Positions 1 to 64,000 of a DNA stretch of 64,000 nt are shown here, one piece after another. Location of the stretch: contig QQVO01000077.1 in assembly GCA_003388505.1 (NCBI GenBank), positions 1 to 64,000 of the forward strand. The letters are read 5' to 3'. Numbering within the stretch: the stretch's first letter is position 1; each line of letters opens with the position of its first letter. The notes under the pieces were generated by a model. The model worked only from the letters and a program-made list of their open reading frames with translations. It made no database searches and was not told where the DNA came from. The position numbers and the translations under genes are program-made. The DNA comes from Planctomycetota bacterium (GTDB lineage Bacteria > Planctomycetota > Planctomycetia > Planctomycetales > Planctomycetaceae).

Positions 1-142
1 ACAACAGAATGCCGAGCAGGTCGCGCCAGCGAAACGGAGTCTGCTGCCAGGCGAGCACGGCGGCGAACAGCGCAAACGGCAGCGCAAAGACCGTGTGGCT
101 GAAGCGGATCAGGCTGAGGAAATGCGGCAGGCGATCAAGCAT
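1..142 (-). CDS. UbiA-family prenyltransferase, N-terminal fragment cut by window edge
   Basis: The minus-strand frame opens with ATG at 142 and runs off the left edge after 47 codons. The visible start reads MLDRLPHFLSLIRFSHTVFA, followed by an alanine/leucine-rich first membrane segment. The IRFSHTVFALPF stretch is the usual N-terminus of UbiA prenyltransferases (4-hydroxybenzoate polyprenyltransferase type), integral membrane enzymes that attach a polyprenyl chain to an aromatic acceptor in quinone synthesis. An overlapping ATG at 146 meets a stop after three codons, so 142 is the start. The catalytic Asp-rich motifs lie outside the window, so the substrate class cannot be fixed. Confidence 0.8.
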   Translation of the reverse strand, partial: MLDRLPHFLSLIRFSHTVFALPFALFAAVLAWQQTPFRWRDLLGILL

Positions 143-206
143 GCATGTCGTCAATCGGATTAGGCGGAAATGATCAACTCGATGACAAGCTAGCCGCCGT
201 GGACGC

Positions 207-818
207 TTACCGGTGGAAATCAAGTGGAAGACGGAACAGATTCCGGAGCGACTCGTGCCATTTGGGGAGCGCCGGCCGCAAGGAATTCCTTGACAGTTCG
301 TTCAATTCACTCGCTGCGACGGCATCGAGGTAAAACAGGACCATCGCTTGTCCATTGTCCTTACAGAAGAAGCGGTAACCGTCCCGTTCAATGTCCGTCA
401 TGACGCGAGAAACAGTCACAGGGTCTGCCCAGTCGGAATCAACTTCGACGTTCCAGTAACGCTGCTTGCCGTCAATCGTGTATTTCAGCCACGCTTCGTT
501 GGAGTCGAAGTCTATCGAATCTTCCACCTCAGAGCACAGGCCGGGCATTCCGGCGACTTCGCAGAGCCGATCGACAATTCTTACGTAGTCGCCGGGGTTT
601 TCGATGCATTCGCAGTCGAAATCCCAGACTCGAGAGCAGATCGGTCGTCCCCACGGCTCACGCTCGGCCTCGCTCCCGAGCACAAACAGCACGCAATCAA
701 AGGGTGCGCGCTCGTACGACTCGCGGTCAAACGACTCCAGGAGATCCTCAACTGACACGCCGTCGTTGAGTTCTAGTCCGAGATGACTGAGGCGTTCAAG
801 TTGTTCCTCAAGAGTCAC
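207..818 (-). CDS. conserved hypothetical protein, acidic, soluble
   Basis: This 203-residue protein starts with GTG at 818. It is acidic and has no membrane segment or signal peptide. It contains a segment FDCECIENPGDYVRIVDRLC, several Trp-containing blocks and a C-terminal helical part rich in Leu and Asn. Its layout resembles small, narrowly distributed single-domain proteins of the immunity-protein type, but no catalytic motif is visible and I do not recognise the family. No toxin gene is visible beside it. It may be a singleton acquired gene. Coding is supported by ordinary amino-acid composition over the full length. Confidence 0.6.
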   Translation of the reverse strand: MTLEEQLERLSHLGLELNDGVSVEDLLESFDRESYERAPFDCVLFVLGSEAEREPWGRPICSRVWDFDCECIENPGDYVRIVDRLCEVAGMPGLCSEVEDSIDFDSNEAWLKYTIDGKQRYWNVEVDSDWADPVTVSRVMTDIERDGYRFFCKDNGQAMVLFYLDAVAASELNELSRNSLRPALPKWHESLRNLFRLPLDFHR

Positions 819-958
819 TCACCGCTCGCTTTCTATTCGGGCAACTGTCGCTGGAACGGAATTCGCAAGATTCTTCCATAGCCGGTGTCAGAAGATGTGC
901 TGTACCATAGTGACACCATTTACGTCCTCGTCCTCATACCGCAGACTGCCCTCAGGTT

Positions 959-3079
959 TCACGCGCCGGACGGGAGGAACGCACCGTGGCGATCGAGGAA
1001 TGTCCTCAGTCGCGATACGGCAGCCCGTTTTTCCACCTCGCGCTGGTCGACGTGGTAGTCGGTCGGCCGGCCGGTCCCGCGGATGTAATACAGCGCCAGT
1101 TCCTCGATGGCACGATTGCCGTTTTCCAGCCAATCGACCAACTGACGGCAAATGGCCGGGTCGCGCAAATCGTCCCTCGAATAGCCCCACAGCAGCGTGT
1201 AAACGATGGCGCCGTCCTCGGCGCGGAAGAAGCGGTCGATCGCCTCCTGCAGGCGCTGGTCGTTGGCCGGATCAAGCGGCAGCCACTGACGAAGGCCCAC
1301 GATGGCGGCGACGCGTGATTCCATGTGGGACGAATCGAGAGCGCGCAGCAGTTCTCTGACGTTGGAGGTCAGCGCCAAAGTCTTGACCGCGTACTCCGAC
1401 ATGTTGGGGTCCGGATCCTTGACGACGGCGGGCACATTGAGAATCGCGGGCTGATCGGCCACGAAATTCTTTTCGTACCGGACGGCCAAGGCACGCTCAA
1501 GCGGAATCTGCGGAGGCCCGTTCGGCGTGAGCCAGCGGGGCATGACCAGCAGGTTACCGGGCTCGGCTTCCGGAGCGTCGATCGGCCAGGGGAGCCAGCC
1601 CCTACCGGGCTGCATGACGATCCGCCGGCCGACGTCGGTGGTGACAATCACCGTCCCCTCACGAACGAAGAGTCCTCCGCCGACCGAACGGTCAAATTCT
1701 TCGCCTTCCTCCGGCTTCCCGTGCGGCTGGATCGGAATGACTTCGACTCCGCACAATGTTCCGGGATCGGCCAATTCGAGATGGATCAGATTCTCGCCGA
1801 TTCTTACGTCGACATGCGCGGGGGCCGCATCGGCGTCCTGCCCGGACGAACGGTAAAAGGCCACTCGCCCCTGAGTGACGTCGAACCCGATGAGCGACAC
1901 GTCGCTGGGACCGATGCTCGTCAACCGGGCGCCGCCGTTGACCAGCACCTCAAACCGATCGTCCCCGACGCGCAGCCGCGAGAAAAACGGTTCGGGACAG
2001 GCGATCGTTTCGCCCGGGTGGATGAAACCACGGCGGGGAACAACCATCCATCCTGTCGATTCGTGTTCGTCTTCGACGAGCGTCTCGAGCCGCAGCAGGA
2101 CTCCTTCGAGACTTGTGTACATCACCTGGGGAAGATCGACCGCAGGCGCGGCCGGCGGGGCATCCTCCGGTCGGGCGGCGTCGGGATCGGCCGCGGGCTC
2201 CGGGGCGTCATCCAACGGATCGTTGTCGGGAGGGAGCGTTGCAGCGCCCGCCGGTTTGTCGTCGTTCATCTCGGCCTCCAGATCGGGCGGCGGGGGCGGG
2301 TTGATCGCAACTTCAGGGGCCTGCGGCTGATCAGACGGTTCCTGCTGCGCCGCAGGAGGTTCCGCCGCATCGGACGTGCCATCCGGTGCTGTCTCCGCGT
2401 CGGCGAGGGGCGCGGGGACCAGAGCAAGATCCTGTGTCTCCGCAGGCCGCTCCACGTGGGAACCACCCCAGAATGTGGGATCGGTCGCCACAAGTCCGAG
2501 CCACCCGGCCAGGATCAGCAGCACGGCGACCGGCACCAGCCGCTTCCAGATCGACCCGGAACCGCCGTAGTTGGGCAAACCGCTGCCGAATTCGGAGGCA
2601 GGTTTTGCAGCCGGTGTTTCTGAAGCCTGCGAGGCAGTTGCGACTGCTGCGCGCTCCCCCCTCCCGCGGCCGTTTTCTCCGGTTTCCGGTCCTGCAACGG
2701 CGCCGAGGGAGTACATCCGTTCCCGCATGGTCGCGGAGACATCGACCGGTTCGCCGAGCACGAGCGTGAGAATCTGATGACAGGCCGCGACTTCGGACAG
2801 ATGAATGTCCGACTCGAGGCAGATGCGCTCGACGTTGGCCACTTCCTCCGGGGACAGTGTGTTGTCGAGGTACTCGGCAACGATATTCGGATCAGGGCCG
2901 GAACCGGCGCCGGAAAGTTCCGGAGCGGTCACCCGTCGGCGACGCATCACTTCCCGGACTTTCTCGACCATTTCCGTGGCCACGGGGCTTTCGGCGATCT
3001 TTTCGCCGATTTCCCGAGCGTCGCCTGGCTCAAGAATGTCGTCGAGGTAGGCCAGCAGCGTTCGTAATGTCAGTCGCAT
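959..3079 (-). CDS. anti-sigma-like single-pass membrane protein with FecR-like outer domain
   Basis: The predicted protein has 706 residues. Residues 1-125 are helical and open with MRLTLRTLLAYLDDILEPGD, a conserved planctomycete start resembling the cytoplasmic part of anti-sigma factors but without a zinc-binding His/Cys set. One membrane segment follows at about 181-198, then a Pro/Ala/Glu-rich linker to about 320 and a large outer domain. Part of that domain (DRFEVLVNGGARLTSIGPSD) resembles FecR-like beta structure, and the C-terminal 200 residues look alpha-helical. The ATG at 3079 is preferred because GGAAGGA lies just upstream; a GTG at 3094 is in frame but less likely. A role in envelope sensing or ECF-sigma control is inferred; no sigma-factor gene is visible next to it. 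Confidence 0.7.
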   Translation of the reverse strand: MRLTLRTLLAYLDDILEPGDAREIGEKIAESPVATEMVEKVREVMRRRRVTAPELSGAGSGPDPNIVAEYLDNTLSPEEVANVERICLESDIHLSEVAACHQILTLVLGEPVDVSATMRERMYSLGAVAGPETGENGRGRGERAAVATASQASETPAAKPASEFGSGLPNYGGSGSIWKRLVPVAVLLILAGWLGLVATDPTFWGGSHVERPAETQDLALVPAPLADAETAPDGTSDAAEPPAAQQEPSDQPQAPEVAINPPPPPDLEAEMNDDKPAGAATLPPDNDPLDDAPEPAADPDAARPEDAPPAAPAVDLPQVMYTSLEGVLLRLETLVEDEHESTGWMVVPRRGFIHPGETIACPEPFFSRLRVGDDRFEVLVNGGARLTSIGPSDVSLIGFDVTQGRVAFYRSSGQDADAAPAHVDVRIGENLIHLELADPGTLCGVEVIPIQPHGKPEEGEEFDRSVGGGLFVREGTVIVTTDVGRRIVMQPGRGWLPWPIDAPEAEPGNLLVMPRWLTPNGPPQIPLERALAVRYEKNFVADQPAILNVPAVVKDPDPNMSEYAVKTLALTSNVRELLRALDSSHMESRVAAIVGLRQWLPLDPANDQRLQEAIDRFFRAEDGAIVYTLLWGYSRDDLRDPAICRQLVDWLENGNRAIEELALYYIRGTGRPTDYHVDQREVEKRAAVSRLRTFLDRHGAFLPSGA

Positions 3080-3345
3080 TTCCCGTCCTTCCACATTCGT
3101 GGGCGGCCTCGCAATCAGCCGTCTCTCCCCTGTTAGTGGGGGCCGGCGCGGAGCATCTTGCAGAGAAATTGCCGAATTTCCGAGATTTCAGAAAATGAAG
3201 TCCGAAGCTCAATTGCAGCCATGAGAACCGGTTAGGCAGCGCTTGATTTCGACGGACCCATTCCGGAGAATCGCGTCGCCGTTGCGACGGGTTCCGACGC
3301 ACACGGACTGCAAAAAGCCCCTGAAAACATCACAGATTGAGCGTT

Positions 3346-4254
3346 ATGTCGATCGAGCGCGCCGAACAGCTCAAACGCGAGTTCACTGACAAGTTCGTGG
3401 TTGTCGCCGAGGGCGTGCCTGAATTGAGACGATTCGCGGGCCTGACGGGTCGCGTCAAGACGGTCAACATGAACTGCCGGGCGCTGGTGCAGTTTGACGG
3501 CCCGGCCGACATCGGCTGGTACGACATCGATTCGTCCTACCTCAAGCTCGTCGACGCGCCTCGGAAAACGAAGCAGGCGGATTCTCATGCCGCACCCGCG
3601 GCGGTGAAATCTGCGCCGGCCAAATCGTCCGGAAAGAGCCCGCTGGAACAGGCGCGGGCGCAAGGTGCGGCTGGGGCCGGTGCTGCTGCTGCGAAAAGCG
3701 ACAAGCCTCTGTCCCCTCTGGAATTGGCGCGTCAGCAGGGGGCCGCGAAGTCGGGCGGTGGCGCCGCGAGTGCTCCGGCTGAAAAGCCGGCAGCCGCAGC
3801 CGAACCCGGAAAGAAGCTCTCACCGCTCGAACTCGCCCGGCAACAGGGAGCGGCCAAGTCCGGGGGCGCGGCGACGAGCGCTCCGGCGGAGAAACCGGCG
3901 GCTGCGCCGGCGGGAGACTCCGGCAAGAAGCTTTCCCCCTTGGAATTGGCCCGGATGCAGGGCGCCGTCGGTTCCGGAGGAGCGGCGTCCAGCGCGCCTG
4001 CCGAGAAGCCCGCCGCCCCGGCCGAATCCGGAAAGAAGCTTTCGCCGCTCGAACTGGCTCGTCAGCAAGGCGCCGCAAAGAGCGACGATGCGCCGCCGGC
4101 AGCCGCACCGGCGGCCCCGGAAGCCGCTGAGGAGCCGCCTGCTGCGGAGGCAAGCGCTGCGCCGGCGGCGTCCCCGCAGACGGTCGACGCATCGAATCTT
4201 TCGACGGCTGAGATTATCGAGTTGGCCCGCCAGCAAGGGGCGTTCAAGGGATAG
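3346..4254 (+). CDS. repeat protein with SPLELARQQGA motifs
   Basis: The protein has 302 residues from ATG 3346 (an upstream in-frame TTG at 3337 is less likely). Residues 1-75 form a compact domain ending near DGPADIGWYDIDSSYLKLVD, probably a small beta fold. The rest is built from units of about 36 residues: an Ala/Pro/Lys-rich spacer followed by a helical motif close to SPLELARQQGA. Five such motifs are followed by a C-terminal variant reading STAEIIELARQQGAFKG. No signal peptide or membrane segment is seen. Similar 'AEI..LAR.QG' motifs with Ala/Pro spacers occur in planctomycete proteins of several kinds, so a short peptide-docking motif on a flexible tail is plausible. The function is unknown. 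Confidence 0.7.
   Translation: MSIERAEQLKREFTDKFVVVAEGVPELRRFAGLTGRVKTVNMNCRALVQFDGPADIGWYDIDSSYLKLVDAPRKTKQADSHAAPAAVKSAPAKSSGKSPLEQARAQGAAGAGAAAAKSDKPLSPLELARQQGAAKSGGGAASAPAEKPAAAAEPGKKLSPLELARQQGAAKSGGAATSAPAEKPAAAPAGDSGKKLSPLELARMQGAVGSGGAASSAPAEKPAAPAESGKKLSPLELARQQGAAKSDDAPPAAAPAAPEAAEEPPAAEASAAPAASPQTVDASNLSTAEIIELARQQGAFKG
3629..4245 (+). repeat. in-gene array of six LARQQGA-motif units
   Basis: Motif copies begin near 3629, 3711, 3817, 3931, 4039 and 4210. Units 2-5 are 36-38 codons apart and share both the motif and the SAPAEKPAA spacer, so they look like recent duplications. The first and last copies are diverged. Synonymous positions differ between copies. Confidence 0.8.
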
Positions 4255-4335
4255 GTCCCGGGAAGGGACGACTGTTGATGGCCGGCGGTGGAGGAGCGGC
4301 CTGACGCCAAAGTCGAGATACAGAAAGTGTTCTTC

Positions 4336-4644
4336 ATGATCCACGTCCTGGCGACCGTCGAGTTGCAGCCCGGCACGCGAGCTGACTTCTTGAAGGAGTG
4401 CCACGGCAACGTCGACACGGTCCGTGACGAAGACGGCTGCCTCGAGTACGGCCCGGCGGTGGACGCTGCGACGGACATTTCCCAGCAGGAACGGCGGGGC
4501 GAAGACGGCGTCACGATTATCGAGAAGTGGCGCGACGTGGACGCTTTGAAAGCTCACCTGGCCGCGCCGCACATGACGTCCTACCGGGAGCGCGTCAAGC
4601 CGTATGTGAAGAACGTCCGTTTGCACGTTCTTGAGCCGGCGTGA
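4336..4644 (+). CDS. antibiotic biosynthesis monooxygenase (ABM) fold protein
   Basis: The small protein (102 residues from ATG 4336) opens MIHVLATVELQPGTRADFLK and contains ITIIEKW-like and DALKAHLAAPHM segments. These are the hallmarks of the dimeric alpha-beta barrel ABM/YgiN family (first strand, GxxxxFL helix, EKW strand, AHxxxxH-like segment). Members act as cofactor-free monooxygenases on quinol-like substrates or simply bind small ligands. An in-frame start at 4288 would add a non-conserved extension, so 4336 is preferred. It lies 81 bases after the repeat-protein gene and 50 bases before a membrane-protein gene. The substrate is unknown. Confidence 0.75.
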   Translation: MIHVLATVELQPGTRADFLKECHGNVDTVRDEDGCLEYGPAVDAATDISQQERRGEDGVTIIEKWRDVDALKAHLAAPHMTSYRERVKPYVKNVRLHVLEPA

Positions 4645-4694
4645 TACCTTGCAGATGGTCACCGTGAGTCGAGTTGCGGCAGATTGAGGTTTCC

Positions 4695-5147
4695 ATGGGT
4701 GAGCAGATCCCGGCACTGATATTCGGCCTGCTCCTGGCCGCAGGCGGAGTGGCCGGACTCATCTGGCATATACGGGCCTGGCGCAGTCACCGGGAAGACG
4801 AGCAGCTTTCGGGTGAGGAACTCCGCTACTACCGGCGGCAATTCTTTCGCCGGATCCAGACGACGGGGCTGATCGCCGTCATCGGCGTGATGCTGCCGAT
4901 CGGGGCGAATCTCGACATTCAGGCGAATCCCGGGTGGTCGATTGTGATCTGGATGATCATTCTCGGGCTGGCGTTGTGGGTGATGGTGCTCGGCTTCGGT
5001 GATTTGTTCTCCACACGGCTGCACGCACGCGACGCCATTTCGCGGCTCAAGGCGCTCAAGCAGGAACAGCGTAGTCTCGAACGTGAGGTCGCGCGGCTGC
5101 GGGCGGAGGCTACCGGCGACGACGGGACAAAGCGGAAACCAGAATGA
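4695..5147 (+). CDS. conserved small membrane protein with C-terminal coiled coil
   Basis: The 150-residue protein begins MGEQIPALIFGLLLAAGGVA; the ATG at 4695 has GAGG five bases upstream. Three membrane segments are visible, at about residues 5-25, 55-72 and 83-105, with a charged loop (WRSHREDEQLSGEELRYYRR) between the first two. The last 40 residues form a charged helix (LKALKQEQRSLEREVARLRA) of coiled-coil character that should face the cytoplasm. No catalytic motif is seen. It resembles planctomycete proteins known only as hypothetical. It may form an operon with the neighbours on both sides (gaps of 50 and 66 bases). Confidence 0.7.
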   Translation: MGEQIPALIFGLLLAAGGVAGLIWHIRAWRSHREDEQLSGEELRYYRRQFFRRIQTTGLIAVIGVMLPIGANLDIQANPGWSIVIWMIILGLALWVMVLGFGDLFSTRLHARDAISRLKALKQEQRSLEREVARLRAEATGDDGTKRKPE

Positions 5148-5213
5148 GCGAGCGGATCCGGGGCGTGTGCGGCGTCAGCGGACTGTTGTGTCTCCAACCT
5201 CGAGCGCGAAGTC

Positions 5214-5501
5214 ATGTCCGAAGTCCCGTCGCCCGTCCGCGACCGCGATGAACGCCTCTACGTTCCGGAACAGGAGGGCTGGAAAGCCCGCATCAAGGAT
5301 GGCTGGGAAAAGCAGTACTGCTTTTACAAGCGGCCGGGCGAGGATTTCTTCCACCTGCTGATGAGCGGCGAGATCTTTCTGCAGCGCGGAGAAGAACAGG
5401 TCTGCCTGATGTGCGCGCTGCGACGCGGAATCGTCACGACCGACCGGCTCTACTGGCAGCGCGCCGAGCGGCGAGTGAGGGAGAAGTCTCCGAAGGCGTA
5501 G
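5214..5501 (+). CDS. conserved hypothetical protein, small, soluble
   Basis: This 95-residue protein is rich in aromatic and charged residues (EKQYCFYKRPGEDFFHLLMS) and has no signal peptide or membrane segment. The two cysteines in the C-terminal half (VCLMCALRRG) form a CxxC, which could bind metal, but a single CxxC is weak evidence. It follows the membrane-protein gene by 66 bases on the same strand. I do not recognise a characterised family. The start ATG sits in the context GCGAAGTC-ATG, without a strong ribosome binding site. Confidence 0.55.
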   Translation: MSEVPSPVRDRDERLYVPEQEGWKARIKDGWEKQYCFYKRPGEDFFHLLMSGEIFLQRGEEQVCLMCALRRGIVTTDRLYWQRAERRVREKSPKA

Positions 5502-5573
5502 CAACCGGTCGGTAAGAAACTGGGAAAGAATTGGTTCTCGAATATTGGTGGACGTGCTGACGTAATGTAGTCC

Positions 5574-5612
5574 ACTCGCTCCGCGAGTAGACATGCGACT
5601 CGCGGAGCGAGT
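5574..5612. repeat. palindromic repeat family E, copy 1 (double)
   Basis: Two 15-base palindromes, ACTCGCTCCGCGAGT (5574-5588) and its reverse complement (5598-5612), lie nine bases apart. Each can fold alone or the two can pair with each other. The second copy and its flanks match the copy at 25620-25640 over about 28 bases. The element lies between convergent genes, so it could also act as a bidirectional terminator; there is no T-run. Confidence 0.85.
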
Positions 5613-5637
5613 CGCCCACATCATTGATCCCCGGTCG

Positions 5638-7257
5638 CTAAGCTTCGACCACTCGCCCCACAGCCGTCTCGGCGTACTCGTCGGACGGCGGGGTGCTCTC
5701 TTCCTCGAACGGGAAGTCCGATGACGCACTCCACCATCGCTCGGCGTCCTCCCGGCTCCAGGCGTCTGCGTCGGTGCAGCTTGCCAGCGCCGATTCGAGT
5801 TCCGCCGCCGAGGAAAATCGATCGTCGGGCGACTTCGCCAGGCACTTGAGGACGATTGCTTCGAGATCGCGGGGGATCTCCGAGACGATTTCGGTGGGAG
5901 GAACAGGGGCCTCCTTCGCATGGGCGAAGACGATCTGCAGCGGCTGCTCTCCCTTGAAGACGGGACGGCCGGTCAGCACGAAGTAGGCCGTCGCACCGAG
6001 CGAGTAGATGTCGGCGCGGGCGTCGACCGGGCCGCCGCCGACGGTCGTCTCGGGGGCCGAGTACATCGGCGAACCGACGACGACGCCTTCGAGTGTGTGG
6101 TTGGCGTCCCCTTCGACGGGACCGGTCGATTTGACGAGCCCGAAGTCGAGCAGCTTCGCGAAGTCGCGAATCCCGCCCCGTTCCGCGGCGAAGACGTTGG
6201 CCGGTTTGATGTCGCGATGGATCAGGCCGGTGGCATGCGCCTCTTCCAGCGCCTCGCAGACCTGCCGCAGGAGATGAATGACACGGGCCGGCGACATCGG
6301 TCCGGTGCGTTCGACGATCTCCTGCAGGCTCATGCCGGGCAGGAACTCCATCACATAGAAGAACACACCGTCAGCGGTGAGACCATAGTCGTAAATCTCG
6401 ATCGTGTTCGGATGCGTGAGTCCGGCCGCCGCCTGCACCTCGCTTTCGAAGCGGGCGGCCGCCGAAGCGTCCCCCGCGCGATCGGGCCGGATGATCTTCA
6501 CGGCGCATGGCCGCTTGAGCAACCTGTGCTCCGCCAGAAACACCTCGCCCATGCCGCCCGAACCGAGTTTGCGCTTGAGCGTGTAGACGCCGACTTTTTT
6601 GAGGTCGAACGCTTCCTGACGCAGTGCACCGAAGCGGTGGGAACCGTAGACGGCAATCACTGCGGCGATGCTCATCTGCAGCAGATTCACGCTCAACGCG
6701 CCGTCGCGCAGCGCCTCGAAGATCAGGGGTTGCTGAAAGCCTGCCGCGACGGCGGTCGCCGTGGGACCGAGCGCCATCAGTCCGACAACCACGGCGGTGC
6801 GGCGACACGAGTTCGGAATGAACAGCCCGTACACCTCCAGCAGCAGAATCCAGGAGACTCCGGAAGAGAGGTAGCGATACGCGAACACGGCGGCATCTCC
6901 CGACGGCGCCAGGGTGTAGTATTGATACTGCATGAACGCCAGAAATGCGGCGGGCAGAGCGAACATCACCACTTCGGCGGCGTGCAAAGCGCGCAACGAC
7001 AACTGGCATTTGCGGCAGAGCAGGACGACCAGCAGGCCTTCCGCCAGAGTCACGATCACGTGCGGAATGCGAATCGCGCTTTGTAGGCGGGCGAATTCCG
7101 CGTCCCCCATCAGGCTCTGCAGAAAGAAGGCCGCGAAGCCGCCGAACAGGATGATTGCGGCGATCCGCAACCGGCCGCGCAGCAGGTTCCGCACCTGGCC
7201 CTCGAACTCAAGCGCAGAACTGGCAATCAGCCCCATGTGGGGGCAGAAGCCGTGCAT
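5638..7257 (-). CDS. membrane-anchored serine/threonine protein kinase
   Basis: The N-terminal part (residues about 30-210) contains about six membrane segments. The C-terminal part (about 226-490) is a Hanks-type kinase: LGSGGMGEVF glycine loop, AVKII with the ATP-binding lysine, HRDIKPANV catalytic loop, LLDFGLVKS metal-binding DFG and a MYSAPE activation-segment end. All catalytic residues are present. The kinase domain is C-terminal to the membrane part, the reverse of the usual PknB order, and no outer sensor domain is seen. The frame stays open to 7572, but those extra 105 residues are Arg/Ser/Pro-rich and lack conserved character, so the ATG at 7257 is preferred with moderate certainty. 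The protein ends in a 60-residue acidic tail. Confidence 0.88.
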   Translation of the reverse strand: MHGFCPHMGLIASSALEFEGQVRNLLRGRLRIAAIILFGGFAAFFLQSLMGDAEFARLQSAIRIPHVIVTLAEGLLVVLLCRKCQLSLRALHAAEVVMFALPAAFLAFMQYQYYTLAPSGDAAVFAYRYLSSGVSWILLLEVYGLFIPNSCRRTAVVVGLMALGPTATAVAAGFQQPLIFEALRDGALSVNLLQMSIAAVIAVYGSHRFGALRQEAFDLKKVGVYTLKRKLGSGGMGEVFLAEHRLLKRPCAVKIIRPDRAGDASAAARFESEVQAAAGLTHPNTIEIYDYGLTADGVFFYVMEFLPGMSLQEIVERTGPMSPARVIHLLRQVCEALEEAHATGLIHRDIKPANVFAAERGGIRDFAKLLDFGLVKSTGPVEGDANHTLEGVVVGSPMYSAPETTVGGGPVDARADIYSLGATAYFVLTGRPVFKGEQPLQIVFAHAKEAPVPPTEIVSEIPRDLEAIVLKCLAKSPDDRFSSAAELESALASCTDADAWSREDAERWWSASSDFPFEEESTPPSDEYAETAVGRVVEA

Positions 7258-7641
7258 CGAGTCGCAGGCTTCGTCACTCTGGCCCGGATGGCTGGAAGTC
7301 GTCTTCAAACCGGTCTTCTCGGATTGATCTCGCCTGGCATGCGGCACGATGGATCTTTCCGTGTTGCGGTGATTCCGGTTGCTCCGGGGTCCGGCCGTCG
7401 GCCTTGAAACCGGCACTCGGGGCCTTGGCTCGGCCGATGAGCGACGCGGCCGATGATCTCGGATTATAGGCGGGGCAGATTCGTCAGAGAACCGCGGAAA
7501 TCCGAATGAACGCGAGGACCGCGACACGGACAGCGACAGGTTGGATACGCTGGGCGTACGGGAAACGACCACCAGCGCACTGTGGGAAGTCTGTTACCGC
7601 ACCGTGAGTGCGAAGACCTCGGCATTGTCCAGATGCAGACG
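7258..7641. other. upstream region of the kinase gene, no gene seen
   Basis: The minus-strand kinase frame remains open here, but the encoded residues look non-coding. If the start at 7257 is right, this holds the kinase promoter and the spacer to the PIG-L gene. I see no RNA gene and no strong promoter. Confidence 0.4.
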
Positions 7642-7671
7642 GATGAGTTAGAGCAAATTGCTCTAATCATC
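7642..7671. repeat. stop-codon palindrome family G, copy 1
   Basis: The perfect core TTAGAGCAAATTGCTCTAA (7648-7666; 9-bp arms, one-base loop) is extended by GATGA/TCATC, giving 14 pairs with one bulged base. The TAG stop codon of the PIG-L gene forms the start of the hairpin on the minus strand. It may act as a transcription terminator or 3' end stabiliser for that gene, though no U-run follows. The copy at 45967-45983 has the same relation to rpsR. Confidence 0.8.
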
Positions 7672-8679
7672 CCCGAAGAAAGGGAACAGTTCCCGCAGTT
7701 CGTCTTTGCTGGGCTGACGGCCGTACTCGCAGATTTCGAAAGCCTCCGCTGAGCCGACGTCCTCTGCGGCCTCTCCGTACCATTCGGCCAATTCCTCCCG
7801 GAACCGGTCGGCTGTGCGAGCGAAGCGGCGGCGGAAGCCGTCCTCGACCTGCTGCTGCCGCGCTGTGCGCTCTTCGGGCGTCTGCGGAAGTTCGGTCGTG
7901 CCGCTGCAGCAGCCCCCTTCGTAGAACTGCGACTCCAGCGCTTCGGTGCAGGCCAGTTTCTTTTCGAGGACGTCGTCGATTGACACCACAATGTCGGCCG
8001 AAAAGGGATTCGGCTTCTGGAAGCGGTCTTCGTAATAGAGGAAGACCGGGTTCTTCGAAAGCGGGGGAACGTCGGGGCAGAAGAACGGGACGATCACCAT
8101 GTAGGCCGCGTCCTGAATCAGCAGCCCGGCGTTGCGATGGTCGGGGTGATAATCGTTGGGCCGGTGGCACATCACGATGTCTGCGTCCCATTCGCGGATC
8201 AGTCGCGTAATGGTGCGTCGATTCTCGAGCGTGGGCAGGAGTTCGCCGTCGTGGATATCAAGCACCTGCGACTCGATGCCGAGGATCTCGGCGCAGCGCT
8301 CGACCTCGGCTGTTCGCCGCTGAGCGAGGGGGCCGCCGGCCATCTGCCAATGTCCGATGTCGCCGTTCGTGAGGGAAACGAATTTGACGTGGTGCCCCTG
8401 CCCGGCCCACTTGGCGGCGACGCCGGCTGCGCGAAGTTCGCAGTCGTCGGGGTGGGCGCCGAAGCAGATAATCCTGAGCTTGCCGTCGTCGGGGACCGGC
8501 GCGAGGTTCGCGGCGACGGCCGCAGCCGTCTGTTCGAGGACAATTGCCTCCTGCACGGGCGCTCCCACATCGGCGCTCACGTGCGGCGTGGAATCGTGCG
8601 CGAGACCGGCCGCAAACCACACGACGGTTGCCACAACAGCACCGGCCAGAAACGGGACCAACGATGAACGGCAGGTCAT
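7663..8679 (-). CDS. PIG-L/LmbE family deacetylase, exported or membrane-anchored
   Basis: The 338-residue protein starts at ATG 8679 with GGGAGAG upstream. An N-terminal hydrophobic segment (SLVPFLAGAVVATVVW) is a signal peptide or anchor. The zinc-binding AHPDD motif (in ICFGAHPDDCEL) and the second metal motif YHPDHRNAGLL are both present, as in PIG-L deacetylases that remove acetyl groups from N-acetylglucosamine-type substrates. The family also includes bacillithiol and mycothiol enzymes. Planctomycetes carry many exported paralogues of unknown substrate. The frame continues upstream to 8895, but that part is translation of a tRNA-Leu gene and is not protein. The stop codon lies inside a palindrome. 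Confidence 0.9.
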   Translation of the reverse strand: MTCRSSLVPFLAGAVVATVVWFAAGLAHDSTPHVSADVGAPVQEAIVLEQTAAAVAANLAPVPDDGKLRIICFGAHPDDCELRAAGVAAKWAGQGHHVKFVSLTNGDIGHWQMAGGPLAQRRTAEVERCAEILGIESQVLDIHDGELLPTLENRRTITRLIREWDADIVMCHRPNDYHPDHRNAGLLIQDAAYMVIVPFFCPDVPPLSKNPVFLYYEDRFQKPNPFSADIVVSIDDVLEKKLACTEALESQFYEGGCCSGTTELPQTPEERTARQQQVEDGFRRRFARTADRFREELAEWYGEAAEDVGSAEAFEICEYGRQPSKDELRELFPFFGDD

Positions 8680-8747
8680 GATGCGCTCTCCCTGAAGATG
8701 TAGGACGACGGTGTGCGCTGATCGCCCGTGCGTCGCGCACCCTGAAT

Positions 8748-8830
<83 letters not shown>

Positions 8831-9043
8831 CGGGAAAAAACGCGACGCCTTTGCGGCTCTGCGTCACGCGGTGTTGAGCATACTGAGTTTCGCACATCGG
8901 TTGCAGGGTGTGAGCGAGGACATGCAACGGACGCGAGTCAGGTCAGCGTGATGTGCGGGGTTTCACTCATAGTGGTGTGGTCGCTTGAACCACTGCGGCG
9001 TGCAGGTCATCATCAGGTTGGCGGGCGCTGACAACTGGTGGTG

Positions 9044-10900
9044 ATGATGCAAGACCGTTATGACATTCTGATCGTGGGCAGCGGCGTCGCCGGATCGATG
9101 CTGGCGCTGATTCTCGGCCGCATGGGTGTGCGCGTGCTGGTGATCGAGAGGGGGGCGCACCCCCGCTTCGCCATCGGTGAATCGACGCTGCCCACGACAA
9201 CGCTCCTCCTGCGGCGGCTCGCCGAGGAGCACGACGTGCCGGAACTGGCGGAGATTGTGCACTACTTCGGCTTGCGGCGGCTGGGAATCACGTGCTATCC
9301 GAAGCAGCACTTCTGGTTCGGTTATCATCGAGCCGGACAGCCGATGAGCGACGGTGAGGAACTGGTGCTCGACACCGTGCGCCCGCCGATCGGTCCGGAC
9401 GTGCACGTGCTGCGCGAGGAACTCGACGCGTTTCTGGTGTCGCGGTTTTCGAAGTACCAGGTCGATTATTCGGATCGGACGGAACTCAAAGCGTTCGAGT
9501 ACGATGGGAAGGAGGCCGTCGTCCGATTGGCGACCCGCGACGGTGAGCGGGATGTTCGCGCGCAGTTGGTCGTTGATGCATCCGGCCACGCGTCGTGTCT
9601 CGGGGCGCGCTTCGGGCTGCGGGAGAAGCAGACGCGGCTGACGACCCGTTCGCGATCGTTGTTCGGTCATTTTCGCGGCGTCAAGCCGCTGGACGAGGCG
9701 GTCGATCGCCCGTACCGCTTTCGCCGGGAGAGAGACCGAGGAACGGTTCACCATGTGTTCGACGGCGGCTGGTTGTGGGTCATTCCGTTCGACCACGGGA
9801 TTACGAGTGTCGGACTTCAGATCGACCCGAATCGTTTTCCACTGGACCGGGAGGTTGACCCGGAAGTCGAACTGAGAAGCTGGATCGATCGCTTTCCCAC
9901 GATTCGCGCCCACTTGGGCGAGATGCGTCCGATCCGGCCGCTCGTGCGCACCGGGCGCGTGCAATTCTCATCGACCAGGATAGTCGGCGATGGTTTCGTG
10001 CTGACTCCGCACGCGGCCGGGTTCATCGATCCGTTGTACAGCACCGGTTTGTTGATGTCGGCGATGTTCATCACGCGGTTCGCCGCGATTGTGCCCCGAT
10101 GTCTGGCGACCGGTGATTTTTCCGCAGCCCGTTTCCAGCCTGTCGAAGATCATTTCCTCACGGAACTCGAGCACATGGACCGGGTGGTCGGCGGGACGTT
10201 TGCGTCGTTCCGGGACTTTCAGGTCTTCCGCCAGTTCTGGCGGGTGTACACGCATTCAAGCGTGCTGCAGTATTTTGGATCGGCGGCGGTGGGAACCGAG
10301 TTCCTGGCCGACAATCCGATGTTGTACGGCGCCGCATTCCCAGCGTGGCGCGAGTCGACCAGACGGATGCACGCCCTGGTGGAAGACCGAACGCGACCTG
10401 CTGCGGAGATCGCGCGCGAACTCCGCCGGATGATGGATGCCATCCCGCATCCGTTTCGAAACAGCCGCTACGATCCTCCGGCTGGGTCGCCGGTCCACCT
10501 CGATACACGGATTGACCAGCCCTTCGTGATCCGCTACCTGTTGTCGTTTATCCGGGAACCGGAACTCCGGGATCACGCCCGCGTGCTGCCGCAACTGCCG
10601 ATGCTGATGGATGTGCTGGGATTCGGCCCGGGGCGTCCCCGGTTGGCCGCGCGGTATCTGTTGTCGCGGGCCCGCGGCGGGGGATTCCACCACTGGATGG
10701 ACCGGATTGACGGGGCCGAGGCCGACGTCGAGCCGGCCCGGCCGACGGAATTTGAGAGACAACGGCCGGTGGCGACGCTGGCCGGCGACGTGCGTCGCGT
10801 TGAAGCGGCTCATCAGGCCAACGAACCGCACGGCATCAACGCACCGGCCGGTTCCGCGGCGTCAGCCGTGGAGCGAGAAAACGCCGTGCGCCAGGGATGA
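9044..10900 (+). CDS. FAD-dependent oxidoreductase of the flavin-dependent halogenase-like family
   Basis: The protein has about 618 residues. It opens with a Rossmann FAD-binding segment (DILIVGSGVAGSMLALILGR), followed by the IGESTLP motif and the GGWLWVIP motif, which matches the WxWxIP signature of flavin-dependent halogenases. A possible active-site lysine lies in CYPKQHFWFGY, but I cannot align it with certainty. Halogenases use reduced FAD to make HOCl at that lysine; related enzymes are plain monooxygenases or reductases. The start is one of GTG 9038, GTG 9041, ATG 9044 or ATG 9047. A desaturase gene follows after 46 bases, which suggests joint modification of a lipid-like or polyene substrate. 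The C-terminal 70 residues look disordered. Confidence 0.75.
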   Translation: MMQDRYDILIVGSGVAGSMLALILGRMGVRVLVIERGAHPRFAIGESTLPTTTLLLRRLAEEHDVPELAEIVHYFGLRRLGITCYPKQHFWFGYHRAGQPMSDGEELVLDTVRPPIGPDVHVLREELDAFLVSRFSKYQVDYSDRTELKAFEYDGKEAVVRLATRDGERDVRAQLVVDASGHASCLGARFGLREKQTRLTTRSRSLFGHFRGVKPLDEAVDRPYRFRRERDRGTVHHVFDGGWLWVIPFDHGITSVGLQIDPNRFPLDREVDPEVELRSWIDRFPTIRAHLGEMRPIRPLVRTGRVQFSSTRIVGDGFVLTPHAAGFIDPLYSTGLLMSAMFITRFAAIVPRCLATGDFSAARFQPVEDHFLTELEHMDRVVGGTFASFRDFQVFRQFWRVYTHSSVLQYFGSAAVGTEFLADNPMLYGAAFPAWRESTRRMHALVEDRTRPAAEIARELRRMMDAIPHPFRNSRYDPPAGSPVHLDTRIDQPFVIRYLLSFIREPELRDHARVLPQLPMLMDVLGFGPGRPRLAARYLLSRARGGGFHHWMDRIDGAEADVEPARPTEFERQRPVATLAGDVRRVEAAHQANEPHGINAPAGSAASAVERENAVRQG

Positions 10901-10946
10901 GCGGCCCCACGTCGAATTCGAGACTGCGGTTTGAGGTGCAGGGACA

Positions 10947-11777
10947 ATGACGGAATCGGTCACAGACGCGGCAACCGCACAGATTCCCAGCAGCACATGG
11001 ACGACCCCGGCCGAATTGAGGCGGCTCGAAATCTCCGCGACGTTGTGTCTGGTTCTGATCTGGGTACTGATAATCTGCGCGTTTCAGGGTTGGCTGCACC
11101 CAGCCGTGCTCCTGATCGCGCCGCTGCTTTACATCCGGTTTGAACTGAACGCCCATGAGCTGATTCACGCCTGCCGGGCCACCGATCTGAACCCGATCGT
11201 GCGGTACATGCCGGCCGGACAATCGATCTATCACATGGGGTACGAAGGTTATCGCCGCAACCATCTGGACCACCATCGGTTTGTCGGGACGAAGGACGAC
11301 CCGGAGCGATACCTGGTCGACGGCCCTGCCTGGCTGGCGGCGATCAAGTCGGTCGGATGCATCGACGTCGCCGCCGTTCGGTACGTGCGGCTGTACCACA
11401 AATCGTTTACCTGGCGGGACTATCTGGAGGCGTTGTTTCACGTGGCTGCCTTCGTCGGCCTGCTGCTGTGGAACTGGCGAGTCTTTCTGGTGTACTTCGT
11501 TTCACTGCGCGTGATGGTGGGGCTGGCCGACTTCTTCTTCCACCGCAGCCTGCATGCCGAAGGTGATCCGATCGCAAGGTGGTTTCGCCGGATCGACAAG
11601 GCTTACCCGTGGCTGTTCGGTTGCTGGCTGGGTCGCCACATGACGTCGATCCTGGTCTGGCACGACGCTCACCACGCCTATCCCCGCGTCTCAGCGCGGA
11701 ATCTGCCGGAGGTGGAACAGCTCGCCGGCCAGGCTGAAGGGGCGACTCATACCGAGCCGGCGACGGCGACGGCGTAA
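10947..11777 (+). CDS. membrane fatty-acid desaturase/hydroxylase family protein
   Basis: The 276-residue protein has three His boxes of the membrane di-iron desaturase family: HELIH, NHLDHH and WHDAHH. About four hydrophobic segments are visible (for example near residues 33-65 and 150-175). The family inserts double bonds, hydroxyls or ketone groups into acyl or carotenoid chains at the membrane face. The spacing between boxes 1 and 2 (about 35 residues) fits the FA_desaturase domain. The gene follows the halogenase-like gene by 46 bases and is probably co-transcribed with it. The precise substrate cannot be read. Confidence 0.85.
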   Translation: MTESVTDAATAQIPSSTWTTPAELRRLEISATLCLVLIWVLIICAFQGWLHPAVLLIAPLLYIRFELNAHELIHACRATDLNPIVRYMPAGQSIYHMGYEGYRRNHLDHHRFVGTKDDPERYLVDGPAWLAAIKSVGCIDVAAVRYVRLYHKSFTWRDYLEALFHVAAFVGLLLWNWRVFLVYFVSLRVMVGLADFFFHRSLHAEGDPIARWFRRIDKAYPWLFGCWLGRHMTSILVWHDAHHAYPRVSARNLPEVEQLAGQAEGATHTEPATATA

Positions 11778-11843
11778 GCGGCCCGATACAGTTCTGCTGA
11801 ATCATCTCAAAACCTCCCTGTGCAACTTGAAGGACGGCAACTC

Positions 11844-12875
11844 TTGAAATCTCCGGCGCCTTTCCGATTGAGTGTACGCCGCCTCGTGGCGGCAACGGCC
11901 GCCGCGGTCATCGCGGCTTTGCCAACGCAAGCCGCCGACGATGACAAGTACGCCGGCCTCAGTAGCGGTGACTATCTGGGGCGGGTCGAAGTGCTGGCGA
12001 CGGTCGAAGACGACGAGGTCTTTACCGAAGGACCGGCCGTTGCGCGGGATGGAACGGTCTACTTCACCAACGTTCCTGTCAGCAAGATTCTGCAGTATGA
12101 TCCGGCGAGCGAAGAGCTGTCGGTCTTTCGCGACGCGACGAACGAGACGAACGGCCTCTACTTCGATCCCGACGGCAACCTGCTCTGCTGCGAAGGAGGC
12201 GCCGGTCGCGTGACGCGGCAGGACATGTCGAGCGGCGAGATCGAGGTTCTTGCGGACGAGTACAACGGGTTTCCTTTCGCCGCGCCGAACGACCTGTGCC
12301 TGGACAGTCAGGGGCGCATCTACTTCACATCCCGCCCGGGGGTTGAGGATCCGGAGAAGGGCAACCCGAACGCCGTTTACCGGATCGATCCCGACGGAAA
12401 CGTTGCTCAGTTGCTCAAGTGGCCGCAGGTCCATATGCCGAACGGAATCGTGATTTCCCCCGACGAGAAGACACTCTACCTGATCGAGGCGCATCCCGAC
12501 GCCGATCATCACCGCGACATTCGAGCCTACGACCTGCACGAGGACGGTTCACTGTCAGGGGAGCGGGTGCTGATCGATTTCTATCCCGGTCGCAGCGGGG
12601 ACGGCATGTGCATCGACTCGGAAGGCAACCTGTACGTCGCAGCCGGCCTGCACGAGACGCGCGGGACGAGTGAAACGCTCGACACGCGGCCGGGAGTTCA
12701 CGTCATCTCTCCGGAGGGAGAACTGCTCGCGTTCCGCGCGACGCCGGAGGACACGATCGCGAACTGTACCTTCGGCGGCAAGGATCTGAAGACGCTCTAT
12801 GTCGCCTGCGGAACGAAACTGTTGGCAATCCCGACCGTGATTCCGGGAAAGGCGAGCTATCGTCCGGGGCAGTGA
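11844..12875 (+). CDS. exported SMP-30/gluconolactonase-like beta-propeller protein
   Basis: The mature part has the SMP-30/LRE pattern: FTEGPAVARDGTVYFTNV at the N-terminus, APNDLCLDSQGRIYFTS with the metal-binding Asn-Asp, MPNGIVISPDEKTLYLIE, and GDGMCIDSEGNLYVA near the C-terminus. These supply the Glu, Asn and Asp ligands of the divalent metal in a six-bladed propeller. A TTG start at 11844 has GAAGGA nine bases upstream and gives a clean signal peptide (KSPAPFRLSVRRLVAATAAA). A GTG at 11820 in the same frame is the alternative. The family hydrolyses sugar lactones or organophosphates; the substrate here is unknown. It may be co-transcribed with the desaturase (gap 66 bases). Confidence 0.85.
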   Translation: MKSPAPFRLSVRRLVAATAAAVIAALPTQAADDDKYAGLSSGDYLGRVEVLATVEDDEVFTEGPAVARDGTVYFTNVPVSKILQYDPASEELSVFRDATNETNGLYFDPDGNLLCCEGGAGRVTRQDMSSGEIEVLADEYNGFPFAAPNDLCLDSQGRIYFTSRPGVEDPEKGNPNAVYRIDPDGNVAQLLKWPQVHMPNGIVISPDEKTLYLIEAHPDADHHRDIRAYDLHEDGSLSGERVLIDFYPGRSGDGMCIDSEGNLYVAAGLHETRGTSETLDTRPGVHVISPEGELLAFRATPEDTIANCTFGGKDLKTLYVACGTKLLAIPTVIPGKASYRPGQ

Positions 12876-12911
12876 TGCTTCGTGTGAGTGGGGACAGGTT
12901 GAGATTCTGTC

Positions 12912-14042
12912 CTACTGGTTTGTGCATTGGGACTGCCAGCGGAGCCAGTGGTCGGCGAGGACGATGGCGATCATGGCTTCGGCCATGGGGACGAATCGCG
13001 GCAGCAGGCAGGGGTCGTGACGGCCCTTGGTGCTGATCGACGTTCGCTCGCCGTCTTTGCTGATGGTTTGCTGCTCGATGGGCAGGCTGCTGGTCGGCTT
13101 GACCGCGGCGCGAAGGACGATCGGCATGCCGGTCGAGATGCCGCCAAGCATTCCGCCGTGCCGATTGGTTTCGGTTGAGACCTCGGGCTTTTCGCCGCCG
13201 CCCGGTGCGGGTTCCGCAGTGAAAACGTCGTTGTGCCGGCTGCCGCGCATCGTCACGCAGCCGAAGCCGATGCCGTATTCCACCCCCAGCACCGCCGGAA
13301 GGCTGAAGAGCGCCTTGGCCAGGTCGGCCTTCAGCTTGTCGAAGACCGGTTCTCCCAGACCGGGCGGAACGTTGGTCGCAACAATCTCGGCAGCGCCGCC
13401 GATCGAGTCGCCCGCTTTGCGGCACTCTTCGATGAGGGCGATCATCCGTTCGGCGGCCGCCGCATCAGGACAGCGCACAATGTTCGGTGAGCCGTCGACC
13501 GACCGCTCCACCTGTTCCAGTGTGACCGCCGCCGGATCGGGGACGTCGGCCCGAATGTCGCCGACCTGCACCACGTAGCCGGTCACGCGCCCGCCGAAAG
13601 CTGCTTCAATCAGCTTCTTGGCGACGACGCCCGCTGCCACGCGGACCGTCGTCTCCCTGGCGCTGGAGCGTCCGCCGCCGCGATAGTCCCGGAAGCCGTA
13701 CTTGGCGTCGAACGAATAGTCGGCGTGGCCGGGACGGTAGACGTCCTTGATCGCCGAGTAATCCTTGCTTCGCTGATCGCGGTTGCGAATCAGAATCGCA
13801 AGACTCGTTCCGGTCGTGTGTCCCTCGAAGACCCCCGACAGGATTTCCGGAACGTCCGGTTCGTCCCGCTGGGTGACGATCTTGCTCTGTCCCGGTCTGC
13901 GCCGGTCGAGATCGATCTGGAGATCGTCCACCGAGATCGGAATCCCCGGCGGAACGCCGTCGATGATGACGACGTTCCCCGGGCCGTGGCTTTCGCCGGC
14001 CGTTGTGATCCGAAAGGCCTGTCCGAATGAGTTGCCTGGCAT
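12912..14042 (-). CDS. aroC: chorismate synthase
   Basis: The 376-residue protein from ATG 14042 carries the three chorismate synthase signatures: GESHGPG near the N-terminus, [19 protein letters not shown] in the middle and RHDPCLLPR near the C-terminus. The enzyme converts EPSP to chorismate using reduced FMN, the last common step of the shikimate pathway. The length fits the family (350-390). The frame continues upstream to 14240, but that part reads through a palindromic repeat and is not conserved. No other shikimate gene is adjacent; the dehydroquinate-synthase homologue at 21016 is probably not a partner. Confidence 0.97.
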
Positions 14043-14098
14043 GGGGCCATTGTAGCAGCGAGGACGCGATGCGCGACGCGTGAAATCGAAACGATCCT

Positions 14099-14168
14099 CG
14101 TTCCCGAACCTCAATCCCGGAACGCCGGTCAACAATGCGGGGTGTGCCCAAACAGAAGTTTGGGCACA
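14099..14168 (-). repeat. composite two-hairpin element family A, copy 1 (inverted)
   Basis: Hairpin 1 has arms TGTGCCCAAAC (14143-14153) and GTTTGGGCACA (14158-14168) with a 4-base loop. Hairpin 2 has CGTTCC/GGAACG ends (14099-14104, 14119-14124). The spacer is 18 bases. The order is reversed relative to the copies at 25701 and 27647. It lies between aroC and glcF. Confidence 0.85.
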
Positions 14169-14240
14169 AGGTGTGAACAATGCGCGGAGTGAAATGACAC
14201 TACCCGAGGTGGAGTCACATGGTGCCCACAAGTCACTCAC

Positions 14241-15587
14241 CTACTCGCCGAGCCCGTACGCGCGGGCCAGCAGTTCTACAGGGTGCACGACCGGAATATC
14301 CGCACCGGCGGCCTTCAGTTGCGCCTGAATCTGCAGTGTGCAACCGGCGTTTCCGCAAACCACGGCGTCCGCCCCGGTGGCGAGGATGTGATTCAGTTTG
14401 CGGGCGCCGAGCCGATCGGCCATTTCGCCTTCCATCAGGTTGTAGCTGCCGGCCGCACCGCAGCAGATGTCGGATTCGACCAGCGGAACGAATTCCAGTT
14501 CGGGGATCATCCCCAGCAGGCTGCGCGGCTGCTCGCGAACCCGCTGGGCGTGTGCGAGATGGCACGCGTCGTGGTAGGTCGCCTTGAGCGGCACCGGATT
14601 CGCCGGTTCGACCGGTCCGAGTTCCGCCAGAAACTCTGCCACGTCTTTGACCTTGTTCGAGAAGCGGCCCAGGCTCGCGGCGAGTGACTCGTCGTCCGGC
14701 CGCAGTTCATGAGCCATGTGGGCGTAATCCTTCAGCATCGACCCGCAGCCGGCGACGTTGACGATCACCGCATCGACGGAATCGACGTCGAAGGCGCCCG
14801 TGTTCGTCTCCGCGAGATCCAGTGCCGTTGTTCCAGCTCCGCTGTGGTAGTGAATCGCCCCGCAGCAGGCCTGTTCGCTCGGGATCACCACTTCACAACC
14901 GTTGGCCTGCAGCACGCTCGCCGTGGCGCGGTTCACATGGTGAAACAGGGCATCGGCGACGCAGCCTGTGAACAGAGCGACCCGCGCGCGACGCGGCCCC
15001 CTGGCCGGCAGCACATCCGGCAGCGGCTGCCCGCGCGGACGCAGGGGCGGAAGCAGCGCTTGCATGCGTCGGAGTTTGTCGGGCAACAGGTGAAAGAGTC
15101 CCATCGCGCGAGCAGCGCGATCGAGTCTCAGCATCTGCATCACTCGCGCCGGGGCGAGCGCCCAGCGGAGTCTCTTCGGATAGGGGAAGAGGCCATACAA
15201 AACGAACCGCTGAAACCACCCGCCGGACTTTTTCTGTCCAGCCGCGGCCGGGTTAGTCTGCATCTCGACGCGAAACGGCTCAATCAGACGGCCGTACTGG
15301 ACGCCCGAGGGACACGCCGTTTCGCAACTGCGGCAGTCGAGACAGAGGTCGAGATGCCGCGAGATCTTCTCAGACAGTTCCACGCGGCCGTCAGTCACGG
15401 CGCGCATCAGATAGATTCTGCCGCGCGGGCTGTCGTTTTCGTTTCCGGTTTCCAGATAGGTCGGGCAGGCGGCCGTACACAGACCGCAATGGACGCAGTC
15501 CAGGAACTTGTCGTAGTCGATCGAGCCGCCGATCCGGGGCGGCTGCGTGATCGGCGAATCGGTGGTGCTCGATGAATCGTGCGGCAT
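14241..15587 (-). CDS. glcF: glycolate oxidase iron-sulfur subunit
   Basis: The 448-residue protein has two [4Fe-4S] ferredoxin motifs near the N-terminus (CVHCGLCTAACP and CLDCRSCETACP) and, in the C-terminal half, two cysteine-rich CCG-type regions (around EQACCGAIHYHSG and ESDICCGAAGSYN). This is the GlcF/heterodisulfide-reductase-like arrangement. With GlcD and GlcE it oxidises glycolate (or lactate) and passes electrons to the quinone pool at the membrane. glcE lies just upstream on the same strand (gap 123 bases). No GlcD-type FAD subunit is in the window, so it must be elsewhere or replaced. Confidence 0.92.
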   Translation of the reverse strand: MPHDSSSTTDSPITQPPRIGGSIDYDKFLDCVHCGLCTAACPTYLETGNENDSPRGRIYLMRAVTDGRVELSEKISRHLDLCLDCRSCETACPSGVQYGRLIEPFRVEMQTNPAAAGQKKSGGWFQRFVLYGLFPYPKRLRWALAPARVMQMLRLDRAARAMGLFHLLPDKLRRMQALLPPLRPRGQPLPDVLPARGPRRARVALFTGCVADALFHHVNRATASVLQANGCEVVIPSEQACCGAIHYHSGAGTTALDLAETNTGAFDVDSVDAVIVNVAGCGSMLKDYAHMAHELRPDDESLAASLGRFSNKVKDVAEFLAELGPVEPANPVPLKATYHDACHLAHAQRVREQPRSLLGMIPELEFVPLVESDICCGAAGSYNLMEGEMADRLGARKLNHILATGADAVVCGNAGCTLQIQAQLKAAGADIPVVHPVELLARAYGLGE

Positions 15588-15710
15588 GCGCGTCTCATTC
15601 TGTGATCGCGCTGCGACGAGAGCGGTTGGTTGCCGCCGCGCGTGTTCTGCTTCGATGTGATTATAGACGGCCGCCTCGCGAAAAGAACCGGGGCCGCGAA
15701 CAGGGAATCT

Positions 15711-16946
15711 TCAGGCGAAACGGCCCGGGTTCAGCAAGCTGTGCGGATCGAACGCCTGCTTCATCCGCTGCATGAGGCCCGCCGGGGCGCTGAGCGTTCC
15801 GAAGACCGGCAATGCCAGCTTCCATTCAGGTTCACAGTTGTGCACAACCAGCGCCCCTCCGGACCTTTCGGCCAGACGTCTCAGCGGCGTGAGGATCGCA
15901 AGCGCCTGTTCGGGCGATGAGCAGTCATCCGCCAGATGGCCGACGATCACGCCGTTGCCGGCGTGCGCCTGGAGCGCGATCCCCGCCTCGGTGGCGGCGG
16001 CGACGAATTCAATCGTCTGCGACGGCGGCAGCGTCGCTTGGAACGTGAGCGGGTCGTCGGAGGCCGCCTGGTACTCAATCAACGCCTTACACAGCTTTTT
16101 TGCTCCATCGCCTGCCAGGCTGGTCGACTCGGCGAGTTCCGAGCGCGCCAATTCGTTTCGCAACGTCTCCGCCTGCCAGTTGACCTCTCGTTCGCTGCCT
16201 TCAAACGCGACGCACAGCACGAACCGGTCGGTCGGCAGATCCTGTTGCGACTCGGAGCGCACCTGCCACGCCGCTTTCGGATTCAGCACTTCGAGAGCAA
16301 CCGGACGGGTCTGTGAAGCGAGCAGTTTCGCCAGTGCGTCGTCGATGCGGTCGAGCGCATCGACGGTGATCCACTCGATCTGCAGCTTCTCCGCCAGCGG
16401 CCGAAGTTTGAGCGTGACCTGCGTGATAATCGCCAGCGTGCCCAGAGAACCGATCAGCAGTTTGCACAGATCGTACCCGGCCACGTTCTTGACGACACGT
16501 CCGCCGGCGGAGAACAGCCGTCCGGTCCCGTCCACGGCCGAGATCCCGATCACGTAATCCCGCAGAGTCCCATGCCCGAAGCGGCCCGGCCCGCTGGTAT
16601 TGGTCGCGATTGCGCCGCCGAGAGTGGCGCGGTGCGCCTGGGCGACGTCGACCGGCAACCGTTGGCCCTCGTTTTTCAGCAGCTTCTGCAGTTCTTCGAC
16701 CCGCAGGCCGGCTTCCACCGTCACGGTCATGTCGCGGGCGGGATAGTCGATCACGCGCGACAGTTCGCTTGTGGCAACGATCGTTACGGGCTCCGTCGCT
16801 GCATAACCGAATTGCAGCGCGGTGCGGCCGCCGACCGGAAGCAGAGGCCGCCGCCGGCCCGCTGCGTTCTCCTCCACCATGCGGGCGAGTTCCGGCGCAC
16901 TTGTCGGCGTCAGTTCATCCGGATTCGTGTTGATTGCCGAGTTCAC
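15711..16946 (-). CDS. glcE: glycolate oxidase FAD-binding subunit
   Basis: The 411-residue protein has the FAD-linked oxidase fold: PVGGRTALQFG near residue 37, SRVIDYPARDMTVTVEAGLR, and GGAIATNTSGPGRFGHGTLR followed by GGRVVKNVAGYDLCKLLIGS. The VKNVAGYDL motif and the short length distinguish GlcE from GlcD (about 480-500 residues). It binds FAD and works with GlcF and GlcD in glycolate oxidation. It is upstream of glcF on the same strand and 83 bases downstream of the ceramidase-like gene. The expected glcD does not precede it. Confidence 0.9.
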   Translation of the reverse strand: MNSAINTNPDELTPTSAPELARMVEENAAGRRRPLLPVGGRTALQFGYAATEPVTIVATSELSRVIDYPARDMTVTVEAGLRVEELQKLLKNEGQRLPVDVAQAHRATLGGAIATNTSGPGRFGHGTLRDYVIGISAVDGTGRLFSAGGRVVKNVAGYDLCKLLIGSLGTLAIITQVTLKLRPLAEKLQIEWITVDALDRIDDALAKLLASQTRPVALEVLNPKAAWQVRSESQQDLPTDRFVLCVAFEGSEREVNWQAETLRNELARSELAESTSLAGDGAKKLCKALIEYQAASDDPLTFQATLPPSQTIEFVAAATEAGIALQAHAGNGVIVGHLADDCSSPEQALAILTPLRRLAERSGGALVVHNCEPEWKLALPVFGTLSAPAGLMQRMKQAFDPHSLLNPGRFA

Positions 16947-17029
16947 CAGGGGCCGCGGATGCGTTTGCGTCGGGGGAGTTTGATTCTGACGAGATCGATC
17001 GCCGAGCGCGGCATGTATGGCTGCGGGAA

Positions 17030-19174
17030 CTAATCAACCGTAAGTTGACCTGCCTCATCAGCGGCAAGCGCCCGGTCGAACAGGCTCACTTCGTCGATCC
17101 GGCCTTCCCAGTTGAACCGATTGTCGCAACGTCCGCCAATGAACAGTCGCGGCAAGTCCGTCAGCCGTTCCGCCGATGCGCTCGTTTCAATCTCCAGGCT
17201 CCCGTTCAAATAAACGCGGACCGTCTCTCCGTCCCGAACGTAGAGCACGTGATTCCAGGTCCATCGCTCAATTTCGGTCTCGCCGGCAACCAGTTGGCCG
17301 ACGTCATCGTCGCCGCCATGCAGGAAGATGAGGCGACCCGCGTGACCGCTCGTCCCGCCGACCCCGAGGTGGTCGCCGAAGACGTCGAGTCTGAAATCGC
17401 GTCCGCGAGAGAGAAACCAGCCGGCCACTTCGCGACCGTCGACCGGCATTCCGTTCCAGATCCACATGGAAATCGAGTATTGATCGCCCAGGCCGGCGGC
17501 CGAGGCGGCCATTCGCTCGCCGGCGAAGTGCGGCGCGCGGTTGAACTCCCCATCGGTGCAGAAGACGTCCGACCGGGGGCCTTCCAGATAATAGACAACG
17601 CCGTCCTCGTACAGCGCCTCGCGGTGATGCCCGGAGGAATCGGCAGCCCAGGGCGCCGCCATCTCGTCCATTCTCCAGTAGGCGACCGGCTTGAGCGCCA
17701 GGACTGCTTCGGCCCCCGGTCCCCGGCTCTGCCGGGCGGCCCGCCGAGGCGTCCCGGTGACTCGCTCCAGCAGTTGGATTGCCGTCTCCGTAATCTTCGG
17801 TTCCGCCTGCACCTCCAGTCCGGCAGATCGCGCCGGCCAGGTGTTGTATCCCCCCAGCCGATGCTGTTCCGGCGGCGGAATATAACCGTCGCCCCCGTTC
17901 GTCAGGTCCAGCACCATCGTCTGTTCCAGCGGACTGTGGGCCTTGATCTTCAGGCCGGTCAGTGCGTAGGTCTCAGTCGGCGTGGTGGCGATCGCCATGT
18001 CCCCGATCCGCAGCGCCTGGACGACAACTTCCGTCGACTCCCGTTCGTGAAGGATCATCTGTTCCAGCGCATAAACTTCGGTCGCGGTTTCGGGAAGCCG
18101 GTCGCCGATCTCTGCGGCCACCCGCTGCGCCCATTCGAGCCGCTGCTTGTCCGGCACGCGGTAGTTCAATGGAATGCGCGCCTCAGCCATCGACAGGTCG
18201 GCGTCCGAGTTGTATTCGATGCCGTGGTACGCCTCGATGGCGAGCCCGAGCAATCCGTTGGCGTACGTTTCAATCGTGAAGTCCTCTTCCGCAGACGGAA
18301 TCGGCTGTGTGTAGTCGCGCCGCCAGATGTCGCCGCTGCATCCGTGCGACATCATGCCGACGAACGGCGGCACGCCGTCGATCGTTTCAGGAGACAACTC
18401 GTGCCGGAGTCCGTTCGAGAACAGGCCGAAATAGTCCGCACTCAGGGCCTGATCGCCGAAATAGTGCATCGAGAAGTTGGCAAGCACTGCGATCGGCCGG
18501 CCGTCGATCGACTGCAACGAGATCAATGACAACTCGGGATCTTCCGGACCCGACTCGCCAATCACGTCGTCCCAGTTGCGCCCGGCGTGCATGTTGGCGC
18601 GAACCGTCGGATTTCCGAAAGGATCCTCTTCGATCCGATCCGGCCGGCGGATCCAGCGGCGAAGGGCCGTGTATTCGGCTGCATCAATCGAGGCCCAGCC
18701 GACGCGGGCCGGTTCCAGATTCGCGGCCGCCGCCTCGATCGCCTCCACCAGTTTCCCGCGCAGGAATGGGACGTACTCCGGATCGGCGTTCGTCCCCAGG
18801 CAGGCCATCGACGACGGCGCGCTGTGCGTGTGCGTCGCCGCGATCAGGATGCGGTCGGCGGCGATGCCGACCCGGTCGGCCGCCAGCTTCTTGACCTCAT
18901 CCAGCAGAGGACGGGGCATCATGCAACTGTCAACGACCACGATCGTTATCCGCTCGCTGCCGTCGTCGAGCGCAATGGCGCGGGCATTAATCGGCGTCTT
19001 CACCTGATCGGCCGTGCGGGAGACCATGCTCCCGTTGACGAGGACGGGCAGATTCGGCGGCGTCACATCGACGACGACGGCCCCGGCGCGGAGTTCCGCA
19101 CGACACAACGAAGCGCCCAGCATCAGAAATGCTGCGGGGGCCAGTACGATCGGGGAGAGGCGGTGTGGTTTCAT
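17030..19174 (-). CDS. exported neutral-ceramidase-like protein with C-terminal LamG domain
   Basis: The 714-residue protein from ATG 19174 begins with a signal peptide (residues about 1-26, ending SLCRAE). Residues 26-450 resemble the catalytic region of neutral/alkaline ceramidases: VVDVTPPNLPVLVNG, a metal-ligand ATHTHSAPS, NFSMHYFGDQALSADYFG, and GMMSHGCSGD with the Gly-Cys-Ser-Gly nucleophile region. Ceramidases hydrolyse the amide of ceramide. From about 510 on there is a concanavalin/LamG-like sandwich (VAYWRMDEMAAPWAADSSGH; YSISMWIWNG; WNHVLYVRDGETVRVYLNGS). This fusion is typical of exported planctomycete hydrolases, and the C-terminal domain probably binds carbohydrate or a surface. 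The true substrate is uncertain. Confidence 0.83.
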   Translation of the reverse strand: MKPHRLSPIVLAPAAFLMLGASLCRAELRAGAVVVDVTPPNLPVLVNGSMVSRTADQVKTPINARAIALDDGSERITIVVVDSCMMPRPLLDEVKKLAADRVGIAADRILIAATHTHSAPSSMACLGTNADPEYVPFLRGKLVEAIEAAAANLEPARVGWASIDAAEYTALRRWIRRPDRIEEDPFGNPTVRANMHAGRNWDDVIGESGPEDPELSLISLQSIDGRPIAVLANFSMHYFGDQALSADYFGLFSNGLRHELSPETIDGVPPFVGMMSHGCSGDIWRRDYTQPIPSAEEDFTIETYANGLLGLAIEAYHGIEYNSDADLSMAEARIPLNYRVPDKQRLEWAQRVAAEIGDRLPETATEVYALEQMILHERESTEVVVQALRIGDMAIATTPTETYALTGLKIKAHSPLEQTMVLDLTNGGDGYIPPPEQHRLGGYNTWPARSAGLEVQAEPKITETAIQLLERVTGTPRRAARQSRGPGAEAVLALKPVAYWRMDEMAAPWAADSSGHHREALYEDGVVYYLEGPRSDVFCTDGEFNRAPHFAGERMAASAAGLGDQYSISMWIWNGMPVDGREVAGWFLSRGRDFRLDVFGDHLGVGGTSGHAGRLIFLHGGDDDVGQLVAGETEIERWTWNHVLYVRDGETVRVYLNGSLEIETSASAERLTDLPRLFIGGRCDNRFNWEGRIDEVSLFDRALAADEAGQLTVD

Positions 19175-19268
19175 AACCGGCAACGTAGATCGTCGCCCGC
19201 CGATTGGCAAGGATTCACACCGCTGTTTGAAGTGTCATCCCCCCGATTGTCGGCGCATCAGCAACGCG

Positions 19269-20693
19269 TCAATTCGTCTCAGCGCTCGCCACGTCCGGGC
19301 GCGACTTCCAGAATCGGGTCGCCTGCTCGAACGCATGGGCGAGTTGCAGCACGCTGAAATCCTGCTGATGCCGTCCCACAATCTGCAGCCCGACCGGCAG
19401 GCCGTCGTCGGTGAAGCCGCACGGCACGCTGATCGCCGGGAGCCCCGTGACCGTGATGTAGTAGCAGGACCGCATCCAGTCGATGTAGCTCTCCATTTTC
19501 TCGCCGTTGATCTCTTCGACATACGGCTGCTCGATGTCGAACGGCGGAACCTGCGTGACCGGGAACACCATGAACTCATACGTCTCCATGAACTTTCGCA
19601 CCCGGTGGTAGAGCGCCGTGCGCTTCCGTTCCGCCCGCGCCACCTGCGGGCCGGTCAGTTTGCCCCCTTCGGCGGCGTTCCAGCGGATCGTCTCCTTGAT
19701 CTGATCGGCGTGGGATTCCAGCAGTTCCGCGAATTTGAGTTCAAACCTCCAGGCCCGCCAGACCTTGAAACACTCGTCCGCATCAGAGAAGTCCGGCTGC
19801 GCCTCCTCCACAATGCATCCCAGCGACTCAAACACCGCGCGCTGGGCCTCCATCGTTTTGATGACCCGAGGATCAACCGGCAAGCCGCCGAAATCCAGAC
19901 TCCACGAAATCCGGACGCCGCGGAATTCCCTCTCCAGCGGACTGCGAAACAGTTCGCCCGGTTCGCTGAGGGCGATCGGAGAGCGCGGATCGGGGCCGGC
20001 CATGGCGCTCAGCAACAATGCCGTGTCCTCCACGGTGCGCGCCATCGGCCCTTGGACGGAAATCGGAAACCACCCTACCTCACTCGGCCACACCGGCACC
20101 CGCCCGGGCGATGTACGAAAGCCGACCACGTTGCAGAACGCGGCCGGATTCCGCAGCGATCCTCCCGTATCGCTGCCGTCCGCAATCGGCAGCATGCCGC
20201 AGGCAAGCGCCACGGCCGCGCCGCCGCTGCTTCCACCGCAGGTCTTGGTCAGGTCGTACGGGTTTCGCGTCGCGCCGAAGACTTCGTTAAATGTCTGGCT
20301 GCCGGCGCCGAACTCAGGAGTGTTCGTCTTGCCAATCGTCACCGCGCCGGCTGCTCGCATCCGTTCAACGATCAGCGCGTCGACCCGGGGGATGTTGTCC
20401 TTGTAGATCGGCGAACCGAACGTCGTGCAGATGCCCTTGGTCTCGACCAGGTCCTTGTGTGCGACTGGCAAGCCGTGCAAAGGCCCCGGTTCGACCCCCT
20501 TGGCGATCGCCTCATCGGCTTCGGCTGCGCCCTGCATGGCCCGGTCGGGTAGCAGTTCGACGATCGCGTTCACCTTCGGATTGACGCGGTCGATCTGTAC
20601 CAGATGCGCCTCCATCACTTCACGACACGACAGCTCCTTTTCGCGGATTCGCCGGGCCAGTTCACTTGCCGTGAGAAAACACAATTCGGTCAT
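19269..20693 (-). CDS. amidase signature family enzyme
   Basis: The 474-residue protein from ATG 20693 (GGAGGGG upstream) has the amidase catalytic triad: Lys in GLPVAHKDLV, the cis-Ser in CGGSSGGAAVAL and the nucleophilic Ser in GSDTGGSLRNPAA. These enzymes hydrolyse carboxamides; GatA of the Glu-tRNA amidotransferase belongs to the same family. The C-terminal region (PPFDIEQPYVEEINGEKMES, VTGLPAISVPCGFTDDGLPV) fits a stand-alone amidase rather than GatA, and no gatB or gatC is near. The substrate is unknown. The frame continues upstream to 20801 without conservation. Confidence 0.9.
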   Translation of the reverse strand: MTELCFLTASELARRIREKELSCREVMEAHLVQIDRVNPKVNAIVELLPDRAMQGAAEADEAIAKGVEPGPLHGLPVAHKDLVETKGICTTFGSPIYKDNIPRVDALIVERMRAAGAVTIGKTNTPEFGAGSQTFNEVFGATRNPYDLTKTCGGSSGGAAVALACGMLPIADGSDTGGSLRNPAAFCNVVGFRTSPGRVPVWPSEVGWFPISVQGPMARTVEDTALLLSAMAGPDPRSPIALSEPGELFRSPLEREFRGVRISWSLDFGGLPVDPRVIKTMEAQRAVFESLGCIVEEAQPDFSDADECFKVWRAWRFELKFAELLESHADQIKETIRWNAAEGGKLTGPQVARAERKRTALYHRVRKFMETYEFMVFPVTQVPPFDIEQPYVEEINGEKMESYIDWMRSCYYITVTGLPAISVPCGFTDDGLPVGLQIVGRHQQDFSVLQLAHAFEQATRFWKSRPDVASAETN

Positions 20694-21015
20694 CGCACCC
20701 CTCCGGCAGGTTGTTTCGCAACGAGTCAAAACAAGCTCGTGTGGCGACCAACGTACCCCAGCCAATCGGCCGCTTGCAATCAGTGCGATCGTGACTGACA
20801 ATTAGAGAGACACCAAGACTCCTGGTTCGTCTGTTCAGAGTCTTCGGGTTGAAGGGTTCTCACGGGAGCGCGAATCCCGCAGAGTTTCGTGCGAATCTGT
20901 AGTTTCACCAACGCCCACCAAGAGTCCTGACAGCGCACTCTCCGCATCGCGGTCGTTCTCGGCAGTGAAAATCAGCCGCACGTCCGCCCCGCCGCGAAGA
21001 ACTTCCGATTGCCAC
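20694..21015. other. divergent intergenic region between amidase and EboD-like genes
   Basis: This stretch should hold the promoters of both flanking genes. A near-direct repeat, CACCAAGACTCCTG (20810-20823) and CACCAAGAGTCCTG (20917-20930), is the only structure I see. No RNA gene or strong promoter motif is recognised. Confidence 0.4.
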
Positions 21016-22203
21016 ATGCCCGATTCCGCTCAAAACGTCAGCCTGGACGTCCCGTTCACCGTCCCGTTCGTCCATCGGTTGCGGTTCACGACCGATGTGT
21101 TCGGCCGCGACCGGTCCGTGCTGCTCAATCTGCTTGAACCGTCCGGAGATCGGCCGGCACGAGTGCAGTTCTGGGTCGACGAACACGTCGCGAACGCCCA
21201 GCCGGAGTTGAAAACCCGGATCCGCCGGTTCGTCAATTCGAGTGAGGGCGGAATCTGGATGCCGGGCAACATCCAGGTCGTGCCGGGCGGCGAAGACGTC
21301 AAGAACGACGTCCACATCCTCGAGCGGATGCTCAAATGCATCAACGCGGCCGATCTCGACCGCCGCAGCTACGTCGTCGTCATCGGCGGCGGGGCCGTGC
21401 TCGACGCGGTCGGCCTCTCGGCGGCGGTCTCGCACCGCGGAATCCGTCTGGTGAGGCTGCCGACCACGACGCTGGCCCAGGCCGACTCGGGCGTCGGCGT
21501 CAAAAACAGCGTGAACCTGTTCGACAAGAAGAACTGGATCGGCACCTTCGCCGTGCCGTGGGCGGTCGTCAACGATGCGTCCCTCCTGGAAACCCTGCCC
21601 GATCGTGACTTCGTCTGTGGATTTTCCGAGGCGGTGAAAGTGTCGCTGCTGAAGGATGCAGCCTGTTTCGAGAAGATCTGTCGAGGCGCTGACTCCATTT
21701 CGTTGCGGGACATGAACGCGGCCGCCCCAATCATTCGGCGATCAGCCGAACTGCACCTGCGGCACATCACTCAGGGAGGCGACCCGTTTGAAGCCCTCGA
21801 AGCCCGGCCGCTCGACTTCGGCCACTGGTCGGCCCACAAACTGGAAGTGCTGAGCAACTTCGAACTGCGGCACGGCGAAGCCGTCGCCATCGGCGTCGCC
21901 GTCGATGCCGTCTACTCTTCTCTCGTTCACGGTTTCCCCGAGGCGGACGCTGAATGCGTCGTCAACTGCCTCCAGCGTCTCGGTCTTCCCCTCGATCATC
22001 CGGAACTGCACAATTCCGAGCGGCTGTTCGCAGGACTGGAGGAGTTCCGCCAGCACCTCGGCGGCCGTCTGACGGTGACGATGCTCGAAGAAATCGGACG
22101 CCCGATCGATGTCCATGAGATCGACCGCAAACGCATGGTGCAGGCGATCGACCGGGTTGCAGAAATGGCCCGAAGTTTCGCTCCGGTCGAACGATCGACC
22201 TGA
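21016..22203 (+). CDS. 3-dehydroquinate synthase family protein, EboD-like
   Basis: The 395-residue protein from ATG 21016 has the dehydroquinate-synthase fold: [20 protein letters not shown] for NAD binding, [20 protein letters not shown] with the conserved Lys/Asn, [18 protein letters not shown], and metal ligands in [13 protein letters not shown] and RHGEAVAIG. The start [18 protein letters not shown] and the PGGEDVKND motif match the EboD branch better than housekeeping AroB. EboD belongs to the six-gene ebo cluster, implicated in exporting or delivering metabolites to the cell envelope. No other ebo gene is recognisable here, so it is either a lone homologue or a replacement AroB. Confidence 0.8.
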
Positions 22204-22281
22204 CGCCGCCCCGAAACGACGCGATTGCGCTAGCACTCGATCGCAGGCTTGGCCATCATATTCGCGTTCCAGGAGGTGAGC

Positions 22282-22686
22282 GTGACGGATGATCTGCGCG
22301 AGCGATTGGTTCAAGCGGCTCTGGAAGCCCGCGATAAGGCCTATGCCCCCTACTCCGGATTCGCCGTCGGGGCCGCACTGCTCTGCCATTCAGGCGAGAT
22401 CATCGCCGGGTGCAACGTCGAGAATGGTTCCTACGGACTGACGGTCTGCGCCGAGCGGGTGGCGGCTTATCGAGCGATCTCCCGCGGGCTCCAGACGTTC
22501 ACCGCAATCGCCGTTGCAACAGGCGGCGGGGCCTCGCCGTGCGGCGCCTGCCGTCAGGTGCTGGCGGAGTTCTGTGACGACCTTCCTGTCCTCTTGATCG
22601 ATGCGCAAAGCGGCATGCTGGACCGGGAAACGTCGCTCAATCACCTGCTGCCCGATCGCTTCGTGCGCGACGACGCGACCGGCTGA
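22282..22686 (+). CDS. cdd: cytidine deaminase
   Basis: The 134-residue protein carries the tetrameric cytidine deaminase motifs YAPYSGFAVGAAL, NVENGSYGLTVCAER (catalytic Glu and first zinc Cys) and PCGACRQVLAEF (two further zinc Cys). It deaminates cytidine and deoxycytidine to uridine forms in pyrimidine salvage. The start is GTG 22282, five bases after a perfect AGGAGG; a TTG at 22249 in the same frame has no such site. It is 43 bases upstream of a nucleoside transporter gene, so uptake and salvage are coupled in one operon. Confidence 0.95.
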   Translation: MTDDLRERLVQAALEARDKAYAPYSGFAVGAALLCHSGEIIAGCNVENGSYGLTVCAERVAAYRAISRGLQTFTAIAVATGGGASPCGACRQVLAEFCDDLPVLLIDAQSGMLDRETSLNHLLPDRFVRDDATG

Positions 22687-22729
22687 ACCGGACAGGGCCA
22701 CGACGCGCAGCCGGATCAGGAGACCATCG

Positions 22730-23995
22730 ATGAACCGTTTTCAGGGACTGATCGGCATCATTGTGCTGCTCGGCATCGCATGGCTGCTGTCGAACAACCG
22801 CAGGAAGATCCGGCTGCGCATCGTGGTGTGGGGCCTCAGTCTGCAGTTCGCGTTCGCGTTTCTCATCCTCCGCACCGGAATCGGCGAACGGTTCTTCACC
22901 GTCTGCAACGACGCCGTGAATCGACTGCTCGGCTTCTCGCAGACCGGCACGGATTTTGTCCTGCGCTCGTTCGTGACCGACGAGGTCGAGTCGCCCCTCA
23001 TCAACCTGGCGTTTCAGACGCTGCCGACGGTTATTTTCTTCTCCGCCTTGCTGGCCGTGCTCTACCATCTCGGCGTGATGCAGCTCATCGTGCGAGGCAT
23101 CGCCTGGGTGATGCAGCGGACCATGGGCACGAGCGGTTCGGAGACGCTGAGCGTTGCCGGCAATATCTTCGTCGGACAGACCGAGGCGCCGCTGCTGGTC
23201 CGCCCGTTTGTGGCGGGAATGACCAAGTCAGAACTGCTCTGCATAATGTGCGGCGGGTTCGCGACGATCGCCGGAGGCGTGCTGGCGATCTACGTGGGAT
23301 TCCTGGTTGAAGACGTCCCCGAAATTGCCGGCCACATGATGGCGGCCTCGGTGATGAGCGCCCCGGCCGCGATTGTGGCCGCGAAGATCCTCTATCCCGA
23401 AACGGAAACGTCGCAGACGGCCGGGACGCTCGAAATCTCGCCCGAGCGCCGCAGCAGAAACGTGTTGCAGGCCGTCGGCGACGGAGCGACTGACGGAATG
23501 ACCCTGGTCCTCAACATCGCCGCCATGTTGATCGCTTTTGTGGCGCTCGTCGCACTGGTGAACGCGCTACTCGGTTGGGGACCGACCTTCGGGGTTCCCT
23601 TCACATCATGGCAAGTCCAGGTTCCTGCCACGTCGCTGGAACAGATCCTCGGCTTCGTATTCCGCCCGTTGGCCTGGTGCATGGGAGCGCCGTGGGACGA
23701 AGCGGCGCCGCTCGGGCGCCTGCTCGGAGAAAAAATCGTCCTGACCGAACTCGTCGCGTATTCACATCTCGCCGAGATGGAGGTCGGAAATCAGATGTCG
23801 CAGCGAACGTATCTCATCGCCAGCTACGCGCTCTGCGGCTTCGCCAACTTCGCCTCGATCGGCGTCCAACTGGGCGGCATCGGCGCCATCGCACCGCAAC
23901 GCAAAGCCGACCTGGCCGAACTGGCCCTCAGGGCGATGACCGGCGGCGCAATCGCCTCCTGGCTCACCGCATGCGTGGCGGGATTGCTGATTTGA
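22730..23995 (+). CDS. NupC-type concentrative nucleoside transporter
   Basis: The 421-residue protein from ATG 22730 (CAGGAG upstream) has 9-11 hydrophobic segments. CNT-family motifs are visible: GNIFVGQTEAPLLVRPF, the MTKSELLCIMCGGFATIAGG stretch, SYALCGFANFASIGVQLGGI near the C-terminus and ELVAYSHLAEM before it. CNT carriers import nucleosides with H+ or Na+. The G-Q-T-E-A-P motif contains residues that bind the nucleobase and ribose. Its position directly after cdd supports pyrimidine nucleoside uptake. Confidence 0.93.
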   Translation: MNRFQGLIGIIVLLGIAWLLSNNRRKIRLRIVVWGLSLQFAFAFLILRTGIGERFFTVCNDAVNRLLGFSQTGTDFVLRSFVTDEVESPLINLAFQTLPTVIFFSALLAVLYHLGVMQLIVRGIAWVMQRTMGTSGSETLSVAGNIFVGQTEAPLLVRPFVAGMTKSELLCIMCGGFATIAGGVLAIYVGFLVEDVPEIAGHMMAASVMSAPAAIVAAKILYPETETSQTAGTLEISPERRSRNVLQAVGDGATDGMTLVLNIAAMLIAFVALVALVNALLGWGPTFGVPFTSWQVQVPATSLEQILGFVFRPLAWCMGAPWDEAAPLGRLLGEKIVLTELVAYSHLAEMEVGNQMSQRTYLIASYALCGFANFASIGVQLGGIGAIAPQRKADLAELALRAMTGGAIASWLTACVAGLLI

Positions 23996-24017
23996 GACCG
24001 ATGAGCGGAAGGAATCG

Positions 24018-24186
24018 ACCGCGGATGACGCGGATTGAGCGGGTCTTCGCGGATTTCGGGTGAAAAGAGACGGATGGTTGAAGAGGAGACGGCACATGAA
24101 CTCCGTCTCTTGCAGATCACGTGAGCAGGCAGCCGTTGCAATGGCTGCATCTGCGGTCATCCGCCAAATCCGCGTCATCTGCGGCC
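24018..24186. repeat. fold-back repeat family D, copy 1
   Basis: The left arm (24018-24056, ACCGCGGATGACGCGGATT...) and the right arm (24152-24186) are imperfect reverse complements of about 30 bases. Inside lie two further hairpins: AGAGACGGA/TCCGTCTCT and GCAGCC/GGCTGC. The element lies between convergent genes. The copy at 35279-35432 has related arms but a different interior. Confidence 0.75.
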
Positions 24187-24201
24187 CATTCCCGCACCGC
24201 T

Positions 24202-24636
24202 CTATGACTCCTCGCGCGGGTCTTTCTCCCCGATGACCGGGAACGCCTCCGCGACGTGCGGCGGTATCCGGATCAGCTTCCGGTCGTCCAGCCGCAGAAA
24301 AGCCCAGTTAGTCTCTGCACGAGCAAGAAGTGCATCGTCGCCGTCCCGCAGAATGCGGTAGATCCTGCGGGACGAGACCCGCTGCAGGTCGCCGATCCAC
24401 GTGCGAACGACGATTTCATCACCCGCGAAAGCCGGCTGGCGGTACTCAATAAAGTGCGAACGCGCCACCCAGCCGATGCCTTCGTCCCGGTATCGCTTCG
24501 GCGTCCACCCCTGAGCCGATGAATGCGCGACCGCCGCATCCTGCATCCAATGGACGAACACCACGTTGTTGACATGGCCCTGCCCATCGATTTCGTCTTC
24601 TCGAACGGTGTGCCGGTGAACATAGACGTCAGGCAT
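24202..24636 (-). CDS. acyl-CoA thioesterase, YbgC/4HBT hotdog family
   Basis: The 144-residue protein has the hotdog-fold pattern of 4-hydroxybenzoyl-CoA thioesterases: VREDEIDGQGHVNNVVFVHW holds the family's Asp/Gly-His-Asn-Asn helix entry, and ARSHFIEYRQPAFAGDEIVV holds the second conserved block. The enzymes cleave acyl-CoA or acyl-ACP thioesters in the cytoplasm. In this family the catalytic acid is usually the Asp in the 'D..GHVNN' motif, which is present (EIDGQGHVNN). Neighbours give no substrate hint; the gene is convergent with nupC and divergent from the CysH-like gene. Confidence 0.88.
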   Translation of the reverse strand: MPDVYVHRHTVREDEIDGQGHVNNVVFVHWMQDAAVAHSSAQGWTPKRYRDEGIGWVARSHFIEYRQPAFAGDEIVVRTWIGDLQRVSSRRIYRILRDGDDALLARAETNWAFLRLDDRKLIRIPPHVAEAFPVIGEKDPREES

Positions 24637-24800
24637 GAGAGCAGTCGTCGAATTGGATCGTGGGACTCAGATAAGGGTTCGACCTTTCATCAGAAGTTAT
24701 CGGACCGGCGGGAACGCGTCGATTGTCAGCCGAAATTCGCTCATGCTACACTCGCGCTTCGCACAGAGTTCGCAAACGATATTCACCACGGGAATCCCTG

Positions 24801-25595
24801 ATGCCGCGTTTGACGCAGGCGAAACTGGCCGAAATCAACAGGAATTTTGACGATCGCACCCCCGACGATCTTCTGCGCTGGGCGGTCGACATCTTCGGCG
24901 CGCGCCTCGCCGCGATCTCCGCGATGCAGAAGGCGGGCAGCGTGATCTGCCACATGATTTCGCGCCTCAAGCTCGACATCCCCGTGCTCTTCGTCGACAC
25001 GGGCGTGATGTTCCAGGAGACGCTCGAAACCCGCGACCGGATTGCGGACGAATACGGATTGACCGTCCACACGCTCCATCCTGAGTTGACGATGGCCGAA
25101 CAGACGGAGCAGCACGGCGTGCTCTACCTGTCTGTCGAGGGCCAGAAGGAGTGCTGCCACAAGCGGAAAGTTGAACCGTTGCTGGCGACGAAGGGTGAAC
25201 GGGACGCCCTCATCAGCAGCCTCAGGCGCGCAGAGGGGGGAGCGCGCGGCGAGTGTCCCATCGTCGCCGTCGACGTCGAGATGAACGTCCTGCGGGTCAA
25301 TCCCCTCGCCAACATGACCGACGAGCAGATGGACGCCTACATCGCCGAACACAACGTCGTAATCAATCCGCTCCACGAGCAGGGCTTCACCACCATCGGT
25401 TGCAACCGCTGCACCACTCCCGTTCTGCCCAACGAACCCCCCCGCGCCGGACGCTGGCGGCATCTCGGCCCCTGGTCGATCTATTGCGGCATCAATCCAA
25501 CCGACATGCTCGACGACGAGCAAGCCCCCGCTGTCGACTTCCCCCAGGACCTCATCGACCGCATCCTCGGCCAGAAGACCGACTTCATGATCTGA
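24801..25595 (+). CDS. CysH-like (APS/PAPS reductase family) protein, divergent
   Basis: The 264-residue protein starts at ATG 24801. It retains the family's [11 protein letters not shown] strand, [11 protein letters not shown] (Cys118-Cys119 and basic residues) and GCNRCT (Cys201, Cys204), so it has the four cysteines of the [4Fe-4S] APS-reductase type, and AGRW near the C-terminus. Two features are unusual. The catalytic ECGxH motif reads IYCGIN (Cys229 kept), and the usual SFGAEDxV PP-loop is replaced by [11 protein letters not shown]. The enzyme would reduce APS or PAPS to sulfite in sulfate assimilation. No ATP sulfurylase gene is adjacent, so a changed substrate cannot be excluded. Confidence 0.8.
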
Positions 25596-25619
25596 CGACT
25601 CGCGGCAGCACCCATGTGG

Positions 25620-25640
25620 GCGACTCGCTCCGCGAGTCGC
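25620..25640. repeat. palindromic repeat family E, copy 2
   Basis: GCGACTCGC/GCGAGTCGC arms of 9 bp close a 3-base loop. The flanking bases (ATGTGGGC before, G-TG after) also match the copy near 5590-5620 read on the other strand. Confidence 0.85.
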
Positions 25641-25700
25641 GTGTGCGTCCCATCAATCAACAGTCCCAGATTACGTCTCGTGGTTCGCACGGTTGCCCCT

Positions 25701-25770
25701 TGTGCCCAAACTTTCGTTTGGGCACACCGTCCGCAACAGATCGACGTTTCCAAACTGAGGTTTGGAAACG
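25701..25770 (+). repeat. composite two-hairpin element family A, copy 2 (best preserved)
   Basis: Hairpin 1 is TGTGCCCAAAC (25701-25711), loop TTTC, GTTTGGGCACA (25716-25726). Hairpin 2 is CGTTTCCAAAC (25745-25755), loop TGAG, GTTTGGAAACG (25760-25770). Both stems are 11 bp without mismatch and the spacer is 18 bases. Confidence 0.9.
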
Positions 25771-25790
25771 AGGGTCACGTCCACCTTTCC

Positions 25791-25993
25791 GTGCTACTCA
25801 CCAGCGAAAGTTTGTCGTCCTGTGCGAATTGTCGCGTTTGTCCGTAGCGCACTTTGCCAGCGTGCGTCAGCGGCCTTTGTGATCAGCGGGACGCACGCAA
25901 GGCTGCGTGCGCTACGTAGTTGGGTTGCGGGCGAGGCCCGCGCTGGGACTTCCGTGCTACTCACCGTAAGAATCATCGTGTGGTGCGCAAATT
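25791..25993. repeat. nested repeat block: family J direct repeats around family I inverted repeat
   Basis: Two family J units start with GTGCTACTCACC at 25791 and 25954 in direct orientation. Between them lies a family I inverted repeat: a left arm at 25843-25868 (CGTAGCGCACTTTG...) and a right arm at 25890-25916 (...GCGTGCGCTACG). A third, inverted J unit is near 63710-63750. Confidence 0.75.
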
Positions 25994-26030
25994 CTGCCAG
26001 CCCATTTCACATTCGAGTGCTCGATTAGAC

Positions 26031-26145
26031 AACCACAAAGGCACAAAGAGCACCAAGAAGGGTCAGCGAAAGGGAATTCCAATGGCCGACAGGTCCGAGG
26101 GCTGGCCCGGACCGTTGGCTTGGTGTCCTTTGTGTCTTCGTGGTT
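26031..26145. repeat. fold-back repeat family C, copy 1
   Basis: The left arm AACCACAAAGGCACAAAG... (26031-26060) and the right arm ...CTTCGTGGTTT (26119-26145) are imperfect reverse complements. The middle carries a GGTCCG/CGGACC apex hairpin. Repeats of this 'CCACRAAGRCACAAAG' kind are scattered in planctomycete and verrucomicrobial genomes. Confidence 0.75.
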
Positions 26146-26188
26146 TACCACCGTTGGGCATTCCGTGGTTCCCACCCCGCGATGTCAC

Positions 26189-27595
26189 TCAGCGCTTCTT
26201 CCGAAACAAATGAGTCGGGTGCCCGATCAACCCTTCGGCCGATTCCATGATCGTCTCGGATAGCGTGGGATGGGCGTGAATCGTGCCGGCCAGGTCTTCG
26301 GCCAGCGCGCCCATCTCAATCGCGAGAACCCCTTCGGCGATCAGGTCGCACGCGCCCGGGCCGACAGCTCCCATGCCGAGCACACGATTCGTCTTTGGAT
26401 CGGCAATCAGTTTGGTGACCCCTTCGGTGCGGCCCAACGTCTGTGCCCGGCCGGACGCGGCCCACGGGAAGCGGAACGTGTTCACTTCCCGTTCGGACGC
26501 CTTCGCCTCCGTTTCGGTCAGGCCGCACCAGGCGACTTCCGGATCGGTGAATACCACGGCCGGGATAGCATACGGATCGTACACCACAGGTTCGCCGGCC
26601 AGTGCGCCAACGGCGACCTTGGCTTCATACGTCGCCTTATGGGCCAGCATCGGCTGTCCGGCGACGTCACCGATCGCGAGCAGGTTGGAATCGGTCGTGC
26701 GGCGGACTTTGTCGACCTTGATGAACCTCTGCTCGTCGAGTTCGACCTCGGTGTTTTCCAGCCCGAATCCCTCGCTGTTGGGTCGCCGGCCGACCGCGAT
26801 CAACACGCGGTCAAACTCGGCCGTTTCGGGAGCGCCTTCGCCTGCGAGTTGCGCAATCACGCTGTTCGAGGCGGCGTCGAGCGACTCGACCTTCGTGTCG
26901 AGATAGATCGCCTCGAACCGTTGGTCGAGATGCTGCTTGAGCGGACGCACCAGATCGCGGTCGGCCCCCGGCAGCAGGCCGCTCGTGAGTTCGACGACCG
27001 TCACCTTGGCGCCCAAAGCCGCGTAGACCGTCCCCATTTCGAGTCCGATGTAGCCGCCGCCGACGATGAGCAGCCGCTCGGGAATCTCCTCCAACAAGAG
27101 CGCTCCGGTCGAGTCCATCACGCGCGGATCGTCGACACGCAGCGGTCCGGGAATCACCGGCGAAGACCCGGTCGCAATCACGGCATGCTGGAATTCGATC
27201 GTCTCCTGCGACCCGTCGGCTGACTTGATCTCGACGGAGTTCGAACTGGTGAATTCGCCACGGGCTTTGATCAGCTTTACGCCCCGTGCTTTGCACAACC
27301 CTTCGATTCCATCGGTAAGCCGCCCGATCACGCCGTTCTTCCAGCTTCTGAGTTGATCGAGATCAATCTCCGGCGAGTCGAACCGCACGCCCCAGTCGGC
27401 CGACTCTTTCGATTCGTTAATCAACGCGGCGACGTGCAACAGCGCTTTCGAGGGGATACAACCCCGATGCAGACAGACGCCACCCGGCTTTTCTCCTTCG
27501 TCGACGAGAACCACGTCCATGCCGTGGTCGGCCGCTTCAAACGCCGCCGGGTATCCACCCGGCCCGCCGCCCAGAACCAGAAGTTCAGTTTTCAT
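26189..27595 (-). CDS. lpd: dihydrolipoamide dehydrogenase (E3)
   Basis: The 468-residue protein starts at ATG 27595. It has the FAD-binding [20 protein letters not shown], the redox-active pair in [16 protein letters not shown] (CxxxxC), the NAD-binding [14 protein letters not shown] and the C-terminal HAHPTLSE with the active-site His and Glu supplied to the partner subunit. It reoxidises the dihydrolipoyl group of the E2 component and makes NADH. It is the third gene of a minus-strand operon aceE-aceF-lpd. The 165-base gap to aceF holds a composite two-hairpin repeat. The frame is open upstream to 27655 without conserved residues. Confidence 0.96.
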
Positions 27596-27646
27596 GGTGC
27601 TACTGACAATCGATTTCTTGTTTTCCCGCAATGATTTCCAAAACCT

Positions 27647-27719
27647 TGTGCCCAAACTTCCGTTTCGGCACGGCTCGCGTCACTCCTCACACGCGTTCCC
27701 GAACAGAATCTTGGGAACG
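27647..27719 (+). repeat. composite two-hairpin element family A, copy 3, inside the pdh operon
   Basis: Hairpin 1 has arms GTGCCCAAAC (27648-27657) and GTTTCGGCAC (27662-27671) with one mismatch and loop TTCC. Hairpin 2 has arms CGTTCCC (27694-27700) and GGGAACG (27713-27719). The spacer is 22 bases. It lies between aceF and lpd and would be transcribed with them. Confidence 0.85.
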
Positions 27720-27760
27720 AGAAGTATACCGCCCGGCACGATCAGCCCTGCGACAGGTCA

Positions 27761-29257
27761 TTACACGTTCGCGAGCAGCCCGAATGGCTGGGACAGGAGC
27801 GCGGAGAGACGAACGATGAACCGGGCCGCGTCGGCGCCGTCGATGACGCGGTGATCGTAAGACAGTGACAGCGGGAGAATCAGCCGTTCCTCCAACTCCC
27901 CCTCGACGAGCGACAATCGTTTCTGCGAACGGGACAGCCCGAGGATGGCCACTTCCGGGTGATTGACGATCGGCGTGAAGGACGTCCCTCCGATGCCGCC
28001 CAGATTGGTGATGGTGAACGTCCCCCCCTGCATGTCGGACATGTCGAGTTTGCGGTCGCGCGCCCGCGCCGCCAGTTCGGTCAATTCCTCGGCGATTTCC
28101 AGAATCGACTTCTCATCGGCGTCGCGGATCACCGGCACAACCAGCCCGTGCTCGGTGTCGACCGCCACGCCGATATGGAAGTAGTCCTTGAGAATCAGTT
28201 CGCCCGCCTCGAAGTCGAGGCTGCTGTTGAAGTGCGGCATCTCGCGGAGCAGTTGCGCGCACGCCTTGAGCACGATCGCCGTGACCGTGATCTTCGGACC
28301 TTCCTTGCCGGCCGAGTTCATATATCGGCGGCGGACCGACTCGAGTTCCGTAACGTCGGCCTCATCATGCTGCGTGACGTGGGGGATCACCTGCCAGGAG
28401 GTGCTGAGCTGCGCAGCGGATGTCCGCCGGAGCTTGCTGAGCTTCTTTCGCTCGACCGGCCCGAATTTCGAAAAGTCCGGCAGTTGCGGGGACTGGATGC
28501 CGCCCGACGTCGACTCGCGGGGCGCGAGATGATCCCGGACATAAGCCTCGACGTCCGCCGTCACAATCCGGCCGCCCTTGCCCGATCCGGAGACCTGGTA
28601 CAGGTCCACGCCGAGCTTGCGGGCCAGTCGCCGCGTCGCAGGACCGGCCGGGGGCGGCGGCCGGTCGTCCTCGCCCGACTCTTCTGCATCAGATTCCTTC
28701 GTCGCGGCGGCGCGTTTCGGCTGAGACGGTTCTGATCCGTCGCCGTCCTCTTTCGACTCCTCTGCGGACTTTTTCTTCTTCTTCGACTTCTTCGGGGCCG
28801 CGTCCTTTTTCTCCTTCGGCTCAGACTTCTCGCCGCCCTGCTCCTCGTCCGGCTCTTCGTCTTCAGTTTCTTCGTCTTCAGTTTCTTCGTCTTCAGTTTC
28901 TTCGTCACCGTCGGATTCGTCTGAGTCCTCGTCCCGGTCTTCGTCGGAGGCGTCCTCGTCCGGTTCCTCCTCCTCGGATTTCGACTCCTCGTCCCCCCCT
29001 GCCCCTTCCTCGCCGCCGCCGGCCTCCTCGATCGTCAGCACAACCGTTCCCACCTCAACGGTGTCACCTTCGCTCACATGCACCTTGGCGACCTTCCCCG
29101 CATGGGGGCAGGGCAATTCGACGACCGCCTTCTCCGTCTCGAGTTCCATCACCGTCTGCTCGGCTTCAATCTCATCCCCCTCCTTCACGAGGATTTCTGC
29201 GATATCGGCCTCGGTGATGTTCTCGCCCAGTTCCGGGATGCGAAACTCAGTCGCCAT
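27761..29257 (-). CDS. aceF: pyruvate dehydrogenase dihydrolipoyl acetyltransferase (E2)
   Basis: The 498-residue protein has one lipoyl domain (residues 1-80, lipoyl-lysine motif ELETEKAVVELP), an extremely acidic linker of about 120 residues (Asp/Glu-rich, then Lys-rich), a peripheral-subunit-binding domain (ATRRLARKLGVDLYQVSGSG, about 205-240) and the catalytic domain. The active site DHRVIDGADAARFI is intact near the C-terminus. It transfers acetyl groups from lipoamide to CoA at the core of the pyruvate dehydrogenase complex. Most E2 linkers are Ala/Pro-rich; here a 15-base tandem repeat encodes part of an acidic one. The gene follows aceE by 59 bases. Confidence 0.95.
   Translation of the reverse strand: MATEFRIPELGENITEADIAEILVKEGDEIEAEQTVMELETEKAVVELPCPHAGKVAKVHVSEGDTVEVGTVVLTIEEAGGGEEGAGGDEESKSEEEEPDEDASDEDRDEDSDESDGDEETEDEETEDEETEDEEPDEEQGGEKSEPKEKKDAAPKKSKKKKKSAEESKEDGDGSEPSQPKRAAATKESDAEESGEDDRPPPPAGPATRRLARKLGVDLYQVSGSGKGGRIVTADVEAYVRDHLAPRESTSGGIQSPQLPDFSKFGPVERKKLSKLRRTSAAQLSTSWQVIPHVTQHDEADVTELESVRRRYMNSAGKEGPKITVTAIVLKACAQLLREMPHFNSSLDFEAGELILKDYFHIGVAVDTEHGLVVPVIRDADEKSILEIAEELTELAARARDRKLDMSDMQGGTFTITNLGGIGGTSFTPIVNHPEVAILGLSRSQKRLSLVEGELEERLILPLSLSYDHRVIDGADAARFIVRLSALLSQPFGLLANV
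28856..28906. repeat. 15-base tandem repeat in aceF linker
   Basis: Three perfect copies of TTCGTCTTCAGTTTC (28856-28870, 28871-28885, 28886-28900) are followed by a partial fourth. The unit is five codons long, so copy-number change would alter the Glu/Asp/Thr linker without a frameshift. Confidence 0.9.
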
Positions 29258-29316
29258 GCGCTTCTCTTCGTCTTCTCGTTGTCAATCGGGTGCCTAAAAA
29301 CGCCAAGCTGAAGACG

Positions 29317-32028
<2,712 letters not shown>

Positions 32029-32458
32029 GCAAGGCATGGCGGCCCAGGCCTTGGCAGTTTGAGCAGCGCGAACTCAATTCGCCTCCGCCGACAGTATGAT
32101 GATTTTAGGGCCGTTGGCGACCCTACAAAGTGGGCAAATGCCCCGCCAGAGGAGAATCCCCGACCCGGTTCCCAGGTTATCGCAGCCTCACCGGCCCACG
32201 TCCTGACCGCCATCTTCCGGTCGCATCCGCGAAATTTCAGCAACGAAAGTCTATGATTCGAGCTTCAGCGGCTGAGTTTCCCTCCCGCGAGCGAACGACA
32301 ATATCGAACAGCGGCGAAGCCGCGATCGCAGGGAGCCGTGAGCGCCGGCTCATGGAATTCGCTCCACTCCGTCCAAACGGCTGAGCCGCGAATGCGGCGC
32401 CAGCACGCTTCGTCACCAAATCGGCTGCCGAGGCAGTGTCGCCGCGAGCGCGAGAAAC
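32029..32458. other. 430-base divergent region upstream of aceE and the SDR gene
   Basis: No gene is supported. It should contain the promoter of the pdh operon (minus) and of the SDR gene (plus). A family F double hairpin sits at 32311-32355. I see no convincing promoter boxes or riboswitch. Confidence 0.5.
32311..32355. repeat. double-hairpin repeat family F, copy 1
   Basis: GCGGC-GAA-GCCGC (32311-32323) is followed by CCGTGAGC-GCCG-GCTCATGG (32336-32355). The same order of hairpins and much of the sequence recur at 35585-35629. Confidence 0.8.
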
Positions 32459-33256
32459 ATGCCGGAATCCACCACACAGCCTGATGCAGACAGCCGCTCG
32501 TTCGGCGATCTGTCCGGCCGCCGCGCGCTGGTCACCGGATCGTCGAGCGGGATTGGCCGGGCAATCGCGCTGGAACTCGCCCGCGCCGGCGCCGACGTCG
32601 TCGTCCACTGCGCCCGGTCTGTCAATCGCGGCGAGATCGTCGCTGCAGACATTACGGCGATGGGACGCCGCGCCAAGCTCTTGACTGCCGACGTGAGCGA
32701 GGAAGATGCTTCCGCTGAACTGATCCACCGCGCCTGGAAGGTCTTCGGCGGCCTCGACATTTGCGTCAACAACGCCGGGGTCGATCTCCTCACCGGAGAG
32801 GGCGCTGCGCTGGATTACACGATGAAATTGGACTGCTTGTACGCCGTCGACATCCGTGGAACGACACTCGTCAGCCGGGCGGTCGGCCGGAAAATGCGGG
32901 CGGCGGGGGGCGGAGTGATCCTCAACATCGGGTGGGATCAGGCGGATCGCGGCATGGAGGGCGACAGCGGGGAGTTGTTCGCACTCACCAAGAACGCGAT
33001 CATGGGGCTAACCAGATCCCTGGCCGTTTCACTCGCGCCGGAAGTGCGAGTCAACTGCATCGCCCCCGGCTGGATTCGGACGGCGTGGGGCGAGCAGGCT
33101 GGAGACGTCTGGCAGGAGCGCGTGATCCGCGAGACGCCCCTGAGGCGGTGGGGCACGCCGGACGATGTCGCCCGGCTGGCGCGGTTCCTGGTCAGCGACG
33201 ATGCGGCCTACATCACGGGACAGGTCATCAATGCCAACGGCGGCGCGGTACGATAG
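32459..33256 (+). CDS. SDR-family oxidoreductase lacking the catalytic tyrosine
   Basis: The 265-residue protein has the classical SDR nucleotide-binding motif TGSSSGIG (residues 26-33), the NNAG motif (104-107), the PGWIRT segment after the active site and a C-terminal YITGQVINANGG. The active site is altered: the YxxxK motif reads FALTK (Phe174, Lys178), and the usual catalytic Ser position lies in a NIGWDQ segment. The protein may bind NAD(P) without normal dehydrogenase chemistry, or use another residue. It lies 74 bases upstream of a pterin dehydratase gene on the same strand, which hints at a pterin-related role but does not show one. Confidence 0.88.
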   Translation: MPESTTQPDADSRSFGDLSGRRALVTGSSSGIGRAIALELARAGADVVVHCARSVNRGEIVAADITAMGRRAKLLTADVSEEDASAELIHRAWKVFGGLDICVNNAGVDLLTGEGAALDYTMKLDCLYAVDIRGTTLVSRAVGRKMRAAGGGVILNIGWDQADRGMEGDSGELFALTKNAIMGLTRSLAVSLAPEVRVNCIAPGWIRTAWGEQAGDVWQERVIRETPLRRWGTPDDVARLARFLVSDDAAYITGQVINANGGAVR

Positions 33257-33330
33257 CGGGCTCAGTCGTCACAACTTGCACGCCGCCAATCAGCGATCGC
33301 AGACGTAATGCCGAGACAGGGGGCAACACC

Positions 33331-33675
33331 ATGCCTGATGATGTCGTTCTGACCGAGCAGCAGATTGAAGCCGCACTCGAGGACCTCCCCGGTTGGGAGA
33401 TCCGCGACGGCTGGCTGCGACGCAAGTACGTAACGCCCGGTTGGCCGCATACCATGCTCCTCGCCTCCGCAATCGGATATGCCGCCGAGGCGGCCTGGCA
33501 TCACCCGGACCTCGAGTTGGGCTATGCGCAAGTCATTGTCAAACTCCAGACGCACCGCGTCAAAGGCATTACACAGAGCGACGTCGACCTGGCCTGTCGA
33601 ATCCACGAGATCGCACTGTGGAAGCCTGCCGAGACCTCGCCACTGGAGGGCTTCCCCAAGAATTGGGTGCGATGA
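33331..33675 (+). CDS. pterin-4a-carbinolamine dehydratase
   Basis: The 114-residue protein from ATG 33331 matches the PCD family: LTEQQIEAALEDLPGWEIRD at the N-terminus, EAAWHHPDLELGYAQVIVKL with the catalytic His-His-Pro, and a C-terminal GITQSDVDLACRIHEIA. The enzyme dehydrates 4a-hydroxytetrahydropterins; in bacteria it also appears in molybdopterin or methanopterin gene clusters. The next gene, 66 bases downstream, is a dihydropteroate-synthase-like DUF6513 protein, so a role in tetrahydromethanopterin metabolism is likely. No phenylalanine hydroxylase gene is nearby. Confidence 0.92.
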   Translation: MPDDVVLTEQQIEAALEDLPGWEIRDGWLRRKYVTPGWPHTMLLASAIGYAAEAAWHHPDLELGYAQVIVKLQTHRVKGITQSDVDLACRIHEIALWKPAETSPLEGFPKNWVR

Positions 33676-33741
33676 ACAGCCGTTGCAGTCGTGCGCCCGC
33701 TGGTTGGTCCGCTGCAACGCCGCTGAGACCGCGACAGCCTC

Positions 33742-35130
<1,389 letters not shown>

Positions 35131-35623
35131 GTGCCCACGACTCCGGCTGCCAGAAAACGCCAGCGATCACTGGCGTCAATGCGGGCATAAACTCGTTTCG
35201 TACCCCGGCCTTCCACGGCTGTCGTTTACACACATCTCTGGATGCCCGTTCGAGTGACTCTCCGAGAGATTCGAATGGAACGCGGATGACCACGGATTGG
35301 ACCGATTTTCGCTGATTGCTTTCTGTGAAGTGCAGAGTATTCACGCCTGGATCGATGCGGTCTCGGCGATGCCGCCTCTTGAGGAATACTCCCGAAATCC
35401 GTGCTGATCCGCCGAATCCGCGAAAATCTGTGTCCTCTTCGAGAATCCCCTGGGCCTGGTTTCTCAGGACCGGGGCCCACCCGAGTTGTGTGTAACTGAC
35501 AGCCTTTCAAGGCCGGGCTCACCAGACTCCCGCCGACAGTTGCGCGTAATGGCGAACGTCTCTCCAGACATCCGGAAGTAACCAGCGGCGAAGTCGCGCA
35601 AGCATGTAGCCGTGAGCGCAAGC
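35131..35623. other. 493-base convergent intergenic region with two repeat elements
   Basis: No gene is supported. The region between convergent genes holds a family D fold-back repeat (35279-35432) and a family F double hairpin (35585-35629). The rest shows no recognisable feature. Confidence 0.7.
35279..35432. repeat. fold-back repeat family D, copy 2
   Basis: The left arm AACGCGGATGACCACGGATT... (35279-35317) pairs imperfectly with the right arm 35393-35432 (...AATCCGCGAAAATCTGTG). The arms share the GCGGAT core with the copy at 24018-24186. Confidence 0.7.
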
Positions 35624-35629
35624 TCATGG
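35585..35629. repeat. double-hairpin repeat family F, copy 2
   Basis: GCGGC-GAA-GTCGC (35585-35597) is followed by CCGTGAGC-GCAA-GCTCATGG (35610-35629). The TGA stop codon of the DUF455 gene (35624-35626) lies in the second hairpin. Confidence 0.8.
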
Positions 35630-36448
35630 AGTACTCGGTGGAGTCGCAGGTGGCTGCCGCACGGTCTCAGCAAGACGCTCGATGAACTCCTCCGACAGCC
35701 CCGCCTCCCGCCGCGCATCACGCTGAAGCACCTCTCCGGCCGCCTTGGAAGCATGCAGCGGCCAGTGCAGATGAGACGTGAAAGCGTCCCAGTCGGAAAG
35801 CTCTCGCGGCTTGAGCTTTCGCAACCACTCGACGCCGAACGCCACGTGCTCGATCTCGTCCCGGTGAATCACCCGCATCAGCGCTCCGCTTCGCTCGTCG
35901 CCGGCGGCTTCGAATTCCTCGGCAAACTCGATCGTGTGATCCAGATTCCGGCCTTCAAACAGCAGCGGCAGACCGGCGACATAGTCAAGCGGCGACGCAA
36001 ACGACATCGCCTTCTCCCAGATGTAGCTGTTGACCGGAAACTTGCCGAACTCGAGCCCCAGCGTGCGGGCCCGCTCGACGTGCATCCGGGTATGCCGTTG
36101 TTCGTCGCCCATGATGCGCGCGACGCCCGTTCGAAATTCAGACGGCGCGTCGGGAAAGGCCAGCAGCACCCACGCCATCACTTCCAGAGCCTGCAGCTCA
36201 TGGTTCGCCATGATGTGGTGGGCCAACGCCCTTTTCGCAGGATCCCGCAAAGATTCTCCCCGCGGCATCGCAGGCGCCGTCCGCCGCGCCGCGAACTGCA
36301 GGTTTGACGGCCGGCGGGGCTGAATTCGTCGCTCAGCCGGACCAGCGCTCCGGTCGGTCAACGGCTCCACCGCCGGTTGAAGCTTGCCTTCAAGCGAGTC
36401 GGAATCGAGAACCTGCCTGGCGAACTCTGTCACTTCCATTTGTCTCAC
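35624..36448 (-). CDS. DUF455 ferritin-like protein
   Basis: The 274-residue protein has the DUF455 signature of a ferritin-like di-iron fold: ANHELQALEVMAWVLLAFPD (Glu and surrounding helix), GDEQRHTRMHVERAR (ExxH), and HRDEIEHVAFGVEWL (ExxH). These supply the metal-binding glutamates and histidines of two helix pairs. DUF455 proteins resemble the tRNA-modifying MiaE hydroxylase, but their substrate is not established. The first 75 residues are Arg/Pro-rich and poorly conserved, so a later start is possible, though no clear one is seen. The stop codon lies in a repeat hairpin. Confidence 0.85.
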   Translation of the reverse strand: MRQMEVTEFARQVLDSDSLEGKLQPAVEPLTDRSAGPAERRIQPRRPSNLQFAARRTAPAMPRGESLRDPAKRALAHHIMANHELQALEVMAWVLLAFPDAPSEFRTGVARIMGDEQRHTRMHVERARTLGLEFGKFPVNSYIWEKAMSFASPLDYVAGLPLLFEGRNLDHTIEFAEEFEAAGDERSGALMRVIHRDEIEHVAFGVEWLRKLKPRELSDWDAFTSHLHWPLHASKAAGEVLQRDARREAGLSEEFIERLAETVRQPPATPPSTP

Positions 36449-36809
36449 CAGATCGGTGGGCGACGTGTTGGCTTTTCACCACATCAAACTCGAGCCAATG
36501 CTGCCCGTTCGCCACATGATAAGCGGCGGGACTGCCGGCGTTACTGAAATCTCTGGCCACAAACCATTGCCTGCACAAGAGTTTCGCCGCCACCGTTCAA
36601 CAGGCGGAACAACCCGGCATTCATTTTGTTGACATCCCAAGCAGACAGCAGCCACTTCGTTTCATGCACCGAATCACGTTCCGCTCGAATGCACGCCGCC
36701 GGCGATTCCGCCCGGACGGCGCGGCGAGCCGGGTGCGCCTCGCGTGCAGCGTATCACGAGACTCTGCGGATGCGAAATCCGCGCGGGACATCGAACCGGG
36801 GGATGCCGG
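36449..36809. other. 361-base divergent promoter region
   Basis: This separates the DUF455 gene and the sigma-54 activator gene. A TTGACA hexamer near 36630 has no matching -10 box at normal spacing. No repeat or RNA is recognised. Confidence 0.35.
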
Positions 36810-38234
36810 ATGGCTGACTGTAAACTGCTTCTCGTCAGCGGCGACGTCGTCTTCGCTGCGCAACTCGGGACCATGCTGGGCGACGCAGCCGAGTTCTTGC
36901 CGGCCGAGACCGTGGACGAAGCCGCGTCTCTGCTGAGCAGCGAATCGCCGCAGTTGCTCGTCGCAGATTTTCGCGACGTGCGAGACGGCGGTCACGCCGG
37001 TGACCGCTTCCTGGAGTCGGTTCAAGAGCTGGCCAACCCGCCGACGGTCATTTTGATCACCTCCGGCGACTGTCCCGAACCGCTCGAACGTCGCGCCGCC
37101 TGCTCCGACATGGCCCACTTTCGAGCCTCGCACGACACCGCCCTCATCGAGGAGGCCGTGCAGCGGCATCTCACCGCGCTTTCTGCGGCGACGCCCGCGG
37201 CGGGAGCATCCGAATCAGAGACGACCGACCCTGAATTCACCGATGCGGTCATCGAAGGGGTCACCCAGCGGTTCGAAACCAATTCCTCTTCGTTTCGCAG
37301 AATGCTCGAGGATCTGGCCATCGCCGCCGCCCACGACGTCACGATCCTGCTCATCGGCGAGACCGGTTCGGGCAAAACGTACCTGTCGCAGTTGATTCAC
37401 GAGGCGTCCCCGCGACGGGACGAACCCTTCATTCACGTCGCGTGCGGAGCGCTGCCTCGCGAGTTGATCGAGAGCGAACTGTTCGGACACGCCAAGGGCG
37501 CATTTACCTCCGCTCACGCGGACAAGCAGGGCAAGTTTCTGGCGGCTGCCGGAGGGACGATTCTTCTCGACGAAATCGACGTGCTCGGGCCCGAACAGCA
37601 GGTCAAGTTGCTGCGCGTGATCGAAACGCGGGAGTTCGAGCCGGTCGGCTCCAACACAACTCACAAGTCGCGGGCGCGGCTCGTCGTCGCCAGCAACCTC
37701 GACCTGCAGCCTCTTGTCGAGCAGGGCAAGTTCCGGCCCGACCTCTACTACCGCCTCAACATGCTCAAGTTTGATATCCCCCCGTTGCGCAAACGGAAGA
37801 TGGACATCGTGCCGCTGGCCAGGAAGTTCATCGCGAAGTTCACCGAGCAGCACGGCACGGTCGTCAACTCCGTCGAGGATCGCTTCTTCGACGGACTGCT
37901 GGCGTATCCCTGGCCCGGCAACGTGCGGGAACTCGAACACGTCGTGCAGCGCGCGGTCATCTACTGCCGGGATGAACGGCTGCAGGCGGAACAACTCCCG
38001 CCCCACATCCTGCTCAACGAAGCCGGGCCCGTGAATGACCCGTCGGTGAAGCTGCCGAACTACAGTGCAAGCACCGACACATCGCTGGAGGCGCAAGTCG
38101 CCGTGACCGAACGGGAGTTGATCGAAGACGCACTGATGCGAAACAACTTCTCCCGCACCAACACCGCCAAGGATCTCGGCATCAGCCGCGTCACTCTGTA
38201 CAATAAGATGAAACGCTACAAGCTGATGAAGTGA
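36810..38234 (+). CDS. sigma-54-dependent transcriptional activator with degenerate receiver
   Basis: The 474-residue protein starts at ATG 36810 (GGGGGA upstream). Residues 1-120 resemble a receiver domain, but the acidic pair after the first strand is missing (KLLLVSGD), so phosphorylation is doubtful. The AAA+ domain has Walker A GETGSGKT, the sigma-54-contact loop GAFTSA (GAFTGA with Ser), Walker B GGTILLDEID and the arginine region KFRPDLYYRLNML. The C-terminus is a Fis-type helix-turn-helix (NTAKDLGISRVTLYNKMKRY). It should activate sigma-54 promoters from an upstream site. No sensor kinase gene is adjacent, and I found no convincing -24/-12 promoter in the window. Confidence 0.93.
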   Translation: MADCKLLLVSGDVVFAAQLGTMLGDAAEFLPAETVDEAASLLSSESPQLLVADFRDVRDGGHAGDRFLESVQELANPPTVILITSGDCPEPLERRAACSDMAHFRASHDTALIEEAVQRHLTALSAATPAAGASESETTDPEFTDAVIEGVTQRFETNSSSFRRMLEDLAIAAAHDVTILLIGETGSGKTYLSQLIHEASPRRDEPFIHVACGALPRELIESELFGHAKGAFTSAHADKQGKFLAAAGGTILLDEIDVLGPEQQVKLLRVIETREFEPVGSNTTHKSRARLVVASNLDLQPLVEQGKFRPDLYYRLNMLKFDIPPLRKRKMDIVPLARKFIAKFTEQHGTVVNSVEDRFFDGLLAYPWPGNVRELEHVVQRAVIYCRDERLQAEQLPPHILLNEAGPVNDPSVKLPNYSASTDTSLEAQVAVTERELIEDALMRNNFSRTNTAKDLGISRVTLYNKMKRYKLMK

Positions 38235-38292
38235 GCCCGGTCACGCGACTCACCCGTCGGCGATCCTCCGGTCCCTGCGACGACGCGCTGCG

Positions 38293-41200
38293 CTATTCCG
38301 CCGGCGGTTCCTCGGACTCGGGAACAAGCGCCGTTTCCGACGGCTTTCGTTCCGTGAGACTTGAACGATAGGTTCGCAGCGGTCGGATCAGGTAGGTCTG
38401 CAGCACGTCGCGCCGCGCCTGCCAGTCGGCGTCGGCGACGCCGACTTCGCTCGCCAGTCCGTCCATGCAGGACATCGCCGCTTTCGCTGCGGCGAGCGAC
38501 TTCTCGACGTCCGACGCGGCGTACCGCGAGTTGCGGGCCTGCATGGCGCGCAGATTCCAGCGCTCGCGCATCACATTCAGCAACGCGTTGAGCGCATCCC
38601 AACGCTCGCTCGCGCCTTCGGCAGATCGCGGCTCGTCGACGAGCAGTTCGACAGCCTCCACCACATTCTCGATCGATCGATCGCCGCCGGTGCTGAAGTT
38701 GATCGTGTGCAGCCGCAGCGCAAGTTCAATGTCCGGCCGCGCGTCCCTGGACCGGGCCGCCAGTTGCGCCGCCTCACCGTACACGAAAAAGCTGACGAGA
38801 GGGTCGTACGGATCGGCAAACTGCAGCAGACGATTGATCGACGCAACGTCCGGGTTTTCCTGCCGGGCGGCTTCGCCCAGTGCAACCAGATACTGCTTGC
38901 GACGCTCGTCCTCCGGATGCAAGCGCCGAACCAGTCCCTCATGCGCGACCTGTTTGATCATCGACCGCGGGCGATCCTGCAGGCGGGATTTGAGCGTTGC
39001 ACGGTACGCCCAGAACTGATCCGGTTGCTCGCTGATCACCCGCTGCTGCTCCGTCACGTCGTCCAACCGCTTCGAGACGTCGCGGAGTTGGGGAAGTTCG
39101 CCGAGCCACGTCGCCATGCGGCTGTGATGCGGAGCGAGCACTTCCTGAACCTCCGCCCGTTTCGGCGCCCACCGCATCATCTCCGCCGGAAGACGAAACG
39201 CCGGCCGCCCACCGGCCGCCAGAGACCGTGTTGACCGGGACGAAGCGGTGATCTCATCCAGCGCCTCGTCGCTCAGCGCAGCCAGTGTCAGCAGGACCGA
39301 CCAGTCCCAGCCGATCCGGCCCATCACACGCCGGACCTGCGGACGCTGGGCTCGAGCCAGAAAATCGGCGTCGAGCAGCGGAGCGTCCGTTTTCTTCGCC
39401 AGGAACGTAAACTCGCCCGGTGCGGTCTCGACGGCGACAACCTGCGGAAAAACGGCCCGAAGCGTGGCAACCGCCTCCTGCAGCGGTTCCGGACCAAAGT
39501 CGACGAACTGAAACCGCTGGCACAACAGTCCGTCGTCGGCCAGTGCACTCGACAGGCGGGAATAGTGTGCGGTGCTGAACCGCGGCGTCGCATGCAGCAG
39601 CGCCGGCTGGTTCTCATTGAGAATGATGACGTCGTAGGCCTCATGCCGGGCGGCGGCGAAGAGTTCGGGCGCCGCCTCGATGACTTTCACCCGTGCATCG
39701 GACAGGCGCCTGCCGGCGCCCAGCGGGAGAACCACGTCCCGCGCAGCATCGACGAGGGCGTCGTCACCCTCGACGCACGTAATCTGCTCCACCGGGAATT
39801 CGGTGCACGCGGCCAGCGGACTCGTGCCGCCCAGTCCGAACATCAGCACCCGTCGTGGTTGAGGATGGACCGTCAATCCCAGCACCGCCGGCATGACTTC
39901 CGACGAAGACTCGGGACACCTCACTGGATCGAGCGACGTAATGTGCCGGGGAACGCCGTTCTGACGAAACTGCAACTGTGAGCCGTGATGCTTCCACACG
40001 GTCCACACGGTGCCGTCGGAAACCGCATCGGCCACCAGCCGGCCCTCGTCGAGGAAAGGCAGGTGTTCAGGTTCGGCGCCGTCGCGATGGGCCAGAAAGA
40101 TCTGAGTGGAAAACAGCAACCGCGCGGCCCGGGCGGGCGCGTAGGACTCGCTCCAGAAGAAGCAACCGCAGGCAAGGACGATCGCAGCGCCGGCCGCACT
40201 CCACGCCGGCCGTGAAAGTCGCGGTCGCCCACTCACAACCCAGCTTGCGAGAGCCAGAACAAGGCCGCTCACGGCGAACGGAGCGACCGCGTCCCGTGCG
40301 TCGACGTTCGCCCAGCGGATGACGAGAAAGCCGATGCTCCCGCAAATCAACGCCTCGGTCAGCGCCGGACGTGTTGAAGCTCCACGGTCTTCCCGGCTCG
40401 TTGTGGCGAGCCGGCCCAACCCGACCGCAATCGGAAACAGCGGCGCCGCCGCCAGCAGTGTGCGGAGCGGCAGCAGCAGCCACAGTTGCGACACGTACGC
40501 GCTGATTGACAGCGATGTTTCAATCAACCAAGGATACGCCAGCGCAAGCAGCGAGACCCAACTTCCAGTCAGAAGCGCCGTCCCCACTCCCGCGCCAAGC
40601 TGCTCGCCGGACCAGCGACGTGCTGCGATCGCAATCCCACAGCCGACGCCGGAAACCATAGCCGCGATCTGCCCGTACATCACAAACGCCGCCGATGCGA
40701 CCAGTTGCGCGGTCATCTGCACCACGACGGCGACCGCCGCGCCGGCCAGCAGCGCGACGAGTCCCCGTTCAATGCGGGCGACGGGGGACAACGTCTGCGT
40801 CCCGGGCGGCTCCGCAAGAGGTTCCGCCGGTTCTTGTCGCGACTGCTCCCGCTTTTTGAAAAATCTCCACAACGCCGCCACCGTCGCGACGCCCGCTGCA
40901 GACCACGACAGGACCAGGACATCGAATCGAAAGGCAAGCAGCAACGGGGCCAACAGAAAAGCGGCCGCCGCGCCCTGGAACGCAACGCCCCATCGCGCCG
41001 CACCACGCCCTTCCGGAATCAGCCCCGCGAGGACGAACACCGGAGGCGAGAGGGTCAATGCGGCCGCGAAAAACGCCAGCAGGAACGTCATCGCGTCGTT
41101 CGTAACAACGATGGCCGGCAGCCACATCAGCGACGCCAGCGTCATCGCAATCAGCCCGGGCAGCGCGACCGACCAGGCCGCGACAAACACCGTCTTCCAG

Positions 41201-41436
41201 AGATGCGTCGCCCGATCGACCGGTTCCTCCGAACGCGAGCGCACTCCTCCCAGAAATCCCGCGACAATGGCAAGCAGCACGGCCGACGTGACCGGCAGCG
41301 ACACTCCCCATTCGCCCAGGAAGAACCAGACCCACGCCAGCAGAAATGAGCCGGCCAGGCCGCCGAACGCGAAAGCGTTCACACGCGGGTTGGGACCGCG
41401 AAGTGTCGTCGCTGCAAACGTCCCGAGTCTGTTCAT
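38293..41436 (-). CDS. large membrane protein with spermidine-synthase-like domain
   Basis: The 1047-residue protein from ATG 41436 (AAGGA upstream) has an N-terminal half (to about residue 440) with about 12 hydrophobic segments. A Rossmann methyltransferase/spermidine-synthase-like domain follows, with RVLMFGLGGTSPLAACTEFP as the glycine-rich loop and ITCVEGDDALVDAARDVVLP as the acidic loop. VIILNENQPALLHATPRFST may correspond to the active-site strand. The last 350 residues are helical, cytoplasmic and without a known motif. Such fusions are frequent in planctomycetes and related phyla, and real aminopropyltransferase activity is unproven. It is convergent with the sigma-54 activator gene. 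Confidence 0.8.
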   Translation of the reverse strand: MNRLGTFAATTLRGPNPRVNAFAFGGLAGSFLLAWVWFFLGEWGVSLPVTSAVLLAIVAGFLGGVRSRSEEPVDRATHLWKTVFVAAWSVALPGLIAMTLASLMWLPAIVVTNDAMTFLLAFFAAALTLSPPVFVLAGLIPEGRGAARWGVAFQGAAAAFLLAPLLLAFRFDVLVLSWSAAGVATVAALWRFFKKREQSRQEPAEPLAEPPGTQTLSPVARIERGLVALLAGAAVAVVVQMTAQLVASAAFVMYGQIAAMVSGVGCGIAIAARRWSGEQLGAGVGTALLTGSWVSLLALAYPWLIETSLSISAYVSQLWLLLPLRTLLAAAPLFPIAVGLGRLATTSREDRGASTRPALTEALICGSIGFLVIRWANVDARDAVAPFAVSGLVLALASWVVSGRPRLSRPAWSAAGAAIVLACGCFFWSESYAPARAARLLFSTQIFLAHRDGAEPEHLPFLDEGRLVADAVSDGTVWTVWKHHGSQLQFRQNGVPRHITSLDPVRCPESSSEVMPAVLGLTVHPQPRRVLMFGLGGTSPLAACTEFPVEQITCVEGDDALVDAARDVVLPLGAGRRLSDARVKVIEAAPELFAAARHEAYDVIILNENQPALLHATPRFSTAHYSRLSSALADDGLLCQRFQFVDFGPEPLQEAVATLRAVFPQVVAVETAPGEFTFLAKKTDAPLLDADFLARAQRPQVRRVMGRIGWDWSVLLTLAALSDEALDEITASSRSTRSLAAGGRPAFRLPAEMMRWAPKRAEVQEVLAPHHSRMATWLGELPQLRDVSKRLDDVTEQQRVISEQPDQFWAYRATLKSRLQDRPRSMIKQVAHEGLVRRLHPEDERRKQYLVALGEAARQENPDVASINRLLQFADPYDPLVSFFVYGEAAQLAARSRDARPDIELALRLHTINFSTGGDRSIENVVEAVELLVDEPRSAEGASERWDALNALLNVMRERWNLRAMQARNSRYAASDVEKSLAAAKAAMSCMDGLASEVGVADADWQARRDVLQTYLIRPLRTYRSSLTERKPSETALVPESEEPPAE

Positions 41437-42120
41437 TGGCTGGCATCCTTGCCGCGAGTGCGCGTTTCGTTTCACTGAGGCGGTTCTGGCGGCGCAAAAT
41501 GCCGCATACAAAGACAAAAACGCGACCAGACGCCGCCACGATCACGTGCCACTGGCACGAATAGCGCTTTCCGAATCTCTGGAGACGACCTGTCTCACGA
41601 ACCCACGGGGCAACAATTCGCTCCGGTCGAACCGATTGCCGAGGCGCTGGCAGACCCGTCGTCGGGGCGGGTTTTACGCGAACGGCACATTTTGCAGCAA
41701 GGCGAGTCGTGTCGAACTGTCGAGTCCGCCTCGCTCGGTCGAAACAAACGGCCGCGAGTCAACCTCACGCAGACGATCGACCGCTCGCGATTCTCTCCGG
41801 GAGCCGCGATCCATCGTCGACGCTGCCGCGGCGCGGCTTGTAGTTTTTACACAAACAGACGCCGTCATCGGGGACCGGATCAACCGGCAAGCCGGATTTT
41901 CTCTGCCGTCGTATCGTTCGGCAAGATAAGTGGTTGCGCGCTCTCGGGTGCGCCTCCCAGGGAAACGCCGCAACGAATCTTCCGGCATTGGTCCCCCCTT
42001 TGCGACCGCAACACATCGCCCGTCCGTCATCCTCGGCGGTGGGAGTGATCGACCCCCCTTCCGGCTGTTTCAGCCCCGCTGTCTTTTTCCCGCAACCCGC
42101 CATTGGAAGGTCCGCAGCGC
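41437..42120. other. 684-base divergent intergenic region, no gene seen
   Basis: The region is the longest gene-free stretch without recognisable repeats. Overlapping frames of about 118 codons exist on both strands, but their Arg/Ser/Thr-rich translations look non-coding. It should hold promoters for the genes on both sides. Confidence 0.5.
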
Positions 42121-43344
42121 ATGGAAGCTCGGCAATCCCGCAGTCTGTCGTGCCTCAGCTCTGTTTCCCGCAAACAGCGATTCACGCCCGACCGGGCCCG
42201 CACGGTCTTGGGCGGAATCGCTGTCGCGGTCGTGCTCGTTTTCGCAGCGAACGCCGAAGCCGGAACGCATCGCACCGAAAACTTCGTCGTCACCGCGCCG
42301 AGTGACGAAATTGCAGAACAGGTCGGCAAAGCGGCTGAGTTCTATCGCCGTGAACTCGCCGAAGCCTGGCTGGGCGAGACGCTGCCCCGCTGGTATCGCC
42401 CCTGTCCGATCAAGGTCAAGGTCGGACAGATCGGCGCCGGAGGTGCGACGACCTTCACCTTCGAGGGGGGCGAGGTCTTCGGATGGAACATGCAGGTGCA
42501 GGGGTCGCTGGAGCGCATCCTCGATTCGGTCATCCCGCACGAAGTCAGCCACACCATCTTCGCCAGCCACTTTCGCTGTCCGCTGCCGCGCTGGGCGGAC
42601 GAGGGAGCGGCCACCCTGGTGGAGCACGAGTCCGAACGAATGCGACAGGTCAAGCTGCTCGACCAGGTGATTCAGACCAACCGACGCATTCCCCTGCCGG
42701 AACTCCTCGAGATTTCGGAATACCCCTCGGACATGCGCGACGTCCTCACGCTCTACGCCGAAGGCTACTCGCTCGCCGACTTTCTGGTGCAGCAGCACGG
42801 CCGTGAGGGGCGCGCCGTCTACCTCCGGTTCCTCGCAGACGCCATGGACAAGAACTGGGAATACGCCTTCAAAAAGCACTACGGCTTTGCCGATGTGCAC
42901 GCGGTGGAGAAGAAGTGGACCGGCTGGGTGCTGGCCGGCAGTCCCCTGCTGGAAACCTCGGAGGCCGCCCAGATCGCCGCCGCACGTCGCCGCCGCGAGT
43001 CCGCACGCGATCAGCAGCAACTGCTCGCCGGCAATCAAGCCGCGAATCCCGACACCAACCCCGCCACCGTTCGCGGGCAGAGCCCGCGCGATCTCCAGCC
43101 ATTGCGGCCGATTGCCCGGCAGCGTCGCACGCGACCGCCGCGGCAGGAACTCAGTGCTCCGGAACCGAGCGTGTCGGCGCGGCCGGAAGACCCCGCCGCA
43201 ATCCTTTCAACAGGCTTCGATCGCCAACTGCGCTCGCCCGCAAGTCCGAACAATCTCCCGGCGGAAGACAGCTTCCCACGGCAGCGGGGCAACGGTCTCC
43301 CGAGTCGACCCGATGTCCGTTTCGACGGCGCCTTCTCTCCCTGA
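42121..43344 (+). CDS. exported metalloprotease of the peptidase-MA type
   Basis: The 407-residue protein starts at ATG 42121, and an N-terminal hydrophobic segment ends AANAEAG, giving a probable signal peptide. The zinc-protease motif HEVSH (in VIPHEVSHTIFAS) is followed by WADEGAA about 20 residues later, giving the gluzincin HExxH...E set. This is the arrangement of the peptidase MA-like/DUF1570 group common in planctomycetes. Residues after about 290 are Arg/Gln/Pro-rich and probably disordered. The natural substrate is unknown. A TTG at 42103 is an alternative start. Confidence 0.8.
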   Translation: MEARQSRSLSCLSSVSRKQRFTPDRARTVLGGIAVAVVLVFAANAEAGTHRTENFVVTAPSDEIAEQVGKAAEFYRRELAEAWLGETLPRWYRPCPIKVKVGQIGAGGATTFTFEGGEVFGWNMQVQGSLERILDSVIPHEVSHTIFASHFRCPLPRWADEGAATLVEHESERMRQVKLLDQVIQTNRRIPLPELLEISEYPSDMRDVLTLYAEGYSLADFLVQQHGREGRAVYLRFLADAMDKNWEYAFKKHYGFADVHAVEKKWTGWVLAGSPLLETSEAAQIAAARRRRESARDQQQLLAGNQAANPDTNPATVRGQSPRDLQPLRPIARQRRTRPPRQELSAPEPSVSARPEDPAAILSTGFDRQLRSPASPNNLPAEDSFPRQRGNGLPSRPDVRFDGAFSP

Positions 43345-43452
43345 CGGTGGGCAGACCCGGCCCTGAATCCGTTCCCGCTGCACTTCGAAGCGAGCCCCGA
43401 TTCCCGCATCGGCGGCTCGCTTCATTTGCGCTTCTCGGGAGAAGGCACCGCC

Positions 43453-44547
43453 CTACTCCCAGAAAACCTCCGCCGTCACTCGCTCACCCTCCGCGCCACC
43501 AATCGTGACCAGCGTCCCCGGTTGAGTGCACTCCCGCCGCAGCAGCGCCAGTGCAACCGATCGCTCTTCGCCAGGACACGCGGCGGAGGAAGTGATCGAA
43601 CCGACTTCCTTCTCACCCGTCTCGCCGAACACCTTGGCCCCGATTTCCGGCGCGCTCTCCGATTCGATCCGCAACCCGCGCAGTTCGCGATTGACGTGCC
43701 CCAGCGCATCGAGCCGGGCGATCGGTTCCTGACCGAGGTAGCACCCCTTGGTGAAGCTGATCGCCGCCTCATTGCGACCGGCCTCCTGCGCAATCTGTTC
43801 CTCGGAAATGTCGCGGCCGTACACCGGCATCCCCGCTTCGATCCGCAGCACATCGAACACCGCGCTGCCGGTCGGCTGGGCGTCGGTCGCCGCCACCATC
43901 TCCCACAACCTGGCAAGCAATTCCGACTCGACCGTCAGCAGATAGCTCGGCTGCGTCGTAAACGGCACGCGCGTCGCCGTCACCGTTCGCTCATCCAGCA
44001 CGCCGGATGCGTGATGGCACATCGCGAGGCCGCCGGCATCAATCCCGAGCGCATTGTCGACACACTTTGCCGCATCCGGTCCGCAGACCAGCAGGCTGCC
44101 GAATTGACCGGTCCGGTTATGGAGTTCCACGTCCTCGGTGATGAGATATTTGTCCAGATGTGCGAGCAGGAACTCATCGCTGCCCGGACCGCTGTCGATC
44201 CACAGCGAATCGGTATCTGCCCCGACAAAGATATGCCCCAGGATGCGGCCCTTCACACTGGTCACAAACGCTTCGCAGCCCTCTCCCGCAGCGAGCCGAT
44301 TAATGTCGTTCGTGCAGAAGTTGTGCAGAAACGAGGCCCGGTCCCCACCCGTCAGCTCAATCCGGGCCCGCCCGGGCAATTCCAGCACAGCACACCGTTC
44401 AACGGCCGCTTTGTATTCACCCGCCGGATCGTCGAAGTGCAGCGGCCCAAGCGATGCGTCGTCGCCCTCCGGAAACACAGCCCCCGCCTGCTGCTGCATC
44501 TCGCGCAGCGCGTCCCGTCCTGTTGTCGTCCGCGATGTTCGATCCAT
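43453..44547 (-). CDS. ygfZ: folate-binding protein YgfZ/GcvT family
   Basis: The 364-residue protein has the GcvT-like fold with LTGGDRASFLHNFCTNDINR near the N-terminus and the YgfZ signature FTKGCYLGQEPIARLDALGH in the C-terminal half. The invariant Cys of that motif is present. YgfZ proteins bind tetrahydrofolate and help build or repair certain iron-sulfur enzymes; here glycolate oxidase GlcF or lipoate enzymes could be clients. Length and motif exclude the T-protein of glycine cleavage. The gene is first in a minus-strand run with the small membrane protein gene (gap 35 bases). Confidence 0.92.
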   Translation of the reverse strand: MDRTSRTTTGRDALREMQQQAGAVFPEGDDASLGPLHFDDPAGEYKAAVERCAVLELPGRARIELTGGDRASFLHNFCTNDINRLAAGEGCEAFVTSVKGRILGHIFVGADTDSLWIDSGPGSDEFLLAHLDKYLITEDVELHNRTGQFGSLLVCGPDAAKCVDNALGIDAGGLAMCHHASGVLDERTVTATRVPFTTQPSYLLTVESELLARLWEMVAATDAQPTGSAVFDVLRIEAGMPVYGRDISEEQIAQEAGRNEAAISFTKGCYLGQEPIARLDALGHVNRELRGLRIESESAPEIGAKVFGETGEKEVGSITSSAACPGEERSVALALLRRECTQPGTLVTIGGAEGERVTAEVFWE

Positions 44548-44582
44548 GAATCGGCCGGTTCAGCGTCGTCTCACCTAATCAA

Positions 44583-44945
44583 TTACCAACCCGATGCAGC
44601 GCCGACAAATCCGATCAGAAACAGCGCCAGCCAGATCAGCGACATTCCGCCGCCGAGGATGATCCCGATCCACGCATGGACGCTCCCCTTGGTCTCCGGA
44701 TGCGCAGCCCGGTATCGCAACCCCATGATTCCGAGAACCAAACCGGCGATCCCCGGGGCGATCCCGATACACGGCAACAGCGCAAAAATGCCGCAGTAGT
44801 AGGCGATCAGTGCCTTCGGATTCTTGTACGGAATGACGCCGCCGGTGGAGTCTCCTTCCGGCAGGTGTTCATCGGGTCGCCTGCGTTCTTCGGTCATCGG
44901 CGTTCGCTGCTCGATCGGAGTGGGTCCATCAACGGCCGCGAGCAT
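44583..44945 (-). CDS. small membrane protein, DUF4190-like
   Basis: The 120-residue protein from ATG 44945 has AGGAAGG just upstream. An in-frame ATG at 44897 is an alternative. Residues 45-75 and 92-118 are hydrophobic with glycine-rich turns (PGIAGLVLGIMGLRYRAAHP and AWIGIILGGGMSLIWLALFL), as in DUF4190 proteins, which have two membrane segments. The first 40 residues are charged and cytoplasmic. The function is unknown. The frame continues to 45083, but that part reads through a palindromic repeat. Confidence 0.65.
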   Translation of the reverse strand: MLAAVDGPTPIEQRTPMTEERRRPDEHLPEGDSTGGVIPYKNPKALIAYYCGIFALLPCIGIAPGIAGLVLGIMGLRYRAAHPETKGSVHAWIGIILGGGMSLIWLALFLIGFVGAASGW

Positions 44946-44982
44946 ACGCCTTCCTGTGGGGAACCGCCAGTCGCCCTGCTGT

Positions 44983-45010
44983 GGAGTGCGGCGACCTGTC
45001 GCCGCACTCC
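44983..45010. repeat. palindromic repeat family B, copy 1
   Basis: The arms GGAGTGCGGCGAC and GTCGCCGCACTCC (13 bp) are separated by two bases. Related copies lie at 46371 and 46494. It lies between the small membrane protein gene and the yggS stop codon. Confidence 0.9.
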
Positions 45011-45079
45011 GAAGAACCGCGCGAGCCGGTCGCATGCTGCGACAGGCAGACCGGCCGCACGCTTCCCCTTTCCGTAAAG

Positions 45080-45793
45080 TCAATTCTCGTCGGACGAAGC
45101 GAGCCCTTCGTAAAGCAGGCTGCCGATCCGGATGGATGTCGCTCCCTCTTCGATGGCGACTTCAAAATCGTGGCTCATCCCCATCGACAATTCCTCGAGA
45201 GCCGGTCCGGCGGAAACGGTCTCGAGGAGCCGGCCCCGCAATTCCCGAAGACCACGAAACGTCGGCCGGGCCGACTCCGGATCATCGCTGAGCGGCGCCA
45301 TCGTCATCAATCCTGACAGTTCGACGTGCTCAAGGCCAATAAACTGCGCGTACTCGCGTTCCAGTTCCGCCGGCGCGAACCCGGCCTTGCTCGATTCCCC
45401 CGACACGTTCACCTGCAGCAATACATTCGCCACGAGGCCCAGTTCACCGGAAATCCGGTCGATCCGCTCCAGCAGTGCCGCCGAATCCACCGAGTGAATC
45501 AGGCTCACACTCGGCAACACGGACCGCACCTTGTTGCGCTGCAGGTGACCGATCAAATGCCATTCAATCTCGCCCTCCAGTTGATCGGCCCGCTCCACCA
45601 GTTGCTGCGGACGACTTTCACCGAGCGTATTGAGGCCGAGCCGCAGCAGACCTCGCACCCAGGCGGGTTCGGCGTACTTCGTGACAGCGATAAGCCGAAC
45701 GGTGTCGGAACTGCGGCCGACCCGCGCACATGCCGCCGCGATGCGCTCCTCGATCCCGGCGATGTTCTTCCGCAGTTGATCATCAGGCGACAT
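45080..45793 (-). CDS. yggS: PLP homeostasis protein, YggS family
   Basis: The 237-residue protein has the YggS/PLPBP motif LIAVTKYAEP with the PLP-binding lysine, GESRPQQLVERADQLEG, WHLIGHLQRNKVRSVLP, LLQVNVSGESSKAGF, and the C-terminal SMGMSHDFEVAIEEGATSIR followed by IGSLLYE. The fold is the alanine racemase N-terminal barrel, without racemase activity. It buffers free PLP and affects amino-acid pools. The start is ATG 45793. It lies downstream of rpsR on the same strand, about 190 bases away. Confidence 0.95.
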   Translation of the reverse strand: MSPDDQLRKNIAGIEERIAAACARVGRSSDTVRLIAVTKYAEPAWVRGLLRLGLNTLGESRPQQLVERADQLEGEIEWHLIGHLQRNKVRSVLPSVSLIHSVDSAALLERIDRISGELGLVANVLLQVNVSGESSKAGFAPAELEREYAQFIGLEHVELSGLMTMAPLSDDPESARPTFRGLRELRGRLLETVSAGPALEELSMGMSHDFEVAIEEGATSIRIGSLLYEGLASSDEN

Positions 45794-45966
45794 GGGCGCG
45801 TGCGATCAATGAGCGAACCCCGCCCCGGCCTGACGTCACCGGAATTGTCGTCGTTCCTCGCGGGCGAGGTGGGTGCGATTAGCGCGCTGTTGGAATGACC
45901 ATAGACGATCTGTCTCGCGGAATCTCGGGCGCGACAGTCCGAAAACCGCTCAACGTGGACCCATGG

Positions 45967-45983
45967 TAGAGCGACTCGCTCTA
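45967..45983. repeat. stop-codon palindrome family G, copy 2
   Basis: TAGAGCGACTCGCTCTA is a perfect palindrome of 8-bp arms around one base. Its right end on the plus strand (45981-45983) is the TAG stop codon of rpsR. The copy at 7648-7666 has the same relation to the PIG-L gene. Confidence 0.85.
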
Positions 45984-46259
45984 GTCTTCGCCGATGTAGG
46001 GCAGCAGCCCGATGAACCGCGCCCGCATCACCGCCTTGCGAACGGCGCGCTGATAGATGGCCGACGTTCCGGTGCGACGACGCGGCATGATGCGGTTCTG
46101 CCGGTCGATCAGACCCCGCAGCGTCCGCACGTCCTTGTAGTCGACGTACACCGGACGGGGAATTTCCCCGCCGGGGCAGAAGCGGCACTTCAGCTTCTTC
46201 TTCAGCCGGGCCCGCTTCTTCCGAATCCGTCGAATGTCCTGTTTCGTGTAGCTCGCCAT
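45981..46259 (-). CDS. rpsR: 30S ribosomal protein S18
   Basis: The 92-residue protein from ATG 46259 matches S18: CRFCPGG near residue 25, [20 protein letters not shown] and [20 protein letters not shown], with [10 protein letters not shown] at the end. It binds the 30S platform beside S6. It is not flanked here by rpsF, ssb or rplI, the usual neighbours. The two cysteines (CxxC) in the N-terminal part could bind zinc. The frame extends to 46421, but that region is a repeat and not S18. The stop codon is part of a palindrome. Confidence 0.96.
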
Positions 46260-46734
46260 AAGTCTCGTGTCGACCGATTTCCTTCGGGGGATTCTGCGCG
46301 AAGCGGGAATTATTGTGCGTTCTCGACAGGAATGCAACCAAATCGCGAATGATTTGCGATGCCGCTTATCGGAGTGCGGCGACCCGTCGCCGCTTTCAGA
46401 CGATCCCGGTGCGTCGCTCACGATTGGCGAGGGCGGGGACGCTGCTGCCGCAGACTGTCACGCATCCGGGGCAGCCAGCGCGGTTCGATCCCAAAGCGGC
46501 GACAAGTCGCCGCACTCAAAAGAAGCTCGCGACCCGCAGATTTGTTGCAGCCGGCCGTTGCAACTCCGTTCCGGGCCGAGCGTCTGAAATCGTCGCGGGA
46601 GCGCCTTCATCGCATCGGAATTCTTGCATGCGTCCCGTCAACAAGTCACAATGTCAGTTGATGCGCGACGGAACAAGGCCCGGGTCACTGCCGCGCGGTG
46701 CGCTGTCCGGGAAGGATCGCAATGGAGGGGAAAC
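46260..46734. other. 475-base divergent region upstream of rpsR and of the heme/WD40 operon
   Basis: It holds the inverted pair of family B repeats (46371-46517) and should contain the promoters of rpsR (minus) and of the four-gene operon (plus). In-frame codons before 46735 look non-coding. Confidence 0.6.
46371..46517. repeat. inverted pair of family B palindromes
   Basis: Copy 2 starts GGAGTGCGGCGAC-CC-GTCGCCGC (46371-46393). Copy 3, AAGCGGCGAC-AA-GTCGCCGCACTC (46494-46517), reads as the reverse complement of copy 2. The two face each other across about 100 bases, like a REP pair or a miniature transposable element. Confidence 0.85.
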
Positions 46735-49230
46735 ATGCGGACAACGCGAATTCTGGCCGTCGTCATCGGGCTCCTGCTGTCGAGCCTGCAAGCCGCTCTT
46801 TCCCAGGAGCCGGAACTGTCTCAATTCCCCGGTCTCGGGCCGGCAGGCGAACTTCAGGCGATTGAGTTTGAATCAGCCGGCGATCCGGTCCTGCGGGGCG
46901 TCAACGCCCGCATGCAGCTTGTTGTAACCGGCCGGTTTGCAAGCGGCCAGTTTCACGACGTCACGCATGACGTCGAGTACAGCGTCGACCACCCCGCGAT
47001 CCTCACCGTCGACGAAGATGGAGTCGTTACCCCGCTCAGCGACGGCACGGCAACGATCACCGCCACGGCCGCCGATGGCCAGACCGCCGCGCTCCAGTTG
47101 ACGGCCGAACGTTGTAGTGAACAACTGCCGATTAACTTCGCCAACGAAATTGTCCCCCTCTTCACCAAGCTCGGCTGCAACACCGGCGGCTGCCACGGCA
47201 AAGCCGACGGACAGAACGGTTTCAAACTCTCGCTGCTCGGCTTCTATCCGGACGAGGATTACGAATACCTCGTCCTGGAAGATCGCGGCCGGCGGATCTT
47301 TCCCGCCGATCCCGCCTACAGCCTGCTGTTGATGAAGCCGTCGAACCAGTTGCCGCACGGCGGCGGGCACCGTCTCTCTCCCGGTTCGTATGAGTGGAAT
47401 CTGATTAAGAACTGGATCGAACAGGGGCTGCCGTACGGTTCCGAAGACGACCCGGTGCTCAGCAGCATCGAGGTCTTTCCGAAGTCCCGCAAAATGAACC
47501 GCCGCGAGAAGCAGCAACTCCGCGTCATCGGCCATTACAGCGACGGCACAACCCGCGACGTCTCGCAACTGGCAACCTACGAATCGAACGATGAAGAAAT
47601 GGCCGTCGCCAGCGCCTTCGGCCGCGTCACAACCGACGACATCCCCGGCGAGGTCGCCGTGATGGTCCGCTTCCAGGGCGCCGTCAGCGTGTTCCGCGCG
47701 ATCATCCCACAGGGCCTTCCGGTCGAGGAGATCGCCGGGTTGAGCGAACCGATCGACGTCCACGTCTTCGCCAAGCTCAAGGAACTCGGCATCCCCCCCT
47801 CGCCCGTGTGCGACGATCAGACGTTCGTCCGCCGAGTCACCGTCGACATTGCCGGACGTTTGCCGACCGCCGTCGAAGCGCGGCAGTTCGCTGCCGACAG
47901 CGACCCGGACAAGCGCAACAAACTGATCGACCGGCTGCTCGCCGGCGAAGGCTACGGCGACTACTTCGCCAACAAATGGTCCGCCGTGTTGAGGAATAAG
48001 CGGCGGAATGCCAACGACATTCCGTATACTTACCGTTTTCACGCCTGGATCCGGTCCGCCATGCAGCAGAACATGCCGTACGACGAGTTCGTACGCAATA
48101 TTCTGGCGGCGACCGGAGACGTCGAGTCGCACCCCCCGGTCGCCTGGTATCGCGAAGTGCGGACCAACGAACAGCGGATGGAAGACACCGCCCAGCTCTT
48201 CCTCGGACTGCGTCTGGGCTGCGCCAAATGCCATCATCATCCGTTCGAGCGCTGGAGCCAGAGCGACTACTACGGCTTCCAGGCGTTCTTCTCACAGGTG
48301 GCGATGAAACAGAGCCGCCTCAACACCGTGCGGAACATCGTCGACTACGTCTCCCTCAACGGCCAGGCGCCGACCGCCCGTAATCCCCGCACGCAGACCG
48401 ACGTCCTCCCGACAGGCCTCGGCGGCGAACCGATCGAAGTTCCTCCCTATGAAGACGCACGGCACTACATGGTCGACTGGATGACCGCCCCCGACAATCC
48501 GTTCTTCGCCCGGGCGCTCGTCAACCGCTACTGGAAGCACTTCTTCGGTCGCGGCATCGTCGATCCCGAAGACGACATGCGGGTCACCAACCCCCCGTCG
48601 AACCCGGCGCTCCTCGATGCGCTCGCGCAGCACTTCATCGACAGCGGTTTCGACCTCAAGAACCTGGTGCGAACCATCTGTCGCTCACGCACTTACCAGC
48701 TCAGTTCCGAACCGAACGAGTTCAACTATCGCGACAAGCAGAACTATTCCAGTTTCTACCCCCGGCGGCTGACGGCCGAGGTGCTCTACGACGCCGTCAA
48801 TCAGGTCTCCGGGACCACATCCGGCTTCGGTGGCGTCCCGCGGGGAACCCTGGCCGTCCAACTCCCCGACAACGGCTTCAACGACTACTTCCTGCAGGTC
48901 TTCGGCAAACCGGAAGCGGAAAGTGCCTGCGAATGCGAACGCAATCCTGAAGCCAACCTCGCTCAGTCGCTGCACCTGCTCAATTCGACCGATATCCAGA
49001 GCCGCGTGGCAAACAACACCGGTAGAGCCGCCCTCTTCGCGCGCGACCAGACGCGGTTCGACGCCGAGAGCGTGACGGAACTTTACTATTGGGCCTACGC
49101 CCGGCCACCGCGACCCGAAGAACTCGACTTCGTCCTCGGCCAGATCGCACTCTATGAGAACAAGCAGCAGGCCTACGAAGACGTCCTGTGGGCGATGTTC
49201 AATTCGCGGGAATTCCAATTCGTGCGATGA
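46735..49230 (+). CDS. exported DUF1549/DUF1553 heme protein with Ig-like domains
   Basis: The 831-residue protein starts at ATG 46735 (GGAGGGG upstream) with a signal peptide ending near ALSQ. In order come a Big_2-like domain (about 35-120: DVEYSVDHPAILTVDEDGVV), a heme-like segment KLGCNTGGCHGKADG with the unusual spacing CxxxxCH, a second Big_2-like domain (around IEVFPKSRKMNRREKQQLRV), DUF1549 with a classic heme motif CAKCHHHPFERW, and DUF1553 to the end (NRYWKHFFGRGIVDPEDDMR). These domains are found mainly in planctomycetes and relatives. The function is unknown; heme suggests redox or ligand binding in the periplasm. It heads a four-gene operon. Confidence 0.88.
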   Translation: MRTTRILAVVIGLLLSSLQAALSQEPELSQFPGLGPAGELQAIEFESAGDPVLRGVNARMQLVVTGRFASGQFHDVTHDVEYSVDHPAILTVDEDGVVTPLSDGTATITATAADGQTAALQLTAERCSEQLPINFANEIVPLFTKLGCNTGGCHGKADGQNGFKLSLLGFYPDEDYEYLVLEDRGRRIFPADPAYSLLLMKPSNQLPHGGGHRLSPGSYEWNLIKNWIEQGLPYGSEDDPVLSSIEVFPKSRKMNRREKQQLRVIGHYSDGTTRDVSQLATYESNDEEMAVASAFGRVTTDDIPGEVAVMVRFQGAVSVFRAIIPQGLPVEEIAGLSEPIDVHVFAKLKELGIPPSPVCDDQTFVRRVTVDIAGRLPTAVEARQFAADSDPDKRNKLIDRLLAGEGYGDYFANKWSAVLRNKRRNANDIPYTYRFHAWIRSAMQQNMPYDEFVRNILAATGDVESHPPVAWYREVRTNEQRMEDTAQLFLGLRLGCAKCHHHPFERWSQSDYYGFQAFFSQVAMKQSRLNTVRNIVDYVSLNGQAPTARNPRTQTDVLPTGLGGEPIEVPPYEDARHYMVDWMTAPDNPFFARALVNRYWKHFFGRGIVDPEDDMRVTNPPSNPALLDALAQHFIDSGFDLKNLVRTICRSRTYQLSSEPNEFNYRDKQNYSSFYPRRLTAEVLYDAVNQVSGTTSGFGGVPRGTLAVQLPDNGFNDYFLQVFGKPEAESACECERNPEANLAQSLHLLNSTDIQSRVANNTGRAALFARDQTRFDAESVTELYYWAYARPPRPEELDFVLGQIALYENKQQAYEDVLWAMFNSREFQFVR

Positions 49231-49295
49231 TCACAGATCGTCGCCATTCAGGTCACACGCCGCGAGATCTCACGCGCCAGGAGAAAGGCGATGAC

Positions 49296-52200
49296 ATGGC
49301 GACCTCACGCTTCGCTTCGTTCGTGTTCGGGGCAGCCGCTGTTCTGCTAAGTAGCACCGGCGTCGCGGTCGCTCAACTGCCCGCCGCGCGACTCGACGGC
49401 ATCTTCCCCGCCGGCGGAAGTCCCGGTGCGACCGTCGAAACGACGATCACCGGGGCCAATCTCGACGACGCCGACCGGCTGCACTTCTCCCATCCGGGAA
49501 TCACGGCCGAGCGCAAGCTGGCCGATCCGGGGCCGTTCGATGAAGGCCCGCAACCAGTTCCGAATGAGTTCGTCGTCACGATCAAGCAAGACGTTCCGCC
49601 GGGGCACTACACCGTCCGGACTCAGGGCAAATACGGCATCTCCAATCCGCGCACATTCGAGGTCAGCGCGATCGCCGAATCCCGCGAGGAGGAACCGAAC
49701 AACACGGAGGGAGAGGCCACCCCGATCAACGGGCCGTTGCTGATCAACGGGCAGATCAACGGCGCGGCCGACGTCGACTGCTACCGGTTCGACGTCACGG
49801 CGGGGGAGAAGCTCCAGATCACCTGCCATGCGCAGAAACTTGATTCGCTGCTCGACGCCGTTGTCACCGTGACAGATACCGGCGGCCGCGTTCTGGCCGA
49901 AGCCCAGGCCGGGCCGCACGGAGACGCCGCCCTCCATCTCGCCGCCGAATCAGACTCGCAATGGGTGATCCGCGTCACCGATTCGCTGTACCGGGGTGGA
50001 CCACAATACGTCTACCGCTTGACGATCGGGGCATTACCGCACGTCGATTTCGTGTTTCCCCCCTCGGCGGTCGTCGGCTCAAGCAGCGAGTTCACGCTGT
50101 TTGGCAGCAACTTGCCGGGCGGGCAGCCGGCCGGAATCGAACTCAACGGTCGGCCGCTCGAGACACTCGCCGTCCAGATCGCCATGCCGGGCGATGTTGC
50201 GAATCACCCTTTGACCGGCATCCGTCTCTCCCCGGAGCAGGCCGAACTCGACCTCGTCCCCTATCGCGTCACCGCCCCGACCGGGTTCTCGAATCCCGTC
50301 CTGATCAGCGCCGCCACGGCGCCGGTGATCCTCGAACAGGACGGCAACGACTCGCCCGAGAACGCCCAGGCCGTCGAACTCCCCTGCGAAGTCGCCGGCC
50401 GCTTCTGGCCCCGCGGCGACCGCGACTGGTTCGAATTCACCGCCGCGGCCGGCGAGGTCGTCAACCTGGAACTCTTTTCGCAACGCCTCGGGCTCCCCAC
50501 CGATCCGGCGCTGGTGATCCAACAGGTGACCGTCAACGACGACGGCGAAGAACAGACGTCGATCCTGCAGCGTGTCGACGATCTGCAGGGCCGCGACTCC
50601 GGCTACGGGTTCGACACCCGCAGTGAAGACCCCGCCATCCGCTTCACCGCTCCCGCAGACGCCACGTACCGCGTGCTGCTGCTCGAAGGACACAGCGCGC
50701 TGCACGACGATCCACGCCTCGTCTACCGGTTCTCGATGCGCCCCGACCAGCCCGACTTCAGACTGGTCGCCGTCCCCGCCGACGCCTCCGGCGCGCTGCT
50801 GCTCCGCAAAGGGGGCCGGGACTCGATCCGCGTCGTCGCCTTCCGTCGCGACGGGTTCGACGCGCCCATCACGGTGACTGCAACCGGATTGCCCGAGGGG
50901 GTCACCGCGTCCGAGGTCGTCATCGGCCCCGCATCCACCGCGGCAACACTCATCCTCACGGCCGCAGAGAACGCAGCGCCGGCGATCGGTCAGGTGCAGA
51001 TCGTCGGCAAAGCGGTTGTGAACGACCAGGAAGTCACGCGCACCGCCCGAGCCGGCACGGTGCTCGCACCGGTGCCGTTGATGGCGCCCAATCAGCAGGG
51101 GGTCAGCTTCCCCGCCCGCCTCACGGAGAGCATTACGCTGGCCGTCTCGGCGGGAGAAACGGCCCCGGTCCTCATCACTGCCGGAGAGGACAAGCTCTGG
51201 GAAACGTCGCGCGGCGGGATTCTCAAGATCCCCTACTCCGTCGTGCGTCGCGGAGACTACAAAGGCAACATCACCGCATTCCCGGTCGACGTTCCGCCGA
51301 ATGTGCAGGCTCAGCAGTTCGCGATCAACGGCAACACGAACTCCGGCGAATTCGAAATCCGGATGACGGCTAACACGCCGCCGGGCACGTACACCTTCTA
51401 CCTCGCCGGACAGGTGCAGGGTCTGCCCTACCGCCGCAATCCGGAAGCCGCCGAAGCAGCAGCCGAACGGAAGACGCGCTTCGAAAAAATCCTCGCCGAG
51501 ACGACCGAAAAATCGAAGGCCGCCGCAGACGCGGCAACCAAAGCCAAGCAGACCCTCGACACGGCCAACGCAGAACTGAAAAAGGCCGGCGACGCCCGAA
51601 CCGCCGCCATGAAGGTCGTCACCGATGCGGAGACCGCGCTGAACAACGCCACCGCCGCCACCGAAGCAGCGAACAAAGCGGCCGCCGCCAGTCCCGACGA
51701 CGCGAATCGGAAGAAAGCCGCAGCGGACGCCGCCGCCGCGCAGACGGAGGCGGAAAAGGCCTTGAAGACCGCGCAGGACGCCCTGGCCGCCGCAGAAAAA
51801 GTCTTCGAATCCGCCACCGCCGCCGCCAAGACGGCCGGCGAAACCAAAACCAAAGCCGACATGGAAGCCGCCGACGCCGCCGCGCTCCTCCAGGAAGCGC
51901 AGCGTCTCAAACAACAGGCCGACCAGCAGGCGCAACAAGCCGCCAACGCCGCCAACCCCCGCAACATCAATTACTGGACCCCCTCCACGTCGGTGAACGT
52001 CAAGATCGTCGAGTTTCCTATTTCGATGGATGGCCCCGCCGAAACGGCGGCCGTAAAGCAGGGGGAGATGGTCGAACTCCCGGTCAAGATCACCCGCATG
52101 TATGCATTCGAGGCGCCGGTCACCCTGCAGACTCAGCTCCCCGGCGGAGTCGGCGGGATCTCGATTCCCAACGTCCAGATTCCGCAGGGACAGACTGACG

Positions 52201-52346
52201 GCAAGCTCGTCGTGAGCGCCAATGCGAACGCCACTCCCGGCGAACACGACCTCAACGTCCGCGTGCAGATGAACTTCAACGGGCAGAACCTGACATTCGA
52301 CCGCCCGGTCAAGTTGACCGTCGAAGAAGTCAAACCTGAACAATAA
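49296..52346 (+). CDS. exported PPC/Ig-domain protein with Ala-rich coiled coil
   Basis: The 1016-residue protein from ATG 49296 has a signal peptide ending near AVAQ. Residues 27-120 look like an IPT/TIG sandwich (GIFPAGGSPGATVETTITGA). PPC-like beta domains follow at about 130-240 and 350-470, each with a conserved Trp/Tyr-Phe entry (RGDRDWFEFTAAAGEVVNLE). Ig-like modules run to about 710. Residues 711-888 are Ala/Lys/Glu-rich with heptad-like repeats (AADAATKAKQTLDTANAELK), a long coiled coil. Another beta domain ends the protein. Such proteins bind surfaces or partners. The coiled coil could dimerise it or join it to the next gene product, which has a similar segment. Confidence 0.8.
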   Translation: MATSRFASFVFGAAAVLLSSTGVAVAQLPAARLDGIFPAGGSPGATVETTITGANLDDADRLHFSHPGITAERKLADPGPFDEGPQPVPNEFVVTIKQDVPPGHYTVRTQGKYGISNPRTFEVSAIAESREEEPNNTEGEATPINGPLLINGQINGAADVDCYRFDVTAGEKLQITCHAQKLDSLLDAVVTVTDTGGRVLAEAQAGPHGDAALHLAAESDSQWVIRVTDSLYRGGPQYVYRLTIGALPHVDFVFPPSAVVGSSSEFTLFGSNLPGGQPAGIELNGRPLETLAVQIAMPGDVANHPLTGIRLSPEQAELDLVPYRVTAPTGFSNPVLISAATAPVILEQDGNDSPENAQAVELPCEVAGRFWPRGDRDWFEFTAAAGEVVNLELFSQRLGLPTDPALVIQQVTVNDDGEEQTSILQRVDDLQGRDSGYGFDTRSEDPAIRFTAPADATYRVLLLEGHSALHDDPRLVYRFSMRPDQPDFRLVAVPADASGALLLRKGGRDSIRVVAFRRDGFDAPITVTATGLPEGVTASEVVIGPASTAATLILTAAENAAPAIGQVQIVGKAVVNDQEVTRTARAGTVLAPVPLMAPNQQGVSFPARLTESITLAVSAGETAPVLITAGEDKLWETSRGGILKIPYSVVRRGDYKGNITAFPVDVPPNVQAQQFAINGNTNSGEFEIRMTANTPPGTYTFYLAGQVQGLPYRRNPEAAEAAAERKTRFEKILAETTEKSKAAADAATKAKQTLDTANAELKKAGDARTAAMKVVTDAETALNNATAATEAANKAAAASPDDANRKKAAADAAAAQTEAEKALKTAQDALAAAEKVFESATAAAKTAGETKTKADMEAADAAALLQEAQRLKQQADQQAQQAANAANPRNINYWTPSTSVNVKIVEFPISMDGPAETAAVKQGEMVELPVKITRMYAFEAPVTLQTQLPGGVGGISIPNVQIPQGQTDGKLVVSANANATPGEHDLNVRVQMNFNGQNLTFDRPVKLTVEEVKPEQ

Positions 52347-52434
52347 CGGCGATCCTCGCCCCAACGGCGAGCCGCGCGGCGTCAGCCCGCGGATGCCCGC
52401 CGAACACAATCGCCCCCCGCGCAGAGAGCGCAAC

Positions 52435-55400
52435 ATGCTTCAGAATCGAATCACACCGCCACCACCCGGCTCGCGTTTTCGCAGTCGAAGCCAGGCCGTC
52501 TGTTGCGCATCAGTCGCCATCTTTCTGACAGCCGCGTCAACGACCAACGCCCAGACGCCGATTGACATCGCCGAGATCGAACGCGCCGCACCGGTCGACT
52601 TCAACAACGACATCCTGCCCGTCTTCCGCCAGAAGTGTCTCGCCTGCCACAGCGCGAGTGAACGCCAGGGCGACCTCGTACTCGAATCGCCGCAGACGAT
52701 CCTCAAGGGGGGCGATACCGGCCCGGCCGTTGTCGCCGGGAAGAGCGACGACAGCCTGCTGCTCACGCTCGCCTCTCACCAGGACGAGCCCGCCATGCCC
52801 CCGCCCGACAACGACGTCGCGGCCGCCCCTATGACGCCCGAAGAACTCGGCCTGCTCAAGCTGTGGATCGAACAGGGGGCCAAGAGCGCCGGCGGCAGCG
52901 CGGTGCTCAGCCCGCAGTCTTGGAGTCCCTTGCCCAGGGGAATCAATCCGGTCCTTGCCGCCGTCATCACCGAGGACGGCCAGTTCGCCGCGTGCAGCCG
53001 CGCCAACCAGATCTTCATCTACCATGTGCCGACCGGTCAGGTCGTCACGCGACTGACCGATCCCGCGGTGTCGGTCATGGACGGTCAGCCGGTGGCCGGG
53101 ATCGCGCACCTCGATCTCGTGCAGTCTCTCGCGTTCAACCCGGACGGCGACATGCTGGCATCCGGCAGCTTTCGCGAAGTCAAAATCTGGCGCAGGCCGC
53201 GCGACGTTCGCGCCTTGGAACTCGCCCTGGAGGCCGAATCAACCGCAGTCGCCGTCGCACCCGGCGGCGCGCTGCTGGCGACGGCCGCGAAGGACAACGT
53301 GATCCGTCTCTGGGACCGGGCCTCGGGGGAGCAGACGGCCGAGATCACCGGACACACCGACGTCGTCACCTCGTTGCGTTTCACAAATGACGGAACACGG
53401 CTCGCATCCTCGTCGAGAGACGGCACGATCCGGCTGTGGAACACCGCCGATGGCGCGCCCGCCGGCCGGATCAACGCCCCCTCACCTTTGAATGCCGTCG
53501 AGTTCGTGACCGGCGGAGCGGCCGATGCGCCCGAGACACAACTCGTCTCTGCCGGCGACGACAACCTGCTGCGGTTATGGACGATGCCCGAACCTGCCGC
53601 TGAGAAACCCGGCAACCTCTTGGCCGCGCCGCATCGGATCGCGATCACCTCAAACGGCAGTTTCGTCGCGCTGGCCGGGACGGACGGCCAGGTTCAGATC
53701 GTCGACGGCGCGCTGACAAAGATCATTCGTACCTGGAACGCCACGGAAGAGGAACAACCCGTCACCGCGCTCGCGTTCGCGCCCATGAACGCCGAGAGCG
53801 AAAAAACCGAGTCACCCATTCTGGCGACGGGTCATTCCGATGGACGCGTGACGCTGTGGAACGCCGCCGCGGGCGAGGCGATCGAAACGCTGGTCGGCTC
53901 GCTGGCATCGGTTGACGCTCTCGCCTTCCTGCCGGACGGCTCGCAACTGGCGGCCGGCGGAGCCGACGGAAACGTCACGCTCTGGAAGATGGAGCCTGAA
54001 GAGCCGGTCGTACTTGACCCCATCAGTGACTCCGCAGTCGGCGCCATCGTGAAGAGCCCCGACGGCGCGCGCCTCGCGCTTGCCGGTACGTTTGGCGAAC
54101 GCCCGGCGATCTTCATCCGGGACGTTGCCACCGGCGAACTCACTCACACGCTGCTGGGACACGAAGCAAAGGTGCTCTCGCTGGCATTTTCCTCCGACGG
54201 CACAAAGCTGCTCTCCGGCTCGGCCGACAAGACCGCTCGCGTCTGGCTGTTGGGCGACCCGAAGTTTCCCGAAGCCGCGCGATTCGCCGAGCATGCGGAG
54301 GCAGTCACGGCCGTCGCCTTCAGCGCCGACGCCTCACGCGCGGTCTCCGGCTCCGCTGCCGGAGGCGTCAAACTGTGGGCCGCGGCAGATGCGTCACTCC
54401 TCTTCGATTGTCCCGGCCACACCGGCGCAATCGTCGGGGCGGCGTTCGGCGCAGGTGACGTGCCGTTCACGGCGTCCGCCGACAAGACGGTCCGCTTCTG
54501 GAATGCCGGCAACGGGCAGCAGGCGCGGGCGATCACCGCCGCCGCGCCGATCGTCCGCATGGCGGTCAGTCCCGACGGCAGCCGGCTCGCCGTTGCAACC
54601 GCGGACAAAGTCGTCACAACCTACCTCGTCGCGAACGGCCAGGTTCAGCAGACCCTTCCCGCCCACGCAGCAGCAGTCACCGGACTCGCCTACAGTCCCG
54701 ACGGAACCCGGCTCGTGGCCGTCACGGAGACAGAGTCCGCACGCATCTGGGAAACCGAAACTGGACGATTCATCGAGGAACTGACATCTCCCGGATTGAA
54801 GCAGGCGTCATTCGGAGCGGACGCGGACCACGTTTTGCGTTGCGACGGGACCGGGCGAATCGAGACTCAGGGCCTGCGGTTCGCGGCCGCGTTGCAGGGG
54901 ATGACCGAGGCGATCACCGGCCTGGCCGTGCATCCCGGCGGTCAATTGGTGTTTGTCTCCTGCCTCGACGGAACAGTGCGAGGTTTCAATTCCCAGTCGG
55001 CAGCGCAGGCGTTCGCCGCCAATCATGGCAGCCCGGTCCACGATCTCGCCCTCTCCGCCGACGGTCAGGTTCTCTTGAGCGGCGGCAAGAACAACGTCAT
55101 TCGCGTCTGGCAGTCCGGCAATGGCGGCGCATTAGCGCCCCAGCAACTCACCGGTTTCTCCGGCCCGGTGCATGCCGTCGCCATCACACCGGACGGTGCA
55201 CGCGTCATCGGCGCTGCGTCCGACGAAACGCCCGAGGTTCTGGTCTTCGAGTTCGCCGGCGGCGCGGTCGTCGAGAAGCTGAGTGGTGAAGCGGCTGCCG
55301 TGTCCGATATCGTCGCTATGGCCGATGAGAACCGGACGCGAATTCTGACGGCAGCGCCGACGGCCGGCCTGGAGATCTCGCGGATTCACGCAGTGAAGCA

Positions 55401-57363
55401 AATCCCCGGACATTCGCAGCCGGTCACCTCGCTGGCTGCAGTCCCGGAGGCGCGATTGCAGGTTGTCTCCGGCAGTCTCGACGGTACGGCGCGGCACTGG
55501 AATCTCGAGAACGGACAGGCGATCCGCCAGTTCAATCAGGGAGGAGCGGTGACCGACGTCGCCGTCCGACCCGACGGCCTGCGGGTGGCTGCGGCCGGCA
55601 CCAACAACATCGCGCGGCTGTGGAATCTCCAGAACGGCCAGCAGATTGCGGAATTGCGCGGCGACTTGCGGCTGAAGACAGTCGTCACCCGGCTCACCCA
55701 GCAACAGACCGCCGGCGCCGCGCGACAGGCAACTGCCAAACAGGAGCTGGATGCCGCCGAGAATGACGTGCCGGTCAAGACGGAAGCCGAGAAGACCACG
55801 TCCGAAGCGCTCGCCGCAGCGAACAAAGCCGTGACCGACGCGGAAGCGGCGTTCAAGACCGCCAACGAGACCAAGACCGCTGCGGAAAAACTCGCCGTTG
55901 AGGCTGCCGCCGCCGCGCAGAAAGCAGCGCTTGCGAAAGCCGAGGCCGACCAGCTTGCCGTGGACGCCGCCGCGGCGGCGCAGCGTGCGCAGGTCCGGGC
56001 GACGCAACTGGCGGCCGTCGCACAGCAACAACCCGGCAACGAGGATCTCGCGAAGAAAGCCGCCGACGCCCAGACCGCTGCGGAAAAAGCGGCCGCCGAC
56101 GCCAAGGCTGCCGCCGACGCACAGGCCGCTCCCACCAAAGCGGCGGCCGACGCAGCCACGCTCGCCAACCAGATGGCGGCCAGAGCCGTGGAAACACAGA
56201 AGCCCTACAACGACGCACTCGCCGCCCTCAATCAGGCTGAGAGCGCGCAAAATCTCGCGGCCCAGAACCACGCGATCGCAGTCAGGGAACTCAAAGAGGC
56301 GCAAGAGAGAGTACCGGTCGCCAAAGAAGCCCTGGCCGCCGCCGATGCAGCGCTGGAAGACGTGAAGCAGAAACTGGAAGCGGCTCAGCAGGCCGCCACC
56401 GCGGCGGAACAGCCCTTGCACGCCATCGCGTTCTCTCCAGACGGTTCGCTCATCGCGACCGGCGGCGACTTTTCCGCCGTGCACACCTGGGACGGGGAAA
56501 CCGGCGCAGCGGTCGCCGCCTTCACCGGGCATGAGGCGCCGGTCCGCTCGGTCGAGTTTCTCTCTCAGGACATGTTGATCAGCGGCAGCGACGACAAAGC
56601 CGCCGCCGTCTGGGAGACGAGCCCCGCCTGGGTTCTGGAACGAACGATCGGCGCCGTCGACGACCCGTCGGTGTTCGCCGACAGGGTGATGGCGCTCGAT
56701 TTCAGCGCGGATGCGAAGCTGCTTGCAACCGGCGGCGGCGTCCCGTCCCGGTCGGGTGAAGTCTGCCTCATCAACACCGAAGACGGCAGCATCACCCTCA
56801 GGCTGCCCGCAGCACACGACGACGCGGTCTACGCCGTCTCGCTCTCCTCGGACGGCAAACGGATCGCCTCGGCCGGCGCCGACAAGTACGTCCGCATCTT
56901 CGATAGGACAACCGGCGAACAACTTCGCAGACTGGAAGGACACACCAACTACGTGCTGGCCGTCGACTGGAAGGGCGACGGCCAAACGCTCGTCAGCGGC
57001 AGCGCCGACTCGACGATCAAGTCCTGGAACGCCCAGACCGGCGATCAGATCCGCACCATTCAGGGCTTCACCTCCAAGCACGTCACCTGCATCCGGTACG
57101 TCGGCGAGACCGACATCATCGTGGCCAGTTGCGGCGATCAGACGGTGCGGCAGTACAACTCGGCCAACGGTGGACAGACCCTGCAGCCGGTAAGCGCGGA
57201 GAGCTACCTGCACTGTGTCGACGTTACGCCCGATCGCCAGATCATGATTGCCGGCGGCCAGGACGGCGTGCTGCATCTCTGGAACGGAACCAACCGCCAG
57301 GCGCTGCACACCTTGCCGCCGCCGGAAGATGCCGGCGCGGAGGAGACCGCGCAGGTTCAGTAA
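52435..57363 (+). CDS. planctomycete cytochrome c/WD40 protein, four propellers with a coiled coil
   Basis: The 1642-residue protein from ATG 52435 has a signal peptide ending near NAQT (ATG 52393 is an alternative). Residues 50-145 are a PSC-type cytochrome domain with KCLACHSASERQGDLVL (CxxCH) and AMPPPDNDV. By eye, 21 WD40 repeats follow at about 160-1085, then about 240 residues of Ala/Lys/Glu coiled coil (about 1085-1326), then seven more repeats. This fits three seven-bladed propellers, a rod and a fourth propeller. Consensus blades such as RIWETETG and HTDVVTSLRFTNDGTRLASS are clear; others are degenerate. It probably acts in the periplasm, binding heme and partner proteins. Confidence 0.88.
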   Translation: MLQNRITPPPPGSRFRSRSQAVCCASVAIFLTAASTTNAQTPIDIAEIERAAPVDFNNDILPVFRQKCLACHSASERQGDLVLESPQTILKGGDTGPAVVAGKSDDSLLLTLASHQDEPAMPPPDNDVAAAPMTPEELGLLKLWIEQGAKSAGGSAVLSPQSWSPLPRGINPVLAAVITEDGQFAACSRANQIFIYHVPTGQVVTRLTDPAVSVMDGQPVAGIAHLDLVQSLAFNPDGDMLASGSFREVKIWRRPRDVRALELALEAESTAVAVAPGGALLATAAKDNVIRLWDRASGEQTAEITGHTDVVTSLRFTNDGTRLASSSRDGTIRLWNTADGAPAGRINAPSPLNAVEFVTGGAADAPETQLVSAGDDNLLRLWTMPEPAAEKPGNLLAAPHRIAITSNGSFVALAGTDGQVQIVDGALTKIIRTWNATEEEQPVTALAFAPMNAESEKTESPILATGHSDGRVTLWNAAAGEAIETLVGSLASVDALAFLPDGSQLAAGGADGNVTLWKMEPEEPVVLDPISDSAVGAIVKSPDGARLALAGTFGERPAIFIRDVATGELTHTLLGHEAKVLSLAFSSDGTKLLSGSADKTARVWLLGDPKFPEAARFAEHAEAVTAVAFSADASRAVSGSAAGGVKLWAAADASLLFDCPGHTGAIVGAAFGAGDVPFTASADKTVRFWNAGNGQQARAITAAAPIVRMAVSPDGSRLAVATADKVVTTYLVANGQVQQTLPAHAAAVTGLAYSPDGTRLVAVTETESARIWETETGRFIEELTSPGLKQASFGADADHVLRCDGTGRIETQGLRFAAALQGMTEAITGLAVHPGGQLVFVSCLDGTVRGFNSQSAAQAFAANHGSPVHDLALSADGQVLLSGGKNNVIRVWQSGNGGALAPQQLTGFSGPVHAVAITPDGARVIGAASDETPEVLVFEFAGGAVVEKLSGEAAAVSDIVAMADENRTRILTAAPTAGLEISRIHAVKQIPGHSQPVTSLAAVPEARLQVVSGSLDGTARHWNLENGQAIRQFNQGGAVTDVAVRPDGLRVAAAGTNNIARLWNLQNGQQIAELRGDLRLKTVVTRLTQQQTAGAARQATAKQELDAAENDVPVKTEAEKTTSEALAAANKAVTDAEAAFKTANETKTAAEKLAVEAAAAAQKAALAKAEADQLAVDAAAAAQRAQVRATQLAAVAQQQPGNEDLAKKAADAQTAAEKAAADAKAAADAQAAPTKAAADAATLANQMAARAVETQKPYNDALAALNQAESAQNLAAQNHAIAVRELKEAQERVPVAKEALAAADAALEDVKQKLEAAQQAATAAEQPLHAIAFSPDGSLIATGGDFSAVHTWDGETGAAVAAFTGHEAPVRSVEFLSQDMLISGSDDKAAAVWETSPAWVLERTIGAVDDPSVFADRVMALDFSADAKLLATGGGVPSRSGEVCLINTEDGSITLRLPAAHDDAVYAVSLSSDGKRIASAGADKYVRIFDRTTGEQLRRLEGHTNYVLAVDWKGDGQTLVSGSADSTIKSWNAQTGDQIRTIQGFTSKHVTCIRYVGETDIIVASCGDQTVRQYNSANGGQTLQPVSAESYLHCVDVTPDRQIMIAGGQDGVLHLWNGTNRQALHTLPPPEDAGAEETAQVQ

Positions 57364-57479
57364 CGAACGGACTCTTCGCAAGCCCGAATTCACGCCGCCG
57401 TGTGCAATACATGCGGCCGGTGCATCCGTTCGTGACTCTCTCTCAACATCTGCTGATTGACAGCGAAGGGAAACACCCG

Positions 57480-60400
57480 ATGATCCTGCGCGCCGCGATC
57501 TTCACCCTTCTGTTCCTCTCCTGCGTAGCAACCGCGTTTTCTCAGGAACAGGCCGCCCCCTGGACCGGGCACGCCGGGCCGGTCTCTGCAGCGCAGTTCA
57601 CGCCCGACGGGCGGATCGTGCTCTCCAGCGGGCTCGATGGAACCGTCCGCATCTGGAACGCGGCCGACGGCGCTCTGCTGCGCACCTACGACGAACACGA
57701 AGGACAGGTGCTCTGCCTCGCCGTCAGTCCCGATGGGCGAACGATCGCCACCGGCTCGCGCGACAACACCATCCGGTTGTGGGATGTCTTCATCCCCTGG
57801 CCGCTCGAAGATCGCCCCGGTCCCGAAGCTCCGATCCGCGCACTCGAAATTGCCGCTGGCGGAGAGTGGAGCGCCGCGGCGAGCGACGACAAAACAATCA
57901 CCGTCTGGAACCACGCCGAAAAAGCAGAGCCGCTCAAACTGACCGGACATACGGAGCCCGTGCTGACGCTCAGCGCCAGCCCCGACGAGACGCTGCTGGC
58001 CGCCGGCGACGCGGCCGGCGAAATCCGCTTGTGGAACATCGCTGACGGCAAAGAGACCGGGGCGCTCGGCGCTCATGCCGGCCCCGTGGCCGGCGTCGCC
58101 TGGCATCCGGAACAGCCGCACCTCCTCTCGGCCGGCGCGGACGGAACCCTCAAGTGGTGGCAAACCCCGCTCACCCCCCCGCGCGATCTTCTCGCCCATC
58201 CCCAGGCGGTCACTGCCATCGCCGCAACTGCCGACGGCAAATTGATCGCCACCGCCGCGGCCGACAAGATCGTCAGATTGCTGGACGTGGAATCGGGCGA
58301 GCAGACGCTGGCGACGAAACAACAACCGGCGGCGATTCGCGATGTCGCGTTCGCGCCGGACGGCTCGAAGTTCGCAGCCGCAGATGACGACGGGGTGGTT
58401 CGCATCTGGGTGGCGGCCAACGGTTTCCCCCTGCCCGAGCTGCGCGGCCACGCCGGCCCCGCGCGGGCGGTGGCGTTCAACGCCGACGCCACGCAGCTTG
58501 TCACCGCAGGGGACGATGGAACGGCCCGGTTGTGGATGCTGCCGGCTGCCGAGCGAATCGTTCAAGGCCAAGCCGACGCCGCGGCGGCCGCCATGAGCGC
58601 CGACGGAAAATGGTTCGCTGTCGCCTCGAGTGCCGGCGACCAGCATACGGCCGTGGTGCGCGACGCCGCCACCGGCGCTGTACGGGCCACTCTCACTGAC
58701 CACGAGGGGACGATCACTTCCCTCGCCTTCAGCGCCGACGCCGCTCGGCTCATCACCGGGTCCGCCGACAAGACAGCCCGCGTCTGGAATCTGGCCAACG
58801 GCCAGCAGCTTTCCGTCTTCACGCACGAAGCTCCGGTCCGCGCCGTCGCCTTCTCGGCCGACGGCAATCAAGCCTACTCCGGCGGCGACGACAACGCGAT
58901 CAAACAATGGACCGTCGCCGACGGAGCGGAGGTGCGAACCATTGCCGGACACACCGCTGCCCTGTCGTCGCTGGTCGTCGCCGGCCAGCGACTCATCTCA
59001 GGCTCGGCCGACTCCACGATCCGCATCTGGAACACGGCCGACGGCGCGGCGGTGCGCACAATCAACCACGGGCAGGCGGTGACCGCGATGGACGTCAGCG
59101 CTGACGGCGCCCGCATCGCCGCGACCGGACCCGACAAACAGGTGCGGACCTTCACCGCCGCCGACGGCGCGGCGACCGTCGTGCTTCCCGCCTCCGACGA
59201 GCCCATCACCCGGCTCGACTGGTCGCCGGATGCGACCCAATTCATGACGGCAACTTCGGCCGCCGTCCGGGTCTGGAATCTGGAAGGTCAATTGCAGGAG
59301 GAACAGTCGCTCAGCGGCCCGCCGCTGGCAGCCGGCTTCACTCCCGATGCCGCCAAAGTACGCTCCGTCCTCACAGACGGTTCCTACCACGACCGCCCGC
59401 TCGCACTGGTGCGCATTTTCACCGGCCATGAAGGCCCCGTGCGAGGCCTCGCCCTCAGCGCCAACGGCGCGCAGCTATTGACCGCCGGCGCCGACAAGTC
59501 TGTCCGCCTGTGGACCGTTGCAGACGGGACGGCCGTACGGACATTCGCCGGACCACAGGATGAAGTCACGCGCGTCGCCTTCTCGCCCGACGGCGCACAG
59601 GTACTCGCCACGAGTCTCGACAAGTCGGTCCACGCCTGGGCGCTGGCCGACGGCGCAGCACAGGCGCCGTTCGTGCATCCCGACGTGGTGACCGCATTCA
59701 CCATGAGTCGCGACGGTACGCGGCTGGCCACTGCCTGTAACGACGGCTTCATTCGCATCTGGCACCAAGCCACCGGGCGCGAATGGGAACGGATGCCCGG
59801 CCACGCGGAGGGAACGGCTGAACTGTCGTTTCTGGGCGAGACGATCGAACTCGCCTCCGCCGGAGCGGACAAACTCGTCCGCATTTCATCGCCCGCAGGC
59901 CGGCGTATGATCGTCGCGCACGAGACGAAACTGAGCGCACTCGCGATCACGGCGAACGGCGCACAGGTCGCTACCGCGGGCGACGAGCCGGTTGTCCGCT
60001 TCTGGAACACCGCCGACGGTGCAGCCGCCCGGCAACTCGCCGGAGCTGCCGCCCCGCTGATTTGCGTCGCGATCCGCGGTGACGACCAGCAGTGCGCCGC
60101 GATTGACGCCGTCGGAAAGCTCTACCTCTGGAGCCTCGCCAACAACCAGCTCACGCACACCGTCGAAGTCGGTGCCGCTCCCGAGGACGTAGCGTTCAGC
60201 GCGGACGGCGAGCGAGTCGCCGTCACGTCGACGACCGGGTTGATTCACGTCTACGACACGACCGAAGCTCAACTCGTCCAGGAGCTGGCCGCAGCCGAGC
60301 AGGAAGCTCAACACGCGATCCAGTTCGGACCGGACCGCACCATCGTCACCGGCGGCGCTGCAGGAGTCGTGCACGTCTGGGCCGAGGCCTCCCCTGCATC

Positions 60401-61043
60401 GGTCGGCACGCTCAGCGGTCACAGCGCACAGGTCAACGACCTGGCCTTCAGCGCGGACGGGGCAACGCTTGTCTCGGCCGGTTCCGACCAGACCGCCCGC
60501 CTGTGGGACATCGCGACCCGCGCTCAGACGAAACAGTTCGCCGGCCACACCGGTCACGTCTACGGTGCAGCCTTCGCGCCCGACGGCGCACGCATCGCCA
60601 CCGCCGGAGTCGACGGAACCGTCCGCCTGTGGGACGTCGCCGGCGGCAACCAGACGTCTCAACTGACAGACGGCGAGACCCCGCCGCCCGCCTTCGACGT
60701 CAGCTTCAATCCCGACGGCTCCATGCTCGCCGCCTGCGGCCCGGACGGCGCAATTCGCATCTGGAACACCGCGTCGGGCGCGCTCGAGCGGATAATCGCA
60801 CCGGCAGAAAACCCGCAGCCCCTGTATGCGGTCGGCTACAACCCGGCCGGCACACGCATCATCACCTGCGGTCACGCCGGCGCCCTCACGATCTGGAACA
60901 CCGCCGACGGCGCATCCCTCTTCCAGACGAACCTCCCCGCCGCCGGTTACCTCGCCCGGCCATCCACCGACGCCGCCCGCCTCGTCGCCGCCTGCGCCGA
61001 TGGAGTCGTACGGATTGTGGATGTTCCGGCGAACGCGCGGTGA
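57480..61043 (+). CDS. exported WD40-repeat protein, about 28 repeats
   Basis: The 1187-residue protein from ATG 57480 (GAAGGG upstream) has a short signal peptide (MILRAAIFTLLFLSCVATAF). The mature protein consists almost wholly of WD40 repeats. By eye I count 28, beginning with GHAGPVSAAQFTPDGRIVLS and ending near ADGVVRIVDVPANAR, which fits four seven-bladed propellers in a chain. Repeat 15 is the most degenerate. No cytochrome domain and no coiled coil are present. It is the last gene of the operon, 116 bases after the cytochrome/WD40 gene, and its blades resemble that protein's, so the two probably arose by duplication. Confidence 0.88.
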   Translation: MILRAAIFTLLFLSCVATAFSQEQAAPWTGHAGPVSAAQFTPDGRIVLSSGLDGTVRIWNAADGALLRTYDEHEGQVLCLAVSPDGRTIATGSRDNTIRLWDVFIPWPLEDRPGPEAPIRALEIAAGGEWSAAASDDKTITVWNHAEKAEPLKLTGHTEPVLTLSASPDETLLAAGDAAGEIRLWNIADGKETGALGAHAGPVAGVAWHPEQPHLLSAGADGTLKWWQTPLTPPRDLLAHPQAVTAIAATADGKLIATAAADKIVRLLDVESGEQTLATKQQPAAIRDVAFAPDGSKFAAADDDGVVRIWVAANGFPLPELRGHAGPARAVAFNADATQLVTAGDDGTARLWMLPAAERIVQGQADAAAAAMSADGKWFAVASSAGDQHTAVVRDAATGAVRATLTDHEGTITSLAFSADAARLITGSADKTARVWNLANGQQLSVFTHEAPVRAVAFSADGNQAYSGGDDNAIKQWTVADGAEVRTIAGHTAALSSLVVAGQRLISGSADSTIRIWNTADGAAVRTINHGQAVTAMDVSADGARIAATGPDKQVRTFTAADGAATVVLPASDEPITRLDWSPDATQFMTATSAAVRVWNLEGQLQEEQSLSGPPLAAGFTPDAAKVRSVLTDGSYHDRPLALVRIFTGHEGPVRGLALSANGAQLLTAGADKSVRLWTVADGTAVRTFAGPQDEVTRVAFSPDGAQVLATSLDKSVHAWALADGAAQAPFVHPDVVTAFTMSRDGTRLATACNDGFIRIWHQATGREWERMPGHAEGTAELSFLGETIELASAGADKLVRISSPAGRRMIVAHETKLSALAITANGAQVATAGDEPVVRFWNTADGAAARQLAGAAAPLICVAIRGDDQQCAAIDAVGKLYLWSLANNQLTHTVEVGAAPEDVAFSADGERVAVTSTTGLIHVYDTTEAQLVQELAAAEQEAQHAIQFGPDRTIVTGGAAGVVHVWAEASPASVGTLSGHSAQVNDLAFSADGATLVSAGSDQTARLWDIATRAQTKQFAGHTGHVYGAAFAPDGARIATAGVDGTVRLWDVAGGNQTSQLTDGETPPPAFDVSFNPDGSMLAACGPDGAIRIWNTASGALERIIAPAENPQPLYAVGYNPAGTRIITCGHAGALTIWNTADGASLFQTNLPAAGYLARPSTDAARLVAACADGVVRIVDVPANAR

Positions 61044-61055
61044 AGAATGCACCCC

Positions 61056-61736
61056 TTATCCCATCCGAAATCGCTCGCCGTCGTCGTGCAGGTCGTTTTG
61101 CACCCACGGGTCGCCCCGGTCGTGATAGCCCCCCTGTTCCCACAGCCCCGGACGGTCTTCGGCCACCAGTTCCACCGCTTTCACCCACTTCGCGCTCTTC
61201 CACGCATAAAGCTGAGGAATGATGAGCCGCACCGGACCTCCGTGGTCGGCCGAGATCGGCTCCCCGTCGTGCGTATCGGCGAAGAGAGCGTCCTCGGCGG
61301 TGAAGTATTCCAGCGGGAGATTGGTCGTCCACCCGTTGTCGTAGCCGAGCGGCAGCGCGAACCGCGCCTCCGGCTTCACGCCGGCCCGGCCGAGAATCTC
61401 CCGTGTCGAGACCCCTTCCCACACGTTCCCGAGACGCGACCAGCGAGTCACACAATGAAAGTCGGAGAAGACCTGCACCCGCGGCAGCGCGCGAAACTCC
61501 TCCCAGGTGAAGCTCAGCGGCGTCTCCACCAGTCCGCCGACCTCCAGCCGCCAGTCCTCGAGAGTAATTTGCGGCACCGAACCGTAATGCAGCACCGGCC
61601 ACTTCCGCGTCCGCGCCTGACCCGGCGGAATCCGATTCTTGCGGTGCGTGTCGGGACTGATGATCGCCCCCGGCGGCGCATCTCCGGGGGCGAGCGGCTC
61701 GCCCGGTTGATACTTCGGATCGTCGTGGTCAGACAT
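61056..61736 (-). CDS. sulfite-oxidase-family molybdopterin protein, cytoplasmic
   Basis: The 226-residue protein has the molybdopterin core of the sulfite oxidase/YedY family: SFTWEEFRALPRVQVFSDFH leads into the Mo-ligand Cys in FHCVTRWS, followed by VWEGVSTREIL and ADHGGPVRLIIPQLYAWKS. No Tat or Sec signal and no heme or dimer domain is present, so it is a minimal cytoplasmic version. Substrates in the family include sulfite, methionine sulfoxide and nitrate. The gene is convergent with the WD40 operon (gap 12 bases) and is not part of it. Confidence 0.9.
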   Translation of the reverse strand: MSDHDDPKYQPGEPLAPGDAPPGAIISPDTHRKNRIPPGQARTRKWPVLHYGSVPQITLEDWRLEVGGLVETPLSFTWEEFRALPRVQVFSDFHCVTRWSRLGNVWEGVSTREILGRAGVKPEARFALPLGYDNGWTTNLPLEYFTAEDALFADTHDGEPISADHGGPVRLIIPQLYAWKSAKWVKAVELVAEDRPGLWEQGGYHDRGDPWVQNDLHDDGERFRMG

Positions 61737-61829
61737 GGCAGGTCAATCGTCGATGGTCGATGCCGGCGAGCGGCCGGCGTCAGCCGGCCGTCGGTCGCAA
61801 ACGAACCTGTTCCTCGTTTCGCAATCCAC

Positions 61830-62705
61830 TCACCCCGCCTGGTGCATGTACACGTCTCGCGACGGAAACGGGAACTTGAAGCCGCGTTCATCGAAGCCGA
61901 GCTTGATCCGCTCCGTCAGGTCGCACTTCGCGGCGAAGTAGTCTTCCGCGTTCACCCACGGCCGCACAAGAAAATCGATGCTGCTCGCGCCGAGTTCTCC
62001 AACGGCCACGAACGGCTCAGGGTCGCTCAGAACCCGGTCGTCGTCCGCCAGCACCGACTCCAGATACGCTTTCACCTCTCGCAGATTGTCATCGTAGCCG
62101 CACCCGATCACAAGATCGATCCGCCGCGTCGGGTTCGCCGAATTGTTCGTGATCGTATCGGACGTGATGGCGCCGTTGGGAACAATCACCCGGCGGTTGT
62201 CGGGCGTGCGGAGCACCGTGCTGAAGATCTGAATCTCCTCAACGATGCCCGACGTCCCGCCCGCTTCGACAAAATCGCCCAGCTTGAACGGCCGGAACAC
62301 GATCAGCAGCACGCCCGATGCGAAGTTGCCGAGCGACCCCTGCAGCGCCATGCCGATGGCGAACCCCGCCGCCGCCAGCACGGCCGTCAGCGTCGTCGTC
62401 TCAACTCCCAACTCATCCAGCGCCGCGATGATGACCACGGTCAGCAGCACGATGTAGATGATGTTGACGGCGAAGCGGACCAGCATCTGGTCGACTTTCG
62501 CCCGGTTCATCATCCGGCCGGTCAACCGCGACAACACCCCGGCCAGCCACTTCCCGATCAGGAAGATGACGACCGCCGCCAACAGTTTCAGCGCAAACGC
62601 AGCGCCTTCTGCCTGAACGTAGGTAATCACGTACTCACGGAACTCCGCGAGTTTCTCAGCCAACTGCGAAGTCGCCTGAGCGGGAACAAATGACAACAGC
62701 GGCAT
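61830..62705 (-). CDS. MscS-family mechanosensitive channel
   Basis: The 291-residue protein starts at ATG 62705, with AGGAGG eight bases upstream. It has three membrane segments (about 37-58, 80-102 and 106-140). The third contains the Ala/Gly-rich pore helix AGFAIGMALQGSLGNFASGV of MscS, followed by RPFKLGDFVEAGGTSGIVEE, the beta domain. The C-terminal domain is typical of small MscS channels. It opens on membrane tension to release solutes during osmotic downshock. An earlier ATG at 62726 is less likely. Confidence 0.94.
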   Translation of the reverse strand: MPLLSFVPAQATSQLAEKLAEFREYVITYVQAEGAAFALKLLAAVVIFLIGKWLAGVLSRLTGRMMNRAKVDQMLVRFAVNIIYIVLLTVVIIAALDELGVETTTLTAVLAAAGFAIGMALQGSLGNFASGVLLIVFRPFKLGDFVEAGGTSGIVEEIQIFSTVLRTPDNRRVIVPNGAITSDTITNNSANPTRRIDLVIGCGYDDNLREVKAYLESVLADDDRVLSDPEPFVAVGELGASSIDFLVRPWVNAEDYFAAKCDLTERIKLGFDERGFKFPFPSRDVYMHQAG

Positions 62706-63063
62706 GATGGACCCTCCTGATCTCAAGGCCGTAAAGATTCAAAACCCGGCCGGGCGGCGCGGCGCAGCCAACCGGGCGCCGCATGTGATACTCAATCCCG
62801 CCGCCGCAGCGAAGACGAATCGCAACTGAGCGGCGCAGCCGCGCCATCATTTCGCTGCGGACATCAGCCCGCAGAACTCTCGTTGAGTCTTCATTGTCCG
62901 GGGCATGTCACCCAGCGGTGGTGAACCACGACGACACAAAAGGACACGAAGCCAACGGTCCCGGACAGTCCTCGAACCTGCAGGCCATCGGAATCCACAA
63001 CTTTTTCAAGCAATCCGACCAATTCTCTCTGTGTCTCCGTGCCTCCGTGGTGACGCTTCCGGG
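62706..63063. other. 358-base intergenic region with a family C repeat
   Basis: No gene is supported. It holds a small GCGGC-GCA-GCCGC hairpin (62830-62842), resembling the first hairpin of family F, and a family C fold-back element (62924-63052). Confidence 0.6.
62924..63052. repeat. fold-back repeat family C, copy 2
   Basis: The left part AACCACGACGACACAAAAGG... (62924-62967) and the right part ...CTCCGTGCCTCCGTGGTG (63021-63052) pair imperfectly. It is related to 26031-26145. Confidence 0.7.
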
Positions 63064-63609
63064 CTATGCCTCGCCCAGCAGTTCCGCGATCTTCTCCACA
63101 ATCGCCTGCGGTTCGGCCATCCGGCCTGGGCCCACTTCGCGGCAACTGAGCCAGCCTTCGTCCGGGCCGACCACGATCGCGCCGTCGTCGCGAAGCTGCG
63201 CCACGTTCCGCTGCACCGACAGCTTGCTCCACATCTCGTTGTTCATCGCCGGCGCCACCACGAGCGGGCCGTTGATCGAGAGAGCCAGCGCGGCGACCAG
63301 GTCATCCGCCATCCCGTGCGCCAGCCGGGCGATCACGTCAGCCGTGGCGGGAGCAATCACGTACACCTCGGCCCGCCGCGCCAGTCCGATGTGCTCGCCG
63401 ATAAAGTGTTCGCGGGGATCGAACAGATCCCCGTACACCGGCCGGCCTGTCAGCGCCTCGAACGTCGTCGGTCCGATGAAGTTCCGCGCCGCGCGCGACA
63501 TCGCGACCGTCACCTTGGCGCCGGCCTGCACTAGCTTGCTGGCCAGATCGGCCGCCTTGTAAGCGGCGATGCCGCCGGTCACGCCGAGCAGAACTTCACG
63601 GTCGCGCAT
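63064..63609 (-). CDS. coaC: phosphopantothenoylcysteine decarboxylase, stand-alone CoaC
   Basis: The 181-residue flavoprotein has [20 protein letters not shown] at the N-terminus, the substrate-binding PAMNNEMW motif and a Cys-containing flap in [16 protein letters not shown]. These match the CoaC half of CoaBC/Dfp, which decarboxylates phosphopantothenoylcysteine in coenzyme A synthesis. The active-site His is in [10 protein letters not shown][19 protein letters not shown]. CoaB is not fused here and must be encoded elsewhere or just past the window. It follows rpoZ on the same strand, as in many bacteria (gmk-rpoZ-coaBC order). Confidence 0.93.
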
Positions 63610-63631
63610 GGCGAATCACAGTATGCCGAGC

Positions 63632-63786
63632 GCGGCCTCCGGCCGCAACCAATGTAGCCGACTCGCTCCGACGAGTCGGATGTCCACGACGAGGAGCATG
63701 CTGCACGCGAAATGTGCGCACCACGCGAAGATTCTTACCGTTAGTGGCACAGACTTGCCGGGTGGCACGGGCGTCTCGCCCGTGCC
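63632..63786. repeat. hairpins of families E, J and H between coaC and rpoZ
   Basis: The 219-base gap holds GCGGCC/GGCCGC (63632-63646), a family E copy CCGACTCG/CGAGTCGG (63658-63679), an inverted family J unit (about 63710-63750) and GGCACGGGC/GCCCGTGCC (63764-63786, 9-bp arms). No coding sequence is seen. Confidence 0.8.
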
Positions 63787-63828
63787 TGATGGATTCGACC
63801 GCCCAGACGTCGACGGCACTCGGAGCGT

Positions 63829-64000
63829 TTACAGGTCGTCCAGATTCGGCGCGTCGTCCTCGAGGTCGGGCGCGTCGTCCACCGCCATGATCACGTTGCC
63901 GGACGTATCGAGATAGATTTTGTCCTGCAGAATCTCCTGGACGACCGTCCCCATGTCGGGCTTGCCCTGCGTCTCGACGAGCGGCAGCGAACCGCGATTC
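63829..64000 (-). CDS. rpoZ: RNA polymerase omega subunit, C-terminal part cut by window edge
   Basis: The minus-strand frame enters at the right edge and ends at TAA 63829-63831. The visible 56 residues begin [20 protein letters not shown] and continue [14 protein letters not shown], with an acidic tail. The N-R-G-x-x-P-L-V-E and E-I-x-x-x-K-I elements match the omega subunit, and the position upstream of coaC is the usual one. Omega binds the beta-prime subunit and helps polymerase assembly. The acidic extension is unlike the E. coli protein. Confidence 0.8.

Follow-up and report, generated by a model that had tools for sequence, protein, structure and literature searches.

Stop codons supplied by the palindromic left end of a probable IS630/Tc1-mariner-type MITE in a planctomycete

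Palindromes at the ends of the PIG-L and rpsR genes

The analyzed window, a 64,000-nucleotide stretch of contig QQVO01000077.1 from a Planctomycetaceae genome (GCA_003388505.1), carries a PIG-L family gene on the minus strand at 7663-8661 (start codon uncertain), whose product matches PF02585 with an E-value of 2.1e-26. The frame terminates GAT GAT TAG and ends at the palindrome TAGAGCAAATTGCTCTA, located at positions 7649-7665, the first three bases of which on the minus strand are the PIG-L stop TAG (7665-7663). With one further base on each side, 7648-7666 forms a perfect inverted repeat of 9+1+9 bases (TTAGAGCAAATTGCTCTAA) in an inverted-repeat scan of the window. The RNA of 7642-7671 folds into a single bulged stem of -18.6 kcal/mol because the outer arms GATGA/TCATC flank the palindrome, and none of 200 shuffles folded as well.

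A counterpart was found on the minus strand at 45967-45983, where the palindrome opens with the stop codon TAG (45983-45981) of rpsR, encoding ribosomal protein S18 (PF01084; 45981-46259, minus strand). This hairpin alone is weaker, with -8.5 kcal/mol and 16 of 200 shuffles as good. Both palindromes are arranged as the preliminary description of this DNA had stated, including the in-frame TAG of PIG-L. The pattern TAGAGC-N{1,9}-GCTCTA occurred twice in the window and not at all in 100 shuffles.

Homologues of S18 were present in 22 of 24 relatives, and their C-terminus was cleanly readable by the end-finding script in five. In none of these five is an element present at the gene end, where the stops are ordinary (TAG, TGA, or TAA); the protein terminates at the matching position in four of them (G004, G015, G011, and G006) and one residue earlier in G019. 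The insertion at rpsR is thus placed at the natural end of the gene.

A dispersed element of about 104 bp

In the whole source genome (G000; 6.78 Mb, 78 contigs, with the window as bases 1-64000 of contig 34), the pattern was found 90 times, compared to 21 times for the reversed pattern. The spacer measured five bases in 50 of 50 palindromes among the matches listed, and palindromes with a 5-base spacer and an A/T centre numbered 87, against 0 for the reversed control. Of the 90 palindromes, 89 were fetched together with their surroundings; the alignment of the ends was made without five of these, three misoriented by the centre base and two solo. In nearly all of the 89, the palindrome is followed by a common sequence, giving a total length of approximately 104 bases (TAGAGCAAATTGCTCTACCATGTGTCCGCGTCGAGCGGTGTTTGGACTGTCGAGGACGAGAATCCGCGAGACAGATCGCCAACACTGATTTGCAAAGCGCTATA), and no common consensus appeared before the palindrome or beyond the right end. 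The boundaries are therefore those of a sharply delimited unit, and the palindrome at PIG-L and rpsR is the left end of this dispersed element, which is short, repeated, and non-coding with defined ends, and is referred to as a MITE in the following.

An internal 20-mer, allowing up to two mismatches, recurred at 155 places with 0 in the control, so the family extends beyond the copies with perfect palindromes. An nhmmer search returned 132 places, which were reduced to 125 copies by requiring a model start of at most 3 and an end of at least 100 and by removing duplicates; this local set over-represents perfect palindromes, which were fetched first. The ends of the element in the source genome are weakly inverted repeats (TAGAGC and TATAGC), with only TA-K-AGC common to both, and the right end is more variable than the left. 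Folding of the full-length element is unremarkable (z -1.75, matched by 11 of 200 shuffles), and Rfam models gave no matches at E-values up to 1 in eight loci.

The rpsR palindrome belongs to a complete copy at 45880-45983 on the minus strand, with its right-hand TA at 45880-45881; the profile match has an E-value of 6.8e-25, this copy being among the 84 used to build the profile. A probable right-half fragment, covering model positions 55-103, lies on the minus strand at 41561-41609 (E 1.3e-4).

Several other repeats were met in the window. A repeat of about 100 bp adjoins the probable fragment (around 41460-41610) and is also found in L023, L049, L077, and L079; the MITE copy in L077 sits inside a relative of it. 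A dispersed repeat of about 120 bp at 35322-35439 recurs with about 80% likeness at around 20 places within the portions of the genome that were fetched, and the flanks of the MITE in L005 match it. Hairpins with 4-base loops at 14143-14168, 25701-25726, and 25745-25770, built of TGTGCCCAAAC/GTTTGGGCACA (two copies) and CGTTTCCAAAC/GTTTGGAAACG, possibly represent a different palindrome family. Palindromes built on GCGACTCGC...GCGAGTCGC at 5574-5615 and 25620-25640 are possibly another repeat family, and a related GACTCG hairpin comes after the MITE in L046.

Distribution in the order

An extended pattern of the element was detected in six of 170 genomes and three of 58 genera of the order. The source genome and G004 held 78 and 71 matches, respectively, and G017, G168, G169, and G172 two to four each, those in G168 and G172 being counted from the pattern alone. 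The longer pattern also occurred in contigs of Planctomicrobium sp. SI075_bin134 and Planctomycetaceae bacterium HKST-UBA70; Planctomicrobium belongs to the Planctomycetaceae. Most of the copies viewed in G004 (13 loci) and G017 (four) have the palindrome in common, along with a CC..GTG.CCG-like stretch that follows it and a CGAG[AG]CAG core. Since they otherwise differ, the lineages seem to have their own MITE subfamilies.

Insertion target

Filled and empty sites could be compared in three cases inside other repeats (L028/L014, L087/L011, and L022/L182). In all three, the empty copy has one TA and the filled copy reads TA-element-TA. In the other empty-site alignments (L005, L048, L059, and L077) the joints were too diverged for a clean TA. 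The left TA is preceded by T or C in 114 of the 125 copies and the right TA is followed by A or G in 114, with both in 105. This context was present in only 178 of 1478 intergenic and stop TAs of the same stretches (p 3e-66), and the target is therefore YTAR. Under our placement of the ends, 88 of the 125 copies retain an intact right-hand TA. Dyads were rejected as favoured targets: flanking stems averaged 2.36 pairs at the 125 sites, compared to 2.27 at all control TAs and 2.36 at YTAR controls. Local folding was slightly stronger at the 125 insertion sites than at controls (p 0.009 and 0.0008).

Coincidence with stop codons

With gene calls from a codon-usage script, the first three bases of the MITE were the exact stop of a predicted gene in 38 of the 125 copies with both ends covered. 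No gene running in the forward direction stops elsewhere inside the element. The preliminary description had made a bias of such palindromes toward stop codons the touchstone of its proposal; on this count, 34 of the 89 fetched palindromes have their TAG exactly as an in-frame stop of a predicted gene. In G004, three of ten examined copies start at a predicted stop. On the opposite strand, the right end holds the stops of six genes: for three of them the right end reads GCTCTA and the stop occupies the equivalent position, and the other three use a TAG lying two bases deeper in the element; stops at the equivalent right-end position thus amount to three of 125 copies, compared to 38 at the left end.

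Nearby empty TAs fell 163 times in stops, 1315 times in intergenic and 5253 times in coding sequence, and the corresponding numbers for empty YTARs were 36, 142, and 146. Relative to all TAs, stops are favoured 3.5-fold (p 2e-8), but relative to YTAR sites only 1.7-fold (p 0.057) before orientation is considered. The choice of YTAR as a target thus explains much of the stop bias. If only one orientation is tolerated at stops, 11% of copies would be expected there and 30% are seen (p 6e-9); orientation probably accounts for the rest of the bias, presumably through selection. The right-hand TA is intact in 23 of the 38 stop copies, and A or G follows it in 36 of these 38 and in 78 of the 87 others; being nearly as common away from stops, this base is no proof of a former stop.

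In the proposed reading, to which we assign a probability of about 0.82, a non-autonomous MITE of the IS630/Tc1-mariner type, about 104 bp long, has the palindrome as its left end and preserves stops when inserted at YTAR. The element has the structure TA-GAGCAAATTGCTCTACC...TTTGCAAAGCGCTA-TA, and a transposase of the IS630 kind would insert it at the TA of YTAR, leaving a TA on each side. TAA and TAG stops have the form TAR. Because the first base of the element after the target TA is G, insertion on either stop with the left end first would yield TAG and leave the host protein unchanged. An insertion in reverse would place the common right end on the stop and turn it into TAT, so that the stop is lost; such insertions are expected to be rare. 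The rpsR copy would be one left-end-first insertion at a stop.

It had been proposed earlier that an element inserting at or supplying stop codons explains both palindromes. A TA-targeting MITE that gives TAG agrees with this proposal, the limit being that only 38 of 125 copies lie on a stop. By locus, the idea is essentially right for rpsR, and the PIG-L site, holding just a 17-base element end, calls for a later deletion.

The solo palindrome at PIG-L

The PIG-L palindrome is identical to the left end of the MITE, and no element body adjoins it on either side. Of the 89 fetched palindromes, 87 have a body on one side, and the only other exception is locus L073; there, a decayed element body lies about 100 bases further on, so that L073 may instead represent a copy that has been interrupted. 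A decayed body behind the PIG-L palindrome was rejected, as the best alignment was matched by 882 of 2000 shuffles and by 2524 of 3450 placements in the window background. Eight other places resemble the PIG-L site, each over only 21-36 bases around the palindrome.

Removal of GAGCAAATTGCTC and one TA gives a predicted empty site, GGATGATTAACTCATCC, with a TTAA target. This site would form a small hairpin holding a TAA stop (-7.5 kcal/mol, compared to -18.6 for the filled site), and the element would have inserted at the TTAA that held the PIG-L stop. The simplest route to the solo left end would be a deletion between two GCTCTA repeats, one within the palindrome and one at the right end. Right ends of this form are seen in several copies of the source genome, as well as in copies of G004, and such an end could collapse exactly to the PIG-L state.

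Transposase partner

The source genome carries an IS630-type transposase gene (L214) with the domains DDE_3 and HTH_Tnp_IS630. It is bounded by 14-bp inverted repeats (TAGAGCGCTCTGCA) in the outer context C-TA / TA-A, which is again YTAR. Read inward, the right end of the MITE agrees with the two ends of L214 at 17 and 16 of 22 positions, respectively. Agreement at 16 or 17 of 22 was reached at two of about 1.27 million background positions; ten further positions, which scored 21-22, are presumed to be unmasked MITE ends. One end of a second IS630-like locus (L215/L216) matches the MITE right end at 17 of 22. ISY100, an IS630-family element, shows near-exclusive insertion at TA, which it duplicates (PMC2170065). 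Taken together, these sequence resemblances suggest that the MITE may be mobilised by an L214-type IS630 transposase.

Among six genomes, a single exact match to the left end of L214 turned up, that of L214 itself. G004 has no DDE_3 gene, though it has 109 palindromes, so a present-day IS630 partner is absent there. IS630-type genes were matched nine times in G017, G168, and G172; one of them, L246 in G172, has TAGAGCGTTTCC at both ends, and the remaining matches are without clear likeness of their ends. An IS5-type mobiliser was rejected, since PF13340 gave one match (L213) with ends not matching the MITE. Part of a second IS630-like transposon, whose ends read CTAGTGGTCTGTCAC, was observed in L217 at 1269-1400 (G000:C17 near 80930); it directly adjoins a MITE copy, apparently with a TA common to both.

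The resemblance of the right end to IS630 ends also bears on a different origin, in which the palindrome is of the REP type and was moved by a RAYT (IS200/IS605-like) without target duplication, the flanking TA being half target and half element. With such repeats the element shares a high copy number and a terminal palindrome that has TAG at its foot, and TA on both sides, taken alone, is compatible with them; GTAG REPs provide TAG stops and occur in Planctomycetes according to parts of PMC3733652. However, the GTAG tag is missing, the base before TAG being T in 69, C in 45, G in nine, and A in two of 125 copies, and the element is about 104 bp long rather than a single palindrome of 20-40 bp. 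With the IS630-like right end in addition, a REP/RAYT origin is considered highly improbable.

Role of the hairpin

Among the 85 exact-core copies, i.e., those recovered by the internal 20-mer with zero mismatches, divergence was 6.2% in the palindrome and 6.35% in body positions 18-67. Perfect outer arms were kept in 52 and the leading TAG in 66 of the 85 copies, and nothing in them points to selection acting on the entire hairpin.

These values can be set against the suggestion of the preliminary description that the palindromes form a stop-proximal terminator family, and against the broader idea that selection retains them at gene ends as terminators or as hairpins that protect mRNA. In 38 of 125 copies the contact with a stop is exact and the orientation constant, which would suit such a family, as would the folding of the palindrome (-7.0 kcal/mol) and the many further copies within about 200 bases after a stop. 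However, the 87-bp body that follows is as conserved as the hairpin, a T-run after the palindrome is absent both in the consensus (CCATGTGTCC) and at PIG-L, and the whole element folds with a z of only -1.75. A scan of window positions 1-20000 for terminator-like sites did not list the PIG-L site, and of the 120 copies for which both neighbouring genes were called, 27 are located between divergent ones. There is no support for a selected terminator, since conservation of the hairpin does not exceed that of the body, and this explanation is very unlikely.

Conserved dyads can also be protein-binding sites, as those of SlmA, Noc, and MatP are. A 17-bp binding site spread by duplication would be in line with the perfect dyad, the constant spacer, and the near-constant sequence among the matches listed. 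Against it stand the element body beside 87 of 89 palindromes and a palindrome no better conserved than that body, which leave a binding site with hardly any probability.

Under the MITE reading, the element might further act as a stop-proof gene-end cassette, its left end shaped to provide a TAG and to put a hairpin at the point where translation ends, and certain copies might have become 3' ends or stabilisers of host mRNAs. The candidate copies are those at PIG-L, where the solo palindrome would lie inside an older small hairpin, and at rpsR; this extension, candidates included, is rather unlikely.

Comparison with known repeat systems

The family offers a countable case in which the YTAR rule and the first base of an element would make stop codons safe landing sites. 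About 30% of the examined copies are fused to gene ends with the protein unchanged. For dozens of genes of the source genome, one of them coding for a ribosomal protein, the stop and 3' flank would therefore be transposon-derived, a point that matters when terminators or regulatory hairpins are annotated from sequence. No earlier report of this planctomycete family was found in a literature search that mostly covered papers outside subscription.

The closest parallels come from other small bacterial repeats, as described in parts of the cited papers. RUP of the pneumococcus, associated with IS630-Spn1, is likewise about 107 bp long and non-coding, inserts at TA, and has ends resembling an IS630 element of its own genome (PMC2229807, PMC3049150). 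It differs in sequence and host, and the hairpin left end is a feature of the MITE; the descriptions of RUP in these sections of the two papers contain nothing on stop codons. Correia/NEMIS and ERIC (RU-1) are also small non-coding repeats with TA termini (PMC2229807), though of other sequence and from other hosts. ERIC/RU-1 can fuse to the 3' end of a gene, but in the amidase example given in PMC2759123 the normal stop was lost, whereas the MITE leaves the stop in place.

Two known systems supply stops themselves. In GTAG REPs, found in Planctomycetes too, the palindrome end is often the TAG stop of a neighbouring gene (PMC3733652, in part); the MITE differs from these by the lack of the GTAG tag (G before TAG in nine of 125 copies), its greater length, and its IS630-like right end. 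BOX repeats of the pneumococcus encode the stop of 36 genes but have another sequence, a modular structure, and ISSpn2 as their proposed partner (PMC3049150, in part). The planctomycete MITE is thus a new family, and both the kind of element and repeats that supply stop codons were already known.

Follow-up and report, generated by a model that had tools for sequence, protein, structure and literature searches.

Comparison of sequences points to a three-gene core, g1, g2, and g3, within a run of four genes on the 64,000-nucleotide stretch of DNA analyzed here, which we call the window (contig C34 of genome G000). The interpretation of g1, g2, and g3 as a functional unit is well supported because the order of the core is conserved, its genes co-occur, they are retained when dispersed, and fusions exist. 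Whether the four genes encode one exported heme-protein system, with g1, g2, and g3 as its core and g4 as an extra propeller protein, appears to us evenly balanced.

The gene run and the encoded proteins

The four open reading frames are consecutive on the plus strand, as are the features within them, and encode proteins of 831, 1016, 1642, and 1187 amino acids. They are separated by gaps of 65 (g1-g2), 88 (g2-g3), and 116 (g3-g4) bases; an earlier note on this DNA had described four co-directional genes with these gaps, and starts, stops, and gaps were all re-found exactly. It had also assigned signal peptides to all four proteins. Read by eye, the N termini are indeed signal-like, each showing a plausible cleavage end as well as a short basic segment and a hydrophobic core. 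The proteins are presumably exported, and a putative complex of them would be sited in the periplasm. The run is bordered upstream by minus-strand genes for a bS18-like ribosomal protein (45981-46421, identified by eye and transcribed away from the operon) and a YggS-like protein, and downstream by a minus-strand molybdopterin oxidoreductase gene (61056-61736). Because opposite-strand genes stand at both borders, no further gene belongs to the run. Consensus scans for promoters and terminators around g1 to g4 gave signals near background.

The g1 protein (46735-49230) consists of a signal-like N terminus, a Big_2 domain, a heme domain with a CX4CH motif, a second Ig-like domain, DUF1549 (PSCyt2), and DUF1553 (PSD1). 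Pfam matched Big_2 and, in order, PF07583 (DUF1549; E value of 3.5e-52) and PF07587 (DUF1553; 4.5e-47), so that the previous description as a DUF1549/DUF1553 heme protein holds for the families, while its single heme motif gives way to two. One is the CxxCH of DUF1549 (C496-AK-C499-H500, within CAKCHHHP; 48220-48234). The other, C148-x4-C153-H154 (47176-47196), escapes both CxxCH searches and Pfam, and its domain, lying between the Ig-like domains, had no Pfam match up to an E value of 1 and thus none to PF07635 (PSCyt1). We read the CX4CH stretch as a probable heme site resembling that of a cytochrome, with the loop widened, since the motif and H208 (in HGGG; 47356-47358), a candidate second axial ligand, are invariant across 72 g1 relatives and one relative, at locus L047, carries a CxxCH (CTSCH) at the same place. 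C496, C499, and H500 are likewise invariant across the 72 relatives. The predicted g1 structure (mean pLDDT of 87.6) runs from an Ig-like domain through the heme domain and another Ig-like domain to an all-helical DUF1549-DUF1553 part; residues 148 to 169 are poorly predicted, and nowhere is the model less confident than in the CX4CH loop. In a fold search with this model, Ig-like domains lead among the matches listed, their nearest folds there including S-layer, LigA/B, and intimin domains. The helical part gave no information among those matches, and a sequence search found no convincing relative of known structure for the DUF1549/DUF1553 part. With no convincing structural relative and with fold matches led by Ig-like domains, a catalytic role for g1 is a guess.

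The g2 protein (49296-52346) is a chain of beta-sandwich domains, including PPC or collagen-binding-like domains, with one helical hairpin (51441-51950) formed by helices 716 to 798 and 803 to 885. The PPC family (PF04151) was matched with an E value of 6.6e-9 and is also found in 38 of 41 relatives, and single g2 domains resemble collagen-binding PPC domains, with a TM score by target of about 0.8. The protein had been described as PPC/coiled coil; the PPC assignment stood, and the coil resolves, in a confident model (mean pLDDT of 91.0), into a hairpin of 83+83 residues.

The two remaining proteins match their earlier descriptions, g3 as a cytochrome c/WD40 protein and g4 as WD40 only. In g3 (52435-57363), a PSCyt1 cytochrome domain (PF07635; residues 68 to 125, E value of 1.5e-15) precedes WD40 repeats, a coil (55684-56412), and further WD40 repeats; with a crude home-made profile, about 17 repeats were detected before the coil and 7 after it. 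The CxxCH of PSCyt1 (52636-52650) and an MPP motif, whose M121 (52795-52797) is a candidate axial ligand, are invariant throughout the set of g3 proteins aligned. The only Pfam family matched by g4 (57480-61043) is WD40, with about 27 repeats by the same profile and no heme motif in the sequence. Some repeat counts lie near multiples of seven (27 in g4, and 14 and 33 among loci L031, L167, and L173); counts of 18 and 24 fit less well, unless repeats were missed. The closest relative of g4 in its own genome is an 1858-amino-acid WD40 open reading frame (L172:11835-17408), with a PSCyt1-DUF1549 gene at a distance of about 3.5 kb. Direct pairing of the g2 and g3 coils was also considered. It predicted correlated coil lengths, and a rho of 0.09 gave it no support.

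Conservation of the three-gene core

Named loci with g1 numbered 80, of which 59 extend 2.5 kb or more beyond the gene on its downstream side; the loci were sampled by similarity to the g1 of the window and are not phylogenetically independent. A PPC gene lies next to g1 in 50 of these 59 loci, and a PSCyt1(-WD40) gene is third in 38 of the 39 with room beyond the PPC gene. Loci with this order and strand come from Planctomycetes and Verrucomicrobia, mostly from metagenome-assembled genomes (MAGs) but with closed genomes among them (e.g., CP036272.1 and CP036279.1), and most loci from relatives of the window's genome have the g1-g2-g3 order as well. This conservation across the two groups supports a linked functional unit. 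Rare adjacency of the families in other genomes had been named as a result that would speak against the proposal; the adjacency proved to be conserved for g1, g2, and g3. The linked unit is thus one of three genes and not of four as proposed, g4 being an addition in one subclade.

Within the window's genome, 10 of 12 g1-subfamily loci have a PPC neighbor, whereas none of 20 other DUF1549 loci has a PPC or PSCyt1-WD40 gene next to it; for PPC neighbors of the g1 subfamily versus other DUF1549 genes, Fisher P = 1e-6. The one neighbor tested at the control loci is a DUF1501 gene, and at many of the remaining control loci the neighbor is of similar length. Core families are also joined in single genes of the same genome, one with the architecture PSCyt1-WD40-Big_2-DUF1549-DUF1553 (L042:9988-15132) and another with PSCyt1-WD40-PPC (L039:6444-9293). 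Two further arrangements were seen. At L101:9785-15575, g1 is followed directly by a PSCyt1-WD40 gene, with no PPC gene between them, and at L047, two neighboring sets of g1-g2-g3-type genes stand in mirrored order on one strand of one genome.

A-type and B-type clusters

The window cluster is a paralogue of the core, here called B-type, that is marked by g4 and whose g3 gained about 700 residues of WD40 repeats. In a tree of 106 g1 proteins, made by a quick method with SH-aLRT support only, the g1 of the window falls in a fully supported clade of 16 rows. All 10 rows of this clade that keep a PPC neighbor also have a WD40-only gene preceding g1, following g3, or in both places; the other six g1 loci are without g2 or g3 neighbors on the stretch fetched. 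The genome of the window also carries an A-type operon (contig C28, locus L031) with the same g1-g2-g3 order and domains. However, its g3 has only 961 amino acids, with 7+7 WD40 repeats, compared with 1642 in the B-type g3, and the operon has no WD40-only gene. Seven repeats on each side of the coil suggest that the A-type g3 may form two propellers joined by that coil. A gene for a PQQ/BamB-like propeller (L031:7278-8630) starts 3 bases after the A-type g3.

A sample of 199 genomes of the class was scored for B-type genes, with thresholds chosen after the scores were seen: at least 1200 bits for g1 (next best, 1065) and at least 747 bits for g2, where the cut is less clean (next best, 704). 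By these thresholds, the genomes with a B-type g1 and those with a B-type g2 are an identical set of 11 out of 199, made up of G000 and ten others. A B-type g3 is present in all ten of the others, although it has 1335 amino acids in G169 and lies on broken contigs in G181; the 16 genomes used for comparison have none, their best score being 630 bits. Of the ten, eight have a WD40-only gene adjoining g1 or g3; in G152 it is on another contig, and G187 has none at threshold. None of the 16 comparison genomes has a WD40-only gene beside the cluster.

Four MAGs (G045 to G048) have full-length B-type g1, g2, and g3 genes, each on a different contig, and in G045 and G046, the two searched for it, a WD40-only gene is on yet another one; separate MAG contigs give no distances between the genes. 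The dispersed g3, WD40, and g1 genes have other neighbors on the stretches read. Retention of g1, g2, and g3 without linkage argues for a joint function. A lone B-type g1 elsewhere (L114:12427-19272) adjoins a gene for a 2281-amino-acid TPR protein.

Possible functions and relation to known PSCyt genes

The domain families of g1 to g4 are already known. The PSCyt1-PSCyt2-PSD1 genes that are paired with DUF1501 share with g1 the DUF1549-DUF1553 core and a CxxCH, and, like the g1 family, they are predicted heme proteins with many copies per genome. However, g1 has Big_2, the CX4CH domain, and an Ig-like domain where those genes have PSCyt1, and, instead of DUF1501, it is partnered with PPC and PSCyt1-WD40 genes. 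No DUF1501 gene adjoins the g1 of the window, where the neighbors are g2 and the bS18-like and YggS-like genes; a DUF1501 gene is kept beside a few g1 relatives (L037, L038, and L140). An open-access literature search on the operon gave general PSCyt papers only and, the supplementary neighbor figure of He et al. aside, no description of a g1-g2-g3 operon, the CX4CH domain, or the A/B duplication. In the part consulted, He et al. 2017 (PMC5615132) report freshwater verrucomicrobial PSCyt genes with Big_2 and WD40, the same domain families as in g1 to g4, with conserved architectures and neighbors and of unknown function; that part describes no g1-g2-g3 operon, A/B duplication, or WD40-only partner. 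The part consulted of a T. immobilis proteome paper yielded nothing on genes of the g1-g4 type. A DUF1549/DUF1553 gene of R. baltica, RB10051, has been considered in the context of the common stress response; a sigma factor was named as the likely regulator of the gene, and its domains were taken to suggest a redox function (PMC2754498).

The best mechanism we can offer, though a tentative one, would have a diheme in g1 pass electrons to the g3 cytochrome, with propellers as the scaffold. The g1 protein would be the redox or catalytic subunit, its DUF1549 heme lying beside conserved HHHP, H602, and EDD/R residues; substrate electrons would enter through the putative diheme and leave via the CX4CH heme, probably bis-His (H154/H208). 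From g1 they would pass to the His/Met cytochrome in g3 and then into the respiratory chain. In g3 and g4, the WD40 propellers could act as a docking scaffold, and g2, with its beta-sandwich chain and its helical hairpin, may present or anchor the assembly. Heme loading, axial ligands, the physical complex, and the direction of electron flow are what we infer here. More tentatively, with the balance somewhat against it, the system may be a new type of exported oxidoreductase complex found across the PVC bacteria, in which a diheme DUF1549/DUF1553 enzyme without known structural relative works with a cytochrome on multi-propeller WD40 scaffolds, the window holding a giant duplicate with an added propeller subunit.

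A structural assembly of the cell surface or envelope, for adhesion or as a coat, would use the hemes for assembly or sensing and not for catalysis. The two Ig-like domains of g1, with S-layer, LigA/B, and intimin domains among the nearest folds listed, the collagen-binding-like beta-sandwich chain of g2, and the WD40 and coil interaction modules would all suit such a role. However, redox use would lead one to expect invariance, and this is seen for both heme sites of g1 across its 72 relatives and for the CxxCH and MPP of the aligned g3 proteins; Big_2 domains are also found in many enzymes. We regard a surface assembly as unlikely. That the genes are mere neighbors, hitchhiking in a paralogue-rich genome, is conceivable since G000 has about 60 DUF1549 genes, counted as profile matches, and many WD40 genes, so that chance neighbors could arise. 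This explanation is already disfavored, and we consider it highly improbable, given the absence of such neighbors at the control loci, the order kept across phyla, the fusions, and the matched retention after dispersal.

A redox system that processes carbohydrates, acting on oligosaccharides, would be one substrate class of the electron transfer proposal, and we judge this particular version improbable too. In the part consulted, He et al. 2017 (PMC5615132) report sulfatases in the neighborhood of PSCyt genes, fusions of PSCyt genes to carbohydrate-binding modules, and PSCyt densities inverse to those of glycoside hydrolases, and a sugar-related role of g1 to g4 is suggested by this general PSCyt literature only. 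However, no glycoside hydrolase or sulfatase domain occurs among the matches listed for g1 to g4 or in the flanking genes tested.

The DUF1549 and DUF1553 families are strongly multiplied in Planctomycetes, as the gene count for this genome illustrates, and their Pfam names still read "unknown function." With conserved partners, fusions, and a compact A-type operon, their function becomes a question about a testable complex, and the system offers defined putative heme sites and a natural duplicate, the A and B types, for comparison.
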